From Ruegeria sp. PrR005 (GTDB lineage Bacteria > Pseudomonadota > Alphaproteobacteria > Rhodobacterales > Rhodobacteraceae), in NCBI RefSeq assembly GCF_010500245.1, contig NZ_JAAGOX010000012.1, forward strand, positions 1-64,000: a stretch of 64,000 bases of DNA, given 5' to 3'. This document shows, piece after piece, positions 1-64,000 of the stretch (the stretch's first letter is position 1; every line of letters starts with the position of its first letter). A program made the translations under genes and the position numbers. Below the pieces are notes generated by a model, which saw only the letters and a list, made by a program, of their open reading frames with translations, searched no databases and was not told the DNA's origin.

Positions 1-557
1 CTTGTGCCGCTTGTTTGCCATTCTCTGTCCTCCGTTCCCTATACATAACGGTGGACCAATTCAGATGGGGCATTTCAGAACCGCGCCAAGGTATTGTTTT
101 TGTGCGCTCGTCTGGCCGACCGGACATCCGGACCGTTCGACCAGCCGGCATGGCAGGGCTTCGTCCTTCAAGGCCGCCATTCAGTAAGTGGGTCCTTCCG
201 ACGAAGATTTGATTGTCGCGGGTGGCGCGGAGCGCGGGCTTCGAGGAATCTTGGAATCCTCTATGAGACACCCGTTCAAAATCTCGATTACTCGGACAAA
301 ATCAGCCATGGCGTCCAACCAAAATCTCCCTTAAGAGATTGAATTAAAACACATGTCCAACCGGTCCGGGCTGTCCATGCGTTGAATTTCTTGTTGCGGG
401 AACGGGGGTACTCTGACCTCGCAACATACCGCAGCACGGTACCCTACCAAAATAAATATGAGCCCAGACTGATTGGACTGCCTGGACCCCACTCAGATTC
501 AAGGGAGAATTAATGCTACCTGATTGGACCAACGCTTGGACCATCGCCCCCTCCGTC
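1..557. other. non-coding or unassigned part of the integrated element
   Basis: No reading frame here has a convincing ribosome binding site or a recognisable protein. The short open frames overlap each other on both strands and look like chance. The stretch lies downstream of the primase gene, which ends at 558 on the minus strand. Base composition is mixed, without the GC-rich third positions of the host genes. I searched it by eye for the missing 3' half of tRNA-Gly or a copy of the tRNA-like sequence at 5803-5844 and found neither, so the far end of the element is probably outside the window. Confidence 0.5.
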
Positions 558-2771
558 CTAGCTGTTCCAGGAAATCTCTTCCTCGTTTCCACCCATGGCA
601 GAAAGAAAAGCTGAGCGACATTCTTTCAGATCCGGGAAACGGTACTTCCACGGCCGTTTGCCGTCTTCGCTGGGGCGATAAGAGGATACCCCGGCACACA
701 AGGTTTTGAGAGCCTCTCCGAACTCGGCCGGCCCCATGATCTCACCCTGATAACGGCGTTGTTGCATCCAGGCTTCGTATTCCCGGCGGAGATCCTCTTT
801 GCGCACAACTTGAGTAGTTTTCTCCCAAGGTTCGTCTTCAACATCAGATTCACCGTACGGCAAATCTCCCTCACACAAAACTTCATACCACCAGCGATCG
901 GTGCCACGAAGGCCTGAGAGTTTCTGCTCCATCAAACCTTTCGTTTGCGGAGGATTGCGGATTTCTACGCCTTCAGGAGTCTTCCAGCTTTCCAGGAATG
1001 CCAAGAACCCATTGAGGCCACCGTTCATGATCTGATCGTAGAGAGCATCGAAGTACTGCCGATCATTGCGGTGACACGGGGAAACCTCGAATACAGCATA
1101 TCGGCGCTCATCAGCGGTCGCCGGAACAGCCCAGGATTCATTCGTCGTGAATAAGAGCCTGCAGAAACTGTCGATTTGCACCGTGTCCACGTTTTTCCGC
1201 TCAAGAGGCATTTCGGGAGATGTGATCAAGGACTGCACAACCCCCTTGGATTCACGATGCCCTCCCCAGATAGCCTCTTCCACATGAATCAGGATCGCCG
1301 TCGCAAAAGCAGAGTTGAACCTGCCGGTCAGGCGCTCTGACGCCGGAACATGCGCGCAATGCTGGCGCCCAATAATCATCTTCATGATCTCTGCGACAGT
1401 ATCTTTCCCAACGCCTTTCTTGCCCTTCAATACAAGGGCTACACCAGGTTTTTGACCAGGGTTTTGGATGATGTCCGCAAGCCAGGAAAAAATATAGTCA
1501 GCATGTTTCTTGTTCCCAGCCGCTACAGTTTTCTCGATGTGCTGAACAATTAGCGAGCAATCCGCATCTGGATCTGGCTTTTGACCCCAACCAGTCCACA
1601 AATTCAGAGTATCTTGGGGGACTGAACCTTCGGGCTTGAACACCAATCCGCCCTCATATGTTCTACGCGCCGAGTGCATCATCCAGGCACTGCCCAGGGT
1701 GGTTCCGCCATGCTTGCGATTTGCGAACAATTCCCGAAAAGAGCTTGTGCCGATGAAGTCGATGTCTCCGTTCCGTCTGAACTCCGCAATCACGACCTTA
1801 CTGCCCATCCGAACCAGCGCGAAGCGGTCGTTCAGTTCGCGAATGCTTTTATGGATAGTCCCATCGGCAGCAACGGGATCATCGTCAAAGCCATCTTGGT
1901 CATCGTCGAACTCATCATCAATATCGTCATTCCAGCCATGCTTCTTAGCTTCAGCGTAAAGAGTAGCAACAGTAACCCCTCCCTCCATGTTCTCATCAAT
2001 CGAGACCCACATTTTTTCCACTTCAGTTGGGTCATACCCGGGATAGCCAGCGCACCAGCCTTGAATTATCTGCAACCCATCATCAGATCCGCCGAACCCC
2101 GCTTTGAATGCCATAATCACGCGCATCCATCTGTCGTAGTTCAGGTCATTCGGAATCCAGAACAACGCTTTTCTGGCTTTGCTCGGATTTCTCGAATGCA
2201 TTGCCGTGCTGTATTTTGCCGCAGCTTTGGGTTCGGGACGAAAAAGGCTCGGTAGCTTGGCGCTTAACAGTCTCGCACACCCCAAATCAGAGGAAACGCA
2301 TTCGTAAATGCCGGTATTGCTAACGGCACCGGGCGCAATAACGTATCCGCCCTCCGCGCGCACATCGATACCAGGAGCAATCTTGTCCTGGGAGTTTCTT
2401 ACGCCGTCTTGGTACTCATAGTAGAGATGGAGTCCACCGCTAGCAGTTTTGACAACGGCCCCAGCGTCCTCTTGGTGCAACCCGAGACGCTCGAACTCTT
2501 TTACGCCATTCTTTCCGTTCTTGACGTCCAGATCAATCACTACGAACCCACTTGCAGAACCGGTTACTAAGCCGGGGACTGCGTCAGGATATTGGACCCA
2601 GAGTTCACCAATTTCACCTGGGTCGATAGTCGCCCTGTTTTTCCACTTCACGTAAGGGCTCTTGTTTTCTGGATTGCAGGGAAACACTGGGCATCCTGCT
2701 TCGGCCGCTGAAAGAGCTGCCTTCAGGTTTTGGGACCGACGGTCCGTTGACTTCTGCGTTTTCTTGCTCAT
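558..2771 (-). CDS. primase-polymerase / helicase replication protein of a phage or satellite element
   Basis: About 737 aa. The N-terminal half is a bifunctional primase-polymerase domain: a DLD metal motif near residues 80-82 (VVIDLDV), GGLHLYY near 115, and AEGGYVIAPG near 140. A primase C-terminal-like region follows (DRWMRVIMAFKAG), then an acidic linker (DDEFDDDQDGFDDD). The C-terminal half is a D5/P4-like SF3-type ATPase with Walker A GKKGVGKDT near 450-458, a Walker-B-like ILIHVEEA and a TTN sensor followed by an RR pair. Such proteins initiate and unwind element DNA at its own origin. ATG at 2771 is preferred, and a GTG at 2807 would add 12 residues. Neither start has a strong Shine-Dalgarno. 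The codon use is AT-richer than the host genes. Confidence 0.85.
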   Translation of the reverse strand: MSKKTQKSTDRRSQNLKAALSAAEAGCPVFPCNPENKSPYVKWKNRATIDPGEIGELWVQYPDAVPGLVTGSASGFVVIDLDVKNGKNGVKEFERLGLHQEDAGAVVKTASGGLHLYYEYQDGVRNSQDKIAPGIDVRAEGGYVIAPGAVSNTGIYECVSSDLGCARLLSAKLPSLFRPEPKAAAKYSTAMHSRNPSKARKALFWIPNDLNYDRWMRVIMAFKAGFGGSDDGLQIIQGWCAGYPGYDPTEVEKMWVSIDENMEGGVTVATLYAEAKKHGWNDDIDDEFDDDQDGFDDDPVAADGTIHKSIRELNDRFALVRMGSKVVIAEFRRNGDIDFIGTSSFRELFANRKHGGTTLGSAWMMHSARRTYEGGLVFKPEGSVPQDTLNLWTGWGQKPDPDADCSLIVQHIEKTVAAGNKKHADYIFSWLADIIQNPGQKPGVALVLKGKKGVGKDTVAEIMKMIIGRQHCAHVPASERLTGRFNSAFATAILIHVEEAIWGGHRESKGVVQSLITSPEMPLERKNVDTVQIDSFCRLLFTTNESWAVPATADERRYAVFEVSPCHRNDRQYFDALYDQIMNGGLNGFLAFLESWKTPEGVEIRNPPQTKGLMEQKLSGLRGTDRWWYEVLCEGDLPYGESDVEDEPWEKTTQVVRKEDLRREYEAWMQQRRYQGEIMGPAEFGEALKTLCAGVSSYRPSEDGKRPWKYRFPDLKECRSAFLSAMGGNEEEISWNS

Positions 2772-2908
2772 GGCTCTGGTTTTTGGTTTAGAATCCGATG
2801 CAAGCACTCATTTTTACGAGGCGAGGCTTTGCGAGATATTGGTTTCAAGATTGTCGCGCGGAGAGCCGTCAACTCGTGATAAAATTCCACGCGTGAGGGC
2901 TCAATTCT

Positions 2909-3145
2909 TCACTCTAGAAAGTGATTGCAAACGATAAACCAGTGCGTATCTCCGTGCTCATCGTCCTCAAACTCCAAAGTTGCAACGACGCCTGCCCAAG
3001 GCTCATGGTTCTCTGAAAGTTTCTTACGATACTTGTCCTCAGTATTCGCAAAACTCTCGGCAAATTCCGGTTTGAACCCGGCATGAATTAGTTGATTGAG
3101 ACGCGCTTCGCGCATGGTTTTCCAAAAGCTCTCAGAGATTTTCAT
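2909..3145 (-). CDS. small hypothetical protein of the element (78 aa)
   Basis: Not recognised. It is a soluble, acidic 78-residue protein with the N-terminal stretch ISESFWKTMREARLNQLIHA and a His/Asp-rich C-terminal part (EFEDDEHGDTHWF). The start is supported by AAAAGGAT about nine bases upstream of the ATG. It lies between the primase gene and the AlpA-like regulator on the same strand, which suggests an element accessory gene. There is no signal peptide or membrane segment. The function is unknown. Confidence 0.6.
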   Translation of the reverse strand: MKISESFWKTMREARLNQLIHAGFKPEFAESFANTEDKYRKKLSENHEPWAGVVATLEFEDDEHGDTHWFIVCNHFLE

Positions 3146-3509
3146 CGGGTTTCATCCTTTTAGACGTTTTTCTTTGAAACACTGGCCACGAACAGACCAA
3201 AAGATGATCCAAACGAGGCGTATGTGGGTTGAGGTATTGAGGGTGTTATTCGCAGTTTGAGATGGGGTGGCGCTCTCGGCGAATGCGCGGCAAGCACACT
3301 TGGCCCAGAAGTAATGTCAATTCCGGAAAATAGTCTGTTTCTCGGGACAGTAGTCACCAGCTAATGTGACACGGCGGCTGCCTCGGAGCGCATGCCCTCC
3401 AAAAAAACCGACGCGTGCCAAGGCGCCTAGGCCGAAGACCAGACCCGTTCGCTCTCGCGTTTGCCCACCCGAGCCCGCACGTTCCGATATTCCGCGGATG
3501 GGGTTGAGG
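3146..3509. other. gap inside the element with no confident gene
   Basis: 364 bases between the 78-aa gene and the AlpA-like gene. Minus-strand frames here (3160-3357 and 3317-3559) and a plus-strand frame (3366-3644) lack good ribosome binding sites and recognisable sequence. The part from about 3360 to 3500 is clearly GC-richer than its flanks, so the element looks mosaic. It could hold a promoter for the primase operon, but no clear -35/-10 pair was seen. Confidence 0.4.
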
Positions 3510-3755
3510 CTATTGGGAAAAAACCATGTGGCTGTCGATCCACTCATCCAAGTCAACACGGCGGTAGACTACACATCCACTCATTCGGGCAAATTTTGGA
3601 CCATCTGCGCGACGCCCTTGCATGCGGAGCTTGGCGAGAGTTGACTCCGAAACGCCGCAATACTCTGCGGCTTGCTTCGGCCTCAGGTACTTTGCACCAT
3701 TCGATAAGTTTCGAGTGCTTTCATTATTCGGCAGCAGTCGATCATTTCCATCCAT
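3510..3755 (-). CDS. AlpA/excisionase-type helix-turn-helix protein
   Basis: 81 aa. Residues about 22-75 form a MerR/AlpA-like winged HTH: YLRPKQAAEYCGVSESTLAKL is the recognition-helix region, and the protein ends with VVYRRVDLDEWIDSHMV, the classic tail of this family. AlpA-type proteins of P4-like elements act as directionality factors or activators of integrase and excision genes. GGAG sits eight bases before the ATG. Its position between the integrase side and the replication gene matches P4/PICI-like satellites. It is DNA-binding by family; whether it drives excision here is inference. Confidence 0.8.
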   Translation of the reverse strand: MDGNDRLLPNNESTRNLSNGAKYLRPKQAAEYCGVSESTLAKLRMQGRRADGPKFARMSGCVVYRRVDLDEWIDSHMVFSQ

Positions 3756-3868
3756 TGCTTTGTCTCCATGTGTACGCTGAGAAGATCATGCAATGGAAAG
3801 GAATTGGGCTGCATACACCGAGCAGGCGCATGCAGCATGTACAGAAATATTCTATAACTTACAGACCT

Positions 3869-4516
3869 CTAGTCGAACAAGCTGTCAATCCAGTCAAACC
3901 GAATCTTGACGTAGAGTTCTTTCTTCTTTGGCTTGGTCAAGATGGATTGGATCGACCCTCGGCTCGTCAAATCTGTGTACGGTCCGAGCGCATGAAAAAT
4001 GATATCACTTGCGGCAAGGCCGTCACCTTCTTCATTCCGAGTAAGGTTTAGCTCATATCGATCTTCAAGAAGCTTTCCAACGTGCAGGATCATGTGATCA
4101 CGTGCCCACGTTCCAGGGTCAGGCTCCCCCCGAGCCCTCTTGGGCCGAACGAGAACACCTTTCACAATATTGACCGCTGCTTGCTTCAACTCCGCTGGCG
4201 GCTCAATCCAATGGTTGATATATCCAGATATCACTTCTGTAAGAAGTTCAAACGCCTGCTGATGTTTTTGCGCGCGACGAACCAACTCCTCACACGACTT
4301 TTTTGGAATTTCAATCAAGTCAGGATATTCAGTTGAATAATCGAGACCCAAAGCGTACCAGGTTTCGGTCCAGACAGGTCCGCTTTCAAAAACACCCGCA
4401 TGAGAGTATTTCGATATCTCGTCTTTTGCCACTTCCAAGGCTTCTTCAAAACCTAGCGCAATAATTTCATCGACAGATCTGACAGCCCAGCTTTCATTTT
4501 CCTGATCAAAGCTCAT
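3869..4516 (-). CDS. hypothetical protein of the element (215 aa)
   Basis: Not recognised. A soluble protein starting MSFDQENESWAVRSVDEI and ending VKIRFDWIDSLFD, rich in acidic and aromatic residues, with no membrane segment. ATG at 4516 is chosen because GGGGGAG lies about seven bases upstream. An in-frame start at 4606 would overlap the integrase stop by 4 bp but has no clear ribosome site. It lies directly downstream of the integrase on the same strand, so it may be co-transcribed. The function is unknown; element cargo or regulation are both possible. Confidence 0.6.
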   Translation of the reverse strand: MSFDQENESWAVRSVDEIIALGFEEALEVAKDEISKYSHAGVFESGPVWTETWYALGLDYSTEYPDLIEIPKKSCEELVRRAQKHQQAFELLTEVISGYINHWIEPPAELKQAAVNIVKGVLVRPKRARGEPDPGTWARDHMILHVGKLLEDRYELNLTRNEEGDGLAASDIIFHALGPYTDLTSRGSIQSILTKPKKKELYVKIRFDWIDSLFD

Positions 4517-4602
4517 GAATCTCCCCCCTCGCTGTGGTAATTGCACCGCGAGATCAATGAAACAAAGTGCCGAAAGTGTGGCGTTTTTTGGACACGCTTG
4601 GG

Positions 4603-5679
4603 TCATCTACTTGACCGAAATGACAACTCCTTGCATACGGTCTGCATCGCAGGCCGGAGCGCATCCAGACTAGGTTTCACATACCGCTGTCCAGTAATGG
4701 ACAAAGGCGTGTGGTTCAGCAAGCGGCCGACAACCTCTTCCAGAATTCCCGCCTCCATTGCGATGGTCGCGAAAGTCCGTCGATGCGCGTGCGGGCTCCA
4801 TTTCATCCGCTGCGGCGCGCTGAGGCGACCGTCCGTCCTTTTCGGTGATGGGAACACCCACTGCCGATGCAAACCTTTCATTGGTGCAAGGATTTCGTGA
4901 TGCAACTGCAGGATCGGCAGATCGAAGCTGCGTCCGTTTTTGGTCATTGGCAGATGGATACGGTCCTCGTGCACGTGCCTCCACTCCAAGGTCAATGCTT
5001 CGGTCTTTCTCAGCCCTGTGAAGAGCAGCAGCTCATAGAACACGGTATGAATCGGGTTGTGCAGCCCTTCGATCTCGTGCCGCCACTCCACCAGGTCGTC
5101 AATGATAGTCCCAGCTGGCTGCTCATCATACCACTCGATCGCCAAGGTCGGCGATTCCGGCAGATCGTGAACACGACGAGCATGGTTCCAGACCGTCCGA
5201 AAATACTTCAGAAGATGGTTAGCCGTCGAAGGGGTGGCAGCAAGAAACCTATGGCGCTCCACGACCATCGATTTGGTAATCTCATCGAGTGGCAGGCGCA
5301 GCCAATCCTTGAGATGAAGCTCGAACTGCTGACGCATAGTCAGCTTATGCGTATCTGATCGAAGCTTGGGTCGCGCCAAATAAGCTTCCATCGCCACTTG
5401 CAGGGTCGGAGCACCAATCTGGATTTGCTTTCCCGCACCCCTGCCCCATTCAAGCGCGAACCCGAGAGCGGTCTGTCGGGCCACCTCCGCTGTGATCACC
5501 GGATAACGCCCGATTAGCACCCTCCGTGTCTGACCACCGACATCCTTTTGATAGTACCACGTCTTGGCCTTCTTACCGACGAAGAGCACGAGGCCTCGGA
5601 CCTCGCTATCCCAGTGTTTGTCTGTACCCGATTTTGTCTGTGGAACCTTGCGGGCAAAGGTCTCAGTGAGTTTTGGCAT
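4603..5679 (-). CDS. tyrosine recombinase / integrase
   Basis: 358 aa, full length for a tRNA-targeting integrase. The catalytic set is complete: Arg224 (TGLRKTEAL), Lys247 (TKNGR), His297-x-x-Arg300 (HAHR), His323 (LLNHTPLSI) and the nucleophile Tyr333 (GQRYVKP). The N-terminal 90 residues hold an arm-binding DUF4102-like domain and the middle a core-binding SAM-like domain. It catalyses site-specific integration and excision of the element. Its 5' end is 124 bases from the truncated tRNA-Gly, the expected place for the attachment site. No Shine-Dalgarno is visible at the ATG. It is probably active, since no residue is missing. Confidence 0.93.
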   Translation of the reverse strand: MPKLTETFARKVPQTKSGTDKHWDSEVRGLVLFVGKKAKTWYYQKDVGGQTRRVLIGRYPVITAEVARQTALGFALEWGRGAGKQIQIGAPTLQVAMEAYLARPKLRSDTHKLTMRQQFELHLKDWLRLPLDEITKSMVVERHRFLAATPSTANHLLKYFRTVWNHARRVHDLPESPTLAIEWYDEQPAGTIIDDLVEWRHEIEGLHNPIHTVFYELLLFTGLRKTEALTLEWRHVHEDRIHLPMTKNGRSFDLPILQLHHEILAPMKGLHRQWVFPSPKRTDGRLSAPQRMKWSPHAHRRTFATIAMEAGILEEVVGRLLNHTPLSITGQRYVKPSLDALRPAMQTVCKELSFRSSR

Positions 5680-5802
5680 TTTGTCTGTTTTTTGTCGGTA
5701 TTAATCGGAAAACTGTGGAACCCATCGGAACACAGAAGAACGATATAAGTCAATAATAAGAATAGCTTGAAATCTAAGTGAAAGGATAGGAAAAGTATAT
5801 CA

Positions 5803-5844
5803 CTGGCTTGGAAGGCAAGGGTCTTACCATTACACAACGCCCGC
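5803..5844 (-). pseudogene. 5' half of tRNA-Gly(UCC); element/chromosome junction (att site)
   Basis: Read on the minus strand this starts with the acceptor 5' strand GCGGGCG, continues with a D-arm containing AATGGTA, then CTTGC, the anticodon loop CTTCCAA (anticodon UCC) and GCCAG. After that the sequence becomes AT-rich and there is no variable loop, T-arm or 3' acceptor strand. The two anticodon-stem strands CTTGC and GCCAG have one mismatch. This suggests that the strand after the loop comes from the element and that crossover occurred in the anticodon loop. The tRNA cannot function from this end. An intact copy could be rebuilt at the other end of the element. Confidence 0.75.
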
Positions 5845-6154
5845 TCGACGTTTGCCGGTAGTATTCCATTGATTTTCGGGCGTCAAGTTAGGAACGACAA
5901 CTCTCTGCCAGCTTCGAAAACAGCTGTATATCCTTGACCGAAAAGAGCCGGATTCAAAGCGTCAACCAACGCGTTTTTTAGCCCCAAGCCCTGCCCGAAG
6001 GTGCCAAACCGTCCCCTGCCCGCCTCGACCGGTTTCCTTCTGACGCCGCCTCGGAGTCAAGGGCCTGCCTTGCCGCACTCAAGCTGAATGTCTTGGCGCT
6101 TCCGTCCGGTTGGCAGGTCGACCACTTCTCGACTGTGCGTTCGAGCCTGTCGTG
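5845..6154. other. host intergenic region beside the att site
   Basis: 310 bases between the tRNA-Gly remnant and the metallophosphoesterase gene, which ends at 6155. On the minus strand this would be the promoter region of the tRNA-Gly gene and the downstream region of the 6155-10942 operon. No convincing open frame or hairpin with a T-tract was seen. The base composition returns to host-like GC here. Confidence 0.45.
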
Positions 6155-7090
6155 TCACTTGCCGACCAGATCCTTGCGAACAAGTCGTCCGATCGAGCGC
6201 GGAAGGTCGTCGAGCTCGACTGGTGTCAGGAAATCGGGAGACTGGTAGGCGGTCTCTTCAATGCTGCCATCCCCGGCGATCTCGACCAAAGAAAAGGCTT
6301 TGGGGGACGGTCGGTTCGCACCGATCAGCGCACGCGGGCCAGAGCCCAAGCAGGATTGCGAGACCATCAAGATGTCGTCCACAACACCCGGGTAATAGGC
6401 ATGGTGGTGTCCGCTCAGATACAGGTCCACGCCATGCCGCACCAGAAGCTCGTGCAACTTGGGGTCCCCTATCACGTCATCACGCCGCTTTTCCGCAAAT
6501 GGCCAGAGCGGCAGATGGCTGAACAGGACAACAGCCTTGTGTCGGCTGCTCTGGCGTTTCAGCAGATCGTCGAGCCAGTCGAACTGGTTGTCCGACAGGG
6601 CGCCGGTGGTGGTCACGTCCAGGGAAACCAGCAGCACGCCGCGCACTGACAGGGCATAACGAAAGGGGAAATCGGCCTTGTCCACAAATGTCAGGTCAGG
6701 CTCTCGGTCGCCCCAGACCCTGGCAAATATCGCCCGTTCGCCTTCGAACCCGCGATAGGCAGAGGCGTCGTGATTTCCCGGCGTGACGACAAAAGGAATG
6801 CCGGCCCTGGCCAAGGGATTTGTCACCGCGTCGTCGAACGCCGACCACATGGCGGCAACCTGGTCGGCCGAAAGATGCGGATTGACCTGTTGGCCCGCGA
6901 CCATATCGCCGGTGCTGATGACCAGATCGGGTTCAAGCGCGACGATGCGAGCGATCCCGTCGCGGACCGACTTGCTGTATTTGGTCGATCCGTAGCCGCC
7001 GTTCAGGTCCGAAATCACCGCGATCCTGAGCGGCTCTGCCCGGACGCCACCGGCAACGAGGCAGAGCACGAGCATCACAATCCGCAGCAT
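6155..7090 (-). CDS. exported calcineurin-like metallophosphoesterase
   Basis: 311 aa with an N-terminal signal peptide (MLRIVMLVLCLVAGGVRA). Metallophosphoesterase motifs are in order: ISDLN at 27-30 (usual DxH replaced by D-x-Asn), GD at 61-62, GNHD at 105-108, His192 (SHLP) and GHHH at 227-230. The family hydrolyses phosphomonoesters or phosphodiesters with two metal ions, here probably in the periplasm. It is the last gene of a five-gene minus-strand run and starts 1 bp after the stop of the kinase-like gene, so the two are translationally linked. The substrate is unknown. The Asn at the first metal ligand may change metal choice. Confidence 0.85.
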   Translation of the reverse strand: MLRIVMLVLCLVAGGVRAEPLRIAVISDLNGGYGSTKYSKSVRDGIARIVALEPDLVISTGDMVAGQQVNPHLSADQVAAMWSAFDDAVTNPLARAGIPFVVTPGNHDASAYRGFEGERAIFARVWGDREPDLTFVDKADFPFRYALSVRGVLLVSLDVTTTGALSDNQFDWLDDLLKRQSSRHKAVVLFSHLPLWPFAEKRRDDVIGDPKLHELLVRHGVDLYLSGHHHAYYPGVVDDILMVSQSCLGSGPRALIGANRPSPKAFSLVEIAGDGSIEETAYQSPDFLTPVELDDLPRSIGRLVRKDLVGK

Positions 7091-7091
7091 G

Positions 7092-8534
7092 TCAGCCTCC
7101 GGCGCAGTCCAGTTGAGCTCCGGTCACCTTGCCCGTGACAAAGAAAGTCTCCGGCTCCAGATCGAACAGCAACTCTCCGCGACGACAGGTTTCGGAGAGA
7201 ATGCCAAAGGCAAGAGCGGTGTTCTTTACGATCTGGGCGACTTGCCGGTCATCCAGCCCGAAGTTGTCGCGCACATAGGCCAGAAGCGGCCCTTGAGCGC
7301 CGAAATCCGCATCCAGCCTGGCCAGCTTGGCATAGGTCGTCGCAGGGAAGTGACGCAGCTTCTCCAGCATCCGGGTCGATTTGGTGAAATTGGCGTATTC
7401 CACCCGCCCGCCCGCATCGTTGTCGTTGAGGTGGGTTCGCTTGACCCGGATTGCCTGTTCCGGCGCCGTACCGCGATCCTTGCCATGATTGTCTGCCTTG
7501 TGACTGCGGACTTCGCCATTCTCGACCCACATCCAGCGCACCTTGTAGTCGATGTTTCCGATCCGGTCCTGCTGGCTGAAGATAAAGTCGAGCAGAACGA
7601 TATTGGCAATATCCGTCATCCAGTACGCAACCTGCCGCGGATCCACATCGGCCCCCATGTCGCGGCGGATCTGCTTGGTCTTGACCGCCTCGGCAATGCC
7701 CTCGGCAATTGCCTTGTCTATCGGGTGACCTGACCGCAGCGCCAGGAATGGGGCGGTTTCCTGAAAATCGAGGTTCTGCCCCTTGCCCCAACCTGACGCC
7801 CGTGTCCCGTTGACCTCGGTGCCATAGCGGGACCCGGGGCTGTCCAGCAAGGCGCCATACAGGGCCTTGCGGTCCGACGTGAAAAGCTCGTCCACGGGTT
7901 TGTAGACCGAGGGGGTCTGGTCGGCATCGACAAGCATGCGCCAGCCGGCATGGTTCATTCCAGACGAATGAGAGGTGCCAGACAAGGCCAGCCCCCGCGT
8001 TGCCACCTCGTCCAGATGCGTGATGCGGTCCATGCTGCGCCAGACAGCGGGAGGAACGCCGATGTCGGCCTCGAAATAGCGCGAGAGGTGGTAGTAGAGC
8101 AGTGGCGAGGGCGAGAAGGTGCCGCTGGTGCCCTTGGCATTCATGGTCGGCTTGAACTTGGCCAGGTCTTTGTGGGCCAACTGGGACGCGGACTTGCCTT
8201 CGGCACAGGCGTGACGTTCAAAACCCTGCCGGTCACCGGCATAGGGACCCTTGGAGATGTCGTATATCCTCATGCCGGGGCTCGTGCTCCAGGTTTTGGG
8301 ACAGAGCGCGACGGTCGCGGCATAGAAGTCGAGGGCGCAATAGGCCTCCTCGGCCTCCAGGTCGTGTTTTGAATAGACCGCGCCGGGCATCGGCGTGATG
8401 CGGACGCAGCGTTCGGTAACGCCGTTCGGGCTGGTGAACAGCGTCTCCTGGCCCTTTACCGCGTCCGAGGCCAATGCGGCGCCCGCGAACATCCCGGCGC
8501 AGACCAGCAGGGTGGGAAACAGGGCGCCACTCAT
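7092..8534 (-). CDS. exported protein with HipA/Fam20-like kinase motifs (unknown function)
   Basis: 480 aa with a signal peptide (LLVCAGMFAGAALA). I do not recognise a named family across the whole length. Residues 315-327 read LDFIFSQQDRIGN, which resembles the catalytic D-R-x-x-N loop of HipA/Fam20/CotH-type atypical kinases. NDND at 370-373 could be the second metal motif. A Cys-rich N-terminal part (Cys43, 66, 78, 110) fits an extracytoplasmic protein. It overlaps the upstream phosphatase-fold gene by 4 bp (ATGA) and is followed 1 bp later by a metallophosphoesterase, which supports a phosphoryl-transfer role. The kinase assignment is inference from motif and context only. Confidence 0.5.
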   Translation of the reverse strand: MSGALFPTLLVCAGMFAGAALASDAVKGQETLFTSPNGVTERCVRITPMPGAVYSKHDLEAEEAYCALDFYAATVALCPKTWSTSPGMRIYDISKGPYAGDRQGFERHACAEGKSASQLAHKDLAKFKPTMNAKGTSGTFSPSPLLYYHLSRYFEADIGVPPAVWRSMDRITHLDEVATRGLALSGTSHSSGMNHAGWRMLVDADQTPSVYKPVDELFTSDRKALYGALLDSPGSRYGTEVNGTRASGWGKGQNLDFQETAPFLALRSGHPIDKAIAEGIAEAVKTKQIRRDMGADVDPRQVAYWMTDIANIVLLDFIFSQQDRIGNIDYKVRWMWVENGEVRSHKADNHGKDRGTAPEQAIRVKRTHLNDNDAGGRVEYANFTKSTRMLEKLRHFPATTYAKLARLDADFGAQGPLLAYVRDNFGLDDRQVAQIVKNTALAFGILSETCRRGELLFDLEPETFFVTGKVTGAQLDCAGG

Positions 8535-9184
8535 TTCGGACAGATCGCTGCTTGTTCGGCGGCCGAGATCTTCAGTGCCGGGTTGACCTTGAAATGGTCG
8601 AAGTGATGATCAATCCAGGCATCGCACCCATCCGAGCAATCGGCGCCGTTGCGGGCCTCGTTCCAGTATTTCTTGGCGCGTTCCTCGCTCCAGCCGCAGA
8701 ATTGCACCAGCGCCATTGCCGAGACCGCGCCCGAAGAATGGACACCCCACATGCAGTGGACATACATCGGCCCCGTTCCGGGGTTCTTGATGATATCATA
8801 GAGTTCTTTCATCACGTCGTCGGGACGCGTCGACTTGCCCGCCGCATAGGTCAACTGGCCGCTGCTACAGGAGGTTTTGCCGTACTCTGTATGTTTGCCG
8901 AAATCGATGTAGCGGGCAGCGGAAAACCCGGACTCGCACAACTGCTTGCGCTGCGACCCGGACAAACCGGTCCTTGCCTTGTCGCCCCCCTTGAACCCGC
9001 CCCGGTAGAGCACGCCCGACAGCACCGGCCGCACAAAGGCCAGCCCGTCGGCGGGCGTGGGGTTGGACCGGGCGATCATCTGATCATGCCCCGGTGCGCC
9101 CGAGCGAGCCTTGAAATCGGCGGCCATAGCAGGTGCAGCCAGAAGGACAAGTGCAATTCCTGCGCGACGGATGATTGAAAACAT
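8531..9184 (-). CDS. exported dual-specificity/tyrosine-phosphatase-fold protein with altered active site
   Basis: 217 aa. ATG at 9184 gives a clean signal peptide (IIRRAGIALVLLAAPAMAA) and has AGGA eight bases upstream; a longer frame from 9262 lacks both. The segment VLYRGGF near 58 and the P-loop HCMWGVHSSG near 143-152 match the DSP/PTP family (HCxxGxxR[ST]G). The nucleophile Cys144 is kept, but the essential Arg is replaced by Ser150. It could be a pseudo-phosphatase that binds phosphorylated ligands, or an enzyme with another Arg supplied in trans. It sits between the propeller gene (70-bp gap) and the kinase-like gene (4-bp overlap). Confidence 0.7.
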   Translation of the reverse strand: MFSIIRRAGIALVLLAAPAMAADFKARSGAPGHDQMIARSNPTPADGLAFVRPVLSGVLYRGGFKGGDKARTGLSGSQRKQLCESGFSAARYIDFGKHTEYGKTSCSSGQLTYAAGKSTRPDDVMKELYDIIKNPGTGPMYVHCMWGVHSSGAVSAMALVQFCGWSEERAKKYWNEARNGADCSDGCDAWIDHHFDHFKVNPALKISAAEQAAICPK

Positions 9185-9254
9185 CTGGTAATCCTTCACT
9201 AGATTTTCCTCCTCGTTCCATCCTGACCCTTTCAGGACAATTCGTCTGTCGGAC

Positions 9255-10136
9255 TTAGTCAATCCTGTATGTCAGCAGCCGTGATTTCTTGCCGTCGTCG
9301 GTGACGACATGCAGCACGTCGCCCTTCGAAGAGAGCGCCACTCCCTCGGCATTGCTCACCGGATGCAGTTTCTTCTTGTCGGCGTCCATCAGCGCCCATC
9401 CCCTTGCGGTCATGCTGGACAGGTCGAGGAAGAACACCGCCTGTCCGGTGTCGCTGGTGATCCAGACGCCCTTTCGCCGTGCGTCCCATGCCAGGCCGGA
9501 CAGGTCGAGCCTGTCGTCTTGCGCCGCCGCAGAAACGAAGCCCATTGCCGCCGACATTTCCTGTATGCGGACAACGCGCGACAAATCGGGGGCCAACTCG
9601 ATCAGCAACCGGGGCCTGCGTTCTTTCACAAGCAATACGGCGCCGGTTTCGGGGTCGACCGTGATCCCTTCCAGCCCGTTGTTTTCATCCGCCTGGAAAT
9701 GGGCGGCGAGCCCCTCTGCCCCCGGCAGGGCCAGTAACCGGAACCGGGTGAGGGTCCCGTCCGGGGCAAGTGACAGGATCTCGGTCGTATCCTCGCGCAC
9801 CATCAGCAGACGTTGCCGAGGCATATCCTCTGCAATGCCTTCCAGTTGGGGTTCTGCGGACAGGTCGTCGGGTTTTCCCGGCCTGCCCTTGTGATCAAGG
9901 CGGAACAGACGGGCGACGTTGTCGCTTACCGACCAGAATCCCCCATCGGCCGCGGTGCTGAGACCAGACGGTTCGGAAAACCCGATGGACGGTTCGGCAA
10001 TCTCTCGCGACTTGACCAGCGACAGGGACATCTCCGCCCAGACAGGTCCCGCGACAAGAAGGTAAAACGCCGGGGCGACCGACATTAACCAGGTGCCAGG
10101 CCAATTCCGCGGAGAAGACTTTGTCGGTTGGGTCAT
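9255..10136 (-). CDS. SdiA-regulated-type beta-propeller protein, exported
   Basis: 293 aa from the ATG at 10136, which has GAGG a few bases upstream. An upstream extension of the frame only reads through the preceding gene in another frame and is rejected. The N-terminus has a hydrophobic signal (WLMSVAPAFYLLVAGPVWAE). The body has repeating strands such as FSEPSGLSTAADGGFWSVSD, LEGIAED and NNGLEGITVDPETGAVLLVK, typical of the YjiK/SdiA-regulated propeller family, also described as esterase-like phytase-like. The biochemical activity of the family is not established. It starts 15 bp after the DUF4956-like gene and is clearly in one operon with it. Confidence 0.72.
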   Translation of the reverse strand: MTQPTKSSPRNWPGTWLMSVAPAFYLLVAGPVWAEMSLSLVKSREIAEPSIGFSEPSGLSTAADGGFWSVSDNVARLFRLDHKGRPGKPDDLSAEPQLEGIAEDMPRQRLLMVREDTTEILSLAPDGTLTRFRLLALPGAEGLAAHFQADENNGLEGITVDPETGAVLLVKERRPRLLIELAPDLSRVVRIQEMSAAMGFVSAAAQDDRLDLSGLAWDARRKGVWITSDTGQAVFFLDLSSMTARGWALMDADKKKLHPVSNAEGVALSSKGDVLHVVTDDGKKSRLLTYRID

Positions 10137-10150
10137 TGCCTCGTCACGGT

Positions 10151-10942
10151 TCAGTCGACATGCCAATCGGAAATTCCACTGGCCTTGTCTTCGGCCAGGC
10201 GGGACATTTCCCTCTCCAGCGCGGAACGGCGCGCTCCGTTCACACCGGTGACCACATAGTGGACCGTCGACTTGAACTTGGTCCGACTGATGGAAATCGT
10301 GCGAAAGCCGGCTTTCTGCAATTCGTCGCGCACCACCTGCATCGATTCCAGCACCGGCCTTTTCTTGTTCGAAAACTGGATATCCACGCCAAAGTTGGCA
10401 GGCCCACCCAAGACGTAGAGAATGGTAAACGCGCTGGCCGTGGTGATCAGGGCAATCACCGGCAGGTCGAGCCCGATACACAGGCCGATCAGGGTAACAA
10501 GGATCAGACGCATCGTGTCGCCGGCACTGTCATCCGTCTTGAACCGCAAGAGCCCCCCAAGACCGAACAGCACAAAGCCGATAAGATAGCCGTGATGCAT
10601 GATGAGGAAACCGACGACCATGCCGATCAGCGCATAGACGAACAAGGCGCGCGGTGTTTCGAAATCGCTTCTTGTTTTCCGGTTTGCGCTCAGCACGGGG
10701 TGATAGGCGATGACCGCAGTCATCACAGAAGTCTCGACCAGCGCCAGTCCGAATTCGAGCAACTCGCGTGGCTGGAGCAACTGCCCCCACCCACGGCCGC
10801 GCACCGTTATTTCCGGCAGGCTTGCCTCGAGCCCCGTTGCGACCTGTGCCAGGGCCGGCGACACGGCAAAGACGGTCAGGACCAGCAAACCCAACATTCG
10901 CACGCCAAAGATGACGATACCGGTTTTCCGCTTCATGTGCAT
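10151..10942 (-). CDS. DUF4956/MgtC-like integral membrane protein
   Basis: 263 aa. A hydrophobic start (VRMLGLLVLTVFAVSPALA) is followed by about four more membrane segments between residues 60 and 175. The core GFVLFGLGGLLRFKTDDSAG is like the DUF4956 signature, in which a short hydrophobic segment leads into (I/L)RF(R/K)T. The soluble C-terminal domain (residues 180-263) contains FGVDIQF and an ACT-like alpha/beta pattern. DUF4956 genes commonly neighbour VTC-domain polyphosphate polymerase and CotH-kinase genes. Here the neighbours are kinase-like and phosphatase-like instead. GAGG lies seven bases before the ATG. It is the first gene of the tight operon. Confidence 0.75.
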   Translation of the reverse strand: MHMKRKTGIVIFGVRMLGLLVLTVFAVSPALAQVATGLEASLPEITVRGRGWGQLLQPRELLEFGLALVETSVMTAVIAYHPVLSANRKTRSDFETPRALFVYALIGMVVGFLIMHHGYLIGFVLFGLGGLLRFKTDDSAGDTMRLILVTLIGLCIGLDLPVIALITTASAFTILYVLGGPANFGVDIQFSNKKRPVLESMQVVRDELQKAGFRTISISRTKFKSTVHYVVTGVNGARRSALEREMSRLAEDKASGISDWHVD

Positions 10943-11069
10943 CTGTGCGCCTCACTTTGTCCCCTTGCGAATGAAGGTAGCGTCGGAAATGACCTCGGGC
11001 GAGTCTTTCGAAGGCAGGGTGCCATTTCCATTCCGGTCAGAAATCGGGTGTGATGGAGGGAGCAAATCC

Positions 11070-11213
11070 TCATGTCGTCAGCCCGATCCCGGTCGTCAGC
11101 CCGACCCCGGCACCGGCGGCCATCATGGCCCCATCTGCCATCCGCCTTGCACCATAACCGCCGACCGCCACAGCGATGACAAAGGCCAGAACGGCTGTCA
11201 CCAGTTTTGGCAT
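11070..11213 (-). CDS. 47-aa small membrane protein
   Basis: A very short gene: ATG at 11213, TGA at 11070-11072. The product starts MPKLVTAVLAFVIAVAVGGY and ends with a Gly/Ala/Thr-rich tail (AAGAGVGLTTGIGLTT). It has one hydrophobic helix, then an Arg-Arg pair, then a glycine-rich stretch that could be a second short helix. GGAGAGGGG stands directly upstream at good spacing, stronger than most in this window, which argues for real translation. It lies 16 bp after the 84-aa membrane gene and 127 bp before the DUF4956-like gene. No family is recognised. It is easy to miss because of its length. Confidence 0.6.
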   Translation of the reverse strand: MPKLVTAVLAFVIAVAVGGYGARRMADGAMMAAGAGVGLTTGIGLTT

Positions 11214-11229
11214 TTGTCTTTCCCCTCTC

Positions 11230-11484
11230 CTAGCTTCGCGCGGCAAAGCCGCAGATCAGCCTGAGAAGGATCAGGTTCAAGAGAGGCGACAGGGCCGCAA
11301 GCCAAAGCCGAACCGCGTCGCCGAACAGGTCCACAAACAGGTTCCACGGTAGCCCGAGCGGAACCAGGAACACGGCCGCCAACGGATCGCGCTCCTGTCC
11401 GAACCAGCCAAACGTCCCGACAAACAGCAGAAACAACGCGGCCAGGTAAGCCAGCGCAAAGATCAGGGTGACAGTTTTGCACAT
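11230..11484 (-). CDS. 84-aa membrane protein
   Basis: Two hydrophobic helices (LIFALAYLAALFLLFVGTFGW and a second from about residue 58, LWLAALSPLLNLILLRLI) separated by an amphipathic segment with FGQERDPLAAVFL. AAAGG lies about nine bases upstream of the ATG. It is not a recognised family, but the two-helix hairpin and its place in a co-directional run with the 47-aa protein and the DUF4956-like membrane protein suggest a membrane complex. An overlapping longer frame (11198-11491) has no membrane logic and is rejected. Confidence 0.65.
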   Translation of the reverse strand: MCKTVTLIFALAYLAALFLLFVGTFGWFGQERDPLAAVFLVPLGLPWNLFVDLFGDAVRLWLAALSPLLNLILLRLICGFAARS

Positions 11485-11563
11485 GGTTCATGCCTTTGGC
11501 CGCGATCCTTGCCGTCCTGTCGTTGGACAGGCGCAGAGTCGCGCCGACCGACCTGACTGCGGC

Positions 11564-12103
11564 TCACATCCGCCCATTGCGAAAATTGAACACCTGACCT
11601 TGCGAATTGGAGCCGCAGATCACGTGCCTGTGGCCCGATGCGAGCTCGATGTAAAAGTTGTCTGCCCCTTCCTGCCCGGCGTTGACGATATGTACGTCAT
11701 GACGGCCGACGCCCCAGCTTGAGGAGGCCTCGTTTACGCAGGACTGCGCCGCGGCTGCGGGAACCTTCACCCCCGCGATGTCCCGCTGCTTGTGGGCCAA
11801 GCGGTTGCTGCGCTCCTTCTGGCCCGCGTCAAATCCCTGACCGTAAGCAGTGCTGCTGTGGCGCGAGTCATAGGGTTCGTTGTGCAGCCCGTCGCGATAG
11901 CCACGTTCGAAAGCTGCCGTTTCGTTTTCGCCATTCGGCCTGTAGCCTTCCTGGTAATGGTTCTTGTTGTGGGCCAGCGCGGCCAATCCGATAATTGCGA
12001 TGGCGCCGGCAATCGCCGCTGCCTCGTCATCGGCCCGGACCGGTGCTGTTGACATGGTCAGGGCAACAGACATGGCCGAAACGCCAAGAAGAAAACTTCT
12101 CAT
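11564..12103 (-). CDS. secreted hypothetical protein (179 aa)
   Basis: It has a signal peptide (LLGVSAMSVALTMSTAPVRA) followed by a second hydrophobic stretch (AAIAGAIAIIGLAALA) that may be a membrane anchor. The middle holds two related motifs, ERGYRDGLHNEPYD and YGQGFDAGQKERSNR, a short Y/F-x-x-G-(Y/F)-x-(D/A)-G repeat. The C-terminus (HRHVICGSNSQGQVFNFRNGRM) resembles small periplasmic proteins of Rhodobacteraceae with a Gly-Asn-rich tail. Two Cys residues could form a disulfide. It is first in the co-directional series leading into the DUF4956 operon, but a 79-bp gap follows, so operon membership is uncertain. Confidence 0.7.
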   Translation of the reverse strand: MRSFLLGVSAMSVALTMSTAPVRADDEAAAIAGAIAIIGLAALAHNKNHYQEGYRPNGENETAAFERGYRDGLHNEPYDSRHSSTAYGQGFDAGQKERSNRLAHKQRDIAGVKVPAAAAQSCVNEASSSWGVGRHDVHIVNAGQEGADNFYIELASGHRHVICGSNSQGQVFNFRNGRM

Positions 12104-12286
12104 CTCTCAATCCTTTCAGATAACCAGGATGCATCCCCAGACAACACCCGGACATTCCAGTTGTTTCATCGTGATCCTCCCCCGGCTATCCGATGTGCGC
12201 AGCGAATAGCCGCTTTTCGCAAGCCGGTGCGTCAAGGCGTTGTCTTTGAAGGAATCTGATCCGGTCGACCGCGACCGTGCCGGTTG

Positions 12287-13270
12287 TCAGACCTTGCGCC
12301 GTCCGACAAAGGCCTGCGATGGCAGCTCGTGGAACCTGTCGCGATAGGCGGCAGCAAATCTGCTCAGATGATTGAAACCGCAATCAAGGGCGACTTCCGT
12401 TACAGAGGCTTCGTCGTTCGCGTCGCTCAGTCGCTTTCTGGCTGCTTCCAGGCGAAAGCCGAGCAGTGCCTTTGACGGCGTCGTTTCCAGCACATGTTTG
12501 AAAGCCAATTCCAGACTGCGCATGCTCACCCCGCAGACCTTTGCGACTGAGGGGATATCCTTGATCTCTCCGTGGGATACCCGCATGCATTCCAGCGCCA
12601 TCCGCACCAAGCGATAGCTGGACGAGTCGGTGTGGCAGACAGGAGCATGGAGAACGCCGGCCTCCTGGAGCACGTCCACGATCTTGTCGGCTATGAACTC
12701 GGCCCAGACCGCGCGACCGGCCGGATTTCCGATCCGTACCGATCCCCGGTCGATTTCCGCGTGCAGTGTCCGGACAGTCTGAATCAATTCGGCGGCAGCG
12801 GCAGACCGACTGCCCCTCATCCGCAGCGACAGCGCGTCGAACTCGATTGCGGCAGGCAGGCCCAGTCCAAGCCGGTCGAAGGCCGCACGCATCAGATCGG
12901 TCGAAATGATCAGCGGGACGCCCTTGAACATCGGGGCTTTCCCCGCGCTGACCCTCGTATGGCGGCGGTTGGGAGAGAAGAAGAGCGCTTCGCCTGTCGC
13001 GGCTTTTACGAGGCCGGTCTTGCTTTCGCACTCGATCGCGCCGCTGAGCGGAACAATGAGGCTGTTGGCCATGTATTCGGTGACGTCAACGTCGTGGCCG
13101 GACGAAATCACCTCGCCCACGGTCAAACCGCCAAGGTCAAACCGTGACACGCGGGCAAGAACCTCGGGACGGCGCGCCATGACCAACTTGTTCGGATTGG
13201 AAAACAGGCGGGATTCCACCACCCGCGCCTTGGCTCCGCGAAAAGATACTTCTGTCCTGAAAAAACTCAT
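12287..13270 (-). CDS. AraC-family transcriptional regulator
   Basis: 327 aa. The C-terminal 100 residues hold the two HTH motifs of the AraC family: SVAKVCGVSMRSLELAFKHV and VTEVALDCGFNHLSRFAAAY, followed by the usual F-R-x-x-x-G-x-x-P-like end (YRDRFHELPSQAF). The N-terminal domain (residues 30-180) resembles the AraC-binding-like domain with an ALFFSPNRRHTR segment. It binds DNA in response to an unknown small ligand. The target is not visible, but the gene precedes the secreted and membrane genes at 6155-12103 on the same strand, so it is the natural candidate regulator of that cluster. Confidence 0.9.
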   Translation of the reverse strand: MSFFRTEVSFRGAKARVVESRLFSNPNKLVMARRPEVLARVSRFDLGGLTVGEVISSGHDVDVTEYMANSLIVPLSGAIECESKTGLVKAATGEALFFSPNRRHTRVSAGKAPMFKGVPLIISTDLMRAAFDRLGLGLPAAIEFDALSLRMRGSRSAAAAELIQTVRTLHAEIDRGSVRIGNPAGRAVWAEFIADKIVDVLQEAGVLHAPVCHTDSSSYRLVRMALECMRVSHGEIKDIPSVAKVCGVSMRSLELAFKHVLETTPSKALLGFRLEAARKRLSDANDEASVTEVALDCGFNHLSRFAAAYRDRFHELPSQAFVGRRKV

Positions 13271-13649
13271 CTAGCTCTCCCCAAGAACCTAGATCGGGTG
13301 AACTCGTCAAAACACTGCTTTCATGGTAGATTGCAAAACCTGGATGGATCAAGCATGTTCTTGTTTTGCCAATATTTCTGGCCTCTTTCACTGCCTCAAA
13401 AACGCGAGATTTGAGCGCGAATCTCGGGCAGACAAGCCCGTGCCCTCCGAGAAGGCTCGACAACACCGGATGGGGGCAAGCTAAGCCGCTCATCACAGGT
13501 CTGGCCAAAAAACTCCGGCCAACTGCGCGAAACGGATACTCCTTTCGCAAAAGGGATCGCGCCGAAACAGACTTGACCTAGTGTTGTTGGAAGCGATCGG
13601 AAAACCCGTTCCAAACCGGAGACCATTCAAGAGTCTGGAGCTTTCACCC
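13271..13649. other. divergent intergenic region (araC-like / SH3 protein)
   Basis: 379 bases between the AraC-type gene (leftward) and the SH3-domain gene (rightward). It should hold promoters for both. Short overlapping open frames on both strands (for example 13366-13581 plus, 13396-13626 minus) have no ribosome site or recognisable sequence. No clear repeat was found. Confidence 0.45.
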
Positions 13650-14576
13650 ATGCTGCACCGTCGTCTGCTAAGCTGGACATTGCTTGGCGCCTGCGCCCTG
13701 GCATCCGCGGCCTCGGGCCAATCTGCGGAATTCATGCGGAACGAATGTTCCAGCGCCGGCCAGACCTATTTCCGGGATTTCACCGCAGCGACTGAAATGC
13801 AGTACAACGGCCGTCGCGTGGATGGCACGCACGCGGTCAACGGGCGCATTTTCCTGGAAACCCGGTTCGAGGATTTCGCCTGCTCCTACGACCCCACCGG
13901 TCGGCGCATCGTGGAATTCTTTGCCGAAGGCAGGACGCAGGCCAGCCCCCTTCCCGGTGGTGGTGGCGCCACCGATCCCGGTGGATCTCGGATCGCCACG
14001 GTGGCAGGTGTCCCCCAGAATGACGTGCTGAACGTGCGGAGCGGGCCTGGCACGAATTACCGGGTCATCGGCGCCCTCGGCAACGGAGACCGCGTGCGCA
14101 AGCTGCGCTGTCAGACGCCAGGCCGCACCACATGGTGCGAGATCGAGATGATGACCGACATGCGCGAGCGGGGCTGGGTCAGCGCCCGCTACCTGTCGGG
14201 CGGCGGATCGCACGGGGGCGCTGCAACGCAATTGCCAAGCAAACCACCCGCATCCGGCACTGGCCAGGTGACAACCGCAGTCATCCGCTTTCCCGCCGGG
14301 GCCACGGGAACCGAATTCACCGAGCAGATCGAAAACGGGGCTGTCCGGCGCTATGTACTGGGGGCGCGTGACCAGCAGTTTCTCTATCTTCGTGTCGGCT
14401 CTGGCAACCCAGGCGTATCGTGGCGAATCCTGAACCCGAACAAGACGCTGTTAAGTCAGGGGACAGCGGGCCAAGACTATCGCGGCCAACTCTGGCAGAC
14501 CGGCGATCACATCATCGAAGTCCACAATCGCAGCGGCCGACCCCAGACATACAAAGTGATTTTGAATATCAAATGA
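13650..14576 (+). CDS. exported SH3-domain protein with a C-terminal PPC-like domain
   Basis: 308 aa. ATG at 13650 has GGAG nine bases upstream and begins a signal peptide (LLSWTLLGACALASAASG); the frame opens earlier at 13581 but those residues are not signal-like. Residues about 110-180 are a bacterial SH3 domain (NVRSGPGTNYRVIGALGNGD and RGWVSARYL) and may bind peptidoglycan or protein partners. The last 100 residues (FPAGATGTEFTEQI and QLWQTGDHIIEVHNRSG) resemble pre-peptidase C-terminal beta-sandwich domains. Two Cys pairs fit a periplasmic location. It is transcribed alone, away from the AraC-type gene. Confidence 0.82.
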   Translation: MLHRRLLSWTLLGACALASAASGQSAEFMRNECSSAGQTYFRDFTAATEMQYNGRRVDGTHAVNGRIFLETRFEDFACSYDPTGRRIVEFFAEGRTQASPLPGGGGATDPGGSRIATVAGVPQNDVLNVRSGPGTNYRVIGALGNGDRVRKLRCQTPGRTTWCEIEMMTDMRERGWVSARYLSGGGSHGGAATQLPSKPPASGTGQVTTAVIRFPAGATGTEFTEQIENGAVRRYVLGARDQQFLYLRVGSGNPGVSWRILNPNKTLLSQGTAGQDYRGQLWQTGDHIIEVHNRSGRPQTYKVILNIK

Positions 14577-14973
14577 CGTATCGGAAAGGAAAACGAAGGG
14601 TTTGAACCGGTTGCGAATTCCCGTTTTCCAACCGGAACGGGCGGATCGCAGGTGAGGTGTTTGCAGAATTGTCCTTCGCACCACCGGCAATGACGCAGGG
14701 CCCCCAGCGCACGGGTGAGCGCGAGCAGCGACGCGGCAAGGCGGTCTGTCGCGAATGTGGACGCCTCGGTGGACATGCGTGCAAGGGGCATTTCAGGTCA
14801 GGAGCAAACCGTCCCTTACAGGGCGTCGTCTCATGCAACCGGTCAGCGGGGATCAGAGACATGCATATCGGTCGCAACCTGTTTCTGCACAAAGGGTGTT
14901 GCGGACCAGTTCAACAGGCATCCGACGTTGATCGATCGGACGGATCATTCGCGGCTCAGAGCAAGCATGCGGT
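14577..14973. other. intergenic region without a gene
   Basis: 397 bases between convergent genes. Open frames here (14657-15166 plus, 14507-14791 minus) have no ribosome site or family resemblance and overlap real genes at their ends. A weak inverted repeat CCGGTTG...CAACCGG near 14608-14636 could be a terminator stem with a long loop. Nothing else is seen. Confidence 0.4.
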
Positions 14974-15300
14974 TCAGCGGAAAGGAATTCTGAAGAAGGT
15001 GAAGCTGTTGGTCTGGGTAATCATCGCCGCTCCGGTTTCCGCCATCAGGCTTGCCATCGCTGCGCTTCCCGTCGGGCAGGCAACCAGATCCGCTGCGTCG
15101 TCGAGGAGATCGACGGTGAATGCCGTTTCACCGACAAGCTGGCATTCATCTGCTGCGCTGCGGTAGCCGCGAACGAAAGTCAATTCCGGGTCAGGTTCGC
15201 TGACTGCACCTTCGGTCGAGGTTTCGACGCATCCAGTCAGGGCCAGAGCCAAGGAAAGGGCAGCCATGCCAACAATTGGTTTTTCGAGTTGCATCCGCAT
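14974..15300 (-). CDS. small lipoprotein of unknown function
   Basis: 108 aa from the ATG at 15300, chosen because GGGAG lies five bases upstream. The N-terminus is a lipoprotein signal with lipobox LALTGC, so the mature protein begins at that Cys and is membrane anchored by lipid. The rest contains RGYRSAADECQLVGETAFTV and three further Cys residues, with a hydrophobic C-terminal half (ACPTGSAAMASLMAETGA). It follows the 173-aa exported protein by 2 bp on the same strand, so the pair forms an operon. The function is not known. Confidence 0.72.
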   Translation of the reverse strand: MRMQLEKPIVGMAALSLALALTGCVETSTEGAVSEPDPELTFVRGYRSAADECQLVGETAFTVDLLDDAADLVACPTGSAAMASLMAETGAAMITQTNSFTFFRIPFR

Positions 15301-15302
15301 TT

Positions 15303-15824
15303 CTACTCCCATTCTGCGCCCGTGCTGCGCCAGACCAATTCATCCGCATCCCAAACACTGGCCGCAACGCAGGGTGTTGGATTGATCCCGTCACATTGCG
15401 AGCCGTGAACATCTGCCAGAAGCACCCGGAACGGGCCGATATTCGCCATGTCCCAACCCTGATTGAGAAGCGAGAACATACGATCCCCAATCAAGAAGTG
15501 AGACATGCAACCGCCAGTGCCGCAATAGAGCGACACGGCGGTCGAGCAGGCAAACCCGGACTCGTCCAGAACCCAGTCCCGTTGGATGTCACCATCGAGA
15601 TCAACACGATGAACGGCTCCCAATTCGAGGGCGAACTCTCCGTTCTCGAAATCCGAACATGCCTGTCGTGCGGCTTCGACTTTTTCCAGCAACTGAGACG
15701 GCAGTTCGGACAGATCCTGCGCGTTTGCCGAGGCAGTGGACAGAGCTGCAAACACCGCACAAAAAACGACCGGCCACTGGCCGGCTGTGACCCGTTTGCC
15801 CGTTCCGGCGAGCTGGCTTCCCAT
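15303..15824 (-). CDS. exported hypothetical protein (173 aa)
   Basis: ATG at 15824 has AGGAG eight bases upstream and gives a signal peptide (WPVVFCAVFAALSTASANAQ). A longer open frame from 15998 is rejected because its first 58 residues are not protein-like. The mature part has ARQACSDFENGEF, then HRVDLDGDIQRDWVLDE, which looks like a calcium-binding D-x-D-x-D element, and Cys residues (SLYCGTGGCMSHFL) suggesting a disulfide-bonded periplasmic protein. Similar proteins occur in Rhodobacteraceae as uncharacterised secreted proteins. It is translated just upstream of the small lipoprotein gene. Confidence 0.72.
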   Translation of the reverse strand: MGSQLAGTGKRVTAGQWPVVFCAVFAALSTASANAQDLSELPSQLLEKVEAARQACSDFENGEFALELGAVHRVDLDGDIQRDWVLDESGFACSTAVSLYCGTGGCMSHFLIGDRMFSLLNQGWDMANIGPFRVLLADVHGSQCDGINPTPCVAASVWDADELVWRSTGAEWE

Positions 15825-15942
15825 CTCTGTCTCTCCTGTCATTCCATGTGGTTCAATTGCATTGTTCATAGGTGTAACCGCCGAATTCGATCCAGTTCCT
15901 CTCGACATCGCTGACAACCTTCCCCGCCTGATGATCCCTTTT

Positions 15943-16164
15943 TCATAACGAGACTCTGCGGGTTGAATTTGGGGATTCTGGTGCCCTGTTTGGCGCAAGC
16001 GCGCCGGGCGCGGAGCGGACCCGATCGCATTGCAGCTCCAGTGCCATGTTGCCAGCCAGCATCAAGGCTTTGGAATTGGGCGGTCCGCTGAAACTCCAGT
16101 CAGCCGTTGCCGCGGATGACATCATGAGTGAGAGGGCCGCACCGGCGATCAGATATCTCTTCAT
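15943..16164 (-). CDS. short exported protein, possibly truncated
   Basis: 73 aa with a signal peptide (RYLIAGAALSLMMSSAATAD). The mature part opens with WSFSGPPNSKALMLAGNMALELQCDRVR, which looks like a folded small domain, but the remainder (SAPGALAPNRAPESPNST) is proline- and arginine-rich and reads like a shifted frame. A frameshift or early loss of the native C-terminus is possible. A ribosome site (GAAGGG) is close to the ATG. It is a separate transcription unit on the minus strand. Confidence 0.45.
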   Translation of the reverse strand: MKRYLIAGAALSLMMSSAATADWSFSGPPNSKALMLAGNMALELQCDRVRSAPGALAPNRAPESPNSTRRVSL

Positions 16165-16238
16165 AGGGGCCCTTCTTGGCCGTTTAACAGCATTTTGTCA
16201 GGCAGTTGAAAACCCCCTGACGAGGACACGCGATCGGC

Positions 16239-16754
16239 TTACGCCACAGCTGGGCCATACTCATTTGCACCTTCCTGCGACGGTCGGCTTAGCCACCAGA
16301 TCATCAGCACCGAGAGTATGAGCTGAAGAACCCAAACAACCATCAGGCCGGTGACGCCGAGAAGGGCTGCTGGGCCTCTCAACGCATCAGGGTTGTCCGC
16401 TCCCTGCTCGAGAACCGAGAAGACGGCGACACCGCTGAAAAGCATGAACATGGTTACGATGCTGAGCGCTGCCGGCAGAAGCAGGTACCAGCCCGGTCTT
16501 CCAGTGTCGTGCAAACGACGCCAACCGGCGGCCAGCATAGGCACGACAACTGCAAGTTGGAAAATCGGGGTGAGGACTTGGCTGCTCTCTCCTGTTTCAG
16601 GGTTCATGCCGAACACAGAGGCGTCGATGAATGCCAAAACAATGCTGACCACGATTACAAACAGCACAAACCACCAGTACTCGGACCGCACCGCGCGCCC
16701 CGAAAAAACAAAGTATTTTGAGATGCATGTCTTGATTGCTTCGACGAAACCCAT
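16239..16754 (-). CDS. DUF805 membrane protein
   Basis: 171 aa. ATG at 16754 has GAGGGA six bases upstream; the longer frame from 16814 adds non-family residues. Family marks are the N-terminal YFVFSGRAVRSEYWWFVLF, the first membrane helix after it, and GWRRLHDTGRPGWYLLLP in the middle. There are four predicted helices. DUF805 proteins sit in the inner membrane and their biochemical role is not established. The C-terminus (WWLSRPSQEGANEYGP) is also typical. It is not in an operon with neighbours. Confidence 0.88.
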   Translation of the reverse strand: MGFVEAIKTCISKYFVFSGRAVRSEYWWFVLFVIVVSIVLAFIDASVFGMNPETGESSQVLTPIFQLAVVVPMLAAGWRRLHDTGRPGWYLLLPAALSIVTMFMLFSGVAVFSVLEQGADNPDALRGPAALLGVTGLMVVWVLQLILSVLMIWWLSRPSQEGANEYGPAVA

Positions 16755-17031
16755 GTCTGTTCCCTCTCTGAAAACCTTGCCAAACATGTTCTGACAAAAG
16801 GTAATAAATCGCAAGCATTGGTTAAGCTACGTGACCTGCCCCCGGCCTCGATGATGTGACCGTCCTCCTTTGTGGATCAATGCATACCCACCTTGGGACG
16901 TCGATGCCGTCGGGAGGCGGACATTGTCAGAGCCGGCCAGGAGGTACGGGAAGAAGGCCGCGCCGGTCAGGAACCGGCTGTTTCCCCACGATACCACGGA
17001 TCAAACCGCTTTCACGAAAATCAAGAAGATG

Positions 17032-17117
17032 TGGTACGGGCGGCCGGATTTGAACCGGCACGGCCTTTCGGCCCAGGCATTTTAAGTGCCATGTGTCTAC
17101 CATTCCACCACGCCCGC
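17032..17117 (-). tRNA. tRNA-Leu(UAA)
   Basis: 86 nt on the minus strand with encoded CCA. The acceptor GCGGGCG pairs with CGCCCGT (one G-U at the end). The D-arm contains AATGGTAGACAC, the anticodon loop is CTTAAAA (anticodon UAA), there is a long variable arm (class II), and the T-loop is GTTCAAATC. All parts of a leucine tRNA are present, so it should be functional. It stands alone between the DUF805 gene and the TPR gene. Confidence 0.95.
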
Positions 17118-17380
17118 ACAGCGCTGTTCCTTGGGGAGGCCTTGCCCGATTCCGGCGTCCGGGCAGGTACGGCCCGAACATCTGGACAGGTGTTTCACGG
17201 ACCGGACGCTGACTTGGCCCGATCCAACTCGCACAGGACGCCCGGCCCCAACCGGCACATAGCCCGTCTAACCAGAATTTCTGCCGACCTCAATGTGACT
17301 TGAGTCACGAAACCGAAAAATTTCAACGGTGTTCCGCCGGTCTTGCGGGACGCTCGCCGCCCCAACCTGGGGTGTCCGGG

Positions 17381-17944
17381 TCAGATATCCTTGCCCTTGG
17401 GTTCGAGCGGCCCGCCGGGCCCCGCAAGCCCACGTTCCGGCAGCCAGGGGTTCAGGTCGAGCGCCTCTTGCAAGCCTTCGCGCGCCTCTTCGATACGGCT
17501 GAGCCCAAGGAGCGACAGCGCCCGGCCGCTCATCGCGGCCACATGGGTGGGCGAGAGTTCCAGAGCGCGGTCGAGATCGACGAGTGCTGCGGCAAAATCC
17601 TGGCGCAGATAGTTGACGAAGGCGCGCTGGTTGTAGCCTTCGGCATAATCCGGGCAATAGGCCACCAGGCGGTCGAAATCCTCGAGCGCGCCCAGGAGGT
17701 CCCAGGACGAGCGGCGCGACATGCCACGATCCAGGATCGCCTGCGCCTGTTCGTCGGGCGCGTCGGCCCAGTATTCCCACATCTGGTTGGAGATCTGCCG
17801 CGCCTGTCCCTCGTTCGGGGCCACGCGTATTTCGGCGATCAAGCGGTTGATCTGGGCCGAATGATCCGGCGCCTCAGGGCAGTCCGAGGCCCAGAGCAGG
17901 CCCGGCGACAGCGGGAGCAGCAAGGCAAAGAGCGCGTGTTTCAT
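17381..17944 (-). CDS. exported TPR protein
   Basis: 187 aa. ATG at 17944 starts a signal peptide (HALFALLLPLSPGLLWA); a TTG at 17962 is possible but less likely. From about residue 70 there are three tetratricopeptide-like repeats (ALEDFDRLVAYCPDYAEGYN, AALVDLDRALELSPTHVAAM and ARE..EALDLNPW). Such proteins act as periplasmic scaffolds, and no partner is visible. It lies 30 bp downstream of putR on the same strand and may be co-transcribed, although its function does not point to proline metabolism. A homologous layout recurs at 43970-44539. Confidence 0.8.
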   Translation of the reverse strand: MKHALFALLLPLSPGLLWASDCPEAPDHSAQINRLIAEIRVAPNEGQARQISNQMWEYWADAPDEQAQAILDRGMSRRSSWDLLGALEDFDRLVAYCPDYAEGYNQRAFVNYLRQDFAAALVDLDRALELSPTHVAAMSGRALSLLGLSRIEEAREGLQEALDLNPWLPERGLAGPGGPLEPKGKDI

Positions 17945-17974
17945 GCGCCAATGCTGATGCAAACCGGATTTACG

Positions 17975-18463
17975 TCAAGTCACAGTTTCGAGCGCACCCA
18001 AGAGACCCGGTTCCTTGACCGCCTCCATCGCGACAAAGGTCGAGGTGTTGGAGACATGCGGCAGGGCCGAGATCCGCTCGGCCAGCACGGCGCGGTATTC
18101 GTTCATCGAGCGGGTCCGCACCTTGAGCAGGTAGTCGAAATTCGACGCGATCATATGGGCCTGTTCCACCTCGGCGATGCGGCGGACGGCGGCGTTGAAT
18201 TCGGCCAGCGCCTTTTCGCGGGTGTCGCTCAGGCGCACCTCGACAAAGGCCACGTGATCGAGCCCCAGACGGATGGGATCGACCATCGCGCGGTAGCCAG
18301 TGATGATGCCCTCGGATTCGAGCCGTTTGACCCGCGCCTGGGTCGGCGATTTCGACAGGCCGATGCGGCGAGCCAGGTCGGCCACCGACATCCGCCCGTC
18401 GGCGGCGAGCTCTGCCAGAATCGCCCGGTCGTGCCGGTCGAGGTCAGGGAAGTCCGTTTGCAT
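17975..18463 (-). CDS. putR: Lrp/AsnC-family regulator of proline utilisation
   Basis: 162 aa with an N-terminal HTH (RMSVADLARRIGLSKSPTQA) and a C-terminal RAM ligand-binding domain (YLLKVRTRSMNEYRAVLAER). It is divergent from putA with a 104-bp gap, the same arrangement as PutR-putA in Rhodobacter and Agrobacterium, where PutR activates putA when proline is present. The PutA here has no DNA-binding domain of its own, so an external regulator is expected. The name rests on family and position. Confidence 0.88.
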   Translation of the reverse strand: MQTDFPDLDRHDRAILAELAADGRMSVADLARRIGLSKSPTQARVKRLESEGIITGYRAMVDPIRLGLDHVAFVEVRLSDTREKALAEFNAAVRRIAEVEQAHMIASNFDYLLKVRTRSMNEYRAVLAERISALPHVSNTSTFVAMEAVKEPGLLGALETVT

Positions 18464-18567
18464 CGCATGCGCCCCAATCTTTGGTCATTTGGACTGCGTT
18501 ACCACAAAAATCAGGCGAATGAACCTGTGATCGCGATGTATCATGCGCCAACTGACCCGGAGGCATC

Positions 18568-21500
18568 ATGACCCACGCCCTGCGCACCCAAATCGACACC
18601 TTCACCTATGCAGACCAATCGGCGCTGCTCGACCAGCTTGTCGCCCAAGCCGCACTGAGCCCTGAGGATCGCGCCGCGATCAGCGGCGCCGCCGCCGGGC
18701 TGGTGCGCGATATTCGCGCCAGCACCACGCCGGGCATGATGGAGGTGTTCCTGGCCGAATACGGGCTTTCGACCGACGAGGGCATCGCGCTGATGTGCCT
18801 GGCCGAGGCGCTGCTGCGGGTGCCCGATGCCGACACGATCGACGCGCTGATCGAGGACAAGATCGCGCCGTCGGACTGGGGCAAGCATCTGGGGCATTCC
18901 TCGTCCTCACTGGTCAATGCCTCGACCTGGGCGCTGATGCTGACCGGCAAGGTGCTGGACGAGCGCAAAGCGAGCCCCGTGGGCGCGCTGCGCGGCGCCA
19001 TCAAGCGGCTGGGTGAGCCGGTGATCCGCACCGCCGTCAGCCGCGCGATGAAGGAGATGGGCCGTCAGTTCGTGCTGGGCGAGAACATCCAGGCCGCGAT
19101 GAAACGGGCACAGGGGATGGAGGTCAAGGGCTATACCTATTCCTATGACATGCTGGGCGAGGCCGCCCGCACCGAGGCGGATGCCGCGCGTTATCACCTG
19201 AGCTATTCGCGCGCCATCGCGGCCATTGCCGAGGCCTGCACCCATGGCGACATCCGCGCCAATCCGGGCATCTCGGTCAAGCTGTCCGCGCTGCATCCGC
19301 GCTATGAGCTGGCGCAGGAGGCCCGCGTCATGGACGAGCTGGCGCCGCGCCTGCGGGCGCTGGCGCTCTTGGCCAAGGCTGCTGGCATGGGGCTGAATGT
19401 CGATGCCGAAGAGGCCAACCGGCTGGCGCTGTCCATGCAGGTGATCGAGGCGGTGATGGCGGAACCGGCGCTGAAAGGCTGGGACGGGTTCGGCATCGTG
19501 GTACAGGCCTATGGGCCGCGCGCCGGGCTGGTGATCGACACGCTTTACGAGATGGCGGAACGCCATGACCGCAAGCTGATGGTACGGCTGGTCAAGGGCG
19601 CCTATTGGGATACCGAGGTCAAGCGCGCCCAGGTGGCCGGCGTCGATGGCTTCCCCGTCTTTACTCAAAAGGCGGTGACCGATGTCTCTTACATCGCCAA
19701 TGCGCGCAAGCTTTTGGGCATGACCGACCGGATCTATCCGCAATTCGCCACCCATAACGCCCATACGGTCGCCGCGATCCTGCATATGGCGCGGGATGGC
19801 CAGCCCTATGAATTCCAGCGCCTGCACGGCATGGGCGAGACGCTGCATAACCTTGTGCTGACCGCCAACAAGACCCGCTGCCGCATCTATGCACCGGTGG
19901 GGGCGCATCGCGATCTCTTGGCCTATCTGGTGCGGCGCCTGTTGGAGAACGGCGCCAACAGCTCTTTCGTCAACCAGATCGTGGACGAGAACGTCCCGCC
20001 CGAAGTGGTGGCTGCCGACCCGTTCGAGACCGCGCAAAAACCGGCCAGGCCGCTGAAGCGCGGGCCTGAGTTGTTCGCGCCCGAGCGCCCCAACTCGAAA
20101 GGCTTTGACCTGGGCCACCAGCCGACGCTTGATGCGATCGACGCTGCGCGCGCGCCGTTCCGCGCGCATCGCTGGCAGGCCGGGCCGCTGTTGTCCGACG
20201 CGGCCGCGCCCGAGGCGGAAGAGCCCGTGGTCAATCCCGCCGACCCGCATGACATGCCCGGCAGCGTGGCGCCCGCGAGTGCCGCCGACACCGAACTGGC
20301 GCTGGCCAGCGCTCAGCCCTGGCAGGCCCCTGCCGCCGAGCGCGCCGCTGTGCTGAACCGCGCCGCCGATCTGTACGAGGCGCATTATGGCGAGCTGTTT
20401 GCGCTGCTGCATCGCGAGGCGGGCAAGACCCTGATGGACGCGGTCGCCGAGCTGCGCGAGGCGGTGGATTTCCTGCGCTATTACGCCGCCAATATCCCCG
20501 ATGCGGCGCCTGCGGGCATCTTTACCTGCATCAGCCCGTGGAACTTTCCGCTGGCCATCTTCTCGGGCCAGATCGCGGCGGCGCTGGCCACCGGCAACGC
20601 TGTGCTGGCCAAGCCCGCGCCGCAGACCCCACTGATCGCGCATCGCGCGGTAGAGTTGCTGCACGAGGCCGGGGTGCCGCGCGACGCGCTGCAACTCCTG
20701 CCGGGTGGCCCGGCGGTGGGTGCGGCTCTGACCTCGGACCCGCGCGTCTCGGGTGTGGCCTTCACCGGCTCGACCGCAACGGCGCAGAAGATCCGCGCCG
20801 CCATGGCCGCAAACATGCGCCCGGGTACGCCGCTGATCGCAGAGACCGGCGGGCTGAACGCAATGATCGTCGATTCCACCGCGCTGCCGGAACAGGCGGT
20901 GCAGGCGGTGATCGAAAGCGCGTTCCAGTCGGCGGGCCAGCGCTGTTCGGCGCTGCGCTGCCTCTACCTGCAAGAGGATATCGCCCAGGACGTGCTGACC
21001 ATGCTCAAGGGCGCGATGGATGCGCTGAGCCTGGGCAACCCCTGGGCGCTGTCCACTGACAGCGGCCCGGTGATCGACGAGGCCGCGCGCCAGACCATCG
21101 CCGACCATGTGGCCCGCGCGCGCGCCGAGGGACGGGTACTGAAGGAACTGGCGCTGCCGCCCCAGGGCACATTCGTGGCCCCTACCCTGATCAAGGTTGC
21201 GGGCATCGGGGCACTGGAGCGCGAGATTTTCGGCCCTGTGCTGCATGTGGCCACCTTCCGCTCGGACGAGCTGGATCAGGTGATCGGGGCGATCAACGCC
21301 ACCGGCTACGGTCTGACCTTTGGCCTGCAAACCCGGATCGACGACCGGGTGCAGCATGTGACCGAGGCGGTGCATGCGGGCAATATCTATGTCAACCGCA
21401 ACCAGATCGGCGCCATTGTCGGCAGCCAGCCCTTTGGCGGCGAGGGCCTGTCGGGGACCGGACCAAAGGCGGGCGGGCCGAACTATATGGCGCGCTTCTG

Positions 21501-21972
21501 TGCGCCCGACCGGCAGCAGGCGGCGGCCGACTGGGCCGAACCGATGGCCACCCTGCCCCGCGCGACCGGCACGCCCGCGCCGGTACGGGTACAGAGCCTG
21601 CCCGGCCCGACCGGCGAATCGAACCGGCTGAGCGAGATGGCGCGCCCGCCGCTCCTCTGCCTTGGCCCGACGGCAGCGGCGGTTGCCGCACAGGCGCAGG
21701 CGGTCGAGGCGCTGGGCGGCACCGCCATCCGCGCCACCGGCGCGCTGGCGGCAGAGGCACTGGAGATGCTCGAAGGCATCTCGGGCGTGATCTGGTGGGG
21801 CGATGAGGAGACAGCGCGCGCCTATGAGCTGGCCCTGTCGCGCCGGTCCGGTCCGATCCTGCCGCTGATCCCCGGCCTGCCCGACCGGGCGCGGGTGCTG
21901 GCCGAGCGCCATGTCTGCGTCGACACCACCGCCGCGGGCGGCAATGCCGCGCTGCTGGGTGGCATGGGCTGA
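18568..21972 (+). CDS. putA: bifunctional proline dehydrogenase / P5C dehydrogenase (type B PutA)
   Basis: 1134 aa. It oxidises proline to P5C with FAD, then the semialdehyde to glutamate with NAD. There is no N-terminal ribbon-helix-helix domain, so it is not a self-repressor. The PRODH barrel spans about 100-440 (RLVKGAYWDTEVKRAQ, YPQFATHNAHT and FQRLHGMGE). The ALDH domain spans about 560-960: FTGSTATAQKI for NAD binding, Glu759 in ETGGLNA and the catalytic Cys793 in GQRCSALR. The C-terminal 170 residues are the extra domain of type B enzymes. GGAGG stands five bases before the ATG. Regulation is probably by the divergent PutR. Confidence 0.96.
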   Translation: MTHALRTQIDTFTYADQSALLDQLVAQAALSPEDRAAISGAAAGLVRDIRASTTPGMMEVFLAEYGLSTDEGIALMCLAEALLRVPDADTIDALIEDKIAPSDWGKHLGHSSSSLVNASTWALMLTGKVLDERKASPVGALRGAIKRLGEPVIRTAVSRAMKEMGRQFVLGENIQAAMKRAQGMEVKGYTYSYDMLGEAARTEADAARYHLSYSRAIAAIAEACTHGDIRANPGISVKLSALHPRYELAQEARVMDELAPRLRALALLAKAAGMGLNVDAEEANRLALSMQVIEAVMAEPALKGWDGFGIVVQAYGPRAGLVIDTLYEMAERHDRKLMVRLVKGAYWDTEVKRAQVAGVDGFPVFTQKAVTDVSYIANARKLLGMTDRIYPQFATHNAHTVAAILHMARDGQPYEFQRLHGMGETLHNLVLTANKTRCRIYAPVGAHRDLLAYLVRRLLENGANSSFVNQIVDENVPPEVVAADPFETAQKPARPLKRGPELFAPERPNSKGFDLGHQPTLDAIDAARAPFRAHRWQAGPLLSDAAAPEAEEPVVNPADPHDMPGSVAPASAADTELALASAQPWQAPAAERAAVLNRAADLYEAHYGELFALLHREAGKTLMDAVAELREAVDFLRYYAANIPDAAPAGIFTCISPWNFPLAIFSGQIAAALATGNAVLAKPAPQTPLIAHRAVELLHEAGVPRDALQLLPGGPAVGAALTSDPRVSGVAFTGSTATAQKIRAAMAANMRPGTPLIAETGGLNAMIVDSTALPEQAVQAVIESAFQSAGQRCSALRCLYLQEDIAQDVLTMLKGAMDALSLGNPWALSTDSGPVIDEAARQTIADHVARARAEGRVLKELALPPQGTFVAPTLIKVAGIGALEREIFGPVLHVATFRSDELDQVIGAINATGYGLTFGLQTRIDDRVQHVTEAVHAGNIYVNRNQIGAIVGSQPFGGEGLSGTGPKAGGPNYMARFCAPDRQQAAADWAEPMATLPRATGTPAPVRVQSLPGPTGESNRLSEMARPPLLCLGPTAAAVAAQAQAVEALGGTAIRATGALAAEALEMLEGISGVIWWGDEETARAYELALSRRSGPILPLIPGLPDRARVLAERHVCVDTTAAGGNAALLGGMG

Positions 21973-22005
21973 GACAGGGGACTGAGACAGGGGACTGAGA
22001 CAGGG
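21969..22005 (+). repeat. 13-bp tandem repeat after putA
   Basis: The unit CTGAGACAGGGGA occurs twice in full and a third time as CTGAGACAGGG. The first copy contains the putA stop codon TGA. It supplies stop codons in several frames. It is probably a replication-slippage product. Confidence 0.9.
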
Positions 22006-22057
22006 CGCGCGCCCGGCGCCCCTTGACCTCTGCCGCGTTTGACCGCAGCGTCGCGGG

Positions 22058-22801
22058 ATGTTTCCTATCCGCGATCATAACCCTTCGGGCCGAACGCCCT
22101 ATGTCGTCTACCTGCTGCTGGCGGCCAATATCGCGATCTTTCTGGCCACTCTGGGCATCATGGACGATCCCCGGCTGATCGGCCGCTTTTTCTATGACTA
22201 TGCGATCATCCCAGCCCGCATCTCGGACGGGGATGGATGGCTGACGCTGGTGACCTCGACTTTTCTGCATGGCGGCTGGATGCATCTGGGCGGCAATATG
22301 CTGTTCCTGTGGATCTTCGGCGACAATCTGGAAGACGAGATGGGACATCTGGGCTTTGCGCTTTTCTACCTTGCCGCAGGGATTGGCGCCGGGCTGATCC
22401 ATGTGCTAAGCGGGCCGGGGTCGATGGTGCCGACCATCGGCGCCTCGGGCGCGATTGCCGGGGTGATGGGGGGCTATCTGCTGCTGTTTCCGCGGGCGCG
22501 GGTCGATATCCTCCTGATTCTGATCGTCTATTTCCGCATCTTCACGATCCCGGCCTTTGTGATGCTGGGGGCCTGGCTGGGGTTCCAGTTCCTGGGCGGG
22601 TTCAGTTCCGATCCCGATACCGGCGGCGTCGCCTATTGGGCGCATACGGGTGGGTTCGCGGTGGGGCTGGTGCTGACGCTGCCGCTGTGGCTGAAGCGCG
22701 GCGGGCGCGGGTTCTGGCAGCGCACCGAAGGGCACCCGCCGCATCCCGAGCAGAAATACCGCCTGTCGCCCAGCCGGATCCCGAAGATCCCGCGCAAGTG
22801 A
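22058..22801 (+). CDS. rhomboid-family intramembrane serine protease
   Basis: 247 aa with six membrane helices. The catalytic Ser is in GASGAIAGVMG (helix 4) and the catalytic His in YWAHTGGFAVG (helix 6). The conserved HGGWMHLGGNMLFLWIFGDN segment supplies the oxyanion-side His and Asn. It cleaves membrane-protein segments in the inner membrane; the substrate is unknown. The short cytoplasmic C-terminus is proline- and arginine-rich. It is read alone after putA and ends at a strong hairpin. Confidence 0.93.
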   Translation: MFPIRDHNPSGRTPYVVYLLLAANIAIFLATLGIMDDPRLIGRFFYDYAIIPARISDGDGWLTLVTSTFLHGGWMHLGGNMLFLWIFGDNLEDEMGHLGFALFYLAAGIGAGLIHVLSGPGSMVPTIGASGAIAGVMGGYLLLFPRARVDILLILIVYFRIFTIPAFVMLGAWLGFQFLGGFSSDPDTGGVAYWAHTGGFAVGLVLTLPLWLKRGGRGFWQRTEGHPPHPEQKYRLSPSRIPKIPRK

Positions 22802-22816
22802 GGGCCGCAAACGCAA

Positions 22817-22838
22817 AACCCGGCCCAGGGGCCGGGTT
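22817..22838. terminator. bidirectional hairpin terminator
   Basis: AACCCGGCCC at 22817-22826 and GGGCCGGGTT at 22829-22838 form a perfect 10-bp stem. It is flanked by AA on the left, giving A/T on both edges. It lies between two convergent genes (rhomboid and inositol monophosphatase). Confidence 0.75.
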
Positions 22839-22871
22839 CAGAATGTCTTGCCGATACCGCTTGGGCGTGGC

Positions 22872-23657
22872 TTAGCCGCGGATCGCCTTGGCAAAGGTGT
22901 CGAAGATATTGCCGTTGGCACAGATCACCTCGCCACTGTCGAGGATCGAGGCTTCGGGATCGAGCGGTTCGACCAGCCCGCCCGCTTCCTTGACGATGAT
23001 GATGCCCGCGGCCATGTCCCAGGCATTGAGGCGCCGTTCCCAGAAGCCTTCGTAGCGGCCCGCCGCCACATAGGCCATGTCGAGCGCCGCCGAGCCCCAG
23101 CGCCGCACACCGGAACAGACCGGCATCAGCCGTGCCAGATCCTGAAGCGTCAACGGCAGATCGGCACGCCCGCCAAAGGGCAGACCGGTGGCAAAGATCG
23201 ACTCGATCATCCGGTGGCGGCCCGACACCCGGATGCGCTGGTCGTTCATCCAGGCACCTTCGCCCTTTTCGGCAAAGAACATCTCGTCCTTGGCGGCGTC
23301 ATAGATGACGCCCGCGACGATCTTGCCCTTGTGCTCGAGCGCGATGGAAATCGCCCAATGCGGCAGCCCGTGCAGGAAGTTGGTGGTGCCGTCCAGCGGA
23401 TCGACGATCCAGCGGCGGGTGGGGTCCTCGCCCTCTTCCGAGCCGCCCTCTTCGGCCACCCAGCCATAGGTGGGACGCGCATTGCGCAGCTCTTCCTTGA
23501 GGATATTCTCGGCGGCGATATCGGCCTTGGAGACAAAATCGCCCGCGCCCTTCATCGACACTTGCAGGTTCTCGACCTCGCGGAAATCCTTCACCAGGGA
23601 CCGGCCTGCCTTGCGGGCGGCCTTGATCATGATGTTGAGGTTCGCACTGCCAATCAT
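22872..23657 (-). CDS. suhB: inositol monophosphatase family protein (SuhB-like)
   Basis: 261 aa. ATG at 23657 has AGGAG seven bases upstream; the longer frame upstream is rejected. Metal-site motifs are WIVDPLDGTTNF near 85-96, GSAALDMAYVAAGRYEGF near 185-202 and LNAWDMAAG near 208-216, all as in Mg-dependent inositol monophosphatases. It hydrolyses inositol-1-phosphate and related sugar phosphates. In bacteria SuhB can also join the rRNA antitermination complex. Transcribed alone. Confidence 0.93.
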   Translation of the reverse strand: MIGSANLNIMIKAARKAGRSLVKDFREVENLQVSMKGAGDFVSKADIAAENILKEELRNARPTYGWVAEEGGSEEGEDPTRRWIVDPLDGTTNFLHGLPHWAISIALEHKGKIVAGVIYDAAKDEMFFAEKGEGAWMNDQRIRVSGRHRMIESIFATGLPFGGRADLPLTLQDLARLMPVCSGVRRWGSAALDMAYVAAGRYEGFWERRLNAWDMAAGIIIVKEAGGLVEPLDPEASILDSGEVICANGNIFDTFAKAIRG

Positions 23658-23832
23658 CGGGGAGCTCCTGCTTCGGTCAAGCCGCGCGTATACTCGCGCG
23701 GGGGCGGCTTGCCAAGGGGCTGCATGTGCAAGGCGGCTGCCGTACCGGCGCATGGCGCGGCGTCACCGTCGCGCGGCGCTTTGCAGCACCGGCGCGGCGC
23801 CCTAGATTGGAGGGGAACAAAGGAGCTTTCCC

Positions 23833-24873
23833 ATGACCGACCGCATGTATCGCATCGCCCTGGCCAGCCGCCCGACCGGCGCGCCCGAGGCCGCGAATTT
23901 CTCGTATGAAGAGGCGCCCATCCCTGCCCCCGGCCCCGGTGAGGTGCTGGTGCGGGTGCATTACATGTCGCTGGACCCCTATATGCGGGGCCGGATGGAC
24001 GATGCCAAATCCTATGCCGCGCCGGTGCCGATCGGCGGCACGATGGAGGCCGGTGGTGTCGGCGAGGTGATCGCCTCGAACGATCCGGGGTTTGCGCCGG
24101 GCGACTTTGCATTCGGCATGTTCGGCTGGGCCACCCATGGGGTGCAGCCCGGCAAGATGCTGCGCAAGATCGACCCCAAGGTGATGCCGATCACCACCGC
24201 GCTTGGCGTGCTGGGCATGCCGGGGTTCACCGGATGGTTCGGGTTGCTGGAACATGGTCGGCCCAAGGCGGGCGAGACGCTGGTGGTGGCCGCCGCCACC
24301 GGGCCGGTGGGCTCGATAGTGGGTCAGGTCGCGCGCCTGGCCGGGCTGCGCACCGTGGGCATCGCGGGCGGTGCCGACAAATGCCGCATCGCCACCGAGA
24401 CCTTTGGCTTTGACGCCTGCCTGGATCACCGCGCCTATGACAGCGCCGCTGATCTGCGCCGGGCGCTGGCCACCGAGTGCCCGGACGGGATCGACATCTA
24501 TTTCGAGAATGTCGGCGGCAAGGTGCTGGAAGCGGTGCTGCCGCTGATGAACAATTTCGGCCGCATCCCGATCTGCGGCATGATCAGCTGGTACAATGCC
24601 GGTGGGCTGGGCGCGGGCGCGTCAGACCCCGGACTGACCGGCCCGGCGATCTGGCGCTCGATCCTGGTCAAGTTCCTGTCGGTCAACGGCTTCATCATCT
24701 CGAACCATTTCGACCGTTACCCGGCCTTCCTGGCCGAGGTGGCGCCGAAACTGGCCAGCGGCGAGATCCGTTACCTGGAAGACGTGGCCGAAGGGCTGGA
24801 AAACGCGCCCGCCGCCTTCATGTCCATGCTCAGGGGCGGCAATACCGGCAAGCAGATCGTCAAGCTGATCTGA
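23833..24873 (+). CDS. NADP-dependent MDR oxidoreductase (CurA/leukotriene-B4 dehydrogenase type)
   Basis: 346 aa. It belongs to the zinc-free MDR family: the start SRPTGAPEAANFSYEE, then VHYMSLDPYMRGRMDD and the nucleotide-binding loop AAATGPVGSIVGQVARL near 155-170, followed by ENVGGKVLEAVLPLMN. These enzymes reduce alpha,beta-unsaturated carbonyl compounds with NADPH. AAGGAG lies nine bases before the ATG. It converges on the aldo-keto reductase gene, separated by a long hairpin. The physiological substrate is not predictable. Confidence 0.92.
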   Translation: MTDRMYRIALASRPTGAPEAANFSYEEAPIPAPGPGEVLVRVHYMSLDPYMRGRMDDAKSYAAPVPIGGTMEAGGVGEVIASNDPGFAPGDFAFGMFGWATHGVQPGKMLRKIDPKVMPITTALGVLGMPGFTGWFGLLEHGRPKAGETLVVAAATGPVGSIVGQVARLAGLRTVGIAGGADKCRIATETFGFDACLDHRAYDSAADLRRALATECPDGIDIYFENVGGKVLEAVLPLMNNFGRIPICGMISWYNAGGLGAGASDPGLTGPAIWRSILVKFLSVNGFIISNHFDRYPAFLAEVAPKLASGEIRYLEDVAEGLENAPAAFMSMLRGGNTGKQIVKLI

Positions 24874-24890
24874 CCGGCTTCTACATTGGG

Positions 24891-24925
24891 CGGGGATGCG
24901 GGAAGCGACGCTTCCCGCGTCCCCG
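24891..24925. terminator. long bidirectional hairpin
   Basis: A 16-bp stem with one G-T pair and loop GAC: core GCGGGAAGC / GCTTCCCGC, extended by CGGGGA / TCCCCG. It sits exactly between two convergent oxidoreductase genes. No T-tract is present, so it may work as an mRNA end-protecting structure as well. Confidence 0.75.
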
Positions 24926-24931
24926 CGTTCC

Positions 24932-25978
24932 TCAATAGGGAAACGGGTGTGCCTTGTGAGCGGCTGCGATCTCGCCCAGGATCTCCTCGGAGAGCGTCAC
25001 CTCGGCGGCACCCAGCGCATGGTCGAGCTGTGCCAGTGTGGTTGCGCCAAAGATCGCCGACATCATGAAGGGGCGTGTCAGCGCCCAGGCCAGCGCCATA
25101 TGCACCGGGTCGATCCCGTGGCGGCGGGCGATGTCGAGATAGGCCTCGACGGCGCCAAAGACCCGTGCCGATTTGCGCCCGCCCAATTCCGGCACCAGCG
25201 ACATGCGCGAGCCCTGGGGCACCTGCCCGCCCTGGTACTTGCCGGTCAGCAACCCCGCCGCCAGCGGCGAGAAGGCCATCAGCCCCACCTCCTCGTTCAC
25301 GCTCAGCTCGGCCATGTCGGTGTCGAAGAGACGGCAAAGCAGCGAGTATTCGTTCTGGATCGAGGCGACGCGCGGCCCATGCCCGGCCTCGGCCAGACGC
25401 AGCCAGTGCGCAGTGCCCCAGGCGCTCTCGTTTGACAGGCCAAAGGCGCGGATGGTGCCGCGATCGACCTCGCGTTGCAGCGCCTCGAGACAGTCGATCA
25501 TGTTTTCGCGTATCGCCGCCGGATCCTGCCCCGAAGGGTCATAGCTCCAGTTCTGGCGAAACATGTAACTGCCGCGATTGGGCCAGTGGAACTGGTAGAG
25601 GTCGACATAATCGGTGCGAAGCCGCTTGAGCGAGGCCTCGAGCGTGGCGCGGATGGTCGCACCCGAGATCGGCGCACCGTCGCGCACATGCGCCATGCCG
25701 CTGCCGGAATGTTTGGTGGCCAGGATGACGTCGCCCCGCCGGGCGGAATTGGCCGCGTTCCAGGCGCCGATGATCTCCTCGGTCCGGCCAATGGTCTCTT
25801 TGCTGACCGGGTTCACCGGGTACATCTCGGCGGTGTCGATGAAATTGATCCCCGCCGCCAGCGCATGGTCGATCTGGGCATGCGCCTGCTCCTGCGCGGT
25901 CTGGGTGCCGAAAGTCATCGTGCCCAGGCACAGTTCGCTTACAGTCATGCCGGTGCGGCCCAGCGGTCTTCGTTTCAT
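24932..25978 (-). CDS. aldo/keto reductase (Tas-like)
   Basis: 348 aa, starting at the ATG at 25978 with AAGGGG upstream; the frame is open much further but that part has no family match. AKR features are GRTGMTVSELCLGTMTFG at the N-terminus, FIDTAEMYP (catalytic Asp and Tyr), LATKHSG (Lys), DLYQFHWPNRG (His) and GLSNESAWG. It reduces carbonyls with NADPH in the cytoplasm. The length and the Tas-like insertion at residues 120-150 agree with that subfamily. Divergent from the rhodanese gene. Confidence 0.93.
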   Translation of the reverse strand: MKRRPLGRTGMTVSELCLGTMTFGTQTAQEQAHAQIDHALAAGINFIDTAEMYPVNPVSKETIGRTEEIIGAWNAANSARRGDVILATKHSGSGMAHVRDGAPISGATIRATLEASLKRLRTDYVDLYQFHWPNRGSYMFRQNWSYDPSGQDPAAIRENMIDCLEALQREVDRGTIRAFGLSNESAWGTAHWLRLAEAGHGPRVASIQNEYSLLCRLFDTDMAELSVNEEVGLMAFSPLAAGLLTGKYQGGQVPQGSRMSLVPELGGRKSARVFGAVEAYLDIARRHGIDPVHMALAWALTRPFMMSAIFGATTLAQLDHALGAAEVTLSEEILGEIAAAHKAHPFPY

Positions 25979-26095
25979 CGCACATCCCCTTGTCTCCGAT
26001 CCGGGGAAGCCTAGCGGGATGAGGATCGGCGGCAACCCCTCTTGAGCTGGGTCCGGGTTTCGGTCAGCCTGTCGCGGAGTCACGGGAGGACAGGC

Positions 26096-26494
26096 ATGGC
26101 ACAGACCATTACCAAGGGAATCAAGGCGCTGCTGAAAGAGGCGGGCGCGGTGGTCGACACGCTGTCGGTCGAAGAGGCCAAGGGGCTTTACGACAATCCC
26201 GGCTATGTCTTTGTCGATCTGCGCGACATTCGCGAGTTGCAGCGTTCCGGCATGATACCGGGGGCGTTTTCCTGTCCGCGCGGCATGCTGGAGTTCTGGA
26301 TCGACCCCGAAAGCCCCTATCACAAGGCGGTTTTCAATCAGGACAAGACCTATGTCTTTTACTGCGCCAGCGCCTGGAGGTCGGCCCTGTCGGCGAAGGT
26401 GGCACAGGAAATGGGCCTGAAACCGGTGATGCATATGGAAGGCGGCTTTACCGAATGGGTGAAGCAGGACGGCCCGGTGATCGAGAAAAGCTGA
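26096..26494 (+). CDS. rhodanese-like sulfurtransferase
   Basis: 132 aa. ATG at 26096 has GGAGG six bases upstream. Single rhodanese domain: YVFVDLRDIRELQRSGMIPGA, then the active-site loop beginning at Cys in FYCASAWRSALSA, and GGFTEWVKQDGPV at the end. The loop C-A-S-A-W-R binds persulfide sulfur, so it can carry sulfur between enzymes. It precedes metY by about 200 bp on the same strand. A link to sulfur assimilation is plausible, but the hairpin array in between suggests separate control. Confidence 0.92.
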   Translation: MAQTITKGIKALLKEAGAVVDTLSVEEAKGLYDNPGYVFVDLRDIRELQRSGMIPGAFSCPRGMLEFWIDPESPYHKAVFNQDKTYVFYCASAWRSALSAKVAQEMGLKPVMHMEGGFTEWVKQDGPVIEKS

Positions 26495-26510
26495 CCCCTT
26501 CACCGGCCAA

Positions 26511-26604
26511 CAAAGTGTCAATGACACTTTGCCCCAAGCGCCTGGAACAGGCGCTTGCACAGGATTTTCAAAAATCCTGTGGACAAGGATTTCCTTAAAT
26601 CCTT
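26511..26604 (+). repeat. array of four successive palindromes upstream of metY
   Basis: Four inverted repeats follow each other with only 2-4 bases between them. (1) CAAAGTGTCA / TGACACTTTG at 26511-26531, centre 1 base. (2) AAGCGCCTG / CAGGCGCTT at 26536-26556, loop GAA. (3) ACAGGATTTT / AAAATCCTGT at 26559-26580, loop CA. (4) AAGGATTT / AAATCCTT at 26585-26604, loop CCTT. All arms are perfect. The array could be a REP-like mosaic, a terminator for the rhodanese gene, or a leader of metY. Confidence 0.9.
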
Positions 26605-26698
26605 GATCCGGCTCCTGCCGCAGGCGGGCGCTTGTTGTCTGGCGGGCGCGTATCGCTTAGAGATTCGGGCAAGACATTTCCAAAGGGAGACTCCACCC

Positions 26699-27991
26699 AT
26701 GTCCGATACCCCCAGCTACGGCTTCGACACGTTGCAGATCCATGCCGGCGCCCGGCCCGACCCGGCCACCGGCGCGCGGCAGACGCCGATCTACCAGACC
26801 ACGGCCTATGTGTTCCGCGACGCCGATCACGCCGCCGCCCTCTTCAACCTGCAAGAGGTGGGCTATATCTATTCCCGCCTGACCAACCCCACCGTGGCCG
26901 TGTTGCAGGAGCGTATCGCCACGCTCGAAGGCGGTGTCGGCGCGGTTTGCTGTTCGTCGGGTCACGCGGCGCAGATCATGGCGCTGTTTCCGCTGATGGG
27001 ACCGGGGCGCAACGTGGTTGCCTCGACCCGGCTTTATGGCGGCACCGTCACCCAGTTCAGCCAGACCATCAAACGCTTTGGCTGGTCGGCGAAGTTCGTC
27101 GATACCGACGATCTGGAAGCGGTGAAGGCCGCCATCGACGAGAACACAAGGGCGGTGTTCTGTGAATCCATTGCCAATCCCGGCGGCTATGTCACCGATA
27201 TCCGCGCCCTGGCTGACGTGGCGGATGCCGCGGGCATCCCACTGATCGTCGACAACACCAGCGCCACCCCCTATCTGTGCCGCCCCATCGAACAGGGCGC
27301 GACACTGGTGGTGCATTCGACCACCAAGTACCTGACCGGCAACGGCACCGTCACCGGCGGTTGTATCGTGGATTCGGGTCGCTTCGACTGGTCGGCCAAC
27401 GATAAGTTCCCCTCGCTCAGCGCGCCGGAACCGGCCTATCACGGGCTCAAGTTCCACGAGACCTTTGGCTCGCTCGCCTATACGTTCCATGGCATCGCCA
27501 TCGGGCTGCGGGACCTAGGCATGACGATGAACCCGCAGGCCGCCCATTACACGCTGATGGGGATCGAGACGCTGAGCCTGCGGATGCAGCGCCATGTGGA
27601 GAATGCGCAGAAGGTGGCGGCCTGGCTCGAGGCCGATCCCCGGGTGGATTACGTGACCTATGCCGGCCTGCCCTCGTCGCCCTATTACGACCGGGTGCAG
27701 AAATGCTATCCCAAGGGCGCGGGCGCGCTGTTCACCTTTGCCGTCAAGGGCGGCTACGAGGCCTGCGTCAAGCTGGTCAACGCGCTGGAGATCTTCAGCC
27801 ATGTGGCCAACCTGGGTGATGCGCGGTCGCTGATCATCCATTCGGCCTCGACCACGCACCGGCAGCTGTCGCCGGAACAGCAAGAAGCCGCAGGTGCCGG
27901 CCCCAATGTGGTGCGGGTGTCGATCGGCATCGAGGACGCCGCCGACATCATCGCGGACCTCGACCAGGCCCTGACCAAGGCCACCGCCTGA
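26699..27991 (+). CDS. metY: O-acetylhomoserine sulfhydrylase (MetY type)
   Basis: 430 aa, PLP-dependent. It makes homocysteine from O-acetyl- (or O-succinyl-) homoserine and sulfide in methionine synthesis. Cys/Met-metabolism enzyme features are TLQIHAGARPDPATGARQTP at the start, YIYSRLTNPTV, SSGHAAQ, DNTSATPYLCRP and the PLP Lys in HSTTKYLTGNGTV. The 430-aa length and the LFNLQEVGYIYSRLTNPT segment favour MetY over the shorter MetZ. GGGAG lies nine to ten bases before the chosen ATG; the frame upstream is only leader sequence. A 14-bp hairpin follows the stop. Confidence 0.92.
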   Translation: MSDTPSYGFDTLQIHAGARPDPATGARQTPIYQTTAYVFRDADHAAALFNLQEVGYIYSRLTNPTVAVLQERIATLEGGVGAVCCSSGHAAQIMALFPLMGPGRNVVASTRLYGGTVTQFSQTIKRFGWSAKFVDTDDLEAVKAAIDENTRAVFCESIANPGGYVTDIRALADVADAAGIPLIVDNTSATPYLCRPIEQGATLVVHSTTKYLTGNGTVTGGCIVDSGRFDWSANDKFPSLSAPEPAYHGLKFHETFGSLAYTFHGIAIGLRDLGMTMNPQAAHYTLMGIETLSLRMQRHVENAQKVAAWLEADPRVDYVTYAGLPSSPYYDRVQKCYPKGAGALFTFAVKGGYEACVKLVNALEIFSHVANLGDARSLIIHSASTTHRQLSPEQQEAAGAGPNVVRVSIGIEDAADIIADLDQALTKATA

Positions 27992-28002
27992 TATGTTTGA
28001 CA

Positions 28003-28032
28003 GGAGAAGCAGCCGGACCCGGCTGCTTCTCC
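28003..28032 (+). terminator. hairpin terminator of metY
   Basis: GGAGAAGCAGCCGG at 28003-28016 pairs perfectly with CCGGCTGCTTCTCC at 28019-28032, a 14-bp stem starting 11 bp after the metY stop. No long T-run follows. Confidence 0.8.
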
Positions 28033-28152
28033 GCTTGCGGCACAGGGTTCCGGCTATGGAAAACCTGACTTTCCTGACCCCCTGACATAACCCAGAATTG
28101 CATTAGCGGATTATTTTCCCGCCATTTCAGCAATACATTTGGAGATCAAGTC

Positions 28153-28359
28153 ATGGGTGATTCAACCACCACCACAGAAACAAATCCCAACGACGGCTCG
28201 ACCCGGACCACGACCAAGAACGGGGACGGTTCCAGCGTCGAGACCACGACCGGTGGATCCAGCGGCAACACCAAGGTGAAAGTACGCTCGGCCAGCGGCG
28301 ACAGCGCAACCATCTTCATCAGTGGCAAGACCGGAGAGATCAAGGTCACTCGACCCTGA
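28153..28359 (+). CDS. small Thr/Ser/Gly-rich protein (68 aa)
   Basis: Low-complexity protein: STTTTETNPNDGSTRTTTKN, then GGSSGNTKVKVRSASGD and ending GKTGEIKVTRP. No signal peptide. GGAG stands eight bases before the ATG, and codon use is host-like, so it is probably real. The mixture of Thr/Ser and charged residues is like short surface or stress-related proteins, but no family is recognised. Spacing of more than 150 bp from metY and a hairpin in between suggest its own promoter. Confidence 0.6.
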   Translation: MGDSTTTTETNPNDGSTRTTTKNGDGSSVETTTGGSSGNTKVKVRSASGDSATIFISGKTGEIKVTRP

Positions 28360-28387
28360 CCCCCGAGTTGCGTCGGAACAGGCCAAT

Positions 28388-28412
28388 GGGGGCGGCCCTG
28401 CGGGCCGCTCCC
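28388..28412. terminator. bidirectional hairpin between convergent genes
   Basis: GGGGGCGGCCC (28388-28398), loop TGC, GGGCCGCTCCC (28402-28412), an 11-bp stem with one G-T pair. It overlaps the space between the 68-aa gene and the stop of the MFS gene. Confidence 0.7.
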
Positions 28413-28413
28413 C

Positions 28414-29631
28414 TCAATCCAGCCGCAGCCGCGCAAGAGCGTAGAGCAGCAGCGCAAGGCAGCAGAGACCGGCCAGCAGGAAGGGTGCGCGCAGCGCCAG
28501 TTCGCGGCTCATCTGCTGTTCGGCCACCACCACCACCGCGCCGCCTGCCAGCGCGCCGAGTGGCATCGACCCCCAGCCGAAGAAGCGATAGATGCTGTTC
28601 ACGCGGCCCAACACCGCAGGCGGGATGCGCCGCTGCCGCCAGGACACGGTGATCACGTTCCACAGCATCGCCGCCGCCATGATCGCGATCAGCGCCAGCC
28701 CCATGATCCAGCCGCTGTTCGACAGGCCGATGATGGCATAGCCCGCGCCCCAGACCGCGATCGACAGGAACAGGCAGGCTTGCGTGCCGATCAGCCGCAT
28801 GGCGCGCGGCGCCAGAAGGCTGCCGCAGATCGCGCCCACCGCCCCCGCTGACAGCACCAGCCCGTAGTGCGAGGCGCCCAAACCCAGCACCTCTTGTGCA
28901 AAGAGGACCTGCACGGTGATCGTGGCCATGGCGATGAAGTTCGCCAGCCCCAGCACAATCGCCAGCCGCAACAGAAGCGCGTCGCCGCGCATGAAGGCGA
29001 TGCCCTCGGCCAGCGCCTGGGCGAACCGCGCGCGGCTGGGTACCTGCGGCGGCAGCGAGATCAGCCAGACCAGACCGGCGGCCAGCATCAGAACCGCCAC
29101 ATCGAGGCCAAAGGGCACCGCGATACCGGCCGAGATCAGCACGCCGGCCAGCGGCGGGCCGATGAACTGGCCGGTCAGCTGCTCGGTGCTCCAGAGCTGG
29201 CCATTTGCCGCCTCCAGATCCTGAGGGTCGACCAGCGCGGGCAGGATGGTCTGGGCGGCATTGTCGCGCAGCACCTCGGCCGACCCCAAAAGAAAGGCCA
29301 GCCCCGCCAGCGCCCAGATCGCCCCCGGCACCGGATCGCCCAGCGCAAGCAGAAGGATGGCCAGCACGATTCCCGCCCGCATCAGATCGGCCCGCGCGAT
29401 CAGCTTGCGCCGGTCGCTTCGGTCGATGATCACGCCCGCAGGCAGGGCAAAGAGCAGCCAGGGCAAGCGCGCCGCCGCCGCCACGGCGGCAATCGCCACC
29501 GCATCGCGCGTCATCAGCGCCGCCAGCCATGGCACCGCCAGCACCAGCACCCCGTCGCCCAGATTGGTCAGGGCGCCCGCGGTGAAGAGCAGGCGGAAGT
29601 TGCGATTTCGGATTACCAGCGGTGCGGCCAT
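28414..29631 (-). CDS. MFS transporter (enterobactin-exporter/MFS_3 type)
   Basis: 405 aa with about 12 membrane helices. The MFS loop-2 motif appears as GVIIDRSDRRKLIARADLMR near 68-86, and a second NSIYRFFGWGSMPLGALAGG near 345-365 is typical of EntS/MFS_3-like carriers. It exports or imports a small molecule with proton exchange; the substrate is unknown. Start ATG with GGAG six bases upstream. Single-gene unit. The hydrophobic, Ala/Leu-rich sequence also opens a long shadow frame on the same strand, which is rejected. Confidence 0.9.
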   Translation of the reverse strand: MAAPLVIRNRNFRLLFTAGALTNLGDGVLVLAVPWLAALMTRDAVAIAAVAAAARLPWLLFALPAGVIIDRSDRRKLIARADLMRAGIVLAILLLALGDPVPGAIWALAGLAFLLGSAEVLRDNAAQTILPALVDPQDLEAANGQLWSTEQLTGQFIGPPLAGVLISAGIAVPFGLDVAVLMLAAGLVWLISLPPQVPSRARFAQALAEGIAFMRGDALLLRLAIVLGLANFIAMATITVQVLFAQEVLGLGASHYGLVLSAGAVGAICGSLLAPRAMRLIGTQACLFLSIAVWGAGYAIIGLSNSGWIMGLALIAIMAAAMLWNVITVSWRQRRIPPAVLGRVNSIYRFFGWGSMPLGALAGGAVVVVAEQQMSRELALRAPFLLAGLCCLALLLYALARLRLD

Positions 29632-29699
29632 GTCTGTCTCCGGGTCATGTTCGGGTCAGAGTGGCGCGGCCGCGCGCCATGGTCAATGCGAGGGTCAAT

Positions 29700-29719
29700 G
29701 CGGGCGGCAGGCCGCCCGC
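29700..29719 (-). terminator. hairpin after the SIMPL gene
   Basis: GCGGGCGGC (29700-29708), two-base centre AG, GCCGCCCGC (29711-29719): a perfect 9-bp stem just past the stop of the SIMPL-domain gene on the minus strand. No T-tract is visible. Confidence 0.6.
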
Positions 29720-29727
29720 ATCGCGGA

Positions 29728-30426
29728 TTACTGACGGATTTCGTAGACCATGGTGACGGTGCCGCTCAGCCCGATCTCACCACCGGCGACGGGCACATCC
29801 ATGGATTCGGCCATCGCCGCCATGCGCATCATCGGGCGCGGCTGCGGGTCGGAGTAAAGCTCCGAGATCGACACGATCCGGCCCAGCGTCACGCCGGCCG
29901 CCTCGGCCAGTTGCTGTGCCTTGTCGCGGGCATCCGCCACCGCCTTGGCACGCGCCTGATCGCGCAGCGGCTTGGGCTCCTTGACCGAGAATTCCAGCCC
30001 GTTGAACGTGTTGGCGCCGTCGGACACGACCGTATCCAGGATCTCGCCCAGCCGCGCCAGGTCGCGGACCCGCACGGTCACCCGGTTCGAGGCCTGAAAG
30101 CCGGTGATCGCCGGGGGTTCGGTGCTGGAACTACGGTTGGACCAGACAGGGGACAATGAGAGATCCGAGGTCTGCATATCGCGCGCCTCGATCCCCAGTT
30201 CGGTCAGGCGATCAAGAACCCGGCCGACCGCCTCGGAGGTGGCCGAGAGCGCCGCGCGCGCCTCCTTGGCCTCTTGCGTCACGCCAAGGGTGATAACGGC
30301 CATGTCGGGAACGGTTTCCACCACCCCCGTGCCTGTCACCGTGATCTGTCCGGGCTGTTCATCGGCGCGGGCCAGGCCAACTGCGGCCAATAGCAACGCC
30401 ACCACCAGAAAAACCAATGTCCTCAA
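29728..30426 (-). CDS. SIMPL-domain (DUF541) periplasmic protein with TTG start
   Basis: 232 aa. I place the start at TTG 30426, because AGGAG lies seven bases upstream and the product then begins with a signal peptide (RTLVFLVVALLLAAVGLARA). An earlier TTG at 30456 lacks this site. SIMPL features are ITVTGTGVVETVPDMAVITLGV, GIEARDMQTSDLSLSPVW, the ARDKAQQLAEAAGVTLGRIV segment and a conserved ending GTVTMVYEI. Family members (YggE/BP26) are periplasmic and linked to oxidative-stress tolerance. It is transcribed alone. Confidence 0.9.
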   Translation of the reverse strand: MRTLVFLVVALLLAAVGLARADEQPGQITVTGTGVVETVPDMAVITLGVTQEAKEARAALSATSEAVGRVLDRLTELGIEARDMQTSDLSLSPVWSNRSSSTEPPAITGFQASNRVTVRVRDLARLGEILDTVVSDGANTFNGLEFSVKEPKPLRDQARAKAVADARDKAQQLAEAAGVTLGRIVSISELYSDPQPRPMMRMAAMAESMDVPVAGGEIGLSGTVTMVYEIRQ

Positions 30427-30593
30427 CTTTGCTCTCCTGTTATTCTGTGTCCTCAAAGATGGGGCGGCGGCATGTCGCGCGACAAGGGGAAGTTATGCCT
30501 TTTTCTTTCCCTCGGCGGTTCTCTGCTCTAATGTCGCGCCGGGATGCGCCCCGGCGCGTGCTACGGCCTTGATTGGATTGGTTAACTGGTCAG

Positions 30594-33002
30594 ATGAAAC
30601 CCGCGTTTGCGTTGTCCTTGTCGTTTGAGGGGATCTCTCTTCTTCACCGTGCCGCCGGTGGTTGGCGACAGGTGGGCGCGGTGATGCTTGACGATCCCGA
30701 TCTGGCCCGGTCGCTGGGCGGTTTGCGCGACCTCGCCTTGCGCCTGGATCCCGACCTGAGGTGCAAGCTGATCCTGCCCAACGACCAGATCCGGTATCTG
30801 ACCGTCGACACCGGCCCGTTCCGGGGCGAGACGCGGCTGAACGTGATCGAGGACGCGGTCGCAACCGCGACACCCTATGCGCTGGATGAGCTTGTCTGGG
30901 ACACCTCGCCCGATGGCAGCGTGACCCATGTGGCCGCGGTAGCACGGGAGACCCTGGCCGAGGCCGAAGCCTTTGCCGGGGAACACGGGTTTCATCCGGT
31001 CAGCTTCGTTGCGGTACCGGACGACAATGCCTTTCTCGGCGAGCCATTCTTTGGCCCGGCCTCGGGCATGCTGGACATGACCGGCGCCGAAGCGGTGGAA
31101 CCCGACGGTATCGCCGTCGTCGTGATCGGCCCGGCAGTGATCCCCGACAGCGCGCCTGTGGCGCCCTTGGCCGAATCTCCCCGGACGGAGAAGGCGGCGC
31201 CGCCCAAGGCGGAGACCGCCGCGCCCGTTGTCGGGTTTTCGTCGCGCCGGGGCAAACCGGAGGAGAGTGCCGCCCCCGGGCAACCGGACACCGGTGACGA
31301 GCAGGCCAAGCCCGAAGAGCCGGTCCCAAGCCCCGCGCAGGAGGTCCCCGCCGCCTCGCCGCAAGAGAGTGCGGGCGTCAGTTTCCAATCCGTTCGCGCC
31401 AGCGAGCCGGTGGTGCCCGCACCGCCCGCCAAACCGAATCCCGGCGATGTCCCCGCGCGTGTCAAGCCGGCGCCGGTTGCACCGCCCGCCGCCCCCCAGG
31501 TCGCGGCGCGTCCGATCATCGAAGAGGTGCCGCCCGCCGGTTTCACCCCGGCCGCACGCCCCAGCCAGGTGCCGCGCGACGAGGCCGACCGGCTGACCAT
31601 CTTTGGCGCCCGCAAGGGTGGCGGGATCGGCGGCAAGCCGCGCTTTCTGGGCCTGTCGCTGACTGTTGGTCTGCTCTTGTTCCTCGCCGCGATTGCCGTT
31701 TTTGCCGCGGTGGTGGGCTCCGGCGTGCTCTGGGACGGGTCCGGCCGCGGCGAAGACCCGGCCCCGACCTTGGTCACCCCCTCGACCGATCCGGCGACAG
31801 CCGCAAGCCCGGAGGCGCCCGCCCCACGACCGCTGCCGGAAAGCTTGGACAACACCCCGGTTCCCGCCCCGGAGCCTGCCTCGATCGACGAGGACCCGGT
31901 ACAACTCTCCGCGCTGCAAGACCCCGCAGACCGCCCCGCGCTGAGCGGAACGGACGATGCGGTGCTCCAGGCGCTTCAGGTGGATCCGCAGCAGGTCGAA
32001 GAGATGGAGTTCGAACCCGAGCCCGATACGGGCACGGGACAGACCGAGACCGGCATTCTGGTCGCCGCCCCGACTGCGCCCGAGGTGCCGGGCCTGATCG
32101 GTCTGGGCGATCTCTTCGTGGCCTCCATCGACCGCACCGATATCTTCCAGGACGCGGTGGCCCTGCCCGACGGGACCCGGTTCGACACCGACGCCCTGCC
32201 CGAGGGCAGCAACGCCCCCGCCTCCGTCGGGCAGGCGTTTGCCCTCGACGACAAGGGGCTGGTGGACCCCAGCGCCGAAGGCACGGTCAACCCCGATGGC
32301 ATCCTGATCTTTGCCGGGCGGCCCGCCCGGGTGCCGCCCGCCCCGCCGGTCCGGTTCGAAGCCGCCCCGGAAACCGATCCGGCACAGGAACGTCTGGCCG
32401 CGAAACGGCCCAAGGCGCGCCCCGACGATCTGGTGGAACAGGCCGAGCGGTCGCAATTCGGGGGCCGGTCGCTGACCGAGCTTGCGGCGCTGAGGCCAAA
32501 GGCGCGACCTGCATCGGTGCAGGAACAGGCCGAGGCGGAACAGGCCGCAGCGCCCGAGGACGAGCCCCAGGCCGTCAGCCCGCTGGCAGTGGCCAGCGCC
32601 AAGAAACCGCGCCTGCGCCCCGAGAGACTGGCCGTGGCTGCGGCGGCGGCAAACACCAATCTGGGGTCTCTGGCCAACCCCAGTCGCGGCGCCGGATCCA
32701 ACAGCGACAGCGATGGCGACGGCTTTGTCGCCGCAACGGTCAAGCCCAAGGCGCCCTCGCCCACCTCGGTCGCGCGCCAGGCGACGCTGGACAATGCGAT
32801 CAACCTGCGCAATCTCAACCTGATCGGGGTCTATGGCACCCCGTCGAACCGGCGCGCGCTGGTCCGGCTGCCTTCGGGCCGCTACAAGAAGGTCAAAGTC
32901 GGTGACAGTATCGACGGCGGCCGCATCACCGCCATCGGCGACAGCGAGCTGCGCTATCAGAAGGGCGGCCGCAACCTGACGCTGAAGATCCCCAGCGGCT
33001 GA
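30594..33002 (+). CDS. large membrane-spanning protein, GspL/PilM-like N-terminus and PilP/GspC-like C-terminus
   Basis: About 802 aa (ATG at 30594; a TTG at 30573 is possible). Residues 1-150 look like the cytoplasmic actin-like fold of GspL/PilM (FALSLSFEGISLLH and CKLILPNDQIRYLTVD). A long Pro/Ala linker follows, then one membrane helix at about 352-378 (LTVGLLLFLAAIAVFAAVVG). The periplasmic part is Pro/Ala-rich with RPKARP / RPKARP / KPRLRP repeats, and ends in a GspC/PilP-like domain (LVRLPSGRYKKVKVGDSIDG and ITAIGDSELRYQKGG). No other secretion or pilus genes are adjacent. The function is unknown; a fused scaffold across the inner membrane is inferred. Confidence 0.6.
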   Translation: MKPAFALSLSFEGISLLHRAAGGWRQVGAVMLDDPDLARSLGGLRDLALRLDPDLRCKLILPNDQIRYLTVDTGPFRGETRLNVIEDAVATATPYALDELVWDTSPDGSVTHVAAVARETLAEAEAFAGEHGFHPVSFVAVPDDNAFLGEPFFGPASGMLDMTGAEAVEPDGIAVVVIGPAVIPDSAPVAPLAESPRTEKAAPPKAETAAPVVGFSSRRGKPEESAAPGQPDTGDEQAKPEEPVPSPAQEVPAASPQESAGVSFQSVRASEPVVPAPPAKPNPGDVPARVKPAPVAPPAAPQVAARPIIEEVPPAGFTPAARPSQVPRDEADRLTIFGARKGGGIGGKPRFLGLSLTVGLLLFLAAIAVFAAVVGSGVLWDGSGRGEDPAPTLVTPSTDPATAASPEAPAPRPLPESLDNTPVPAPEPASIDEDPVQLSALQDPADRPALSGTDDAVLQALQVDPQQVEEMEFEPEPDTGTGQTETGILVAAPTAPEVPGLIGLGDLFVASIDRTDIFQDAVALPDGTRFDTDALPEGSNAPASVGQAFALDDKGLVDPSAEGTVNPDGILIFAGRPARVPPAPPVRFEAAPETDPAQERLAAKRPKARPDDLVEQAERSQFGGRSLTELAALRPKARPASVQEQAEAEQAAAPEDEPQAVSPLAVASAKKPRLRPERLAVAAAAANTNLGSLANPSRGAGSNSDSDGDGFVAATVKPKAPSPTSVARQATLDNAINLRNLNLIGVYGTPSNRRALVRLPSGRYKKVKVGDSIDGGRITAIGDSELRYQKGGRNLTLKIPSG

Positions 33003-33007
33003 CAAAA

Positions 33008-33090
33008 AAGGACGGAGCCCGCGCCCCGTCCTTCATTTCGCTCAAAATACTCCGGGGGAGTCGCCGTCAGGCGACGGGGGCAGCGCCCCC
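33008..33090. terminator. cluster of three hairpins between convergent genes
   Basis: Stem 1: AAGGACGG/CCGTCCTT (33008-33033). Stem 2: GTCGCC/GGCGAC (33060-33075), loop GTCA. Stem 3: GGGGGC/GCCCCC (33076-33090), loop AGC. They lie between the GspL/PilP-like gene and hpd. The segment between them (CTCAAAATACTCCGGGGGAG) looks like a recurrent intergenic motif of Rhodobacteraceae (from memory, not searched). Confidence 0.65.
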
Positions 33091-33103
33091 TGCCCCGGTT
33101 GCC

Positions 33104-34204
33104 TTATTCGGCGGCCTTGATCTCGCCGCTTTCGATCTGCTCGCGCTCGATGCTTTCGAACAGGGCCTTGAAGTTGCCCTCGCCAAATCCGTCATCGCCC
33201 TTACGCTGGATGAATTCGAAGAAGATCGGGCCGATCACGGTTTTCGAGAAGATCTGCAACAGGATCTTCGTCTCGCCGCCATCCACCACGCCTTCGCCGT
33301 CGATCAGGATGCCGTGCTCCATCATCCGGTCCTTGGGCTCATCATGGCCCGCAACCCGTTCATAGGACATGTCGTAATAGGCTTCGTTGGGCCCGGGCAT
33401 GAATTTCAGACCCTTGGCCGCGATCGCGTCCACCGAGTCGTAGATGTCGTCTGTGCCCACGGCGATATGCTGGATACCTTCGCCATTGTATTTCTTCAGA
33501 TAGGCGACGATCTGGCCGGTCTCGCCACGGTCCTCGTTGATCGGGATACGGATGCGACCGCAGGGCGAGGTCAGCGCCCGGCTGAACAGCCCGGTGAACT
33601 TGCCCTGGATGTCAAAGAAGCGGATTTCGCGGAAGTTGAACAGGTCGCCATAGAACTTGAACCACTTGTCCATGTTGCCCTTGTAGACATTGTGGGTCAG
33701 GTGATCGAGGTAATAGAACCCGTCGCCGCGCGGCTTGGACTGCTTCAGCCACTCGAACTCGGTGTTGTAGGGCGAGGTGTGGTAATACTGGTCGATGAAA
33801 TAGAGCAGCGAACCGCCGATGCCCTTGATCGCAGGCACGTCCATCGTCTTGTCGTCGCCCTCATAGGGTTCGGCGCCCATCTTGACCGCGTGATCGAAGG
33901 CGGCCTGCGCATCCACAACGCGCCAGCCCATCGAGGGGGCGCAGGGGCCGTGCAGCTCGATGAATTTCTCGGCAAAGCTGCCTTTTTCGGCGTTCAGGAT
34001 ATAGGTCACATCGCCCTGCTGCCACAGCTCGATGCCGGGCTTGTCCTTGTGTCGGGCGACCAGGTCGAAACCCATGCGCGCGAAGAGATCGCGCAGCACC
34101 TGCGGCTCGGGGTGGGCGAATTCGACGAATTCGAACCCGTCGGTGCCGGCGGGGTTTTCGGGAGTGATTTCGGATTTCGGGGCGTTATGCGGGAAAGGAC
34201 CCAT
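33104..34204 (-). CDS. hpd: 4-hydroxyphenylpyruvate dioxygenase
   Basis: 366 aa. It converts 4-hydroxyphenylpyruvate to homogentisate in tyrosine degradation, using Fe(II). ATG at 34204 has AGGAG eight bases upstream; the long upstream extension is out of family. Iron ligands are visible: His in LDHLTHNVYKG, His in GIQHIAVGTDD and Glu in FFEFIQRKG. Two VOC domains are present, the first starting GFEFVEFAHPE. It is divergent from an Lrp-type regulator with a palindromic operator between them. Downstream genes of the pathway are not in the window. Confidence 0.95.
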   Translation of the reverse strand: MGPFPHNAPKSEITPENPAGTDGFEFVEFAHPEPQVLRDLFARMGFDLVARHKDKPGIELWQQGDVTYILNAEKGSFAEKFIELHGPCAPSMGWRVVDAQAAFDHAVKMGAEPYEGDDKTMDVPAIKGIGGSLLYFIDQYYHTSPYNTEFEWLKQSKPRGDGFYYLDHLTHNVYKGNMDKWFKFYGDLFNFREIRFFDIQGKFTGLFSRALTSPCGRIRIPINEDRGETGQIVAYLKKYNGEGIQHIAVGTDDIYDSVDAIAAKGLKFMPGPNEAYYDMSYERVAGHDEPKDRMMEHGILIDGEGVVDGGETKILLQIFSKTVIGPIFFEFIQRKGDDGFGEGNFKALFESIEREQIESGEIKAAE

Positions 34205-34295
34205 GGCGCGTCTCCTCGGCTGGCGAATGAATTGCTGAGTCGAGAATACGCGTTCAGCCATGCTGGTTCTGCGCATTGTTTTTGGGGTTTCAGCA

Positions 34296-34321
34296 TTTAC
34301 GTGCGCGATTTGCGCACTAAA
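34296..34321. promoter_or_regulatory. palindromic operator between hpd and its Lrp-type regulator
   Basis: TTTA-C-GTGCGC-GATTT-GCGCAC-TAAA: a 10-base interrupted inverted repeat (arms TTTA and GTGCGC) centred on an AT-rich core. Lrp/AsnC proteins bind such sites. It lies 28 bp before the regulator start codon and 92 bp before hpd, suiting control of both. Confidence 0.7.
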
Positions 34322-34348
34322 TTGAACGAAAATGAGGAAAATGCGCAT

Positions 34349-34804
34349 ATGTTGGATTCGATGGATTTGCGCCTGCTTGATGCCCTGCAAAAGGACGCGC
34401 ATCTGACCGCCCAGCAGCTGGGCGAGATGCTGCATCTGTCCAGCAGCCAGGCGGGCCGCCGGCGGCAGCGGCTGGAGGCCGAAGGCTATATCACCGGCTA
34501 TGCCGCCAAGCTTGACCCACTGAAGCTGGGGCTGCATGTCCAGGGCTTCATCCAGGTGCATCTGGGCACGCATGGGCCGGAGCAGTCGGCCAAGTTTGCC
34601 CGGATGGTGAATTCCCGCCCGGAGATCACAAGCGCATGGACGATGACCGGCGAAGCGGATTATCTGCTGCATGTCTACTGCGCTGATCTGCCCGCGCTGA
34701 ATCGGTTGCTGCACGAGGTGATCCTGCCGCATCCGGCTGTGGCGCGGGTGCAGAGCCAGATCGTGATGGACCAATTGAAACGAGACGCTCCGCTGCCCAC
34801 CTGA
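34349..34804 (+). CDS. Lrp/AsnC-family regulator divergent from hpd
   Basis: 151 aa. The N-terminal HTH is LTAQQLGEMLHLSSSQAGRR and the RAM domain contains EADYLLHVYCADLPALNRLL. ATG at 34349 is chosen, with GAGGA ten bases upstream; the longer frame upstream overlaps hpd. Divergent pairing with hpd, and a palindrome between them, points to regulation of hpd by an aromatic amino acid or its keto acid. The ligand is inferred. It is 19 bp upstream of the antiporter gene on the same strand, so read-through is likely. Confidence 0.88.
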   Translation: MLDSMDLRLLDALQKDAHLTAQQLGEMLHLSSSQAGRRRQRLEAEGYITGYAAKLDPLKLGLHVQGFIQVHLGTHGPEQSAKFARMVNSRPEITSAWTMTGEADYLLHVYCADLPALNRLLHEVILPHPAVARVQSQIVMDQLKRDAPLPT

Positions 34805-34823
34805 GCCGGACGAAAGGACACGC

Positions 34824-36704
34824 ATGGAAAGCTTCCTCTACCAGGCGACGATCTATCTGGCCGCCGCGGTGATCGCGGTGCCGCTGTCCGCCCGGCTGGG
34901 CTTGGGTTCGGTGCTGGGTTATCTGGCGGCGGGGCTGATCATCGGGCCGATACTGGGTCTTGTCGGCGACGAAACCGCCGATCTTCAGCATGTGGCCGAG
35001 TTCGGCGTCGTGATGATGCTGTTCCTGATCGGGCTGGAGCTGGAGCCGCGCGCGCTCTGGGACATGCGGGACAAGCTGCTGGGTCTGGGCGGGTTGCAGG
35101 TGGGGGTCTCGACACTCGCGATCATGGTGGTCGCGATGGTGGCGGGCCACCCCTGGAGCGTGGCGCTGGCGGTGGGCCTGACCCTGTCGCTGAGTTCGAC
35201 CGCGATCGTGTTGCAGACCCTGTCGGAAAAGGGGTTGATGCAGACCAATGGCGGGCGGGCCACCTTCTCGGTCCTGTTGACGCAGGATATCGCGGTGATC
35301 CCTATCCTGGCCCTGCTGCCGCTCCTGGCCAGTGTGCCGGGGCTGGCCGAGCTTACCCCCGATGGGTCGATCAACCTGTTGCACGACGACGAGAAGGGCG
35401 CGCACGACCTGTCCCTTGTCGAGGGGCTGCCCGGCTGGGCGGTCACGCTGGTCACCATCGGCGCAGTCGGCTTTGTGGTGCTGGCGGGCATCTATCTGAC
35501 CCGGCCCCTGTTCCGTTTCATTCACGCCAGCCGCCTGCGCGAGATGTACACCGCGCTGGCGCTGGTGATCGTGGTAGGGATCTCGTTTCTGATGACCCTG
35601 GTAGGCCTGTCGCCGGCGTTGGGCGCCTTTCTGGCGGGCGTGGTTCTGGCCAACTCGGAGTTCCGGCACGAACTTGAAAGCGATCTGGAGCCGTTCAAGG
35701 GCCTGCTTCTGGGCCTCTTCTTCATCACCGTGGGCGCGGGTATCGACGTGGGCTTCTTCCTGGCCGATCCGATGGACCTGATCGGGCTGGCGCTGTTGGT
35801 GATCCTGTTCAAGGGCGTGATCCTCTACATCGTCGGGCGCGCCTTCAGGCTCAAGGGTCGTGACCGCTGGCTGTTCACCCTTGGGCTGGCCCAGGCGGGT
35901 GAATTCGGTTTTGTCCTGCTGGCGTTTTCGACCCAGCAGAACGTGATCCCCGGGGACCTGTCGCAGAAACTGTTGATGATCATCGCGCTGACCATGATGA
36001 TCACGCCGCTCTTGTTCATTCTCTACGAGCTGTTGTCGCGTCGGATGCGCGACCATGCGGCGGAGATGGTACCGGACAAGATCGACGAACAGGGCCCGGT
36101 GATCATCGCAGGCATCGGCCGGTTCGGCCAGATCGTCAACCGGCTGGTCACCGCCAGCGGGTTCAAGACCATCGTGCTGGACCATGACATGGAGACGATC
36201 CAGTTGATGCGGCGCTTTGGCGTTAAGGGGTTCCTGGGCGATCCGACCCGGCCTGAACTGCTCAAGGCGGCGGGGCTGGCCAAGGCGCAGGTGCTGGTGG
36301 CCGCGCTCGACGATGACGCCCAGGTGACGAAACTGGTGGCCTATGCCCGGCGCCAGCGGCCCGATCTGCATATCATCGCCCGCGCCCGCGACCGCAACCA
36401 TGTCTACGAGCTTTATCGTGCGGGGGCCGATGACATCGTGCGCGAGATGTTCGACAGTTCGGTCCGCGCCGGGCGTTATGTGCTGGAGAATGTGGGGCTA
36501 AGCGAATACGAGGCGGCGCAGGCGGCGCAGACCTTTTATCACCATGACCGCAAGGCGGTGCGTGATCTGGCCGAGGTGTGGGATCCCAATATCCCGACGG
36601 CAGAGAATACGGCCTATGTAGAGCGGTCGCAGGCCCTGCAAAAGGACCTGGAAACCGCGCTTATGGAGCTGAACGAGGAACTGGCGTCGCGGCGCTCGGC
36701 CTGA
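34824..36704 (+). CDS. Kef-type potassium/proton antiporter (CPA2 family)
   Basis: 626 aa. About 12 membrane helices form a CPA2 exchanger domain (GYLAAGLIIGPILGLVGDET, MMLFLIGLELEPRALWDMR, STAIVLQTLSEKG and LTQDIAVIPILALLP). From about 425 there is a Rossmann RCK/TrkA-N domain (GPVIIAGIGRFGQIVNRLV, then TIVLDHDMETIQLMR) that binds NAD(H). It exchanges K+ for H+ across the inner membrane, possibly in response to electrophiles or nucleotides. KefB and KefC cannot be told apart here. It may share a transcript with the upstream Lrp gene. Confidence 0.93.
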   Translation: MESFLYQATIYLAAAVIAVPLSARLGLGSVLGYLAAGLIIGPILGLVGDETADLQHVAEFGVVMMLFLIGLELEPRALWDMRDKLLGLGGLQVGVSTLAIMVVAMVAGHPWSVALAVGLTLSLSSTAIVLQTLSEKGLMQTNGGRATFSVLLTQDIAVIPILALLPLLASVPGLAELTPDGSINLLHDDEKGAHDLSLVEGLPGWAVTLVTIGAVGFVVLAGIYLTRPLFRFIHASRLREMYTALALVIVVGISFLMTLVGLSPALGAFLAGVVLANSEFRHELESDLEPFKGLLLGLFFITVGAGIDVGFFLADPMDLIGLALLVILFKGVILYIVGRAFRLKGRDRWLFTLGLAQAGEFGFVLLAFSTQQNVIPGDLSQKLLMIIALTMMITPLLFILYELLSRRMRDHAAEMVPDKIDEQGPVIIAGIGRFGQIVNRLVTASGFKTIVLDHDMETIQLMRRFGVKGFLGDPTRPELLKAAGLAKAQVLVAALDDDAQVTKLVAYARRQRPDLHIIARARDRNHVYELYRAGADDIVREMFDSSVRAGRYVLENVGLSEYEAAQAAQTFYHHDRKAVRDLAEVWDPNIPTAENTAYVERSQALQKDLETALMELNEELASRRSA

Positions 36705-36721
36705 GCGCCGCCTGGTTGAAA

Positions 36722-36740
36722 GGACGGCAGTCAGCCGTCC
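36722..36740. terminator. hairpin between antiporter gene and cobT
   Basis: GGACGGC (36722-36728), loop AGTCA, GCCGTCC (36734-36740). It overlaps the last codons of cobT and lies 17 bp after the antiporter stop, so it can serve both convergent transcripts. Confidence 0.6.
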
Positions 36741-37741
36741 GAAACGCCCGCCTCGGCAAAGGTGGCCATGCCGGAGTGGCAGGCCACCGCGCTTTTGACG
36801 ATATTGATCGCCAGTGCCGCACCCGAGCCTTCGCCCAGCCGCAGGCCAAGCGACAGCAGCGCCTGTTTGCTGAGCTTTTCCAGCAGCGTGCCATGGGCGC
36901 CCTCGGCGCTTTGGTGGCCCGCCACGGCGTGATCGAGCGCATCGGCTGACACCGCGACCAGCGTTGCCGCCGCCGCTGTGCAGATGAACCCGTCCAGGAT
37001 CACCGGAATACGCAGCTGCCGCGCGGCGGCGATGGCACCGGCCATGGCGGCAAGCTCTCGCCCGCCGAGGCAGCGCAACACCTCCAGCCCGTCGCGGCTG
37101 GTATGCAGGGCGACACCCTCGGCAACCACCCGGGTCTTGTTGGCGAGCCCTGCGTCGTCGACGCCGGTGCCGCGCCCGGTCCAGTCACCCGCCGCACCGC
37201 CATAAAGCGCATGCGCGATGGCCGCCGCAGGGGTGGTGTTGCCAATGCCCATCTCGCCCACCACCAGCAGATCGGCGGCCGGATCTACCGCCGCCCAGCC
37301 GGTTTGCAGCGCGGTCAGCAGCTCGGCCTCGGTCATCGCAGGGGCCTGGGTGAAATCCTGCGTCGGGCGGTCCAGCTCCAGCGCGTGCACATCCATGCGC
37401 GCCCCGGCGGCGCGGGCCAGCTGGTTGATGGCCGCACCGCCATGTTCGAAATTCATTACCATCTGCACCGTCACCTCGGCCGGAAAGGCCGAGACGCCTT
37501 GCGCCGTCACCCCGTGGTTACCGGCAAAGACGATGACCTGTGGTGCCTCGATCCGGGGCCGGGCATCGCCGCGCCAGCCGGCATACCAGATCGCCAGGTC
37601 CTCGAGCCGCCCCATTGCGCCGGGCGGTTTGGTGAGCTGGCCGTTGCGGGCCTCGGCCCCGGCGCGGGCGGCGCTGTCAGGCCCCGGCGCGTTCACCAGC
37701 AGGTCACGGAACTGGTCGAGATCGGTAAGGGTCGGCAGCAT
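36731..37741 (-). CDS. cobT: nicotinate-nucleotide-dimethylbenzimidazole phosphoribosyltransferase
   Basis: 336 aa. It makes alpha-ribazole phosphate from nicotinate mononucleotide and DMB, for the lower ligand of cobalamin. CobT features are [54 protein letters not shown] near 167-180 and [13 protein letters not shown]. The C-terminal Glu/Gly-rich end ([11 protein letters not shown]) includes the catalytic Glu. It is divergent from cobS with a 78-bp gap, so no room is left for a cobalamin riboswitch between them. Confidence 0.95.
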
Positions 37742-37819
37742 GGAAAGCCTCTTTGCAACTGGGGTCCGCCCGTGTTTAACCGTTGCATCCGGTGCGACAA
37801 GACCTTGAAAGGCGGACAG

Positions 37820-38587
37820 GTGCGCAAAAACGACATCACGGGCGTTTCCCCATGGGATCCGGTGCTGGCGCTGGTGCTGTTGACGCGGCTGCCGCTGCCC
37901 CGGCTGCCCGAACCCCTGTTTGCACGGCAGGCCGCAGCCGTGTGGGCGTTTCCGCTGGCAGGCCTGGCCGTGGGCGCGTTGGCCTGTGCCGCCGGGTGGC
38001 TGGCGCAGGCGGCCAGTCTGTCAGCCTGGATCGTGGCCGGGCTGATGCTGGTGGTCTCCGTCATGGTCACGGGCGCAATGCACGAGGACGGGCTGGCCGA
38101 TACCGCCGACGGTCTCTGGGGCGGGTTCACCGCCGAGCGGCGACTTGAGATCATGAAGGACAGCCATATCGGCACCTATGGCGTGCTGGCGCTGATCCTG
38201 TCGCAATTGCTGCGGTTGTCGGCCCTTGCGGCGCTGGTGGCCGGTGGCGCGCTCTGGTCGCTGCTGGCCGCCGCCATCTGGTCGCGGGCGCTGATGCCGG
38301 TCGTGATGACCGCCCTGCCCAATGCGCGCGGCGCGGGGCTGAGCCAGTCGGTCGGGCGGCCCGGGCTGTGGGCGGTGCTGCTGGGTCTTGCGCTGGCGGG
38401 AACGCTGGTCTTTCTGGTTGCAGGAACCGCCGGGCTGGGCCCGGCGTTCCTGGCGGTTGTCCCGGTTCTGGGGCTTGGGGGACTGGCAAAAGCCAAGATC
38501 GGGGGGCAGACCGGCGATATCCTGGGCGCCAGCCAGCAAGTGGCCGAGATCATGTTCCTGCTGGCGCTGTCGGCGCAGATCAGTTGA
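37820..38587 (+). CDS. cobS: adenosylcobinamide-GDP ribazoletransferase (cobalamin synthase)
   Basis: 255 aa with a GTG start at 37820. AAAGG lies about seven bases upstream and no other start in this frame fits. It joins alpha-ribazole to adenosylcobinamide-GDP in the inner membrane. The family motif [16 protein letters not shown] (about 90-105) and the segment [17 protein letters not shown] are intact. There are six or so membrane helices. It overlaps the stop of the channel gene on the other strand by 8 bp. Together with divergent cobT it does the last two nucleotide-loop steps. Confidence 0.94.
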
Positions 38588-39353
38588 CGCCGCCGGTTTC
38601 GATGGTGATCAGCCTGCCGCAATGCTTGCAATGCACCGCATCGGGATCGTGCCGGTAAAGCCCGCAGCCGGGGCATTTGTAACGCACCTTTTGCGGTGAG
38701 AAGATCGCGGTGGCCAGCCGGACGAACAGCGCCACGCCCACCACCATGACAAAGACCGAAAACAGCTTGCCCGCGGGCGTCGACAGGGTGATATCGCCGA
38801 ACCCGGTGGTGGTCAGCGTCGCCATGGTGAAATAGAGCGCGTCGATATAGGGGGTCTCGCTGCTGCCCGGCGGAATGAAGAACACAAGCACCGCCGTAGT
38901 GGTCAGGAAGATGAAGACCAGCAGGTTCACGGCGGCGATGATGGCATCCTCGCGAGTGCGAAAGAACTGGCTGTCGCGGCGCAGGTCGTGCAGCAGGTGA
39001 TAGGAGTGGATCAGGCGCATCCCCCGCAGGATGCGCAGGAACGCCAGGCTTTGCGTCAGGAACGGATCGAGCAGCAGAGACAGGATGACCACGATATCGG
39101 CCAGCGTGTAGATCCGGGTCAGAAACTCGCGCCTGCTGCGTGCGATCCAGAGCCGGGCCAGGAAATCGGCCAGGATCACCAGGCCCACAAGCACGCTGAT
39201 CACCGTCAGCACCGGCCCGTGCACCATATAGGCCGTGGCGACGAAGAACAGGATCGTGACCAGATCGAACAGGATCAGCGCATAGCGAAATCGCACCGAC
39301 GCACGATCGCGCCCGACATAGAGCTTTCGAACCCACAGCTTTAATGCGCGCAT
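38580..39353 (-). CDS. Kv-like voltage-gated potassium channel with C-terminal zinc ribbon
   Basis: 257 aa from the ATG at 39353; a second start at 39383 has no ribosome site. Helices S1-S6 are present. An S4-like segment (FLRILRGMRLIHSY) has only two or three Arg, and the selectivity filter is TTTGFGDI (TVGYG variant). After S6 there is a four-Cys ribbon: CPGCGLYRHDPDAVHCKHCG. Such a tail is unusual on Kv channels and may sense zinc or bind nucleic acid or protein. It converges with cobS by an 8-bp overlap. Function: K+ flux, inner membrane; gating inferred. Confidence 0.88.
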   Translation of the reverse strand: MRALKLWVRKLYVGRDRASVRFRYALILFDLVTILFFVATAYMVHGPVLTVISVLVGLVILADFLARLWIARSRREFLTRIYTLADIVVILSLLLDPFLTQSLAFLRILRGMRLIHSYHLLHDLRRDSQFFRTREDAIIAAVNLLVFIFLTTTAVLVFFIPPGSSETPYIDALYFTMATLTTTGFGDITLSTPAGKLFSVFVMVVGVALFVRLATAIFSPQKVRYKCPGCGLYRHDPDAVHCKHCGRLITIETGGVN

Positions 39354-39426
39354 GTCGCCTTTACCCTGCACTTGGCAGCCCATGAAAGACCAATGAAGGC
39401 GTTTTGTGCAAGAGGGTCGGTTGCCA

Positions 39427-39456
39427 CAAGAAAGGGCCGCCCCGAGAGGCGGCCCT
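39427..39456 (-). terminator. rho-independent terminator of carD
   Basis: On the minus strand AGGGCCGCC pairs with GGCGGCCCT (9-bp stem, 39433-39456, loop of six bases) and is followed by TTTCTTG. It is 22 bp downstream of the carD stop, at good distance for termination. Confidence 0.8.
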
Positions 39457-39477
39457 GAATTCTGGAATTTATGCGGA

Positions 39478-39987
39478 TCAGGCCGCGCGCGAGGTCAGGA
39501 CGTCGTCCACCTGCTTGGCGGCGGCGATCTCGTCGGCGCCCGACACGGCGGCCACTTCGCGGGTGAGACGCTCGAGCGCGGCCTCGTAGAGCTGACGCTC
39601 GGAATAGCTCTGCTCGCGCTGATCGTCGGTGCGGTGCAGGTCGCGGACCACCTCGGCGATCGAGATCAGATCGCCCGAGTTGATCTTTTGCTCGTATTCC
39701 TGGGCGCGGCGCGACCACATCGCGCGCTTGACCTTGGCCTTGCCTTTGAGCGTTTTCATGGCCTGGCTGATCACATCCGGCGAGCTGAGCGAGCGCAGGC
39801 CGGATTCGGTGATCCGGTTGGTCGGCACCCGCAGGGTCATCTTGTCCTTTTCGAAGGAGATCACAAACAGCTCGAGCTTGAACCCGGCAACTTCCTGCTC
39901 CTCGATCGAGATAATCTGGCCGACGCCATGCGCCGGATAGACCACATAATCATTGGGGCGGAACTCGAGCTTCTTCGACTTGGTCAT
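39478..39987 (-). CDS. carD: CarD-family transcription regulator
   Basis: 169 aa. The N-terminal RNAP-interacting Tudor-like domain is clear (FRPNDYVVYPAHGVGQIISI), followed by the helical DNA-binding part with the conserved Trp (MWSRRAQEYEQKINSG). CarD binds the RNA polymerase beta subunit and stabilises the open complex at many promoters. The gene is free-standing and ends at a good terminator. Alphaproteobacterial CarD proteins are about this size. Confidence 0.95.
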   Translation of the reverse strand: MTKSKKLEFRPNDYVVYPAHGVGQIISIEEQEVAGFKLELFVISFEKDKMTLRVPTNRITESGLRSLSSPDVISQAMKTLKGKAKVKRAMWSRRAQEYEQKINSGDLISIAEVVRDLHRTDDQREQSYSERQLYEAALERLTREVAAVSGADEIAAAKQVDDVLTSRAA

Positions 39988-40234
39988 TCAGATCTTTCCT
40001 AGGTTGCGAACCGGGTTTACGGCGACAAAAAACCGCGCGCGGGGCAACTGCGTCCCCGATAGCGGGCTGATACTGTCGCAATCGTATTCACCAAAAGCAC
40101 CCTGGCTTTTGGGTCCCATCCCAGTTCTTTAGGTTACTTCGGCAAGAAGCATACCACAAAAATGGGCATCCTGAAAGATGCACCCTAAGGAGAGCTATGT
40201 TTGCTGTGCAAATTCAGCATGTTGTCAGTGCATA

Positions 40235-40256
40235 GCCGCGCGCGGGGCGGCGCGGC
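40235..40256 (-). terminator. GC hairpin after fdxA
   Basis: GCCGCGC at 40235-40241 pairs with GCGCGGC at 40250-40256 with an 8-base loop. It lies about 20 bp past the fdxA stop on the minus strand. There is no T-tract, so it is only a possible terminator. Confidence 0.4.
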
Positions 40257-40275
40257 ACTGCGAATCACCTGAAGG

Positions 40276-40614
40276 TCAGCCGCCCTGTCCGGGCGCCTCG
40301 GAGAAGTACTTCTCCATCTTGCCCTCTTCACCGTCCCGCGACTCTGCATCGGGCAGCGGGTCTTTCTTGGTCACGATCACCGGCCATTGCTCGGCGTATT
40401 TGCGGTTGAACTCCACCCAAGGCTCCATCCCCGGCTCGGTGTCGGGACGGATGGCATCAGCGGGGCATTCCGGCTCGCAGACGCCGCAGTCGATACATTC
40501 GTCGGGGTGGATGACCAGCGTGTTCTCGCCCTCGTAGAAACAGTCGACCGGGCAGACCTCGACGCAGTCGGTGTATTTGCAGGCGATGCAGTTTTCGGTG
40601 ACGACGTAGGTCAT
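40276..40614 (-). CDS. fdxA: seven-iron ferredoxin FdxA
   Basis: 112 aa. The first cluster site is [17 protein letters not shown] and the second is [12 protein letters not shown], the pattern of [3Fe-4S][4Fe-4S] ferredoxins of the FdxA type. The C-terminal 50 residues ([17 protein letters not shown]) are the family extension. It carries single electrons in the cytoplasm; the partner is not visible. It is transcribed alone. The start MTYVVTENC is universal in this family. Confidence 0.95.
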
Positions 40615-40752
40615 GGGCAGAAATCCACTTCTCGTTTGCCGGACTAGCTAAATCACAGCGGACCATTCTTCAAGTCAGGATCGCCCCTGCCCTGCCATGG
40701 AAAGACCGGAAGTGCGCGGCTTTGCCACGGAGGGGCAACGCGGTTTCGTTCT

Positions 40753-41052
40753 TTAGTCCGTCGCAGGGGTGGTGTCCCGGTTTTCGTCCAGATCCAGGTA
40801 CAATGTCTGTGCCTCGCTGGCCGGGCCGCGCCGGACGCCCAGCGCTTCGACCCGGATCACCCGGACGTTGCCCGCCTGCACAAAGGTCAGGACATCACCC
40901 GGCCCCACCGCATAGGCGGGTTTCGAGATCCGATTGCCGTTGACGCGCGTGCGGCCGTTTCCGGCCGCCTCGGCCGCCAGCCCGCGCGTCTTGAAAAAAC
41001 GCGCGTGCCAGAGCCATTTGTCGACCCGCATCTTGGACGGCCGGTCGACCAT
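40753..41052 (-). CDS. S4-domain RNA-binding protein (Hsp15-like)
   Basis: 99 aa. The S4 motif is RVDKWLWHARFFKTRGLAAE, then NGRTRVNGNRISKPAYAVGPGD. Hsp15-type proteins bind 50S subunits carrying a nascent chain after heat shock and help recycle them. It starts 6 bp after the stop of the SUV3-like helicase gene (GAGGG upstream of the ATG), so both form an RNA-related operon. The acidic C-terminus (YLDLDENRD) is not part of the domain. Confidence 0.9.
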   Translation of the reverse strand: MVDRPSKMRVDKWLWHARFFKTRGLAAEAAGNGRTRVNGNRISKPAYAVGPGDVLTFVQAGNVRVIRVEALGVRRGPASEAQTLYLDLDENRDTTPATD

Positions 41053-41058
41053 CCGTGG

Positions 41059-43938
41059 TCAGTTGCCCTCTTTGAGCGCCAGCAACGCGGCAAAGGGATT
41101 GTCGGGGTCGATGGCCTTTTCCTTTTTCGGCGGGCGCGAGGAATAGGTCTTGGCCCCCTGCTGGGCCGGTTTGCCGCCCTTGCCGCCATGCGGCTTGCCA
41201 TCGCGGCGGCGTTCGCCGTCCTTGGGCTTGCCCCGGGATTTGTCATTGGGCTTGTCGCGGCGGCCCTGGCGGGCCTCGCCCTGCGGTCTGGGCTGGCCTT
41301 CGCCGCGCGGCTCGCGGCGCGGGCCACGGCCCTGCGGGCGCGTGCGGGCCCAGGTGAAGGTGTAGAAGACCTCGACCTCGGGCTCTTCGGCAGCCGCCGC
41401 ATCGGCGGGTGCGGCTTCGGCCTCTGCGGCGACGGGTTCGGCCGGCTCGGCCTCGACCTGCTCCGCTGCCGGTTCGGCGGCGCTTTCGTCCGGGGTGTCA
41501 ACGGCGGCTTCGGCCGTGGCTTCGGCGGTTGCTTCGGGCGCGGTCTCGGGCGTGCCCGGTTTGACCTTGGCCCGTTCGCCGCGCTCGGCGTTATAGCCCA
41601 GCCCCTGCATCAGGTCGGCGAACTGTTCCAGCGTCATGCCGGTGATCGAAAGCATGTCTGCCGTCGCCTCGAACCCGGCGCGGCTGTCCTTGGCGCGCAG
41701 CATGTCGGCCAGACGTTCCAGCATGTCGATGCGCACGGCCCGTTCGCCCGCCATGCGGTAGCCGCACATCGTGTCGACGCCCGGTTCGGCATCCTTGACC
41801 GAGGGCACCGTCACCAGACCCGGCGGCGGTGCCTCGGGGAATTCCTGAAGCCCCTTGGCCAGCGACCAGAGCACCAGGCGCAGACGGGTCGGCGCCGGTT
41901 TTAGCAGAAGCGGCATGAAAATGGTGAACTGGCCAAAGCGGATGCCGTGCTTGCGCAGGGCGCCCCGGGCTTCCTGGTCCAGGTCCTTGACCTCTTGCGC
42001 CACGTCGGCGCGCGGCAGGATGCCGAAGTTCTCGACCATGCGGAAGGCAAAGCCACGCGCCAGACCGGACAGCGCTTCGTCCCGCGAGAGCGCCAGCAGC
42101 GGTTCGAACAGCGCGGCCACCTTGCGGTCGATGAAATGTTGCAGACGGCGGCGGACCTTCTGTTCGACATCCGGTCCAGCGACCTCGTCGACAAAGACTT
42201 CGACCTGGGGTTTCAGCGGATCTGCCCCGGCCACCAGTTTGCCGACGGCGTTCTCGCCCCACATCAGCCCGCCCTGTTCGGTAAAGTCGATCTCGGTATC
42301 GGGCGCGTTATAGAAGCGGTCCGCGCGCAGATGGAACTGCGGCGCCAGCGCCTGCATCGACGCAGCTTTCAGCGCCTTGGCTTCGGTGCCCTGCGCGCTT
42401 TTGTCCGGGCTGAACCGGAACCCTTCCAGACGTCCGACGAATTCGCCTTCGACGGTCACTTCACCCTTGTCGTTCACTTCGGCCAAAAGGGCCTCCTTCT
42501 GCTTGAGCCGGCGCAGCAGCACGCTGGTGCGCCGGTCCACAAATCTCTGTGTCAGACGTTCATGGAGGGCGTCCGACACCCTGTCTTCTACAGCGCGGGT
42601 TTCCCCGCGCCAATGGGTTTCGTCACGAACCCAGCCGTTCCGCTGCGCGACATATGTCCACGTGCGGATATATGCCAGTCGTTTCGACAAGGCGTCGATA
42701 TCGCCGTGGGTCCGGTCGATTCGCCGGATCTGGCGCGCGATGAAGTCGTCGGGGATATGGCCGCGTTCATGCAGATGCTCGTAAATCACCTGCAAAAGCC
42801 CTGCATGTTCGGCGTGAGAGATGCCGCGGAAATCGGGAATCCGGCACACGTCCCACAAGAGCCGCACCGCCTGGCCCGAGCTTGCGCGGGCCATCAACTC
42901 GGGCATCTGGGCCAGAGATTTCAGCGCCATCAGGTCGTCGGCCTCGCGCGCCTTGAGCAGATCCTCGCCGACGGGGGGCTTTTCGAGTGAGCGGATCAGC
43001 GCCTCGACCGTGCCGAAACTCAGGTCGCTGTTGCGCCAGTTGAGTTTCTTGAGCGGGGTGAATCGATGCTCCATGATCGCCTGCGCCATGCCGTCGTCCA
43101 GCGGCCGCGCCTCGCCGGTAACGCCAAAGGTACCGTCGGACATGCCGCGCCCGGCCCGGCCCGCGATCTGCGCCAGTTCATTGGGCGCAAGCTGCCGCAT
43201 CCGGCGGCCGTCGAATTTGGACAGGCTGGAAAAGGCAACATGGTCGATATCGAGGTTCAGCCCCATGCCGATGGCGTCGGTGGCAACCAGATAGTCGACC
43301 TCGCCGTTCTGGTAGAGCGCGACCTGCGCGTTGCGGGTACGCGGGCTGAGCGCACCCATCACCACGGCGGCGCCACCTTTTTGGCGGCGGATCAGCTCGG
43401 CTATGGCATAGACGTTTTCGACCGAGAAACCGACGATGGCGCTGCGTGGCGGCATCCGGGTAATCTTTTTCGAGCCGGTATAGACCAGCTGGCTCATCCG
43501 CTCGCGGCGCATGAACTGCGCCTGCGGCACCAGCCCGGCAATCGCCCCACGCATTGTGTCCGAGCCCAGAAACAGGGTTTCATGCAGACCGCGCGCGCGC
43601 AGCAGCCGGTCGGTGAACACATGGCCGCGTTCAGGGTCGGCGCAGAGCTGGATTTCGTCGATGGCAACAAAATCGGCGCCCATGCCCTCGGGCATCGCCT
43701 CGACGGTGCAGACCCAGTATTGCGTGCGGGGCGGCACGATGCGCTCTTCACCGGTGACCAGCGCCACCATCGACGGCCCGCGCAGGCCCACGATGCGGTC
43801 ATAGACCTCGCGCGCAAGCAGCCGCAGCGGCAGGCCGATGACCCCGGTGCGATGCCCCAGCATCCGTTCGATCGCGTAATGCGTCTTGCCTGTGTTGGTC
43901 GGGCCAAGAACGGCCACGATCCGCGAGGATCCGTTCAC
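41059..43938 (-). CDS. SUV3-like DEAD/H-box helicase with disordered basic tail
   Basis: 959 aa. The helicase core spans about 1-330: Walker A GPTNTGKTH near 12-20, DEIQ near 95 (Walker B), LVYTGSKK and the C-terminal helicase motif with NELAQIAGRAGRGMSDG near 258. This fits the SUV3/Ski2-like helicases, which unwind structured RNA for degradation. From about 780 the sequence is Glu/Ala-rich and then strongly basic (GRGPRREPRGEGQPRPQGEA), probably disordered and RNA-binding. The S4 protein is encoded 6 bp after it. The 959-aa length is usual for alphaproteobacteria. Confidence 0.9.
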   Translation of the reverse strand: MNGSSRIVAVLGPTNTGKTHYAIERMLGHRTGVIGLPLRLLAREVYDRIVGLRGPSMVALVTGEERIVPPRTQYWVCTVEAMPEGMGADFVAIDEIQLCADPERGHVFTDRLLRARGLHETLFLGSDTMRGAIAGLVPQAQFMRRERMSQLVYTGSKKITRMPPRSAIVGFSVENVYAIAELIRRQKGGAAVVMGALSPRTRNAQVALYQNGEVDYLVATDAIGMGLNLDIDHVAFSSLSKFDGRRMRQLAPNELAQIAGRAGRGMSDGTFGVTGEARPLDDGMAQAIMEHRFTPLKKLNWRNSDLSFGTVEALIRSLEKPPVGEDLLKAREADDLMALKSLAQMPELMARASSGQAVRLLWDVCRIPDFRGISHAEHAGLLQVIYEHLHERGHIPDDFIARQIRRIDRTHGDIDALSKRLAYIRTWTYVAQRNGWVRDETHWRGETRAVEDRVSDALHERLTQRFVDRRTSVLLRRLKQKEALLAEVNDKGEVTVEGEFVGRLEGFRFSPDKSAQGTEAKALKAASMQALAPQFHLRADRFYNAPDTEIDFTEQGGLMWGENAVGKLVAGADPLKPQVEVFVDEVAGPDVEQKVRRRLQHFIDRKVAALFEPLLALSRDEALSGLARGFAFRMVENFGILPRADVAQEVKDLDQEARGALRKHGIRFGQFTIFMPLLLKPAPTRLRLVLWSLAKGLQEFPEAPPPGLVTVPSVKDAEPGVDTMCGYRMAGERAVRIDMLERLADMLRAKDSRAGFEATADMLSITGMTLEQFADLMQGLGYNAERGERAKVKPGTPETAPEATAEATAEAAVDTPDESAAEPAAEQVEAEPAEPVAAEAEAAPADAAAAEEPEVEVFYTFTWARTRPQGRGPRREPRGEGQPRPQGEARQGRRDKPNDKSRGKPKDGERRRDGKPHGGKGGKPAQQGAKTYSSRPPKKEKAIDPDNPFAALLALKEGN

Positions 43939-43969
43939 CTGTCTGCCCCCTGCCCCTTGCCTGGCGTCG

Positions 43970-44539
43970 TCAGAGCGCCTGGCCCTCGATCCGGGGCTTC
44001 AGCCGATTCACGGCACTGGTTACTTCCTCGTGATGGGGATGTATAGCCAGCGCGCGGGAATAGGCGGCAAAGGCCGCCTCGGGCCGGTCCAGCGCCTCGA
44101 GCATCAGGCCCAGACCGTAGATCGCGTTATAGTGGTTCGGGTTCAGGGCCAGTACATGTTCGAGATCGGCGATGGCGGGTCCGAAGAGGTTGACCGCGAA
44201 ATAGGCCGAGGCGCGGGCATGCCAACCCTCGGCAAAATCCGGCGCATGATCGGTCAGCGCCGTGAGATGTTCGATTGCAGCACCATAGTCCTGTAGCTCG
44301 AGCGCGTCGCGCCCACGTTTGAGCAGGAAATCCGCCGAGGGTGAGCCGGATTTCGCCCAGAGCGCCTGCAATTGCCGGTCAAGCTGGCGCGCGCGCGTGG
44401 TATCGGCCTGCGCCAGTTCCGCCAACAGCGCCGTTTCGTCGCTGGAATCGGCCTGTTGCGCGGCGACGCTGCCGGAAATCGCGACTAGCAGCCCGATTGC
44501 CGCGACGATACCTTTGAGATTGAATGGCGCAGTTGTCAT
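43970..44539 (-). CDS. exported TPR protein
   Basis: 189 aa from the ATG at 44539. A signal peptide (GIVAAIGLLVAISGSVAAQ) precedes three TPR-like repeats (DALELQDYGAAIEHLTALTD, AIADLEHVLALNPNHYNAI and AAFAAYSRALAIHPHHEEV). It probably acts as a periplasmic scaffold. It lies upstream of the helicase gene by 31 bp on the same strand. The domain plan matches the exported TPR gene beside putR (17381-17944), so the two are probably paralogues. Divergent from the SCP2 gene. Confidence 0.82.
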   Translation of the reverse strand: MTTAPFNLKGIVAAIGLLVAISGSVAAQQADSSDETALLAELAQADTTRARQLDRQLQALWAKSGSPSADFLLKRGRDALELQDYGAAIEHLTALTDHAPDFAEGWHARASAYFAVNLFGPAIADLEHVLALNPNHYNAIYGLGLMLEALDRPEAAFAAYSRALAIHPHHEEVTSAVNRLKPRIEGQAL

Positions 44540-44609
44540 AACAAGTCTCACATTAGCGCGGTATGCGCCGTTGTCCAATCACGGACATCGTCACGAAACG
44601 AGGATGAAG

Positions 44610-44900
44610 ATGAGCGATATTCTTGACCAGGCCGTGGCCGAGTTGAACGAAAAGATGAGCGGCGCGGGGTTTGCCTCTTCGGCCAAGTTCGCGATCGCCG
44701 ATGTGGGCGCGATCGTGCTGGATGCCAGCGGCGCCCGGATCAGCGACGAGGATACCGATGTGACCCTGTCGGCCGATGCGGATACGTTCCAGCAGATCAT
44801 CAGCGGCGAGATGAACCCGACCGGCGCGTTCATGTCGGGCAAGCTGACCATCGACGGCGACATGGGTGTCGCCATGCAACTGGCCTCGGCGCTGGCCTGA
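44610..44900 (+). CDS. SCP2 sterol-binding-domain protein
   Basis: 96 aa. ATG at 44610 (GAGG six bases upstream) rather than the in-frame ATG at 44604. SCP2 fold features are KFAIADVGAIVLDASGA, then DVTLSADADTFQQIISGEMN and GAFMSGKLTIDGDMGVAMQL. It binds a hydrophobic ligand such as a fatty acid or acyl-CoA. The stop TGA overlaps the start of the next gene by 1 bp (TGATG), so it is translationally coupled with the hydrolase. Confidence 0.93.
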   Translation: MSDILDQAVAELNEKMSGAGFASSAKFAIADVGAIVLDASGARISDEDTDVTLSADADTFQQIISGEMNPTGAFMSGKLTIDGDMGVAMQLASALA

Positions 44901-45844
44901 TGGATCTGTCGCCGGCCCCGCTGTTCGAGGATGTGGCCGGCGGACCGCCCGGCGGGGCGGCGCATTGGCTGCGCACCGGCGATGACATTCGCATCCGGGT
45001 CGGCCACTGGCGGCCCGAGGGGACGGCGCTGGGCACCGTGTTCCTGTTTCCCGGGCGCACCGAATATGTCGAGAAGTACGGCGATGCCGCGCGCGAGTTT
45101 ACCCGGCGCGGCCTGGCCATGCTGGCGGTGGACTGGCGCGGCCAGGGGCTGGCCGACCGGTTGCTGGACGACCGGCGCCTGGGCCATGTCGTGTCTTTCC
45201 CCGACTATCAGCGGGATGTCGCGGCGGTCGTCGACCTGGCCGCGGCGCTGGATCTGCCGCGCCCGTGGTATGTCATCGGGCACTCGATGGGCGGCGCCAT
45301 CGGCCTGCGCGCGGTGATGGAGGGGCTGCCGGTCGCGGCCTGCGCCTTTACCGGGCCGATGTGGGGCATCTTCTTTACCCCGGTGATGAAACCCCTGAGC
45401 TGGGTCACGTCGAACCTGGCGCCGGTGCTGGGGATGGGGCACAAGAACCCGGCCACCACCTCGCCCGAGCCCTATGTGTTCGTGCAGGAGTTCGAGGGCA
45501 ACAGCCTGACCCGCGACCCGGCCATGTACCGGATGATGCAGGACCAATTGGCCGCCTATCCCGAACTGTCGCTGGGGGCGCCCACCAATATCTGGCTGCG
45601 CGAGGCCCTGAATGAATGCCGCCTGCTGGCAGCGCGCGCCGCGCCTGCCCTGCCCTGTCTGACCTATCTGGGCAGCCATGAACAGATCGTCGACCGCAAG
45701 GCGATCCGCAGGCGCATGGCCGACTGGCCGGGCGGTGAGCTGATTGAGATCCCCGGTGGCGAACACGAGGTTCTGATGGAGGCGCCTGCGGTGCGGGGGC
45801 CGGTCTATGACCGGCTGGCGGCGCATTTCCGGGCTGCGGGCTGA
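44900..45844 (+). CDS. alpha/beta hydrolase (lysophospholipase PldB-like)
   Basis: 314 aa. The nucleophile elbow is GHSMGGAIG near residue 131, and an early conserved block VFLFPGRTEYVEKY precedes DWRGQGLADR. The acid is probably in YLGSHEQIVD and the catalytic His in GGEHEVLMEA. It is a serine hydrolase of the lysophospholipase/monoacylglycerol lipase group. It is coupled to the SCP2 lipid-binding gene, which suggests lipid turnover. There is no signal peptide, so it is cytoplasmic or membrane-associated. Confidence 0.88.
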   Translation: MDLSPAPLFEDVAGGPPGGAAHWLRTGDDIRIRVGHWRPEGTALGTVFLFPGRTEYVEKYGDAAREFTRRGLAMLAVDWRGQGLADRLLDDRRLGHVVSFPDYQRDVAAVVDLAAALDLPRPWYVIGHSMGGAIGLRAVMEGLPVAACAFTGPMWGIFFTPVMKPLSWVTSNLAPVLGMGHKNPATTSPEPYVFVQEFEGNSLTRDPAMYRMMQDQLAAYPELSLGAPTNIWLREALNECRLLAARAAPALPCLTYLGSHEQIVDRKAIRRRMADWPGGELIEIPGGEHEVLMEAPAVRGPVYDRLAAHFRAAG

Positions 45845-45945
45845 CGCGTTTCCCGGCTGGCGCACAAAGAGAATGCGTTCAGCTTTCTTTGCACTGTCCT
45901 GTGGTCCGCTCTGGCATCCGCCCGGCACCGGGCTAAACTTACCGC

Positions 45946-46950
45946 ATGGCGCGTGATCCGGTTCTGGAGTTTACCGAAAGGGGCATTTATTGCCCGGCGG
46001 GCGGTTTTTATGTCGACCCCTGGCACCCGGTGGACCGGGCGCTGATCACGCATGGCCATGCCGATCATGCCCGCCCGGGCCATTCCCGCTATCTTTCCAC
46101 CACCGGCGCGGCGCCCATTCTGCGCCAGCGTCTGGGCGATATCACGCTGGAGACCGTCTCTTATGGCGCGCTCCTGCGCATCGGCGATGCGCGCGTGTCC
46201 TTTCACCCCGCAGGGCATGTGCCGGGATCGGCACAGATCCGGGTCGAGGTGGCCGGAGAGGTCTGGGTGGTTTCAGGCGACTACAAGACCGTGGCCGACG
46301 GGCTGAGTGAACCGTTCGAACCGGTGCGCTGTCACACCTTCATCACCGAAAGCACCTTTGGCCTGCCGGTGTTTCGCTGGCCCGATCCGGCGGAGGTGGC
46401 GCGGAACCTGAACGACTGGTGGCGAGGCAGTGTCGCGGCAGGCCGGACGCCGGTGCTGGGCGCCTATGCGCTGGGAAAGGCGCAGCGGCTGCTGTCCATG
46501 CTGGATCCAGGCATTGGCCCGATCCTGACCCATGGCGCGATTGAAACGGCCACATCGGTTCTGCGTGCGCAGGGGTTTGACCTTCCACCGACGGTGGCGG
46601 TGACGCCCGAGACCGACCCGCGCGCGCATGGTGGCGCGCTGGTTCTGGCGCCGCCCTCGGCGCTGGGCAGCGCCTGGATGCGGCGGTTCGGCCCGGTCTC
46701 GACCGGGTTTGCCAGCGGCTGGATGATGCTGCGCGGCGTGCGGCGACGGCGGGCGATGGACCGGGGTTTTGTCCTGTCGGATCATGCCGATTGGCCCGGA
46801 TTGAACACGGCGATAACAGAGAGTGGTGCGGAAAAGATATTTGTAACACATGGTTACACCGAGATCTTTACGCAATGGCTGAGGTCGAGAAGGCTGGATG
46901 CCGATATCGTGCCGACCCGGTTCACCGGCGACGAGGCGCAGGCTGAATGA
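45946..46950 (+). CDS. ligase-associated DNA exonuclease (metallo-beta-lactamase/beta-CASP fold)
   Basis: 334 aa. The metal motif is ALITHGHADHARPGH near 27-41, followed by SFHPAGHVPGSAQIRVE and SGDYKTVADG, then the ALGKAQRL segment of the beta-CASP part and LSDHADWPGL near the end. The family (mRNA 3'-end processing factor-like) is annotated as ligase-associated exonuclease. It overlaps the ligase gene by 4 bp, so the two are one functional unit that processes and joins DNA ends. No Lhr-like helicase, a usual third member, is in the window. Confidence 0.93.
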   Translation: MARDPVLEFTERGIYCPAGGFYVDPWHPVDRALITHGHADHARPGHSRYLSTTGAAPILRQRLGDITLETVSYGALLRIGDARVSFHPAGHVPGSAQIRVEVAGEVWVVSGDYKTVADGLSEPFEPVRCHTFITESTFGLPVFRWPDPAEVARNLNDWWRGSVAAGRTPVLGAYALGKAQRLLSMLDPGIGPILTHGAIETATSVLRAQGFDLPPTVAVTPETDPRAHGGALVLAPPSALGSAWMRRFGPVSTGFASGWMMLRGVRRRRAMDRGFVLSDHADWPGLNTAITESGAEKIFVTHGYTEIFTQWLRSRRLDADIVPTRFTGDEAQAE

Positions 46951-48542
46951 TCCGGTTTGCCCGCCTCTTCGAAGCGCTTGATCAGAGCACACGCACGACT
47001 GACAAGGTCAACGCGCTGGCAGCCTATTTTGCCGAGGCAGAGCCGCTGGACCGGCTATGGACCGTCGCATTGTTTTCGGGTCGCAGACCGCGCCGCGCCG
47101 TCACCACGACCGAGTTGCGCAGTTGGGCCGCCGAGGCGGCAGGGCTGCCGCTGTGGCTGGTCGACGAGAGCTATCCGGTGGTGGGCGATCTGGCCGAGAC
47201 CATCGCGCTGATCCTGCCGCCGCCGGATCGCCTGTCCCGGCGCCCCCTGTCCGGTTGGATGGCGCTGCTGCGCGACCTGGCCGGGCAGCCGGAAGCGGCC
47301 CGCCGGGCCGCGATCCTCGACGCCTGGGCCGAGCTCGATACCGCGCAGCGTTTCCTGTTCAACAAGCTGGTGACCGGCGGGTTCCGCGTGGGTGTCAGCC
47401 AGAAGCTGATGACCCGCGCCCTGGCGCAGGCAACCGGCCGCGACGAGGCCGAATTGGCGCATCGCCTGATGGGGTCGTGGTCACCCGAGACGACAAGCTG
47501 GGAAACCCTGATCCAGGCGGAGGACGCAGGCGCCGATGCCTCGCGCCCCTATCCCTTCTGCCTGGCGCATCCGCTGGAAGGTGAGCCGGCCAATCTGGGC
47601 TCGCCGCAGGACTGGTGCGCCGAATGGAAGTGGGACGGCATTCGCGGCCAGCTGATCCTGCGCGAGGGGCGGCATTTCGTCTGGTCGCGTGGCGAAGAGC
47701 TGATGACCGACCGGTTTCCCGAACTTGCGCGCGCGCTGGATTTTCTGCCGCCGGGCACGGTGCTGGATGGCGAGATTCTGGCCTGGGACGGCACCGCGCC
47801 GCTGCCCTTTGCGGCGCTGCAACGCCGGATCGGCCGCAAGAGCGTGCCGAAGAAACTGTTGGAAGAGGCGCCGGTGATCCTGCTGGCCTATGACCTGCTG
47901 GAATGGCAGGGCCGTGACCTGCGGGCAGCGCCGTTCGCGGAACGGCGCGCGCTGCTCGATCGTGCTCTGGGCGACTTGCCCCCGGATGCGCCGGTGCGCC
48001 CTTCACCGCTTGTGGCCTTTGACGACTGGCAGACACTGGCAAATATCCGAACCGAAGCCCGCGACCAGCAGGCCGAGGGGTTGATGCTGAAACGGGCCGC
48101 CAGCCCCTATCATGCAGGGCGCAAGAAGGGCGACTGGTGGAAATGGAAACTCGACCCCTACACGGTGGACGCGGTAATGATCTATGCCCAGGCGGGCCAC
48201 GGTCGGCGCGCCACGCTTTACACCGATTTCACCTTTGCGGTCTGGGATGGCGATGCGCTGGTTCCCTTTGCCAAGGCCTATTCCGGCCTGACCGACGCCG
48301 AGTTTCGCGAGATCACCGCCTGGGTGCGCAGCAATACGCTGCAACGGTTCGGTCCGGTGCGGCAGGTGAAGCCAGAGCTGGTGTTCGAGATCGCATTCGA
48401 GGGTATCCAGCAAAGCCCGCGCCACAAGTCCGGGATCGCCCTGCGCTTTCCGCGCATGCTGCGCTGGCGCCGTGACAAGCCCGCGGCCGAGGCCAACCGG
48501 CTGGAGGATCTGAAACAGTTGCTCGCCCCGCCCGGCACCTGA
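46947..48542 (+). CDS. ATP-dependent DNA ligase (bacterial LigC/LigB type)
   Basis: 531 aa. The adenylation motif K-x-D-G is seen in WCAEWKWDGIRGQLIL (Lys near residue 232). The OB-fold part comes after DWWKWKLDPYTVDAVMIYAQ. The N-terminal 200 residues are the usual helical DNA-binding domain (FNKLVTGGFRVGVSQKLMTR). It seals nicks with ATP, in addition to the essential NAD-dependent LigA. It is directly coupled to the exonuclease upstream (4-bp overlap). Confidence 0.94.
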   Translation: MIRFARLFEALDQSTRTTDKVNALAAYFAEAEPLDRLWTVALFSGRRPRRAVTTTELRSWAAEAAGLPLWLVDESYPVVGDLAETIALILPPPDRLSRRPLSGWMALLRDLAGQPEAARRAAILDAWAELDTAQRFLFNKLVTGGFRVGVSQKLMTRALAQATGRDEAELAHRLMGSWSPETTSWETLIQAEDAGADASRPYPFCLAHPLEGEPANLGSPQDWCAEWKWDGIRGQLILREGRHFVWSRGEELMTDRFPELARALDFLPPGTVLDGEILAWDGTAPLPFAALQRRIGRKSVPKKLLEEAPVILLAYDLLEWQGRDLRAAPFAERRALLDRALGDLPPDAPVRPSPLVAFDDWQTLANIRTEARDQQAEGLMLKRAASPYHAGRKKGDWWKWKLDPYTVDAVMIYAQAGHGRRATLYTDFTFAVWDGDALVPFAKAYSGLTDAEFREITAWVRSNTLQRFGPVRQVKPELVFEIAFEGIQQSPRHKSGIALRFPRMLRWRRDKPAAEANRLEDLKQLLAPPGT

Positions 48543-48612
48543 GCCGGGTTGCCGGTTGCGGCGGGCGGCAACGCTCCTTAAGTGTGGGGCAACCAGAAAT
48601 GACGAGGCCCAC

Positions 48613-50433
48613 ATGTTTCATCTGCCCTTTCCCCTTCGCGACGCCAATGCCGGTTCCGGTTCCAAGGATCTTGGCAACCTGCCCGAATGGGACCTGAGCG
48701 ACCTTTATTCCGGCGAGGATGCGCCGGACCTGAAGCGCGACCTCGACTGGCTGGAAGCGGAATGTGCCGCATTCGCCGCCGATTACGAGGGCAAGCTGGC
48801 CGATCTGGATGCGGACGCCCTGCTGACCTGTGTGCAGCGCAATGAGAAGATCAGCGCCATCGCCGGGCGCATCATGTCCTTTGCGGGCCTGCGCTATTAC
48901 CAGCTGACCATCGACGGGGGTCGGGCCAAGTTCATGTCCGATTGCCAGGAAAAGATCACCAATTTCACCACGCCGCTGGTGTTCTTCACGCTGGAGCTGA
49001 ACCGGATCGAGGATGACGCTCTGGCCGTGCGGTTTGCGGAAAACGCAGAATTGGCCCGCTATGCGCCCGTGTTCCGCCGCATCCGCGCAATGAAACCCTA
49101 TCAGTTGAGCGATGAACTGGAACGCTTCCTGCACGATCTGGGCGTGGTCGGCGACGCCTGGGAACGGCTTTTCGACGAGACCATCGCCGGGCTGACCTTT
49201 GACATCGACGGCGAAGAGCTGAACATCGAGGGTACGCTGAACCTGCTGACCGAGCAGGACCGCAGCAAGCGCGAGGCTGCCGCCCACGAGCTGGCGCGCG
49301 TCTTTGGCGAGAACATCAAGACCTTCGCCCGCGTCCACAACACCGCCGCCAAGGAAAAGGAAGTGATCGACCGCTGGCGCAAGATGCCCAGCGCCCAGAC
49401 CGGTCGTCACCTCAGCAACGACGTGGAACCCGAGGTGGTCGAGGCCCTGCGCGAAGCGGTGGTCGCCGCCTATCCCAAGCTGAGCCACCGCTATTACGAA
49501 TTAAAACGCAAATGGCTGGGGCTGGACCGGATGCAGGTCTGGGACCGTAACGCGCCGCTGCCGATGGAAGACACCCGCACCATCCCCTGGGCGCAGGCAG
49601 AGCGCATGGTGATGGAGGCATATGAGGCCTTTGACCCGCGCATGGGGGAAATCGCCGCGCCCTTCTTCTCCAAGGGCTGGATCGACGCGGCCGTGAAGCC
49701 CGGCAAGGCCCCCGGCGCCTTTGCCCATCCCACCGTGACCGATGTGCACCCCTATGTGATGCTCAACTATCTGGGCAAGCCGCGCGACGTGATGACGCTG
49801 GCCCATGAGCTGGGCCATGGCGTGCATCAGGTGCTGGCCGCCGGTCAGGGCGAAATGCTCTCCTCGACCCCGCTGACGCTGGCCGAGACCGCAAGCGTGT
49901 TCGGCGAGATGCTGACCTTCCGCAAGATGCTGGAAAAGGCCGAGACCCGGGAGCAGCGCAAGGTGCTGCTGGCCGGCAAGGTCGAGGACATGATCAACAC
50001 GGTGGTGCGCCAGATCGCGTTCTATGACTTCGAATGCAAGCTGCACGCCGCACGCCGCCAGGGGGAACTCACGCCCGAGGATATCGGCGATCTGTGGATG
50101 AGCGTGCAGGGCGAAAGCCTTGGGCCCGCGTTTGATTTCATGGAAGGCTATGAAAGCTTCTGGGCCTATATCCCACATTTTGTGCACTCGCCCTTCTACG
50201 TCTATGCCTATGCATTCGGCGACGGGCTGGTGAACGCGCTCTACTCGGTCTACGCCGAGGGCGCCGAAGGGTTCGAGGAGAAGTATTTCGACATGCTGAA
50301 GGCAGGCGGCTCCAAACACCACAAGGAGCTTCTGGCGCCTTTTGGCCTGGATGCCAGCGACCCGAAATTCTGGGACAAGGGCCTGAGCATGATCTCCGAC
50401 ATGATCGACGAACTGGAGGCGATGGAGGATTGA
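48613..50433 (+). CDS. pepF: M3-family oligoendopeptidase F
   Basis: 606 aa. The zinc site is TLAHELGHGVHQ near residue 400 with the downstream Glu in LTLAETASVFGEM. The full M3B fold is present (NLPEWDLSDLYSGED at the start, WDRNAPLPMEDTRTIPW in the centre). It cleaves short peptides in the cytoplasm. ATG at 48613 has GAGG six bases upstream. The stop overlaps the start of a 78-aa membrane gene by 4 bp. No signal peptide. Confidence 0.93.
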   Translation: MFHLPFPLRDANAGSGSKDLGNLPEWDLSDLYSGEDAPDLKRDLDWLEAECAAFAADYEGKLADLDADALLTCVQRNEKISAIAGRIMSFAGLRYYQLTIDGGRAKFMSDCQEKITNFTTPLVFFTLELNRIEDDALAVRFAENAELARYAPVFRRIRAMKPYQLSDELERFLHDLGVVGDAWERLFDETIAGLTFDIDGEELNIEGTLNLLTEQDRSKREAAAHELARVFGENIKTFARVHNTAAKEKEVIDRWRKMPSAQTGRHLSNDVEPEVVEALREAVVAAYPKLSHRYYELKRKWLGLDRMQVWDRNAPLPMEDTRTIPWAQAERMVMEAYEAFDPRMGEIAAPFFSKGWIDAAVKPGKAPGAFAHPTVTDVHPYVMLNYLGKPRDVMTLAHELGHGVHQVLAAGQGEMLSSTPLTLAETASVFGEMLTFRKMLEKAETREQRKVLLAGKVEDMINTVVRQIAFYDFECKLHAARRQGELTPEDIGDLWMSVQGESLGPAFDFMEGYESFWAYIPHFVHSPFYVYAYAFGDGLVNALYSVYAEGAEGFEEKYFDMLKAGGSKHHKELLAPFGLDASDPKFWDKGLSMISDMIDELEAMED

Positions 50434-50666
50434 GCGACTGGCACCAGCGGCGCGTTGCCCTGCGCATGCGCCTGCGCCCGGTGCTGCAACGTGTTCGGCG
50501 CAACGTGCCGCGCGGGCTGCGCATCGTGGTGGGCGCGCTGCTGATAGTCGGCGGCGTGTTCGGCTTTCTGCCTGTGCTCGGCTTCTGGATGATCCCTTTG
50601 GGATTCATGGTGGCGGCGATGGATGTAGACCTCTATCGCCGCTGGAAACGTCGCAGACGGCGATAG
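50430..50666 (+). CDS. 78-aa membrane protein with TTG start
   Basis: TTG at 50430 overlaps the pepF stop (TTGA), with GGAGG ten bases upstream. The product begins MSDWHQRRVALRMRLRPVLQ, then two hydrophobic stretches around residues 30-62 (LRIVVGALLIVGGVFGFLPV and LGFWMIPLGFMVAAMDV), and ends with basic RRWKRRRRR. It is like small PGPGW-type inner-membrane proteins. The function is unknown. It ends one base before the urtE stop on the other strand. Confidence 0.65.
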   Translation: MSDWHQRRVALRMRLRPVLQRVRRNVPRGLRIVVGALLIVGGVFGFLPVLGFWMIPLGFMVAAMDVDLYRRWKRRRRR

Positions 50667-51362
50667 TCAGACCGATACCGCCGCCAGCAAGTCGTCCCGC
50701 GCCACCTCGCCCGCACGACCCCGCAGGCAAACCTGCCCGCGCTTGAGCGCCACGAAACTGTCCCCCAGCCCATAGGCAAAGTCGAAGAACTGTTCGACCA
50801 GCACGATGGCCATGCCACCTTGGGCGCGCAGATGTGAAATGACCTCGCCTATCTGCTGGATGATGTTGGGCTGGATGCCTTCGGTCGGCTCGTCGAGCAG
50901 CAAGAGCTTTGGCCGCGTGATCAGCGCCCGCGCGATAGCCAGTTGCTGCTGTTGACCGCCCGACAGGTCGCCGCCGCGCCGGTTCTGCATCTGTTTGAGG
51001 ACCGGGAAGAGCTGGAACATCTCCCTGGGCACCTGCCAATCGGATCGCGGCAGGCAGCCGAACCCGGTTTCCAGGTTCTCGCGCACGGTGAGCAGCGGGA
51101 ATATCTCGCGCCCCTGCGGTACCAGTGCAACGCCCTTGCGCGCCATCACATGGGCAGGCAGCACGCCCAGCGCCTCGCCATCCAGCGTCACCTGCCCGCC
51201 CGAGCGCGGATGGGTGCCCGCAATCGCCTTGATCAGGCTGGTCTTGCCCACCCCGTTCGATCCCATCAGGCAGGTCACCTCGCCCGCGCGGGCCTCCATC
51301 GAGATACCGTCCAGAATGCGCGAATGGCCGTAATGCAGGGTGATATCGTCAAGTTTCAGCAT
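50667..51362 (-). CDS. urtE: urea ABC transporter ATP-binding protein UrtE
   Basis: 231 aa. Walker A is GSNGVGKTS near 35-43, the signature LSGGQQQQLAIAR near 135-147 and Walker B LLLLDEPTEG near 157-166. It is the LivF-type ATPase of the urea transporter and powers uptake with UrtD. It is the last urt gene, 3 bp after urtD. On the plus strand a small membrane gene ends immediately beside it. Confidence 0.95.
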   Translation of the reverse strand: MLKLDDITLHYGHSRILDGISMEARAGEVTCLMGSNGVGKTSLIKAIAGTHPRSGGQVTLDGEALGVLPAHVMARKGVALVPQGREIFPLLTVRENLETGFGCLPRSDWQVPREMFQLFPVLKQMQNRRGGDLSGGQQQQLAIARALITRPKLLLLDEPTEGIQPNIIQQIGEVISHLRAQGGMAIVLVEQFFDFAYGLGDSFVALKRGQVCLRGRAGEVARDDLLAAVSV

Positions 51363-51365
51363 CTG

Positions 51366-52106
51366 TCAGCGTCCCAGGTAAACGTCGATGACCCGCTTGT
51401 CGGCGGTCACGTGATCAAGGCTGCCCTCGGCCAGGACCGCGCCTTCGTGCAGGACGGTGACCTTGCAGTTCAGCCGGCGCACGAATTCCATGTCATGTTC
51501 CACCACCACGACGGCACGGGTCTTTGCCGCCTCGACCAGAATGGCGGTGGTGTGTTCACGTTCCTCGGGGGTCATGCCGGCGGCGGGTTCGTCGACCAGC
51601 AGCAGGCGAGGATCCTGCGCCAGCAGCATGCCGATCTCCAGCCATTGTTTCTGCCCATGCGACAGCTCGCCCGCCTTGCGCGGCAAATGGTCGGCAAGGC
51701 CAATTTCGGTGGCCAGTTCCCCGACCCGCGCAAGATCGGCCGCCTTGGGGCGATAGAACAGGACAGACCAGGGGCCGCGCGGACCTTGCAGGGCCATCAG
51801 CAGGTTTTCGTGCACGCTCTGATCCTCGAACACAGTGGGTTTCTGGAACTTGCGCCCGATACCCGCCCGGGCGATCTGCGCCTCGGACAGGCCCAAGAGC
51901 GACAAGCTGCGCTCGCCCCACAGCACCCGGCCCTCGTCGGGCCGGGTCTTGCCGGTGACGATGTCCATGAAGGTGGTCTTGCCCGCCCCGTTCGGCCCGA
52001 TCACCGCCCGCATTTCGGCCTGGCCGATGCGGAAGGACAGGTTGTTGATCGCCTTGAACCCGTCGAAACTGACCGAAACGCCGGAAACTTCGAGAAGTGT
52101 GCTCAT
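51366..52106 (-). CDS. urtD: urea ABC transporter ATP-binding protein UrtD
   Basis: 246 aa (ATG at 52106, AGGAGG seven bases upstream; the frame upstream belongs to urtC). Walker A GPNGAGKTT near 36-44, signature LSHGQKQWLEIG near 147-158 and Walker B LLLVDEPAAGM near 167-177. LivG-type partner of UrtE. It overlaps the urtC stop by 4 bp. The KPTVFEDQSVHENLLMAL block is typical for UrtD. Confidence 0.95.
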   Translation of the reverse strand: MSTLLEVSGVSVSFDGFKAINNLSFRIGQAEMRAVIGPNGAGKTTFMDIVTGKTRPDEGRVLWGERSLSLLGLSEAQIARAGIGRKFQKPTVFEDQSVHENLLMALQGPRGPWSVLFYRPKAADLARVGELATEIGLADHLPRKAGELSHGQKQWLEIGMLLAQDPRLLLVDEPAAGMTPEEREHTTAILVEAAKTRAVVVVEHDMEFVRRLNCKVTVLHEGAVLAEGSLDHVTADKRVIDVYLGR

Positions 52107-53332
52107 TCGGTGGCCTCCTGTTCGCGCAGGGCGCCTGCATCGGGGCCCAGATCGGCGCCGTGCCGGTCGGGAGGACGCCTGCCCTGCCAAAGGTCGAACA
52201 GCCCGCCGATGCCCGAGGGCGCAAAGAGTGTTACCAGCACGAAGGACAGGCCCAGAACGATGGTCCACCAGTCCACCCATTTGACCTCCAGCGGGCCCAG
52301 CACCAGATCGGGGATCTGTCCACCGGTGAACCACGAGGAGACGAGGCTGACAAAGGCGGCCCCGATCACCGCCCCGTAAAGCCGCCCGCGCCCGCCGATG
52401 GCGACCCAGACGGCGAGGTAGATCGAGGCGATGGGCGCGATCTCGGCCGGGTTCACGATACCCGCCTGCGGGTAATAGAGCGCGCCTGCGATCCCGGCGA
52501 TACAGGCGGTCAGGGTAAAGACGGCCAGCTTGTAGATCTCGACCGAGTAGCCGAGAAACCGCACCCGCGCCTCGTTGTCGCGAATGCCACGGATGACCGA
52601 GCCGAACTTGCCCGAGACGATCCAGGCGGCCAGCAGGTAACCCAGGCCCAGCGCCAGCGCCGAGGCCCAGAAGAACCACAGACTGACCACCGATTGCGGC
52701 GCCTCGACCCCAGGCAGGTTCTGCAATCCGGACAGGCCGTTGTTGCCGCGCAGCCCGCTGTCGTTCTGGAAGAGATAAAGCGCCAGTGCCAGTGTCATCG
52801 CCTGGGTCAGGATTGACAGGTAGACGCCGGTCACCCGGCTGCGGAACGCGAGCCAGCCAAAGACCAGCGCCAGCAGCCCCGGCACCAGCACCACCATGGC
52901 CAGTTGCAGGACCAGACTGTCGGCAAAGGCCCAGACCAGCGGGAAGTCAGAGGAGCCCACCACGCCGAAGATCTGGGTGCCGATGGCATCCACGATCTCC
53001 TGCTCGGTCGGTGGCAGCGCGCCTTGGGCCAGCGAGCCTTCGACGATGAGCCGGGTGCGCTCATACATCAGCCACATGCCGATCATGTAGCCGCCCAGTC
53101 CGAAAAAGGCGAAATGACCAAGGCTGAGAATGCCGCAATAGCCCCAGATCAGGTCCATCGCGACCGCGATAAGGCACAGGCACAGCGTCTTGCCCAGCGT
53201 CTTGACGAAGCTGGTGGAAATGAGACCGATCCCAAAACCTTCGGACAGGACGCTGACGCCCAGGGTGAACAGGGCAAGAAGCGCAAGAAAGGCCAGCACC
53301 GACGGGTGACGCGCGACAAAGCTGTTTCTCAT
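52103..53332 (-). CDS. urtC: urea ABC transporter permease UrtC
   Basis: 409 aa, about ten membrane helices of the LivM type. Family blocks are GILSLGHFAFFGLGGYMIGM near 70-90, GNNGLSGLQNLPGV near 200, and IAPIASIYLAVWVAIGGRGR near 296-315. It forms the inner-membrane channel with UrtB. It starts 4 bp after urtB and overlaps urtD by 4 bp. Confidence 0.95.
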   Translation of the reverse strand: MRNSFVARHPSVLAFLALLALFTLGVSVLSEGFGIGLISTSFVKTLGKTLCLCLIAVAMDLIWGYCGILSLGHFAFFGLGGYMIGMWLMYERTRLIVEGSLAQGALPPTEQEIVDAIGTQIFGVVGSSDFPLVWAFADSLVLQLAMVVLVPGLLALVFGWLAFRSRVTGVYLSILTQAMTLALALYLFQNDSGLRGNNGLSGLQNLPGVEAPQSVVSLWFFWASALALGLGYLLAAWIVSGKFGSVIRGIRDNEARVRFLGYSVEIYKLAVFTLTACIAGIAGALYYPQAGIVNPAEIAPIASIYLAVWVAIGGRGRLYGAVIGAAFVSLVSSWFTGGQIPDLVLGPLEVKWVDWWTIVLGLSFVLVTLFAPSGIGGLFDLWQGRRPPDRHGADLGPDAGALREQEATE

Positions 53333-53336
53333 GGCG

Positions 53337-55289
53337 TCAATCCCCCGCCGCGCGGCCCTTGAGGGCGATGATCCCCCGCGACCGGAACTGAATGAAGATG
53401 ATGATGAAAATGATCATGTAGGTCTGCGCGGCCAGCGTGTTCGACGGGTTGAACCACTCGATCCCCTTTTGCAGCGTGCCAATCATCGCGGCCCCGGCCA
53501 GCGTGCCCCAGATATTGCCGACACCGCCCACCACCACGGTCATGAAGCTTTGCACGATGTAATCGCTTCCGAGTTCCGATGTGACCTTGGCAAAGAGGCC
53601 GATGGCGACGCCCGCGATACCGGCGATGCCCGAGCCAAGGCCAAAGGTCAGCATGTTGATCCGGTCGGGGTTGATGCCCATCGACGCCGCCATGCGCGGG
53701 TTCTGCGTCACGGCGCGGGTTTCCAGACCCAGCCTGGTGCGCCGCATGATGAACAGAAAGAGACCCAGAAAGATGAGCGCGAGGACAAAGATGGCGACGC
53801 GGATATAGCTGATCGACACCACGTCGTTCAGCACCCAGGCGCCGTCCAGCCAGCCCGGCGCAGTCAGCGGGCGCGCTTGCGTGCCAAAGATGTTCTTGGC
53901 CAGCTGCTGCAAGGCGATCGAGATGCCGAAGGTCGCGAGCAGAGTTTCCAGCGGCCGGTTATAGAGATGTCGGATCACCAGCCGCTCCATCGCGACGCCT
54001 GCGGCAAAAGTGACGGCAAAGGCCAGGGGGATCGCCACAAGGATCGACAGGGTGTGATCGGCAATCACCTGCTGCACCATGTAGCCGGTATAGGCCCCCA
54101 TCATGATGAACTCGCCATGGGCCATGTTGATCACCCCCATGACGCCAAAGGTGATCGCCAGCCCGATGGCGGCCAGAAAATAGATCGAGGCCAGCGACAG
54201 TGCATCCAGCCCTAGGTCGATGGCCTGGTTCAGGCCAACACGCATCTCGATGGCGGTCAGCGCCTGTTCGGCGGCTTCGGTAACGGCGGCGGAGGGTTCG
54301 GAATAGACCTCGACGAACCGGTGCCGGGTCACCACCACCTCGGGCGCCTCGGCACTGGACCAGCGCGGCACCAGCCCCGCCTGCGCCAGTTGCACATAGA
54401 CCGCGTCGCGGGCCTCCTGGGTATCGAGGCGGTGGACTGGAACGCCGGCGACCTGACCATCGACCATGTTCGAGATCAACAGCGCCTTGCGGACCTCTGC
54501 ATCCGGGATCGGTTGGGCCTGTCCCGCGGCGATCAGCATGTCATAGGCGGCTGCCACGCCCAGCACGGGATCACCTGGTTCCACCTCGCGGCGGATGTTT
54601 GCGGTCGCGGGCAAGCCTTCGGCCAGCGCAATGCGGGTGACCAGCAGCGGATTGAGTGTCGCGCGCATGTCAACGCCAAGATCGCCCGACATCTCGTCTA
54701 TCGCGGCGATACGGGACGACTCGTCCGGATCGAAAGCGATGGTCAACAGGCGTTCCACCCGCATCTTGCGGGCTTTCAGCGCCGGTTCGGTCTCGGTCCG
54801 GACCGACGCGCGCAAAGGCGCCAGCAATTCGGCGCCGGGGCTGCGCTGGATCGCATCCAGCGACTCGGCGCGGCGGTTGGGATCGGGGTCTGACAATTGA
54901 AACTGCACCAGCGCGGTGCCGATCATCGCCCGCACGCCACTGTTCGGCTTGATCTGCTCCAGCCTGTCGCGACTCGCTGTCCCAAGGCTCTGGCCGGTAT
55001 CGAAATCGAAAAGCTCGACCTGACGGGCGGGTTTCTCTGTCCCGCGGAAGAACAGACCATCAGCCGCGCGCTGCCACATCTCCTTGGCGGCCCAGACCTG
55101 AAGCACCTCCTGCGCCTGCGGTAACCCGCTGGCGGCGATTGCGTCGATGGCAGCGCTGATCGACTTGCGCGAGCCCTTCTCGATCGTTTCGCGATGGGCC
55201 TGGAGCACGCTTTGTACCGTGGTGTCTTGCGCCATGGCCTGCGCGCAGAACAGCAGCAGCGCCGCCAGCGCGATTATCAGTCTTGTCAT
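53337..55289 (-). CDS. urtB: urea ABC transporter permease UrtB with long extracytoplasmic N-terminus
   Basis: 650 aa. A signal-like N-terminus (IIALAALLLFCAQAMAQ) is followed by a 330-residue soluble domain with helical-repeat character (NRRAESLDAIQRSPGAELL). The LivH-type permease starts near residue 360 (LASIYFLAAIGLAITFGVMG, then MAHGEFIMMGAYTGYMVQ). Long UrtB proteins of this kind are known in proteobacteria; the extra domain probably lies in the periplasm. It may contact UrtA. A strong hairpin in the 57-bp gap to urtA may lower its expression relative to the binding protein. Confidence 0.95.
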   Translation of the reverse strand: MTRLIIALAALLLFCAQAMAQDTTVQSVLQAHRETIEKGSRKSISAAIDAIAASGLPQAQEVLQVWAAKEMWQRAADGLFFRGTEKPARQVELFDFDTGQSLGTASRDRLEQIKPNSGVRAMIGTALVQFQLSDPDPNRRAESLDAIQRSPGAELLAPLRASVRTETEPALKARKMRVERLLTIAFDPDESSRIAAIDEMSGDLGVDMRATLNPLLVTRIALAEGLPATANIRREVEPGDPVLGVAAAYDMLIAAGQAQPIPDAEVRKALLISNMVDGQVAGVPVHRLDTQEARDAVYVQLAQAGLVPRWSSAEAPEVVVTRHRFVEVYSEPSAAVTEAAEQALTAIEMRVGLNQAIDLGLDALSLASIYFLAAIGLAITFGVMGVINMAHGEFIMMGAYTGYMVQQVIADHTLSILVAIPLAFAVTFAAGVAMERLVIRHLYNRPLETLLATFGISIALQQLAKNIFGTQARPLTAPGWLDGAWVLNDVVSISYIRVAIFVLALIFLGLFLFIMRRTRLGLETRAVTQNPRMAASMGINPDRINMLTFGLGSGIAGIAGVAIGLFAKVTSELGSDYIVQSFMTVVVGGVGNIWGTLAGAAMIGTLQKGIEWFNPSNTLAAQTYMIIFIIIFIQFRSRGIIALKGRAAGD

Positions 55290-55312
55290 GTCATGATTTC
55301 CGCCTGTGGATC

Positions 55313-55335
55313 GGAAGGGGCGAAACGCCCCTTCC
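55313..55335 (-). promoter_or_regulatory. intercistronic hairpin between urtA and urtB
   Basis: GGAAGGGGCG and CGCCCCTTCC form a perfect 10-bp stem with loop AAA (TTT on the minus strand), 11 bp after the urtA stop. There is no T-tract. It probably protects the 3' end of urtA mRNA or attenuates urtBCDE, so that the binding protein is made in excess. Confidence 0.75.
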
Positions 55336-55346
55336 CCGCTGTCTGG

Positions 55347-56627
55347 TCAGTAGTTGGACAGCGTCTGCACGCAGGTCTTGGTCTGGGTGTTGTACATGCC
55401 ACAGCCCAGATCCTTCCAATCCGACATCAGCACGGCGGATTCCGGCAGGAAGTCTGTCCAGGCGTCGCCCGGCACTTCGGAGGTCTGGCTGATGATGTCG
55501 AACTGGCCATCGGCCTGGATCTCGCCGATCAGCACCGGCTTGGCCAGATGGTGGTTCGGCAGCATGACGGCGGTGCCGCCGGTCAGGTTCGGAAACTCCT
55601 GCCCGTACATTGCCGCGCGCACGGCATCCACATCGGTGGAGCTTGCGGCGGTGGCCGCGTTCACCCACATGTTGAAGCCGATGTAATGCGCCTCCATCGG
55701 GTCGTTGGTCACCCGGTCCTCGCCCATCCTGGCCTTCCAGGCCTTGACGAATTCGGCATTGATCTCGGTATCGGCCGACTGGAAATAGTTCCAGGCTGCG
55801 AGATGCCCGACGAGGTTGGTGGTGTCGAGGCCCGAGAGCTCCTCTTCGCCCACCGAGAAGGCCACAACCGGGATGTCATCCGCCGAAACGCCGGCCGCCG
55901 CCAGTTCCTTGTAAAACCCGATATTGGCGTCGCCGTTGATGGTCGAGATCACGCCCACCTTCTTGCCGTCCGCGCCAAGGGCGACCACATCGGCCACGAT
56001 CTTGGACCAGTCGGAATGGCCAAAGGGCGTGTAGTTCACAAAGATATCGGAATCTGCGATCCCCTTCTGCTTGAGATAGGATTCAAGGATGTTGTTGGTG
56101 GTACGGGGATAGACATAGTCGGTGCCCAGCAGCGCGAATTTCTCGACACCCAATTCCTCGAGGAAATAATCGGTCGCCGGGATCGCCTGTTGGTTCGGTG
56201 CTGCCCCGGTATAGAACACGTTTTTCGAGCTTTCCTCGCCCTCGTACTGGACCGGGTAGAACAGCAGACCGTTCAGTTCCTCGATCACCGGCAGAACGGA
56301 CTTGCGGCTGACGCTGGTCCAGTTGCCGAAAATCACATCCACATCATGCACGGTCAGCAGCTCGCGCGCCTTTTCGGCAAAGAGCGGCCAGTCCGAGGCC
56401 GGGTCGACCACCACCGCTTCAAGCTCGCAGCCCAGCAACCCGCCCTTGGCATTCTGCTGCTCGATCAGCATCAGCATGGTGTCCTTCAGCGTCGTTTCCG
56501 AAATCGCCATGGTCCCGGACAGCGAATGCAGCACGCCGACCTTGATCGGGCAGTCGGCCGCCAGGGCCGGGGCGCCAAATGCGGCGAGCAGTGCGGCAGT
56601 TGCGAGAGTGGATTTCAGGTGAGTCAT
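55347..56627 (-). CDS. urtA: urea ABC transporter substrate-binding protein UrtA
   Basis: 426 aa. ATG at 56627 with AGGAG upstream. A signal peptide (TLATAALLAAFGAPALAA) exports it to the periplasm. UrtA/AmiC-type features are KVGVLHSLSGTMAISETTLK, IFGNWTSVSRKSVLPVIEEL, PNQQAIPATDYFLEE and the C-terminal NHHLAKPVLIGEIQADGQF. It binds urea and hands it to UrtBC. It is the first gene of urtABCDE and is divergent from the urease genes. Nitrogen-limitation control is expected. Confidence 0.96.
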   Translation of the reverse strand: MTHLKSTLATAALLAAFGAPALAADCPIKVGVLHSLSGTMAISETTLKDTMLMLIEQQNAKGGLLGCELEAVVVDPASDWPLFAEKARELLTVHDVDVIFGNWTSVSRKSVLPVIEELNGLLFYPVQYEGEESSKNVFYTGAAPNQQAIPATDYFLEELGVEKFALLGTDYVYPRTTNNILESYLKQKGIADSDIFVNYTPFGHSDWSKIVADVVALGADGKKVGVISTINGDANIGFYKELAAAGVSADDIPVVAFSVGEEELSGLDTTNLVGHLAAWNYFQSADTEINAEFVKAWKARMGEDRVTNDPMEAHYIGFNMWVNAATAASSTDVDAVRAAMYGQEFPNLTGGTAVMLPNHHLAKPVLIGEIQADGQFDIISQTSEVPGDAWTDFLPESAVLMSDWKDLGCGMYNTQTKTCVQTLSNY

Positions 56628-57010
56628 GTGTGTCTCCTCGCAGGGGCGCGCATCCAGGCCTTGCCGAAAAGGGCAAATCGACCTAGGTGACCCCTGCAAC
56701 AAATTGTTGCACCCGTGTGGCGGCCGGTCAGAGCTCCAATTCGTCTGGTCGCCACACACCCGTTTGCGGCGCGGCCTTTTGCGCCTTGGGTGGCTCATCG
56801 GTTCTGCATCGCAGCATGAATCGCAACATTGGGATGTAGCTTTCCCGCCACCCCAAAGCCGGATGCCGGATTTTTAGGCCAACGCCACGCAATTCGCTCA
56901 ATTTCCGTGCAAATCCAGCGGTTAGCCAATGCAAAACAGCCTGCATCCCTGACACGTGGCCGACACTGTGCTGTCTCTTTGAGCAAAGGACGCCGCAGAC
57001 GGAGGCCAAG
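56628..57010. other. divergent control region between urt and ure operons
   Basis: 383 bases without a gene; open frames on either strand (56728-57216 minus, 56829-57344 plus) have no family match. It should hold the promoters of urtABCDE and of ureD. Besides the 17-bp palindrome described separately there are the inverted arms GCAGGGG (56640-56646) and CCCCTGC (56691-56697). No clear sigma-54 -24/-12 element was identified by eye. Confidence 0.5.
56695..56711. promoter_or_regulatory. 17-bp perfect palindrome upstream of urtA
   Basis: TGCAACAAATTGTTGCA, perfectly symmetrical about its central A. The half-site spacing TGCA(A/C)C-N5-G(G/T)TGCA is like NtrC sites, which would fit nitrogen control, but the match is not exact. 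It lies about 70 bp upstream of the urtA start codon. Confidence 0.65.
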
Positions 57011-57013
57011 ATT
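57001..57013 (+). promoter_or_regulatory. ribosome binding site and ATT start of ureD
   Basis: GGAGG at 57001-57005, five-base spacer CCAAG, then ATT at 57011-57013. This is the best Shine-Dalgarno near the ureD N-terminus, and no ATG, GTG or TTG lies in frame between about 56880 and 57088. Confidence 0.65.
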
Positions 57014-57850
57014 ACCGCAGCGCAGCACATACATCCCGACCGCTCCGGCGATGCGCAGCCCCGCGCGATCGGGCAGGCCTTTCTGTCGGTGCGGACACGC
57101 ACGGGGCGCAGCGAGCTGGAGGGCCTGCGCCAGTCCGGCTCGCTCAAGCTGCTGTTCCCGAGGCGCGACAACAGCGCCGTGCAGGCGGTTCTGGTCAATA
57201 CGGCGGGGGGCGTCACCGGCGGCGACCGGTTTTCCCTGCGCGCCGAGATCAGAAAGGGCGCCGCCGCGACCCTTACGACCCAGGCGGCCGAACGGGCCTA
57301 CCGCGCCCAGGGTACTGCGCCGGGCCGGATCGACACGCGCCTGACCCTGGCCGAGCGCGCGCATCTCAACTGGCTGCCGCAAGAAACCATCCTGTTCGAC
57401 GGCTGCGCGATCCGGCGGAACCTGCGGATCGACATGGCCGGGGATGCCCGCCTGCTGATGGTGGAATCGCTGGTTTTCGGCCGCGCGGCGATGGGCGAGA
57501 CCCTGACCGGGGCGCAGTTCAGCGACCGGATCGAGATCCGGCGCGGTGGCAGGATCGCGCATCTTGATGTGCTCCACTTTGGCGGAAATGTCGCCGATCA
57601 TCTGGCCCGGCCGCACGTGGCCGTAGGTGCCGGGGCGATGGCCAGCCTCGTGCTGATTGGGCCCGATGCCGCCGCGCATCTGGCGCCGGTGCGGGCCGCG
57701 CTGCCCGCCACGGGCGGTGCCAGCCTTGTTGGTGAAGACATGCTGCTGATGCGCCTGCTGGCCCCGGACAGCTTCCTGCTACGCCGCACGCTGGTTCCGA
57801 TCCTCAACCGCCTGATCCACAACGCCCTGCCAAGACCCTGGATGATCTGA
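57011..57850 (+). CDS. ureD: urease accessory protein UreD, probable ATT start
   Basis: 279 aa if translation starts at the rare codon ATT. The first conventional in-frame start, GTG at 57089, would cut off the family N-terminus ([13 protein letters not shown]) and has no ribosome site. UreD features are [41 protein letters not shown] and [11 protein letters not shown]. UreD (UreH) is the scaffold that binds apo-urease with UreF and UreG for nickel loading. 279 aa is the normal family length. It is followed 1 bp later by ureA. Confidence 0.88.
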
Positions 57851-57851
57851 C

Positions 57852-58154
57852 ATGCAACTGACCCCGCGCGAAAAAGACAAACTGCTGATCGCCATGGCGG
57901 CAGAGGTGGCGCGCCGCCGCCTCGCGCGCGGCGTCAAGCTCAACTATCCCGAAGCCATCGCCCTGATCACCGATGCGGTGGTCGAAGGCGCCCGCGACGG
58001 GCGCTCGGTTGCCGACATGATGGAAGCGGGCGCCCAGGTGGTGCGCCGCGCCCAATGCATGGAGGGCGTGCCCGAAATGATCCCCGAGGTGCAGGTCGAG
58101 GCCACGTTTCCCGATGGCACCAAGCTTGTCACCGTTCACGAACCCATCCGCTGA
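57852..58154 (+). CDS. ureA: urease gamma subunit
   Basis: 100 aa, the standard length. Features: [20 protein letters not shown] at the start, [10 protein letters not shown] and [20 protein letters not shown] at the end. It is the smallest structural subunit of the UreABC trimer of trimers. It starts 1 bp after ureD. The next reading frame is a small membrane protein, not ureB directly. Confidence 0.97.
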
Positions 58155-58165
58155 GGAGACCCCAG

Positions 58166-58330
58166 ATGAAGACCATGCTTTTCCTGCCGCTGACCCTGAT
58201 CGCCGCCCCTGCCTGGGCACATGATGGCTTCCACCTGCATCCGCACGGTTCCGGCGACTGGCTCGCCGTGTCGCTGGGCCTGATCGCATGTGGCCTGGCC
58301 CTTCTGGCCTGGCTGAAAGCCAACAGATGA
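58166..58330 (+). CDS. 54-aa His-rich exported/membrane protein inside the urease operon
   Basis: ATG at 58166 has GAGGAG seven bases upstream. The product has a signal peptide or first helix ([15 protein letters not shown]), then a His-rich segment [14 protein letters not shown] with four His in eleven residues, and a second helix ([20 protein letters not shown]). Its TGA overlaps the ATG of ureB (ATGA), so it is coupled to urease synthesis. No named family. The His cluster suggests a nickel-binding or nickel-delivery role at the membrane; that is inference. Confidence 0.8.
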
Positions 58331-58632
58331 TCCCGGGCGAGGTAATCCCGGCCCCCGGCGACATCGAACTGAACACCGGCAGGACCGCGACCATCCTGAT
58401 GGTCGCCAACACCGGTGACCGTCCGGTTCAAGTCGGGTCGCATTATCACTTTGCCGAAACCAACCCGGCGCTGGATTTCGATCGTGCAGCGGCGCGGGGC
58501 ATGCGGCTGGATATCGCTGCGGGCACTGCCGTGCGGTTCGAACCGGGTCAGCGCCGCGAGGTGCAGCTGATCCCCGTGTCCGGGAACCGCCGCATCTTCG
58601 GCTTCAACTGTCGGATCATGGGAGATCTCTGA
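58327..58632 (+). CDS. ureB: urease beta subunit
   Basis: 101 aa, normal length. Features: [19 protein letters not shown], then [20 protein letters not shown] and [20 protein letters not shown]. It forms the middle subunit of the urease core. It overlaps the small His-rich gene by 4 bp and ureC by 1 bp (TGATG). Confidence 0.97.
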
Positions 58633-60341
58633 TGCCCGCCCGGATCAAACGCACGGATTACGCCGCCATGTACGGCCCCACCACCGGCGACCGGGTGCGG
58701 CTGGCCGATACCGACCTGATCATCGAGGTTGAACGCGACCTGACGACCTATGGCGAGGAGGTCAAGTTTGGCGGCGGCAAGGTGATCCGGGACGGCATGG
58801 GTCAAAGCCAGGAGACGCGGGCCGCGGGCGCCGTCGATACCGTGATCACAAACGCGCTGATCGTCGACTGGACCGGCATCTACAAGGCGGACGTGGGTCT
58901 CAAGGACGGGCGCATTCACAAGATCGGCAAGGCCGGAAACCCGGATACCCAACCCGGCGTCGACATCATCGTCGGCCCCGGCACCGAGGTGATCGCGGGC
59001 GAAGGGCGGATCCTGACGGCCGGCGGGTTCGACAGCCATATCCATTTCATCTGCCCGCAACAGATCGAGGACGCGCTGCATTCCGGCCTGACCACCATGC
59101 TGGGCGGCGGCACCGGCCCCGCGCATGGCACACTGGCCACCACCTGCACCCCGGGCCCCTGGCATATCGGGCGAATGTTACAGGCGGCCGAAGCCTTTCC
59201 GATGAACCTTGCCTTTGCGGGCAAAGGCAATGCCGCGCTGCCCGCCGCGCTTGAGGAACAGGTGCGGGCCGGGGCGTGTGCGCTGAAACTGCACGAGGAC
59301 TGGGGCACTACGCCCGCCGCGATCAACTGTTGCCTGTCGGTGGCGGATGCCTGGGACGTGCAGGTGATGATCCACACCGACACGCTCAACGAGAGCGGCT
59401 TCGTGGAACATACGGTCAAGGCCATGAAGGGCCGCACCATCCACGCCTTCCACACCGAAGGTGCGGGCGGCGGCCATGCCCCCGACATCATCAGGATCTG
59501 CGGCGAGGATCATGTTCTGCCCTCGTCCACCAACCCGACCCGCCCCTTTACCGTGAACACTGTCGAGGAACATCTCGACATGCTGATGGTCTGCCACCAC
59601 CTCGACAAGTCGATCCCCGAGGACGTGGCATTCGCCGAAAGCCGCATCCGGCGCGAGACCATCGCGGCCGAGGACATCCTGCATGACATGGGCGCATTTT
59701 CCATCATCGCGTCGGACAGCCAGGCCATGGGCCGCGTGGGCGAGGTGCTGATCCGCACCTGGCAGACCGCCGACAAGATGAAGAAGCAGCGCGGGCGTCT
59801 GGCCGAAGAAACCGGCGACAATGACAATTTCCGCGTCCGCCGCTACATCGCGAAATACACGATCAACCCGGCAATCGCGCATGGCATCGCGCAGGAGATT
59901 GGCAGTATCGAGGAAGGCAAGCGCGCCGATCTGGTGCTGTGGAACCCGGCCTTCTTCGGGGTCAAACCGGAAATGGTGCTGTTGGGCGGCACCATCGTCT
60001 GCGCCCAGATGGGTGACCCCAACGCCTCGATCCCGACGCCGCAGCCGGTCTTTTCCCGACCGATGTGGGGCGCTTATGGCCGCTCGGTCGAGCACTCGGC
60101 CGTGCTCTTCGTCTCCGAGGCGGCGCAGGCCGATGGCGTGCGCGCAAGACTGGGTTTGGCAAAACAGACGCTGGCCGTCCGCAACACCCGCAATATCGGC
60201 AAGCGGGATCTGAGGCTGAACGATGCGCTGCCCCATGTGGAGGTCCATCCCGAAACCTACGAGGTGCGCGCGGATGGCGAACTGCTCACCTGCCAGCCCG
60301 CCGAAGTCTTGCCGATGGCGCAGCGCTATTTCTTGTTTTGA
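58632..60341 (+). CDS. ureC: urease alpha (catalytic) subunit
   Basis: 569 aa, full length. It hydrolyses urea to ammonia and carbamate with two nickel ions. Ligands are visible: HIHFICPQQ (two His), the carbamylated Lys219 in [39 protein letters not shown], the flap CHHLDKSI and SDSQAMGR with the Asp ligand. The enzyme is cytoplasmic. It overlaps ureB by 1 bp and is followed 11 bp later by ureE. Nothing essential is missing. Confidence 0.98.
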
Positions 60342-60352
60342 AGGGAGCCGAG

Positions 60353-60850
60353 ATGCACGTCGTCACCAGCCAGAGTATTCGCCGTTGTGGTGAGTGGAGC
60401 GAGCCAGACGGCTCTGTCCTGCTCACCTACGAAGACCGGTTTCTGCGCCGCAAGATGCTGACTACCCTGCATCGCGAGGACTTTCTTGTCGATCTGGCAC
60501 AGACCACATCGCTGGACGGCGGCGACGCCTTCGAGCTTGGCGACGGGCGCCTGATCGAGGTCGTCGCCGCAAACGAACCCCTGCTGGCCATCACGGGCGA
60601 CAACCTGACCCGGCTGGCCTGGCACATCGGCAACCGGCACACACCCTGCCAGATCGAGGCGGACCGGCTGCTGATCCGGCAGGATCACGTGATCCGCGAC
60701 ATGCTGGAGAGGCTCGGCGCAAGAGTGACCGAGGTCAACGCGCCCTTTACCCCCGAAGGCGGAGCCTATGGGCACGGGCGCACCCACGGGCACGATCACG
60801 GGCACGATCACGGGCACGATCACGGGCACGCGCATGCACATGGCCACTGA
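60353..60850 (+). CDS. ureE: urease nickel chaperone UreE with His-rich tail
   Basis: 165 aa (ATG at 60353, GGGAG six bases upstream). The N-terminal peptide-binding and C-terminal ferredoxin-like domains are normal: FLRRKMLTTLHREDFLVDLA and AWHIGNRHTPCQIEADRLL, then DMLERLGARVTEVNAPF. The tail HGRTHGHDHGHDHGHDHGH continues to the end and binds several nickel ions. It stores and hands nickel to UreG. The tail is encoded by a 12-bp tandem repeat. The gene overlaps ureF. Confidence 0.96.
   Translation: MHVVTSQSIRRCGEWSEPDGSVLLTYEDRFLRRKMLTTLHREDFLVDLAQTTSLDGGDAFELGDGRLIEVVAANEPLLAITGDNLTRLAWHIGNRHTPCQIEADRLLIRQDHVIRDMLERLGARVTEVNAPFTPEGGAYGHGRTHGHDHGHDHGHDHGHAHAHGH
60785..60832 (+). repeat. 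12-bp tandem repeat encoding the UreE His tail
   Basis: CACGGGCACGAT occurs three times in a row (60785-60820), followed by a fourth copy with two changes at its end (60821-60832). It encodes His-Gly-His-Asp units and can expand or contract in whole tetrapeptides without a frameshift. Confidence 0.9.
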
Positions 60851-61487
60851 TCTCGATCTGCTGACGCTCATGCAATGGGTGTCGCCCGCCTATCCGGTAG
60901 GATCGTTTGCCTATTCGCATGGGTTGGAGCGGCTGGTCCAGACTGGCACCGTGGCCAGCGCCGACGATCTGCAAGACTGGCTGTGCGACGTGCTCGACTT
61001 CGGTTCGGGCTGGTCCGATACCCTGTTTCTTGTCGCGGCCTGGCGTGCGGGCACCGGCGACGAGGTGCTGGATATCGACGCGAGGGCGCGCGCCTTTGCC
61101 GGACCCGCCGAACGCCGGATGGAAACCCTTCAGCAAGGCGCGGCCTTTGTCCGGATCACGTCACAGGTCTGGGGAGGCGACGAGGCCGACATGGCCTATC
61201 CGGTTGCAATCGGCCGCGCCGCGCGCGCCGCGGGGCTGCCGGTGGACCTGACTGCCAAGATGTACCTGCACGCCTTTGTCTCGAACCTTGTATCGGCGGC
61301 GCAACGGCTGATGCCGCTGGGCCAGACGGCAGCGCAGGCGCTGGTCCATCGCATGGCGCCGCTCTGCGCCGCGCGGGCCGAGGCGGCCCTTGCCGCCGAT
61401 CTGTCAGCCTTGTCCGGCACCGCCTTTCTGGCCGAGATCGCGGCCATGCAACACGAAACCCAGGAACCGAGGATATTCCGCACATGA
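60840..61487 (+). CDS. ureF: urease accessory protein UreF
   Basis: 215 aa from the ATG at 60840 (another ATG at 60834). It overlaps the end of ureE by 11 bp. UreF features are [30 protein letters not shown] and [20 protein letters not shown]. It is the helical partner of UreD that recruits UreG and checks GTP use in nickel insertion. No separate ribosome site is evident because the start lies in the His-repeat region, so translation probably depends on ureE. Its stop overlaps ureG by 4 bp. Confidence 0.95.
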
Positions 61488-62119
61488 CCCAGATGAATGG
61501 CCCCCTGCGCGTCGGCATCGGCGGCCCGGTGGGCGCGGGCAAGACCAGCCTGACCGCCGCGCTGGCCCGCGCGCTGCGTGACACCCACTCGATCGGTGTG
61601 ATCACCAACGACATCTACACGCAGGAGGATGCCGAGGCGCTGATGCGCATGCAAATCCTGCCGCAGGACCGGGTGATCGGCGTCGAGACCGGCGGCTGCC
61701 CGCATACTGCGATCCGCGAGGATGCCTCGATCAACCTCGCCGCCGTCGCCGAGATGGAGCGGCGCCATCAGGATATCGAAATCGTGCTGATCGAATCCGG
61801 CGGCGACAACCTGTCGGCGACGTTCAGCCCGGAACTGGCCGATGTGACCCTTTACGTGATCGACGTGGCCGCTGGCGAGGAGATCCCGCGCAAAGGCGGG
61901 CCCGCGATCACGAGGTCTGATATTTTGGTGATCAACAAGACTGATCTGGCGCCTTATGTCGGGGCCGATCTGGGTGTCATGGAACGGGACGCGGCCCGGA
62001 TGCGCGGCGAACGGCCCTTCGTTTTCACCTCGGTCCGGCACGGAGAGGGTGTGGAGCAGGTCCTGGCCCTGCTGGACCGTATCGGCGGCATCGGGCCGGG
62101 CCGGAAAAACGCGGCCTGA
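61484..62119 (+). CDS. ureG: urease accessory GTPase UreG
   Basis: 211 aa. P-loop [13 protein letters not shown] near 11-23, the nickel-binding CPH in [15 protein letters not shown] near 65-80, [11 protein letters not shown] and the base-specific NKTD in [11 protein letters not shown]. It supplies GTP energy for nickel delivery with UreD, UreE and UreF. It starts within the ureF stop (ATGA) and ends the operon; the next gene is convergent, 7 bp away. Confidence 0.97.
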
Positions 62120-62126
62120 TCCGGCG

Positions 62127-62396
62127 TCACTTCAGTTGGCTGTCCTTGGAGCCGCGCCGGTTGATGCCGCCGCGCGCCTTGTAGGTGCCGTCGCGTTCCT
62201 GCTGACAGTCGAGACACAGTTTCACCCCCGGGATCGCTTGCCTGCGCGGCTCGGGGATCTCTTCTTCGCATTCGGCGCAATGGGTCAGGCTCTCGCCCAC
62301 CGGTGCACGGCGCGCCTTCAGCCGCGCCAGCTCGTCGGTTATCGACGCCTCGATCTGTTCGCTTACCGCGCCGTCGCGGGCCCAGCCTCCGGCCAT
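62127..62396 (-). CDS. TraR/DksA-type zinc-finger protein
   Basis: 89 aa. The C4 zinc finger is HCAECEEEIPEPRRQAIPGV then LCLDCQQERDG. A short coiled N-terminus precedes it (EASITDELARLKARRA). These small relatives of DksA/TraR bind in the RNA polymerase secondary channel or have phage/conjugative roles. This one is shorter than DksA and lacks the acidic coiled-coil tip, so regulation of polymerase is uncertain. It is convergent with ureG and directly downstream of the acyltransferase gene on the minus strand. Confidence 0.88.
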   Translation of the reverse strand: MAGGWARDGAVSEQIEASITDELARLKARRAPVGESLTHCAECEEEIPEPRRQAIPGVKLCLDCQQERDGTYKARGGINRRGSKDSQLK

Positions 62397-62465
62397 GTTT
62401 CACCTCCGCTCTGCGGTCGAGATTACCGCCCGAGCCACGCTTTGAAAAGCTTTGCCGGTTCGGCC

Positions 62466-63398
62466 TCACTTGGACGGCTGGTCTTGCCCCGCAATCGGCT
62501 GGCTGGTCCCGTAGAGCCCAGGCACCAGTGCCTCGGCGCTGGCTTTCAGGCTTTCGGGTCGCGTACCCGGCGGGTGTGGCGCGCCGTAGAATACGTCGTA
62601 GGAGCCGCCCAGTTTTTCCATCAGTTCAGCGGCATATCGCAAAGAGCCGACCATGGCACCGAAGTTTTCGTCGCCGCCGCTGACAAACTGGGCCAGCCTG
62701 CGCAGACCGTAATAGTAGCGCGTGTTTCGCGCGTCGAGCGCAGCGGGAACAACTTGCGTTTGGCAATGGAGCGACATGCGGGTTGTCCCGCTGCGCCACT
62801 CTGGTTCGACAAGCCGGCCGTTCAGCAGGCTCGGCACCCGGCCAGATCCGAAAACCAGCAACGCGCCCTCGCCCATCAGATGGGCCTCCATTGCGGCCAA
62901 AGTGGCATTGGTGGAAACAGCGCGGTTGCGTTTGTTGATATCGACCGGGACGATGCTGTCCTCGCCCAGAAACCGCTCGGTTTCCCGGTTGGCAACCACC
63001 TTGAGATCCGGGCGCCGGCCCAGCAACGCACCGGCATGGGCAACGAAATCGAACATACCGGTCGGATGCGTGGACGCGATGATGACCCGACCGGCCGCCG
63101 GGACGTTTTCCAGCCCATGGGCCACAACCGTCGTGCCTCCATTACGGCCCAGAATGTGATCGACCAGCGCCTTGCCATTCAGTTCGGCAATCTCGTCCAG
63201 CAGATCCTCGGTTTCGCGCAAGGCCACAAACGGCTGGCGAAAGAACAGGCGACTGATGGCATCCGTTGCGTTCAGGCACGAGCGCACCAGACCCAAACCA
63301 AAACGGTTTTCTTCCGAGAGATGCAGACGGTCCCGCAAGACCGCATCCAGCGGGTTATCAGGGCGATCGGTAGTATGCGATCGTTGCGCGTTTTGCAT
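62466..63398 (-). CDS. PlsC-like phospholipid/glycerol acyltransferase-domain protein
   Basis: 310 aa. The acyltransferase block I is IIASTHPTGMFDF (HX5D) near 110-122, and block III-like VFGSGRVPSLLNGRLVEPEW replaces the usual FPEGTRS. The middle has GRRPDLKVVANRETERFLG, common in acyltransferases. It may transfer an acyl chain to a lipid or lysolipid. No membrane helix is evident. The C-terminus (SYDVFYGAPHPPGTR) is not part of the domain. It could be part of an ornithine-lipid or other lipid pathway, but the neighbours do not tell. Confidence 0.7.
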   Translation of the reverse strand: MQNAQRSHTTDRPDNPLDAVLRDRLHLSEENRFGLGLVRSCLNATDAISRLFFRQPFVALRETEDLLDEIAELNGKALVDHILGRNGGTTVVAHGLENVPAAGRVIIASTHPTGMFDFVAHAGALLGRRPDLKVVANRETERFLGEDSIVPVDINKRNRAVSTNATLAAMEAHLMGEGALLVFGSGRVPSLLNGRLVEPEWRSGTTRMSLHCQTQVVPAALDARNTRYYYGLRRLAQFVSGGDENFGAMVGSLRYAAELMEKLGGSYDVFYGAPHPPGTRPESLKASAEALVPGLYGTSQPIAGQDQPSK

Positions 63399-63709
63399 TG
63401 GGCCCCACTGTGCCGAGTTTAATCAGCTTCGTGCAATCCGTGGTCAAGTGCAATAATGGTACCGGACCTTGGGGTTCCGTCCCGGCCCACTGCAAACCAA
63501 AAACGGTTGCTCCTGGACCCCACACATAAGGCATGCCCTTCATGGCCAATCGGGAGTCCGAGGCGACGGAGCCATCATGCGCCCTTTCATTGCCTTGTCC
63601 GGACGTCACCATGCCACCGCATTAATCCGCCCGACCCGACGCAGGGTCAGTCTTTGTCCTGACATGTTCGCCGCTTAGGCTGGCGCCAAATCGCATCATG
63701 GAGTGGGTC
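63399..63709. other. divergent intergenic region
   Basis: 311 bases between the acyltransferase gene (leftward) and the dipeptidase gene (rightward). It should hold both promoters. The open frames here (63456-63662 plus, 63358-63612 minus) have no ribosome site or family match. No repeat or hairpin was noted. Confidence 0.45.
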
Positions 63710-64000
63710 ATGCGGAAGGTTCTGAAATGGGTGGCGCGGCTCTTGGCGCTGGCGGTGGTGATCGGAGCCGTGGGGTTCTTCGGTTTTCTGCCCGCCTATG
63801 TCGAGGACACATCGAACAATGTGATCGACCACGCGCCTTATCCGGTCAGCGACCGCGCCGCCGCCCTGCACAAGACGCTGGTCGTGGGCGACTGGCATGC
63901 CGATCCGCTGCTCTGGAGCCGCGACCTGAGCCAGCGCGGCACCCGGGGCCAGGTCGATGTGCCCCGCCTGATCGAGGGCAACGTGGCCTTGCAAGTCTTT
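63710..64000 (+). CDS. membrane dipeptidase (peptidase M19) N-terminus, cut by the window end
   Basis: 97 residues visible, frame open to the edge. ATG at 63710 has GGAG six bases upstream; another ATG at 63698 would add four residues. An N-terminal membrane anchor (WVARLLALAVVIGAVGFFGF) is followed by TLVVGDWHADPLLWSRDL, in which H-x-D is the first zinc-binding motif of renal-dipeptidase-like M19 enzymes, then GQVDVPRLIEGNVALQVF. It should hydrolyse dipeptides, anchored to the inner membrane with the enzyme part outside. The rest of the catalytic residues are beyond the window. Confidence 0.85.
   Translation, partial: MRKVLKWVARLLALAVVIGAVGFFGFLPAYVEDTSNNVIDHAPYPVSDRAAALHKTLVVGDWHADPLLWSRDLSQRGTRGQVDVPRLIEGNVALQVF

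Follow-up and report, generated by a model that had tools for sequence, protein, structure and literature searches.

A rare five-gene operon encoding a Fam20-like kinase-fold protein and a possible envelope phosphotransfer module

The operon, its distribution, and its neighbors

The window, which is the entire 64,000-nucleotide stretch of Ruegeria DNA analyzed here, carries five minus-strand open reading frames at positions 6155 to 10942, as the first-pass annotation had proposed. In order, these encode a 263-aa membrane protein that resembles DUF4956 proteins at a score under the Pfam cut-off (P1, 10151–10942), a 293-aa propeller of the SdiA-regulated or phytase-like type (P2, 9255–10136), a 217-aa DSP-fold protein (P3, 8531–9184), a 480-aa Fam20-like kinase-fold protein (P4, 7092–8534), and a 311-aa calcineurin-like phosphoesterase resembling purple acid phosphatases (P5, 6155–7090), wherein the last three proteins are predicted to be exported. 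P1 and P2 are separated by 14 bp rather than the 15 bp given earlier. The other spacings stand as first read, with 70 bp between P2 and P3, a 4-bp ATGA overlap of P3 and P4, and 1 bp between P4 and P5. The export signals that had been claimed are also seen by hydropathy, used here instead of a signal-peptide predictor, which reveals a signal-like hydrophobic N-terminal stretch in all five proteins that is weakest in the P2 propeller. By the same measure, P1 has four transmembrane-like segments beyond this stretch. We regard the five frames as coding because homologues exist in other genera, where those of P3 and P4 share 58 to 85% protein identity except at the divergent loci L016 and L048 to L050.

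Relatives of P4 occupy 18 loci in a GTDB-based collection, and more were found in other genomes. The gene is rare and patchy, occurring in 18 of 394 Rhodobacteraceae genomes (17 full-length copies and one decayed copy), in 1 of 385 class-sample and 2 of 398 phylum-sample genomes, wherein the window's genome is counted in both, and in none of four genomes of the same genus. Carriers include Seohaeicola, Gemmobacter, Rhodobacter, Rhodovulum, Rubrimonas, Tateyamaria, Oceanomicrobium, and an uncultured Shimia, and a genome from another alphaproteobacterial family (G871) has kept the two genes together, with P3 35% and P4 29% identical to those of the window. P3 was detected at E < 1e-100 in 15 of the 394 family genomes, all 15 being among the 17 full-length P4 carriers, and two weak P3 matches lie elsewhere. 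The two carriers without P3 are those with the divergent copies L048 and L049.

Gene order was mapped at 26 loci (the window, L002 to L018, and L048 to L055), a set that excludes the partial loci L019 and L057, the decayed copy L056 in G017, and a short G031 contig carrying P3 and P4. P3 lies directly upstream of P4 at 23 of these loci and P5 directly downstream of P4 at 22, so that conservation of the gene order reaches past close relatives, a point that had been set in advance as a test of the operon proposal. The P5 count scores L004, which stops right after P4, as lacking P5, and does not credit L016 for a metallophosphoesterase near P4 (26% identity). P4 occurs without P3 at three loci (L016, L048, and L049). 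P1 homologues are present at 16 of the 26 loci, in four cases downstream and on the opposite strand, and P2 homologues at 12. The P1 counts were taken from locus maps, as an overlap filter hid P1 of the window and of L051 in a tblastn recount, and an upstream P1 is outside the view at L006 and L008, which start near P3. The order is P3-P4-P5-P1-P2 at L053 and L054, whereas L055 has P3-P4-P5 followed by P1 on the other strand and then P2, and P1 follows P5 on the other strand at L010, L012, and L013. That the genes stay together despite rearrangement argues more strongly for a shared function than co-linearity alone would.

BLASTP clustering of the neighbors at the 26 loci yielded P1 to P5, each at 11 to 23 loci, and a single family of SH3 proteins (13 loci), with all other clusters found at six loci or fewer. 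Thus, the five-gene block is not a chance grouping. The SH3 protein in the window (13581–14576, plus strand) is exported-looking and joins an SH3_3 domain to an unmatched C-terminal stretch of about 100 residues, and it has relatives at 16 of the 26 loci. A lysozyme inhibitor-like identity for this C-terminal stretch was dropped when a PDB search gave chance-level matches only. An exported-looking protein of 179 aa (11564–12103, minus strand) could be assigned to no family, and its relatives were found at 9 of 26 loci in the tblastn recount, which also placed small lipoprotein-like proteins at 11 of 26. An AraC-family regulator encoded upstream of the operon (12287–13270, minus strand) may control it. 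Neighbors present at six loci or fewer include the AraC regulator, an alpha/beta hydrolase, an ABC ATPase, and unmatched proteins.

In a DNA search with positions 10943 to 20000, long matches to the four same-genus genomes started at or slightly past a tRNA-Leu gene (17032–17117), and GC content is 0.57 to 0.62 at 6 to 17 kb versus 0.61 to 0.71, mostly above 0.63, at 17 to 30 kb. Because same-genus matches exist from the tRNA gene on and the GC content is lower before it, the operon seems to lie within an accessory segment. Carriage as mobile-element cargo was considered and rejected, since searches of 72,556 plasmid and 50,697 phage records gave no P4 match and the plasmid records no P3 match, in collections that possibly exclude entries very close to the window's genome.

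Folds and conserved residues of the encoded proteins

P4 has no family match in Pfam or NCBIfam, nor any Pfam match at E ≤ 1 or E ≤ 10. Fold searches assign it the Fam20 kinase fold, with the Fam20 secretory-pathway kinases as its closest structural matches, and this outcome bears out the earlier kinase-like claim on the point preset for refuting it. The D-R-x-x-N loop noted at that time is invariant in all 20 aligned P4 sequences and is thus a catalytic-loop candidate. These sequences (alignment A7, drawn from the 26 loci with L004, L006, L008, L011, L013, and L017 omitted) extend down to 29% identity and retain K128, D323, R324, N327, and D371 without exception. Lys128 sits in strand 122–129, Asp323, Arg324, and Asn327 are in a loop after helix 299–319, and Asp371-Asn372-Asp373, which never vary, follow strand 362–369. 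Aligned by eye, the invariant residues fall on FKPM, DFLMGNMDRHH, and HLDNGRG of Fam20C, motifs whose letters were verified in Fam20 sequences. D323 and K128 would therein be the counterparts of the catalytic-loop Asp and, in a register set by eye, the ion-pair Lys of Fam20 kinases, the former being Asp299 in Hydra Fam20 (PMC5865150).

The same source states that an acidic residue close to alpha-C, which pairs with the Lys, is required in Fam20 kinases (Asp152 in Hydra and Glu213 in C. elegans), and that the pseudokinase Fam20A has Gln at this position (PMC5865150). Across P4 residues 129 to 160, where the alpha-C register was set by eye, the best acidic position is occupied in 12 of 20 sequences and none is conserved. 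Because no conserved counterpart of the alpha-C-region acid needed by Fam20 kinases is apparent, P4 is only a putative kinase, despite its conserved catalytic-loop and metal-loop residues. Among the cysteines, Cys78, Cys110, and Cys450 are present in all 20 sequences, Cys66 and Cys477 in 19, and Cys43 in 18, being lost alone in the L003 protein, unlike in that of L016. The L016 protein lacks a signal-like N-terminus and has lost both Cys43 and Cys66, the pattern expected of a disulfide pair.

Comparisons at the sequence level were made in several ways. The Fam20C model PF06702 has no match in P4, nor in sets of 17 (alignment A5, from which L008 was omitted for a stop codon in the stretch named) or 20 aligned P4 sequences. 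It also has none in 150 phylum-sample genomes, a search that alone is uninformative because 14 control genomes gave none either. When P4, A5, or A7 was compared with PDB sequences, no Fam20 match came up. An hhalign comparison of A7 with four Fam20 sequences aligned the catalytic-loop segment with a probability of 5.5% (p 0.0069), versus p 0.78 for a control comparison of A7 with P5, and it places the DR motif of P4 on that of Fam20, weakly, independently of the alignment by eye. Full-length Smith-Waterman scores of P4 with the four Fam20 sequences were reached by 83, 71, 419, and 23 of 1000 shuffles. For segments picked after the model was seen and compared with one Fam20 sequence, the values were 5 of 5000 for the catalytic loop, 652 of 5000 for beta3-alphaC, and 1762 of 5000 for the metal loop. 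With no Pfam match and with these hhalign and shuffle values, sequence-level proof of P4-Fam20 homology was not reached. Sequence support for the relation is weak, and sequence alone would not prove it.

P3 scores below the Pfam cut-offs for PTP families, and its DSP fold was recognized by Foldseek, wherein the best match is TpbA, a DSP of Pseudomonas aeruginosa (E 5.2e-5). The window's protein has HCMWGVHSSG where HCX5R is expected. Indeed, the arginine is replaced by Ser or Ala at all 23 loci, down to 35% identity, whereas the His-Cys is kept; alignment A1 holds 16 rows, with L006 and L050 to L055 omitted. The earlier label of P3 as phosphatase-like does not withstand this loss, and P3 is a probable pseudophosphatase. 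The uniform loss suggests that a PTP fold has here been selected for a function other than hydrolysis outside the cytoplasm. Because P3 lacks the HCX5R arginine, dephosphorylation is more likely carried out by the metallophosphoesterase P5.

P5 matches the Pfam family Metallophos (PF00149) with 75.4 bits versus a cut-off of 21.5, and purple acid phosphatases make up 14 of its 19 PDB sequence matches. D28, D62, N106, H107, H192, H228, and H230 are present in 16 of 16 aligned sequences (alignment A3, with L048 and L051 to L055 omitted). Motif I of phosphoesterases is usually DxH, and in all 16 sequences it reads D-x-N. P2 is the only other protein of the set above a Pfam cut-off, matching the SdiA-regulated family (PF06977, 52.4 versus 21 bits) and a phytase-like family (40.4 versus 27.6 bits).

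P1 reaches 11 bits for DUF4956 (PF16316), the family to which the first-pass annotation had likened it, versus a cut-off of 30.6, and a higher value, 16 bits, for DUF456, also below cut-off. Among 11 aligned P1 sequences, DUF4956 is found at E ≤ 1 in all 11 (best 0.002) and DUF456 in five (best 2.6e-5). A PF16316 search of the window's own genome gave no match, and hhalign ranks P1 versus DUF4956 no better than an unrelated control. Membership is therefore not established, and DUF4956 was dropped as a settled label for P1. Two same-genus genomes carry a gene above the DUF4956 cut-off, but it is not closely related to P1.

A possible phosphotransfer module and its alternatives

The folds of P4 and P3, the arginine loss in P3, the intact motifs of P5, and the conserved linkage are computed directly, whereas catalysis by P4, its substrate and donor, and the roles of P1 to P3 and P5 are what we infer. 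Our tentative reading, which we rate a little short of an even chance, is that the operon is an accessory envelope phosphotransfer module with a new Fam20-like kinase family, and it suggests an undescribed way to add and remove phosphate outside the cytoplasm. P4 would most likely transfer phosphate, or some other group derived from a nucleotide, onto an exported protein or surface glycan, with the adjacently encoded SH3 proteins as candidate substrates. P3 would most likely bind P4 or its phosphorylated product without hydrolysis, and P5, as a dimetal phosphoesterase of the purple-acid-phosphatase type, would take the phosphate off. P1 may anchor the complex to the inner membrane or couple it thereto, and P2 may be a propeller of the binding or esterase type.

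The main difficulty for this reading is the phosphate donor outside the cytoplasm, as we know of no ATP pool in the periplasm. The reading is weakened further because the Fam20 sequence support is weak, no conserved alpha-C acid is apparent in the register set by eye, P4 stands without P3 at 3 of 26 loci, and the L016 protein lacks a signal-like N-terminus. A more specific scheme of extracytoplasmic writer-reader-eraser phosphorylation, wherein P4 is a Fam20-class kinase, P3 reads its product, P5 is the phosphatase, and P1 perhaps supplies the donor, seems to us unlikely in its full detail.

Several of the same facts serve the main rival, in which P4 is a pseudokinase that pairs with P3 for binding without catalysis, leaving P5 as the sole phosphate-acting enzyme of the set. 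The alpha-C region without a conserved acid, a partner that is likewise degenerate, the status of P3-P4 as the tightest pair (23 of 26 loci), and a periplasm that to our knowledge lacks ATP would all be expected in this case, but even P4 sequences of 29% identity keep the Lys, the catalytic Asp, the Asn, and the metal-loop Asp without exception, which a scaffold would not have to do. We consider this explanation possible, if doubtful. An improbable alternative makes P4 a glycan kinase of the Fam20B kind that acts on an envelope or exopolysaccharide sugar. Handling of polyphosphate, which the first-pass annotation had suggested, or of inositol phosphates, with P4 as a small-molecule or lipid kinase, has very little to recommend it, as VTC (PF09359) occurs in 1 of the 14 carrier genomes examined, on a different contig from the operon, and the Foldseek matches listed for P4 (50 of 120) include no PI4K and PI3K only at E 1.2 and above.

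Among the matches listed in a search of mostly open literature at the title and abstract level, no description was found of the operon or of a bacterial Fam20 relative besides CotH and Legionella effectors, and the literature searched held no functional report on any P1 to P5 homologue. A survey covering kinases from Legionella, humans, and amoebae (PMC9758233) describes the FAM20 cluster as specific to eukaryotes or to Metazoa. If bacteria export a family with the Fam20 fold, this would bear on the origin of such kinases and would raise the directly testable question of what supplies a phosphotransfer reaction at a site not known to contain ATP. If true, the writer-reader-eraser scheme would give prokaryotes an equivalent of the Fam20 kinases of the animal secretory pathway.

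Comparison with known systems

Bacteria have kinase-like folds of the FAM20/CotH group, namely CotH and Legionella effectors, and CotH resembles Fam20C, as stated in the available portions of two studies (PMC9758233, PMC12189002). CotH is not among the 50 matches listed in either P4 fold search, which carries no weight against CotH. The family (PF08757) was found in none of the 14 carrier genomes searched for VTC and CotH, which are those of the 17 full-length carriers other than G031, G224, and G302; controls were positive in 3 of 14. The claim that DUF4956 genes adjoin CotH kinase and polyphosphate polymerase genes agrees with the accessible text of a report on streptococci, clostridia, and bifidobacteria (PMC7112168) and with a DUF4956-VTC pair in a relative, where the third gene encodes a PHO4 phosphate transporter and not CotH. 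Such systems, as far as these sources can be consulted, resemble the operon in setting a FAM20/CotH-group atypical kinase beside a DUF4956-type membrane protein (PMC7112168, PMC9758233). However, P4 has no CotH Pfam match, the DUF4956 label of P1 is below cut-off, and the operon has a DSP and a metallophosphoesterase rather than the CotH and VTC partners.

The similarity of P3 to the periplasmic TpbA lies in the DSP fold, but TpbA keeps the HCX5R arginine where P3 has Ser or Ala. STYX-type pseudophosphatases share with P3 both the DSP fold and a broken HCX5R motif, according to the accessible part of one source (PMC10211241). STYX lacks the Cys, whereas P3 lacks the Arg with His-Cys present and is bacterial and exported-looking.

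The bacterial kinases HipA, HipT, and CtkA match P4 structurally less well than Fam20 does. They are cytoplasmic toxins or a secreted effector. P4 has an Asn after the catalytic Asp, a feature of HipA and PI4K, whereas Fam20 has DRHH. Fam20A, Fam20B, and Fam20C share with P4 the overall fold, an export-like N-terminus, conserved cysteines, an invariant Lys, a catalytic-loop Asp in a DR motif, and a metal-loop D-N. P4 differs from them in that it lacks a PF06702 match and an apparent alpha-C acid, is bacterial, and is encoded in an operon with a DSP and a phosphoesterase.

Flanking regions of the operon

Across positions 1 to 6000 of the window, where GC content is 0.51 to 0.53, a phage-integrase-family gene lies in the region 4603 to 5850 and adjoins a tRNA-Gly-like half. 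As judged by eye, this half represents the apparent 5′ portion of a tRNA-Gly gene (~5845–5798, minus strand); ARAGORN made no call at this location. An element seems to have integrated at this site, with the operon residing immediately outside of it.

The segment spanning 10943 to 17031, which ends at tRNA-Leu, exhibits intermediate GC content and yielded no long DNA match among the four same-genus genomes compared. A second copy of the tRNA-Leu 3′ end was sought in the window, and none was found. Immediately upstream of P1, the membrane protein gene, a possible 47-aa glycine-rich membrane peptide was noted by eye (11071–11213, minus strand).

The neighboring SH3_3 family

An exported-looking protein family, several members of which carry SH3_3, is represented in the window (13581–14576) and at two other loci, L053 (13844–17685) and L002 (9157–11001). 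Its members share a C-terminal stretch of ~100 residues, the window copy of which has no match in Pfam or PDB, and are frequently arranged in tandem adjoining the operon.

Divergent and decayed copies

A homologue of the Fam20-like kinase-fold protein P4 with 48% identity, lacking both P3 and a signal-like N-terminus, is present at locus L016 (7980–9347) on a contig binned as Aquificaceae. This assignment is doubtful, because the surrounding genes appear gammaproteobacterial by eye. At locus L056 (7029–7979), P4 and the phosphoesterase P5 have decayed to fragments with internal stops, and therefore loss of the module seems to be ongoing in this genome (G017).

DUF4956 beside phosphate genes

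In a member of the Rhodobacteraceae (locus L062, 6621–9772), three consecutive genes encode a DUF4956 protein, a VTC-domain protein, and a PHO4 phosphate transporter. This arrangement suggests that DUF4956 has a phosphate or polyphosphate role there.
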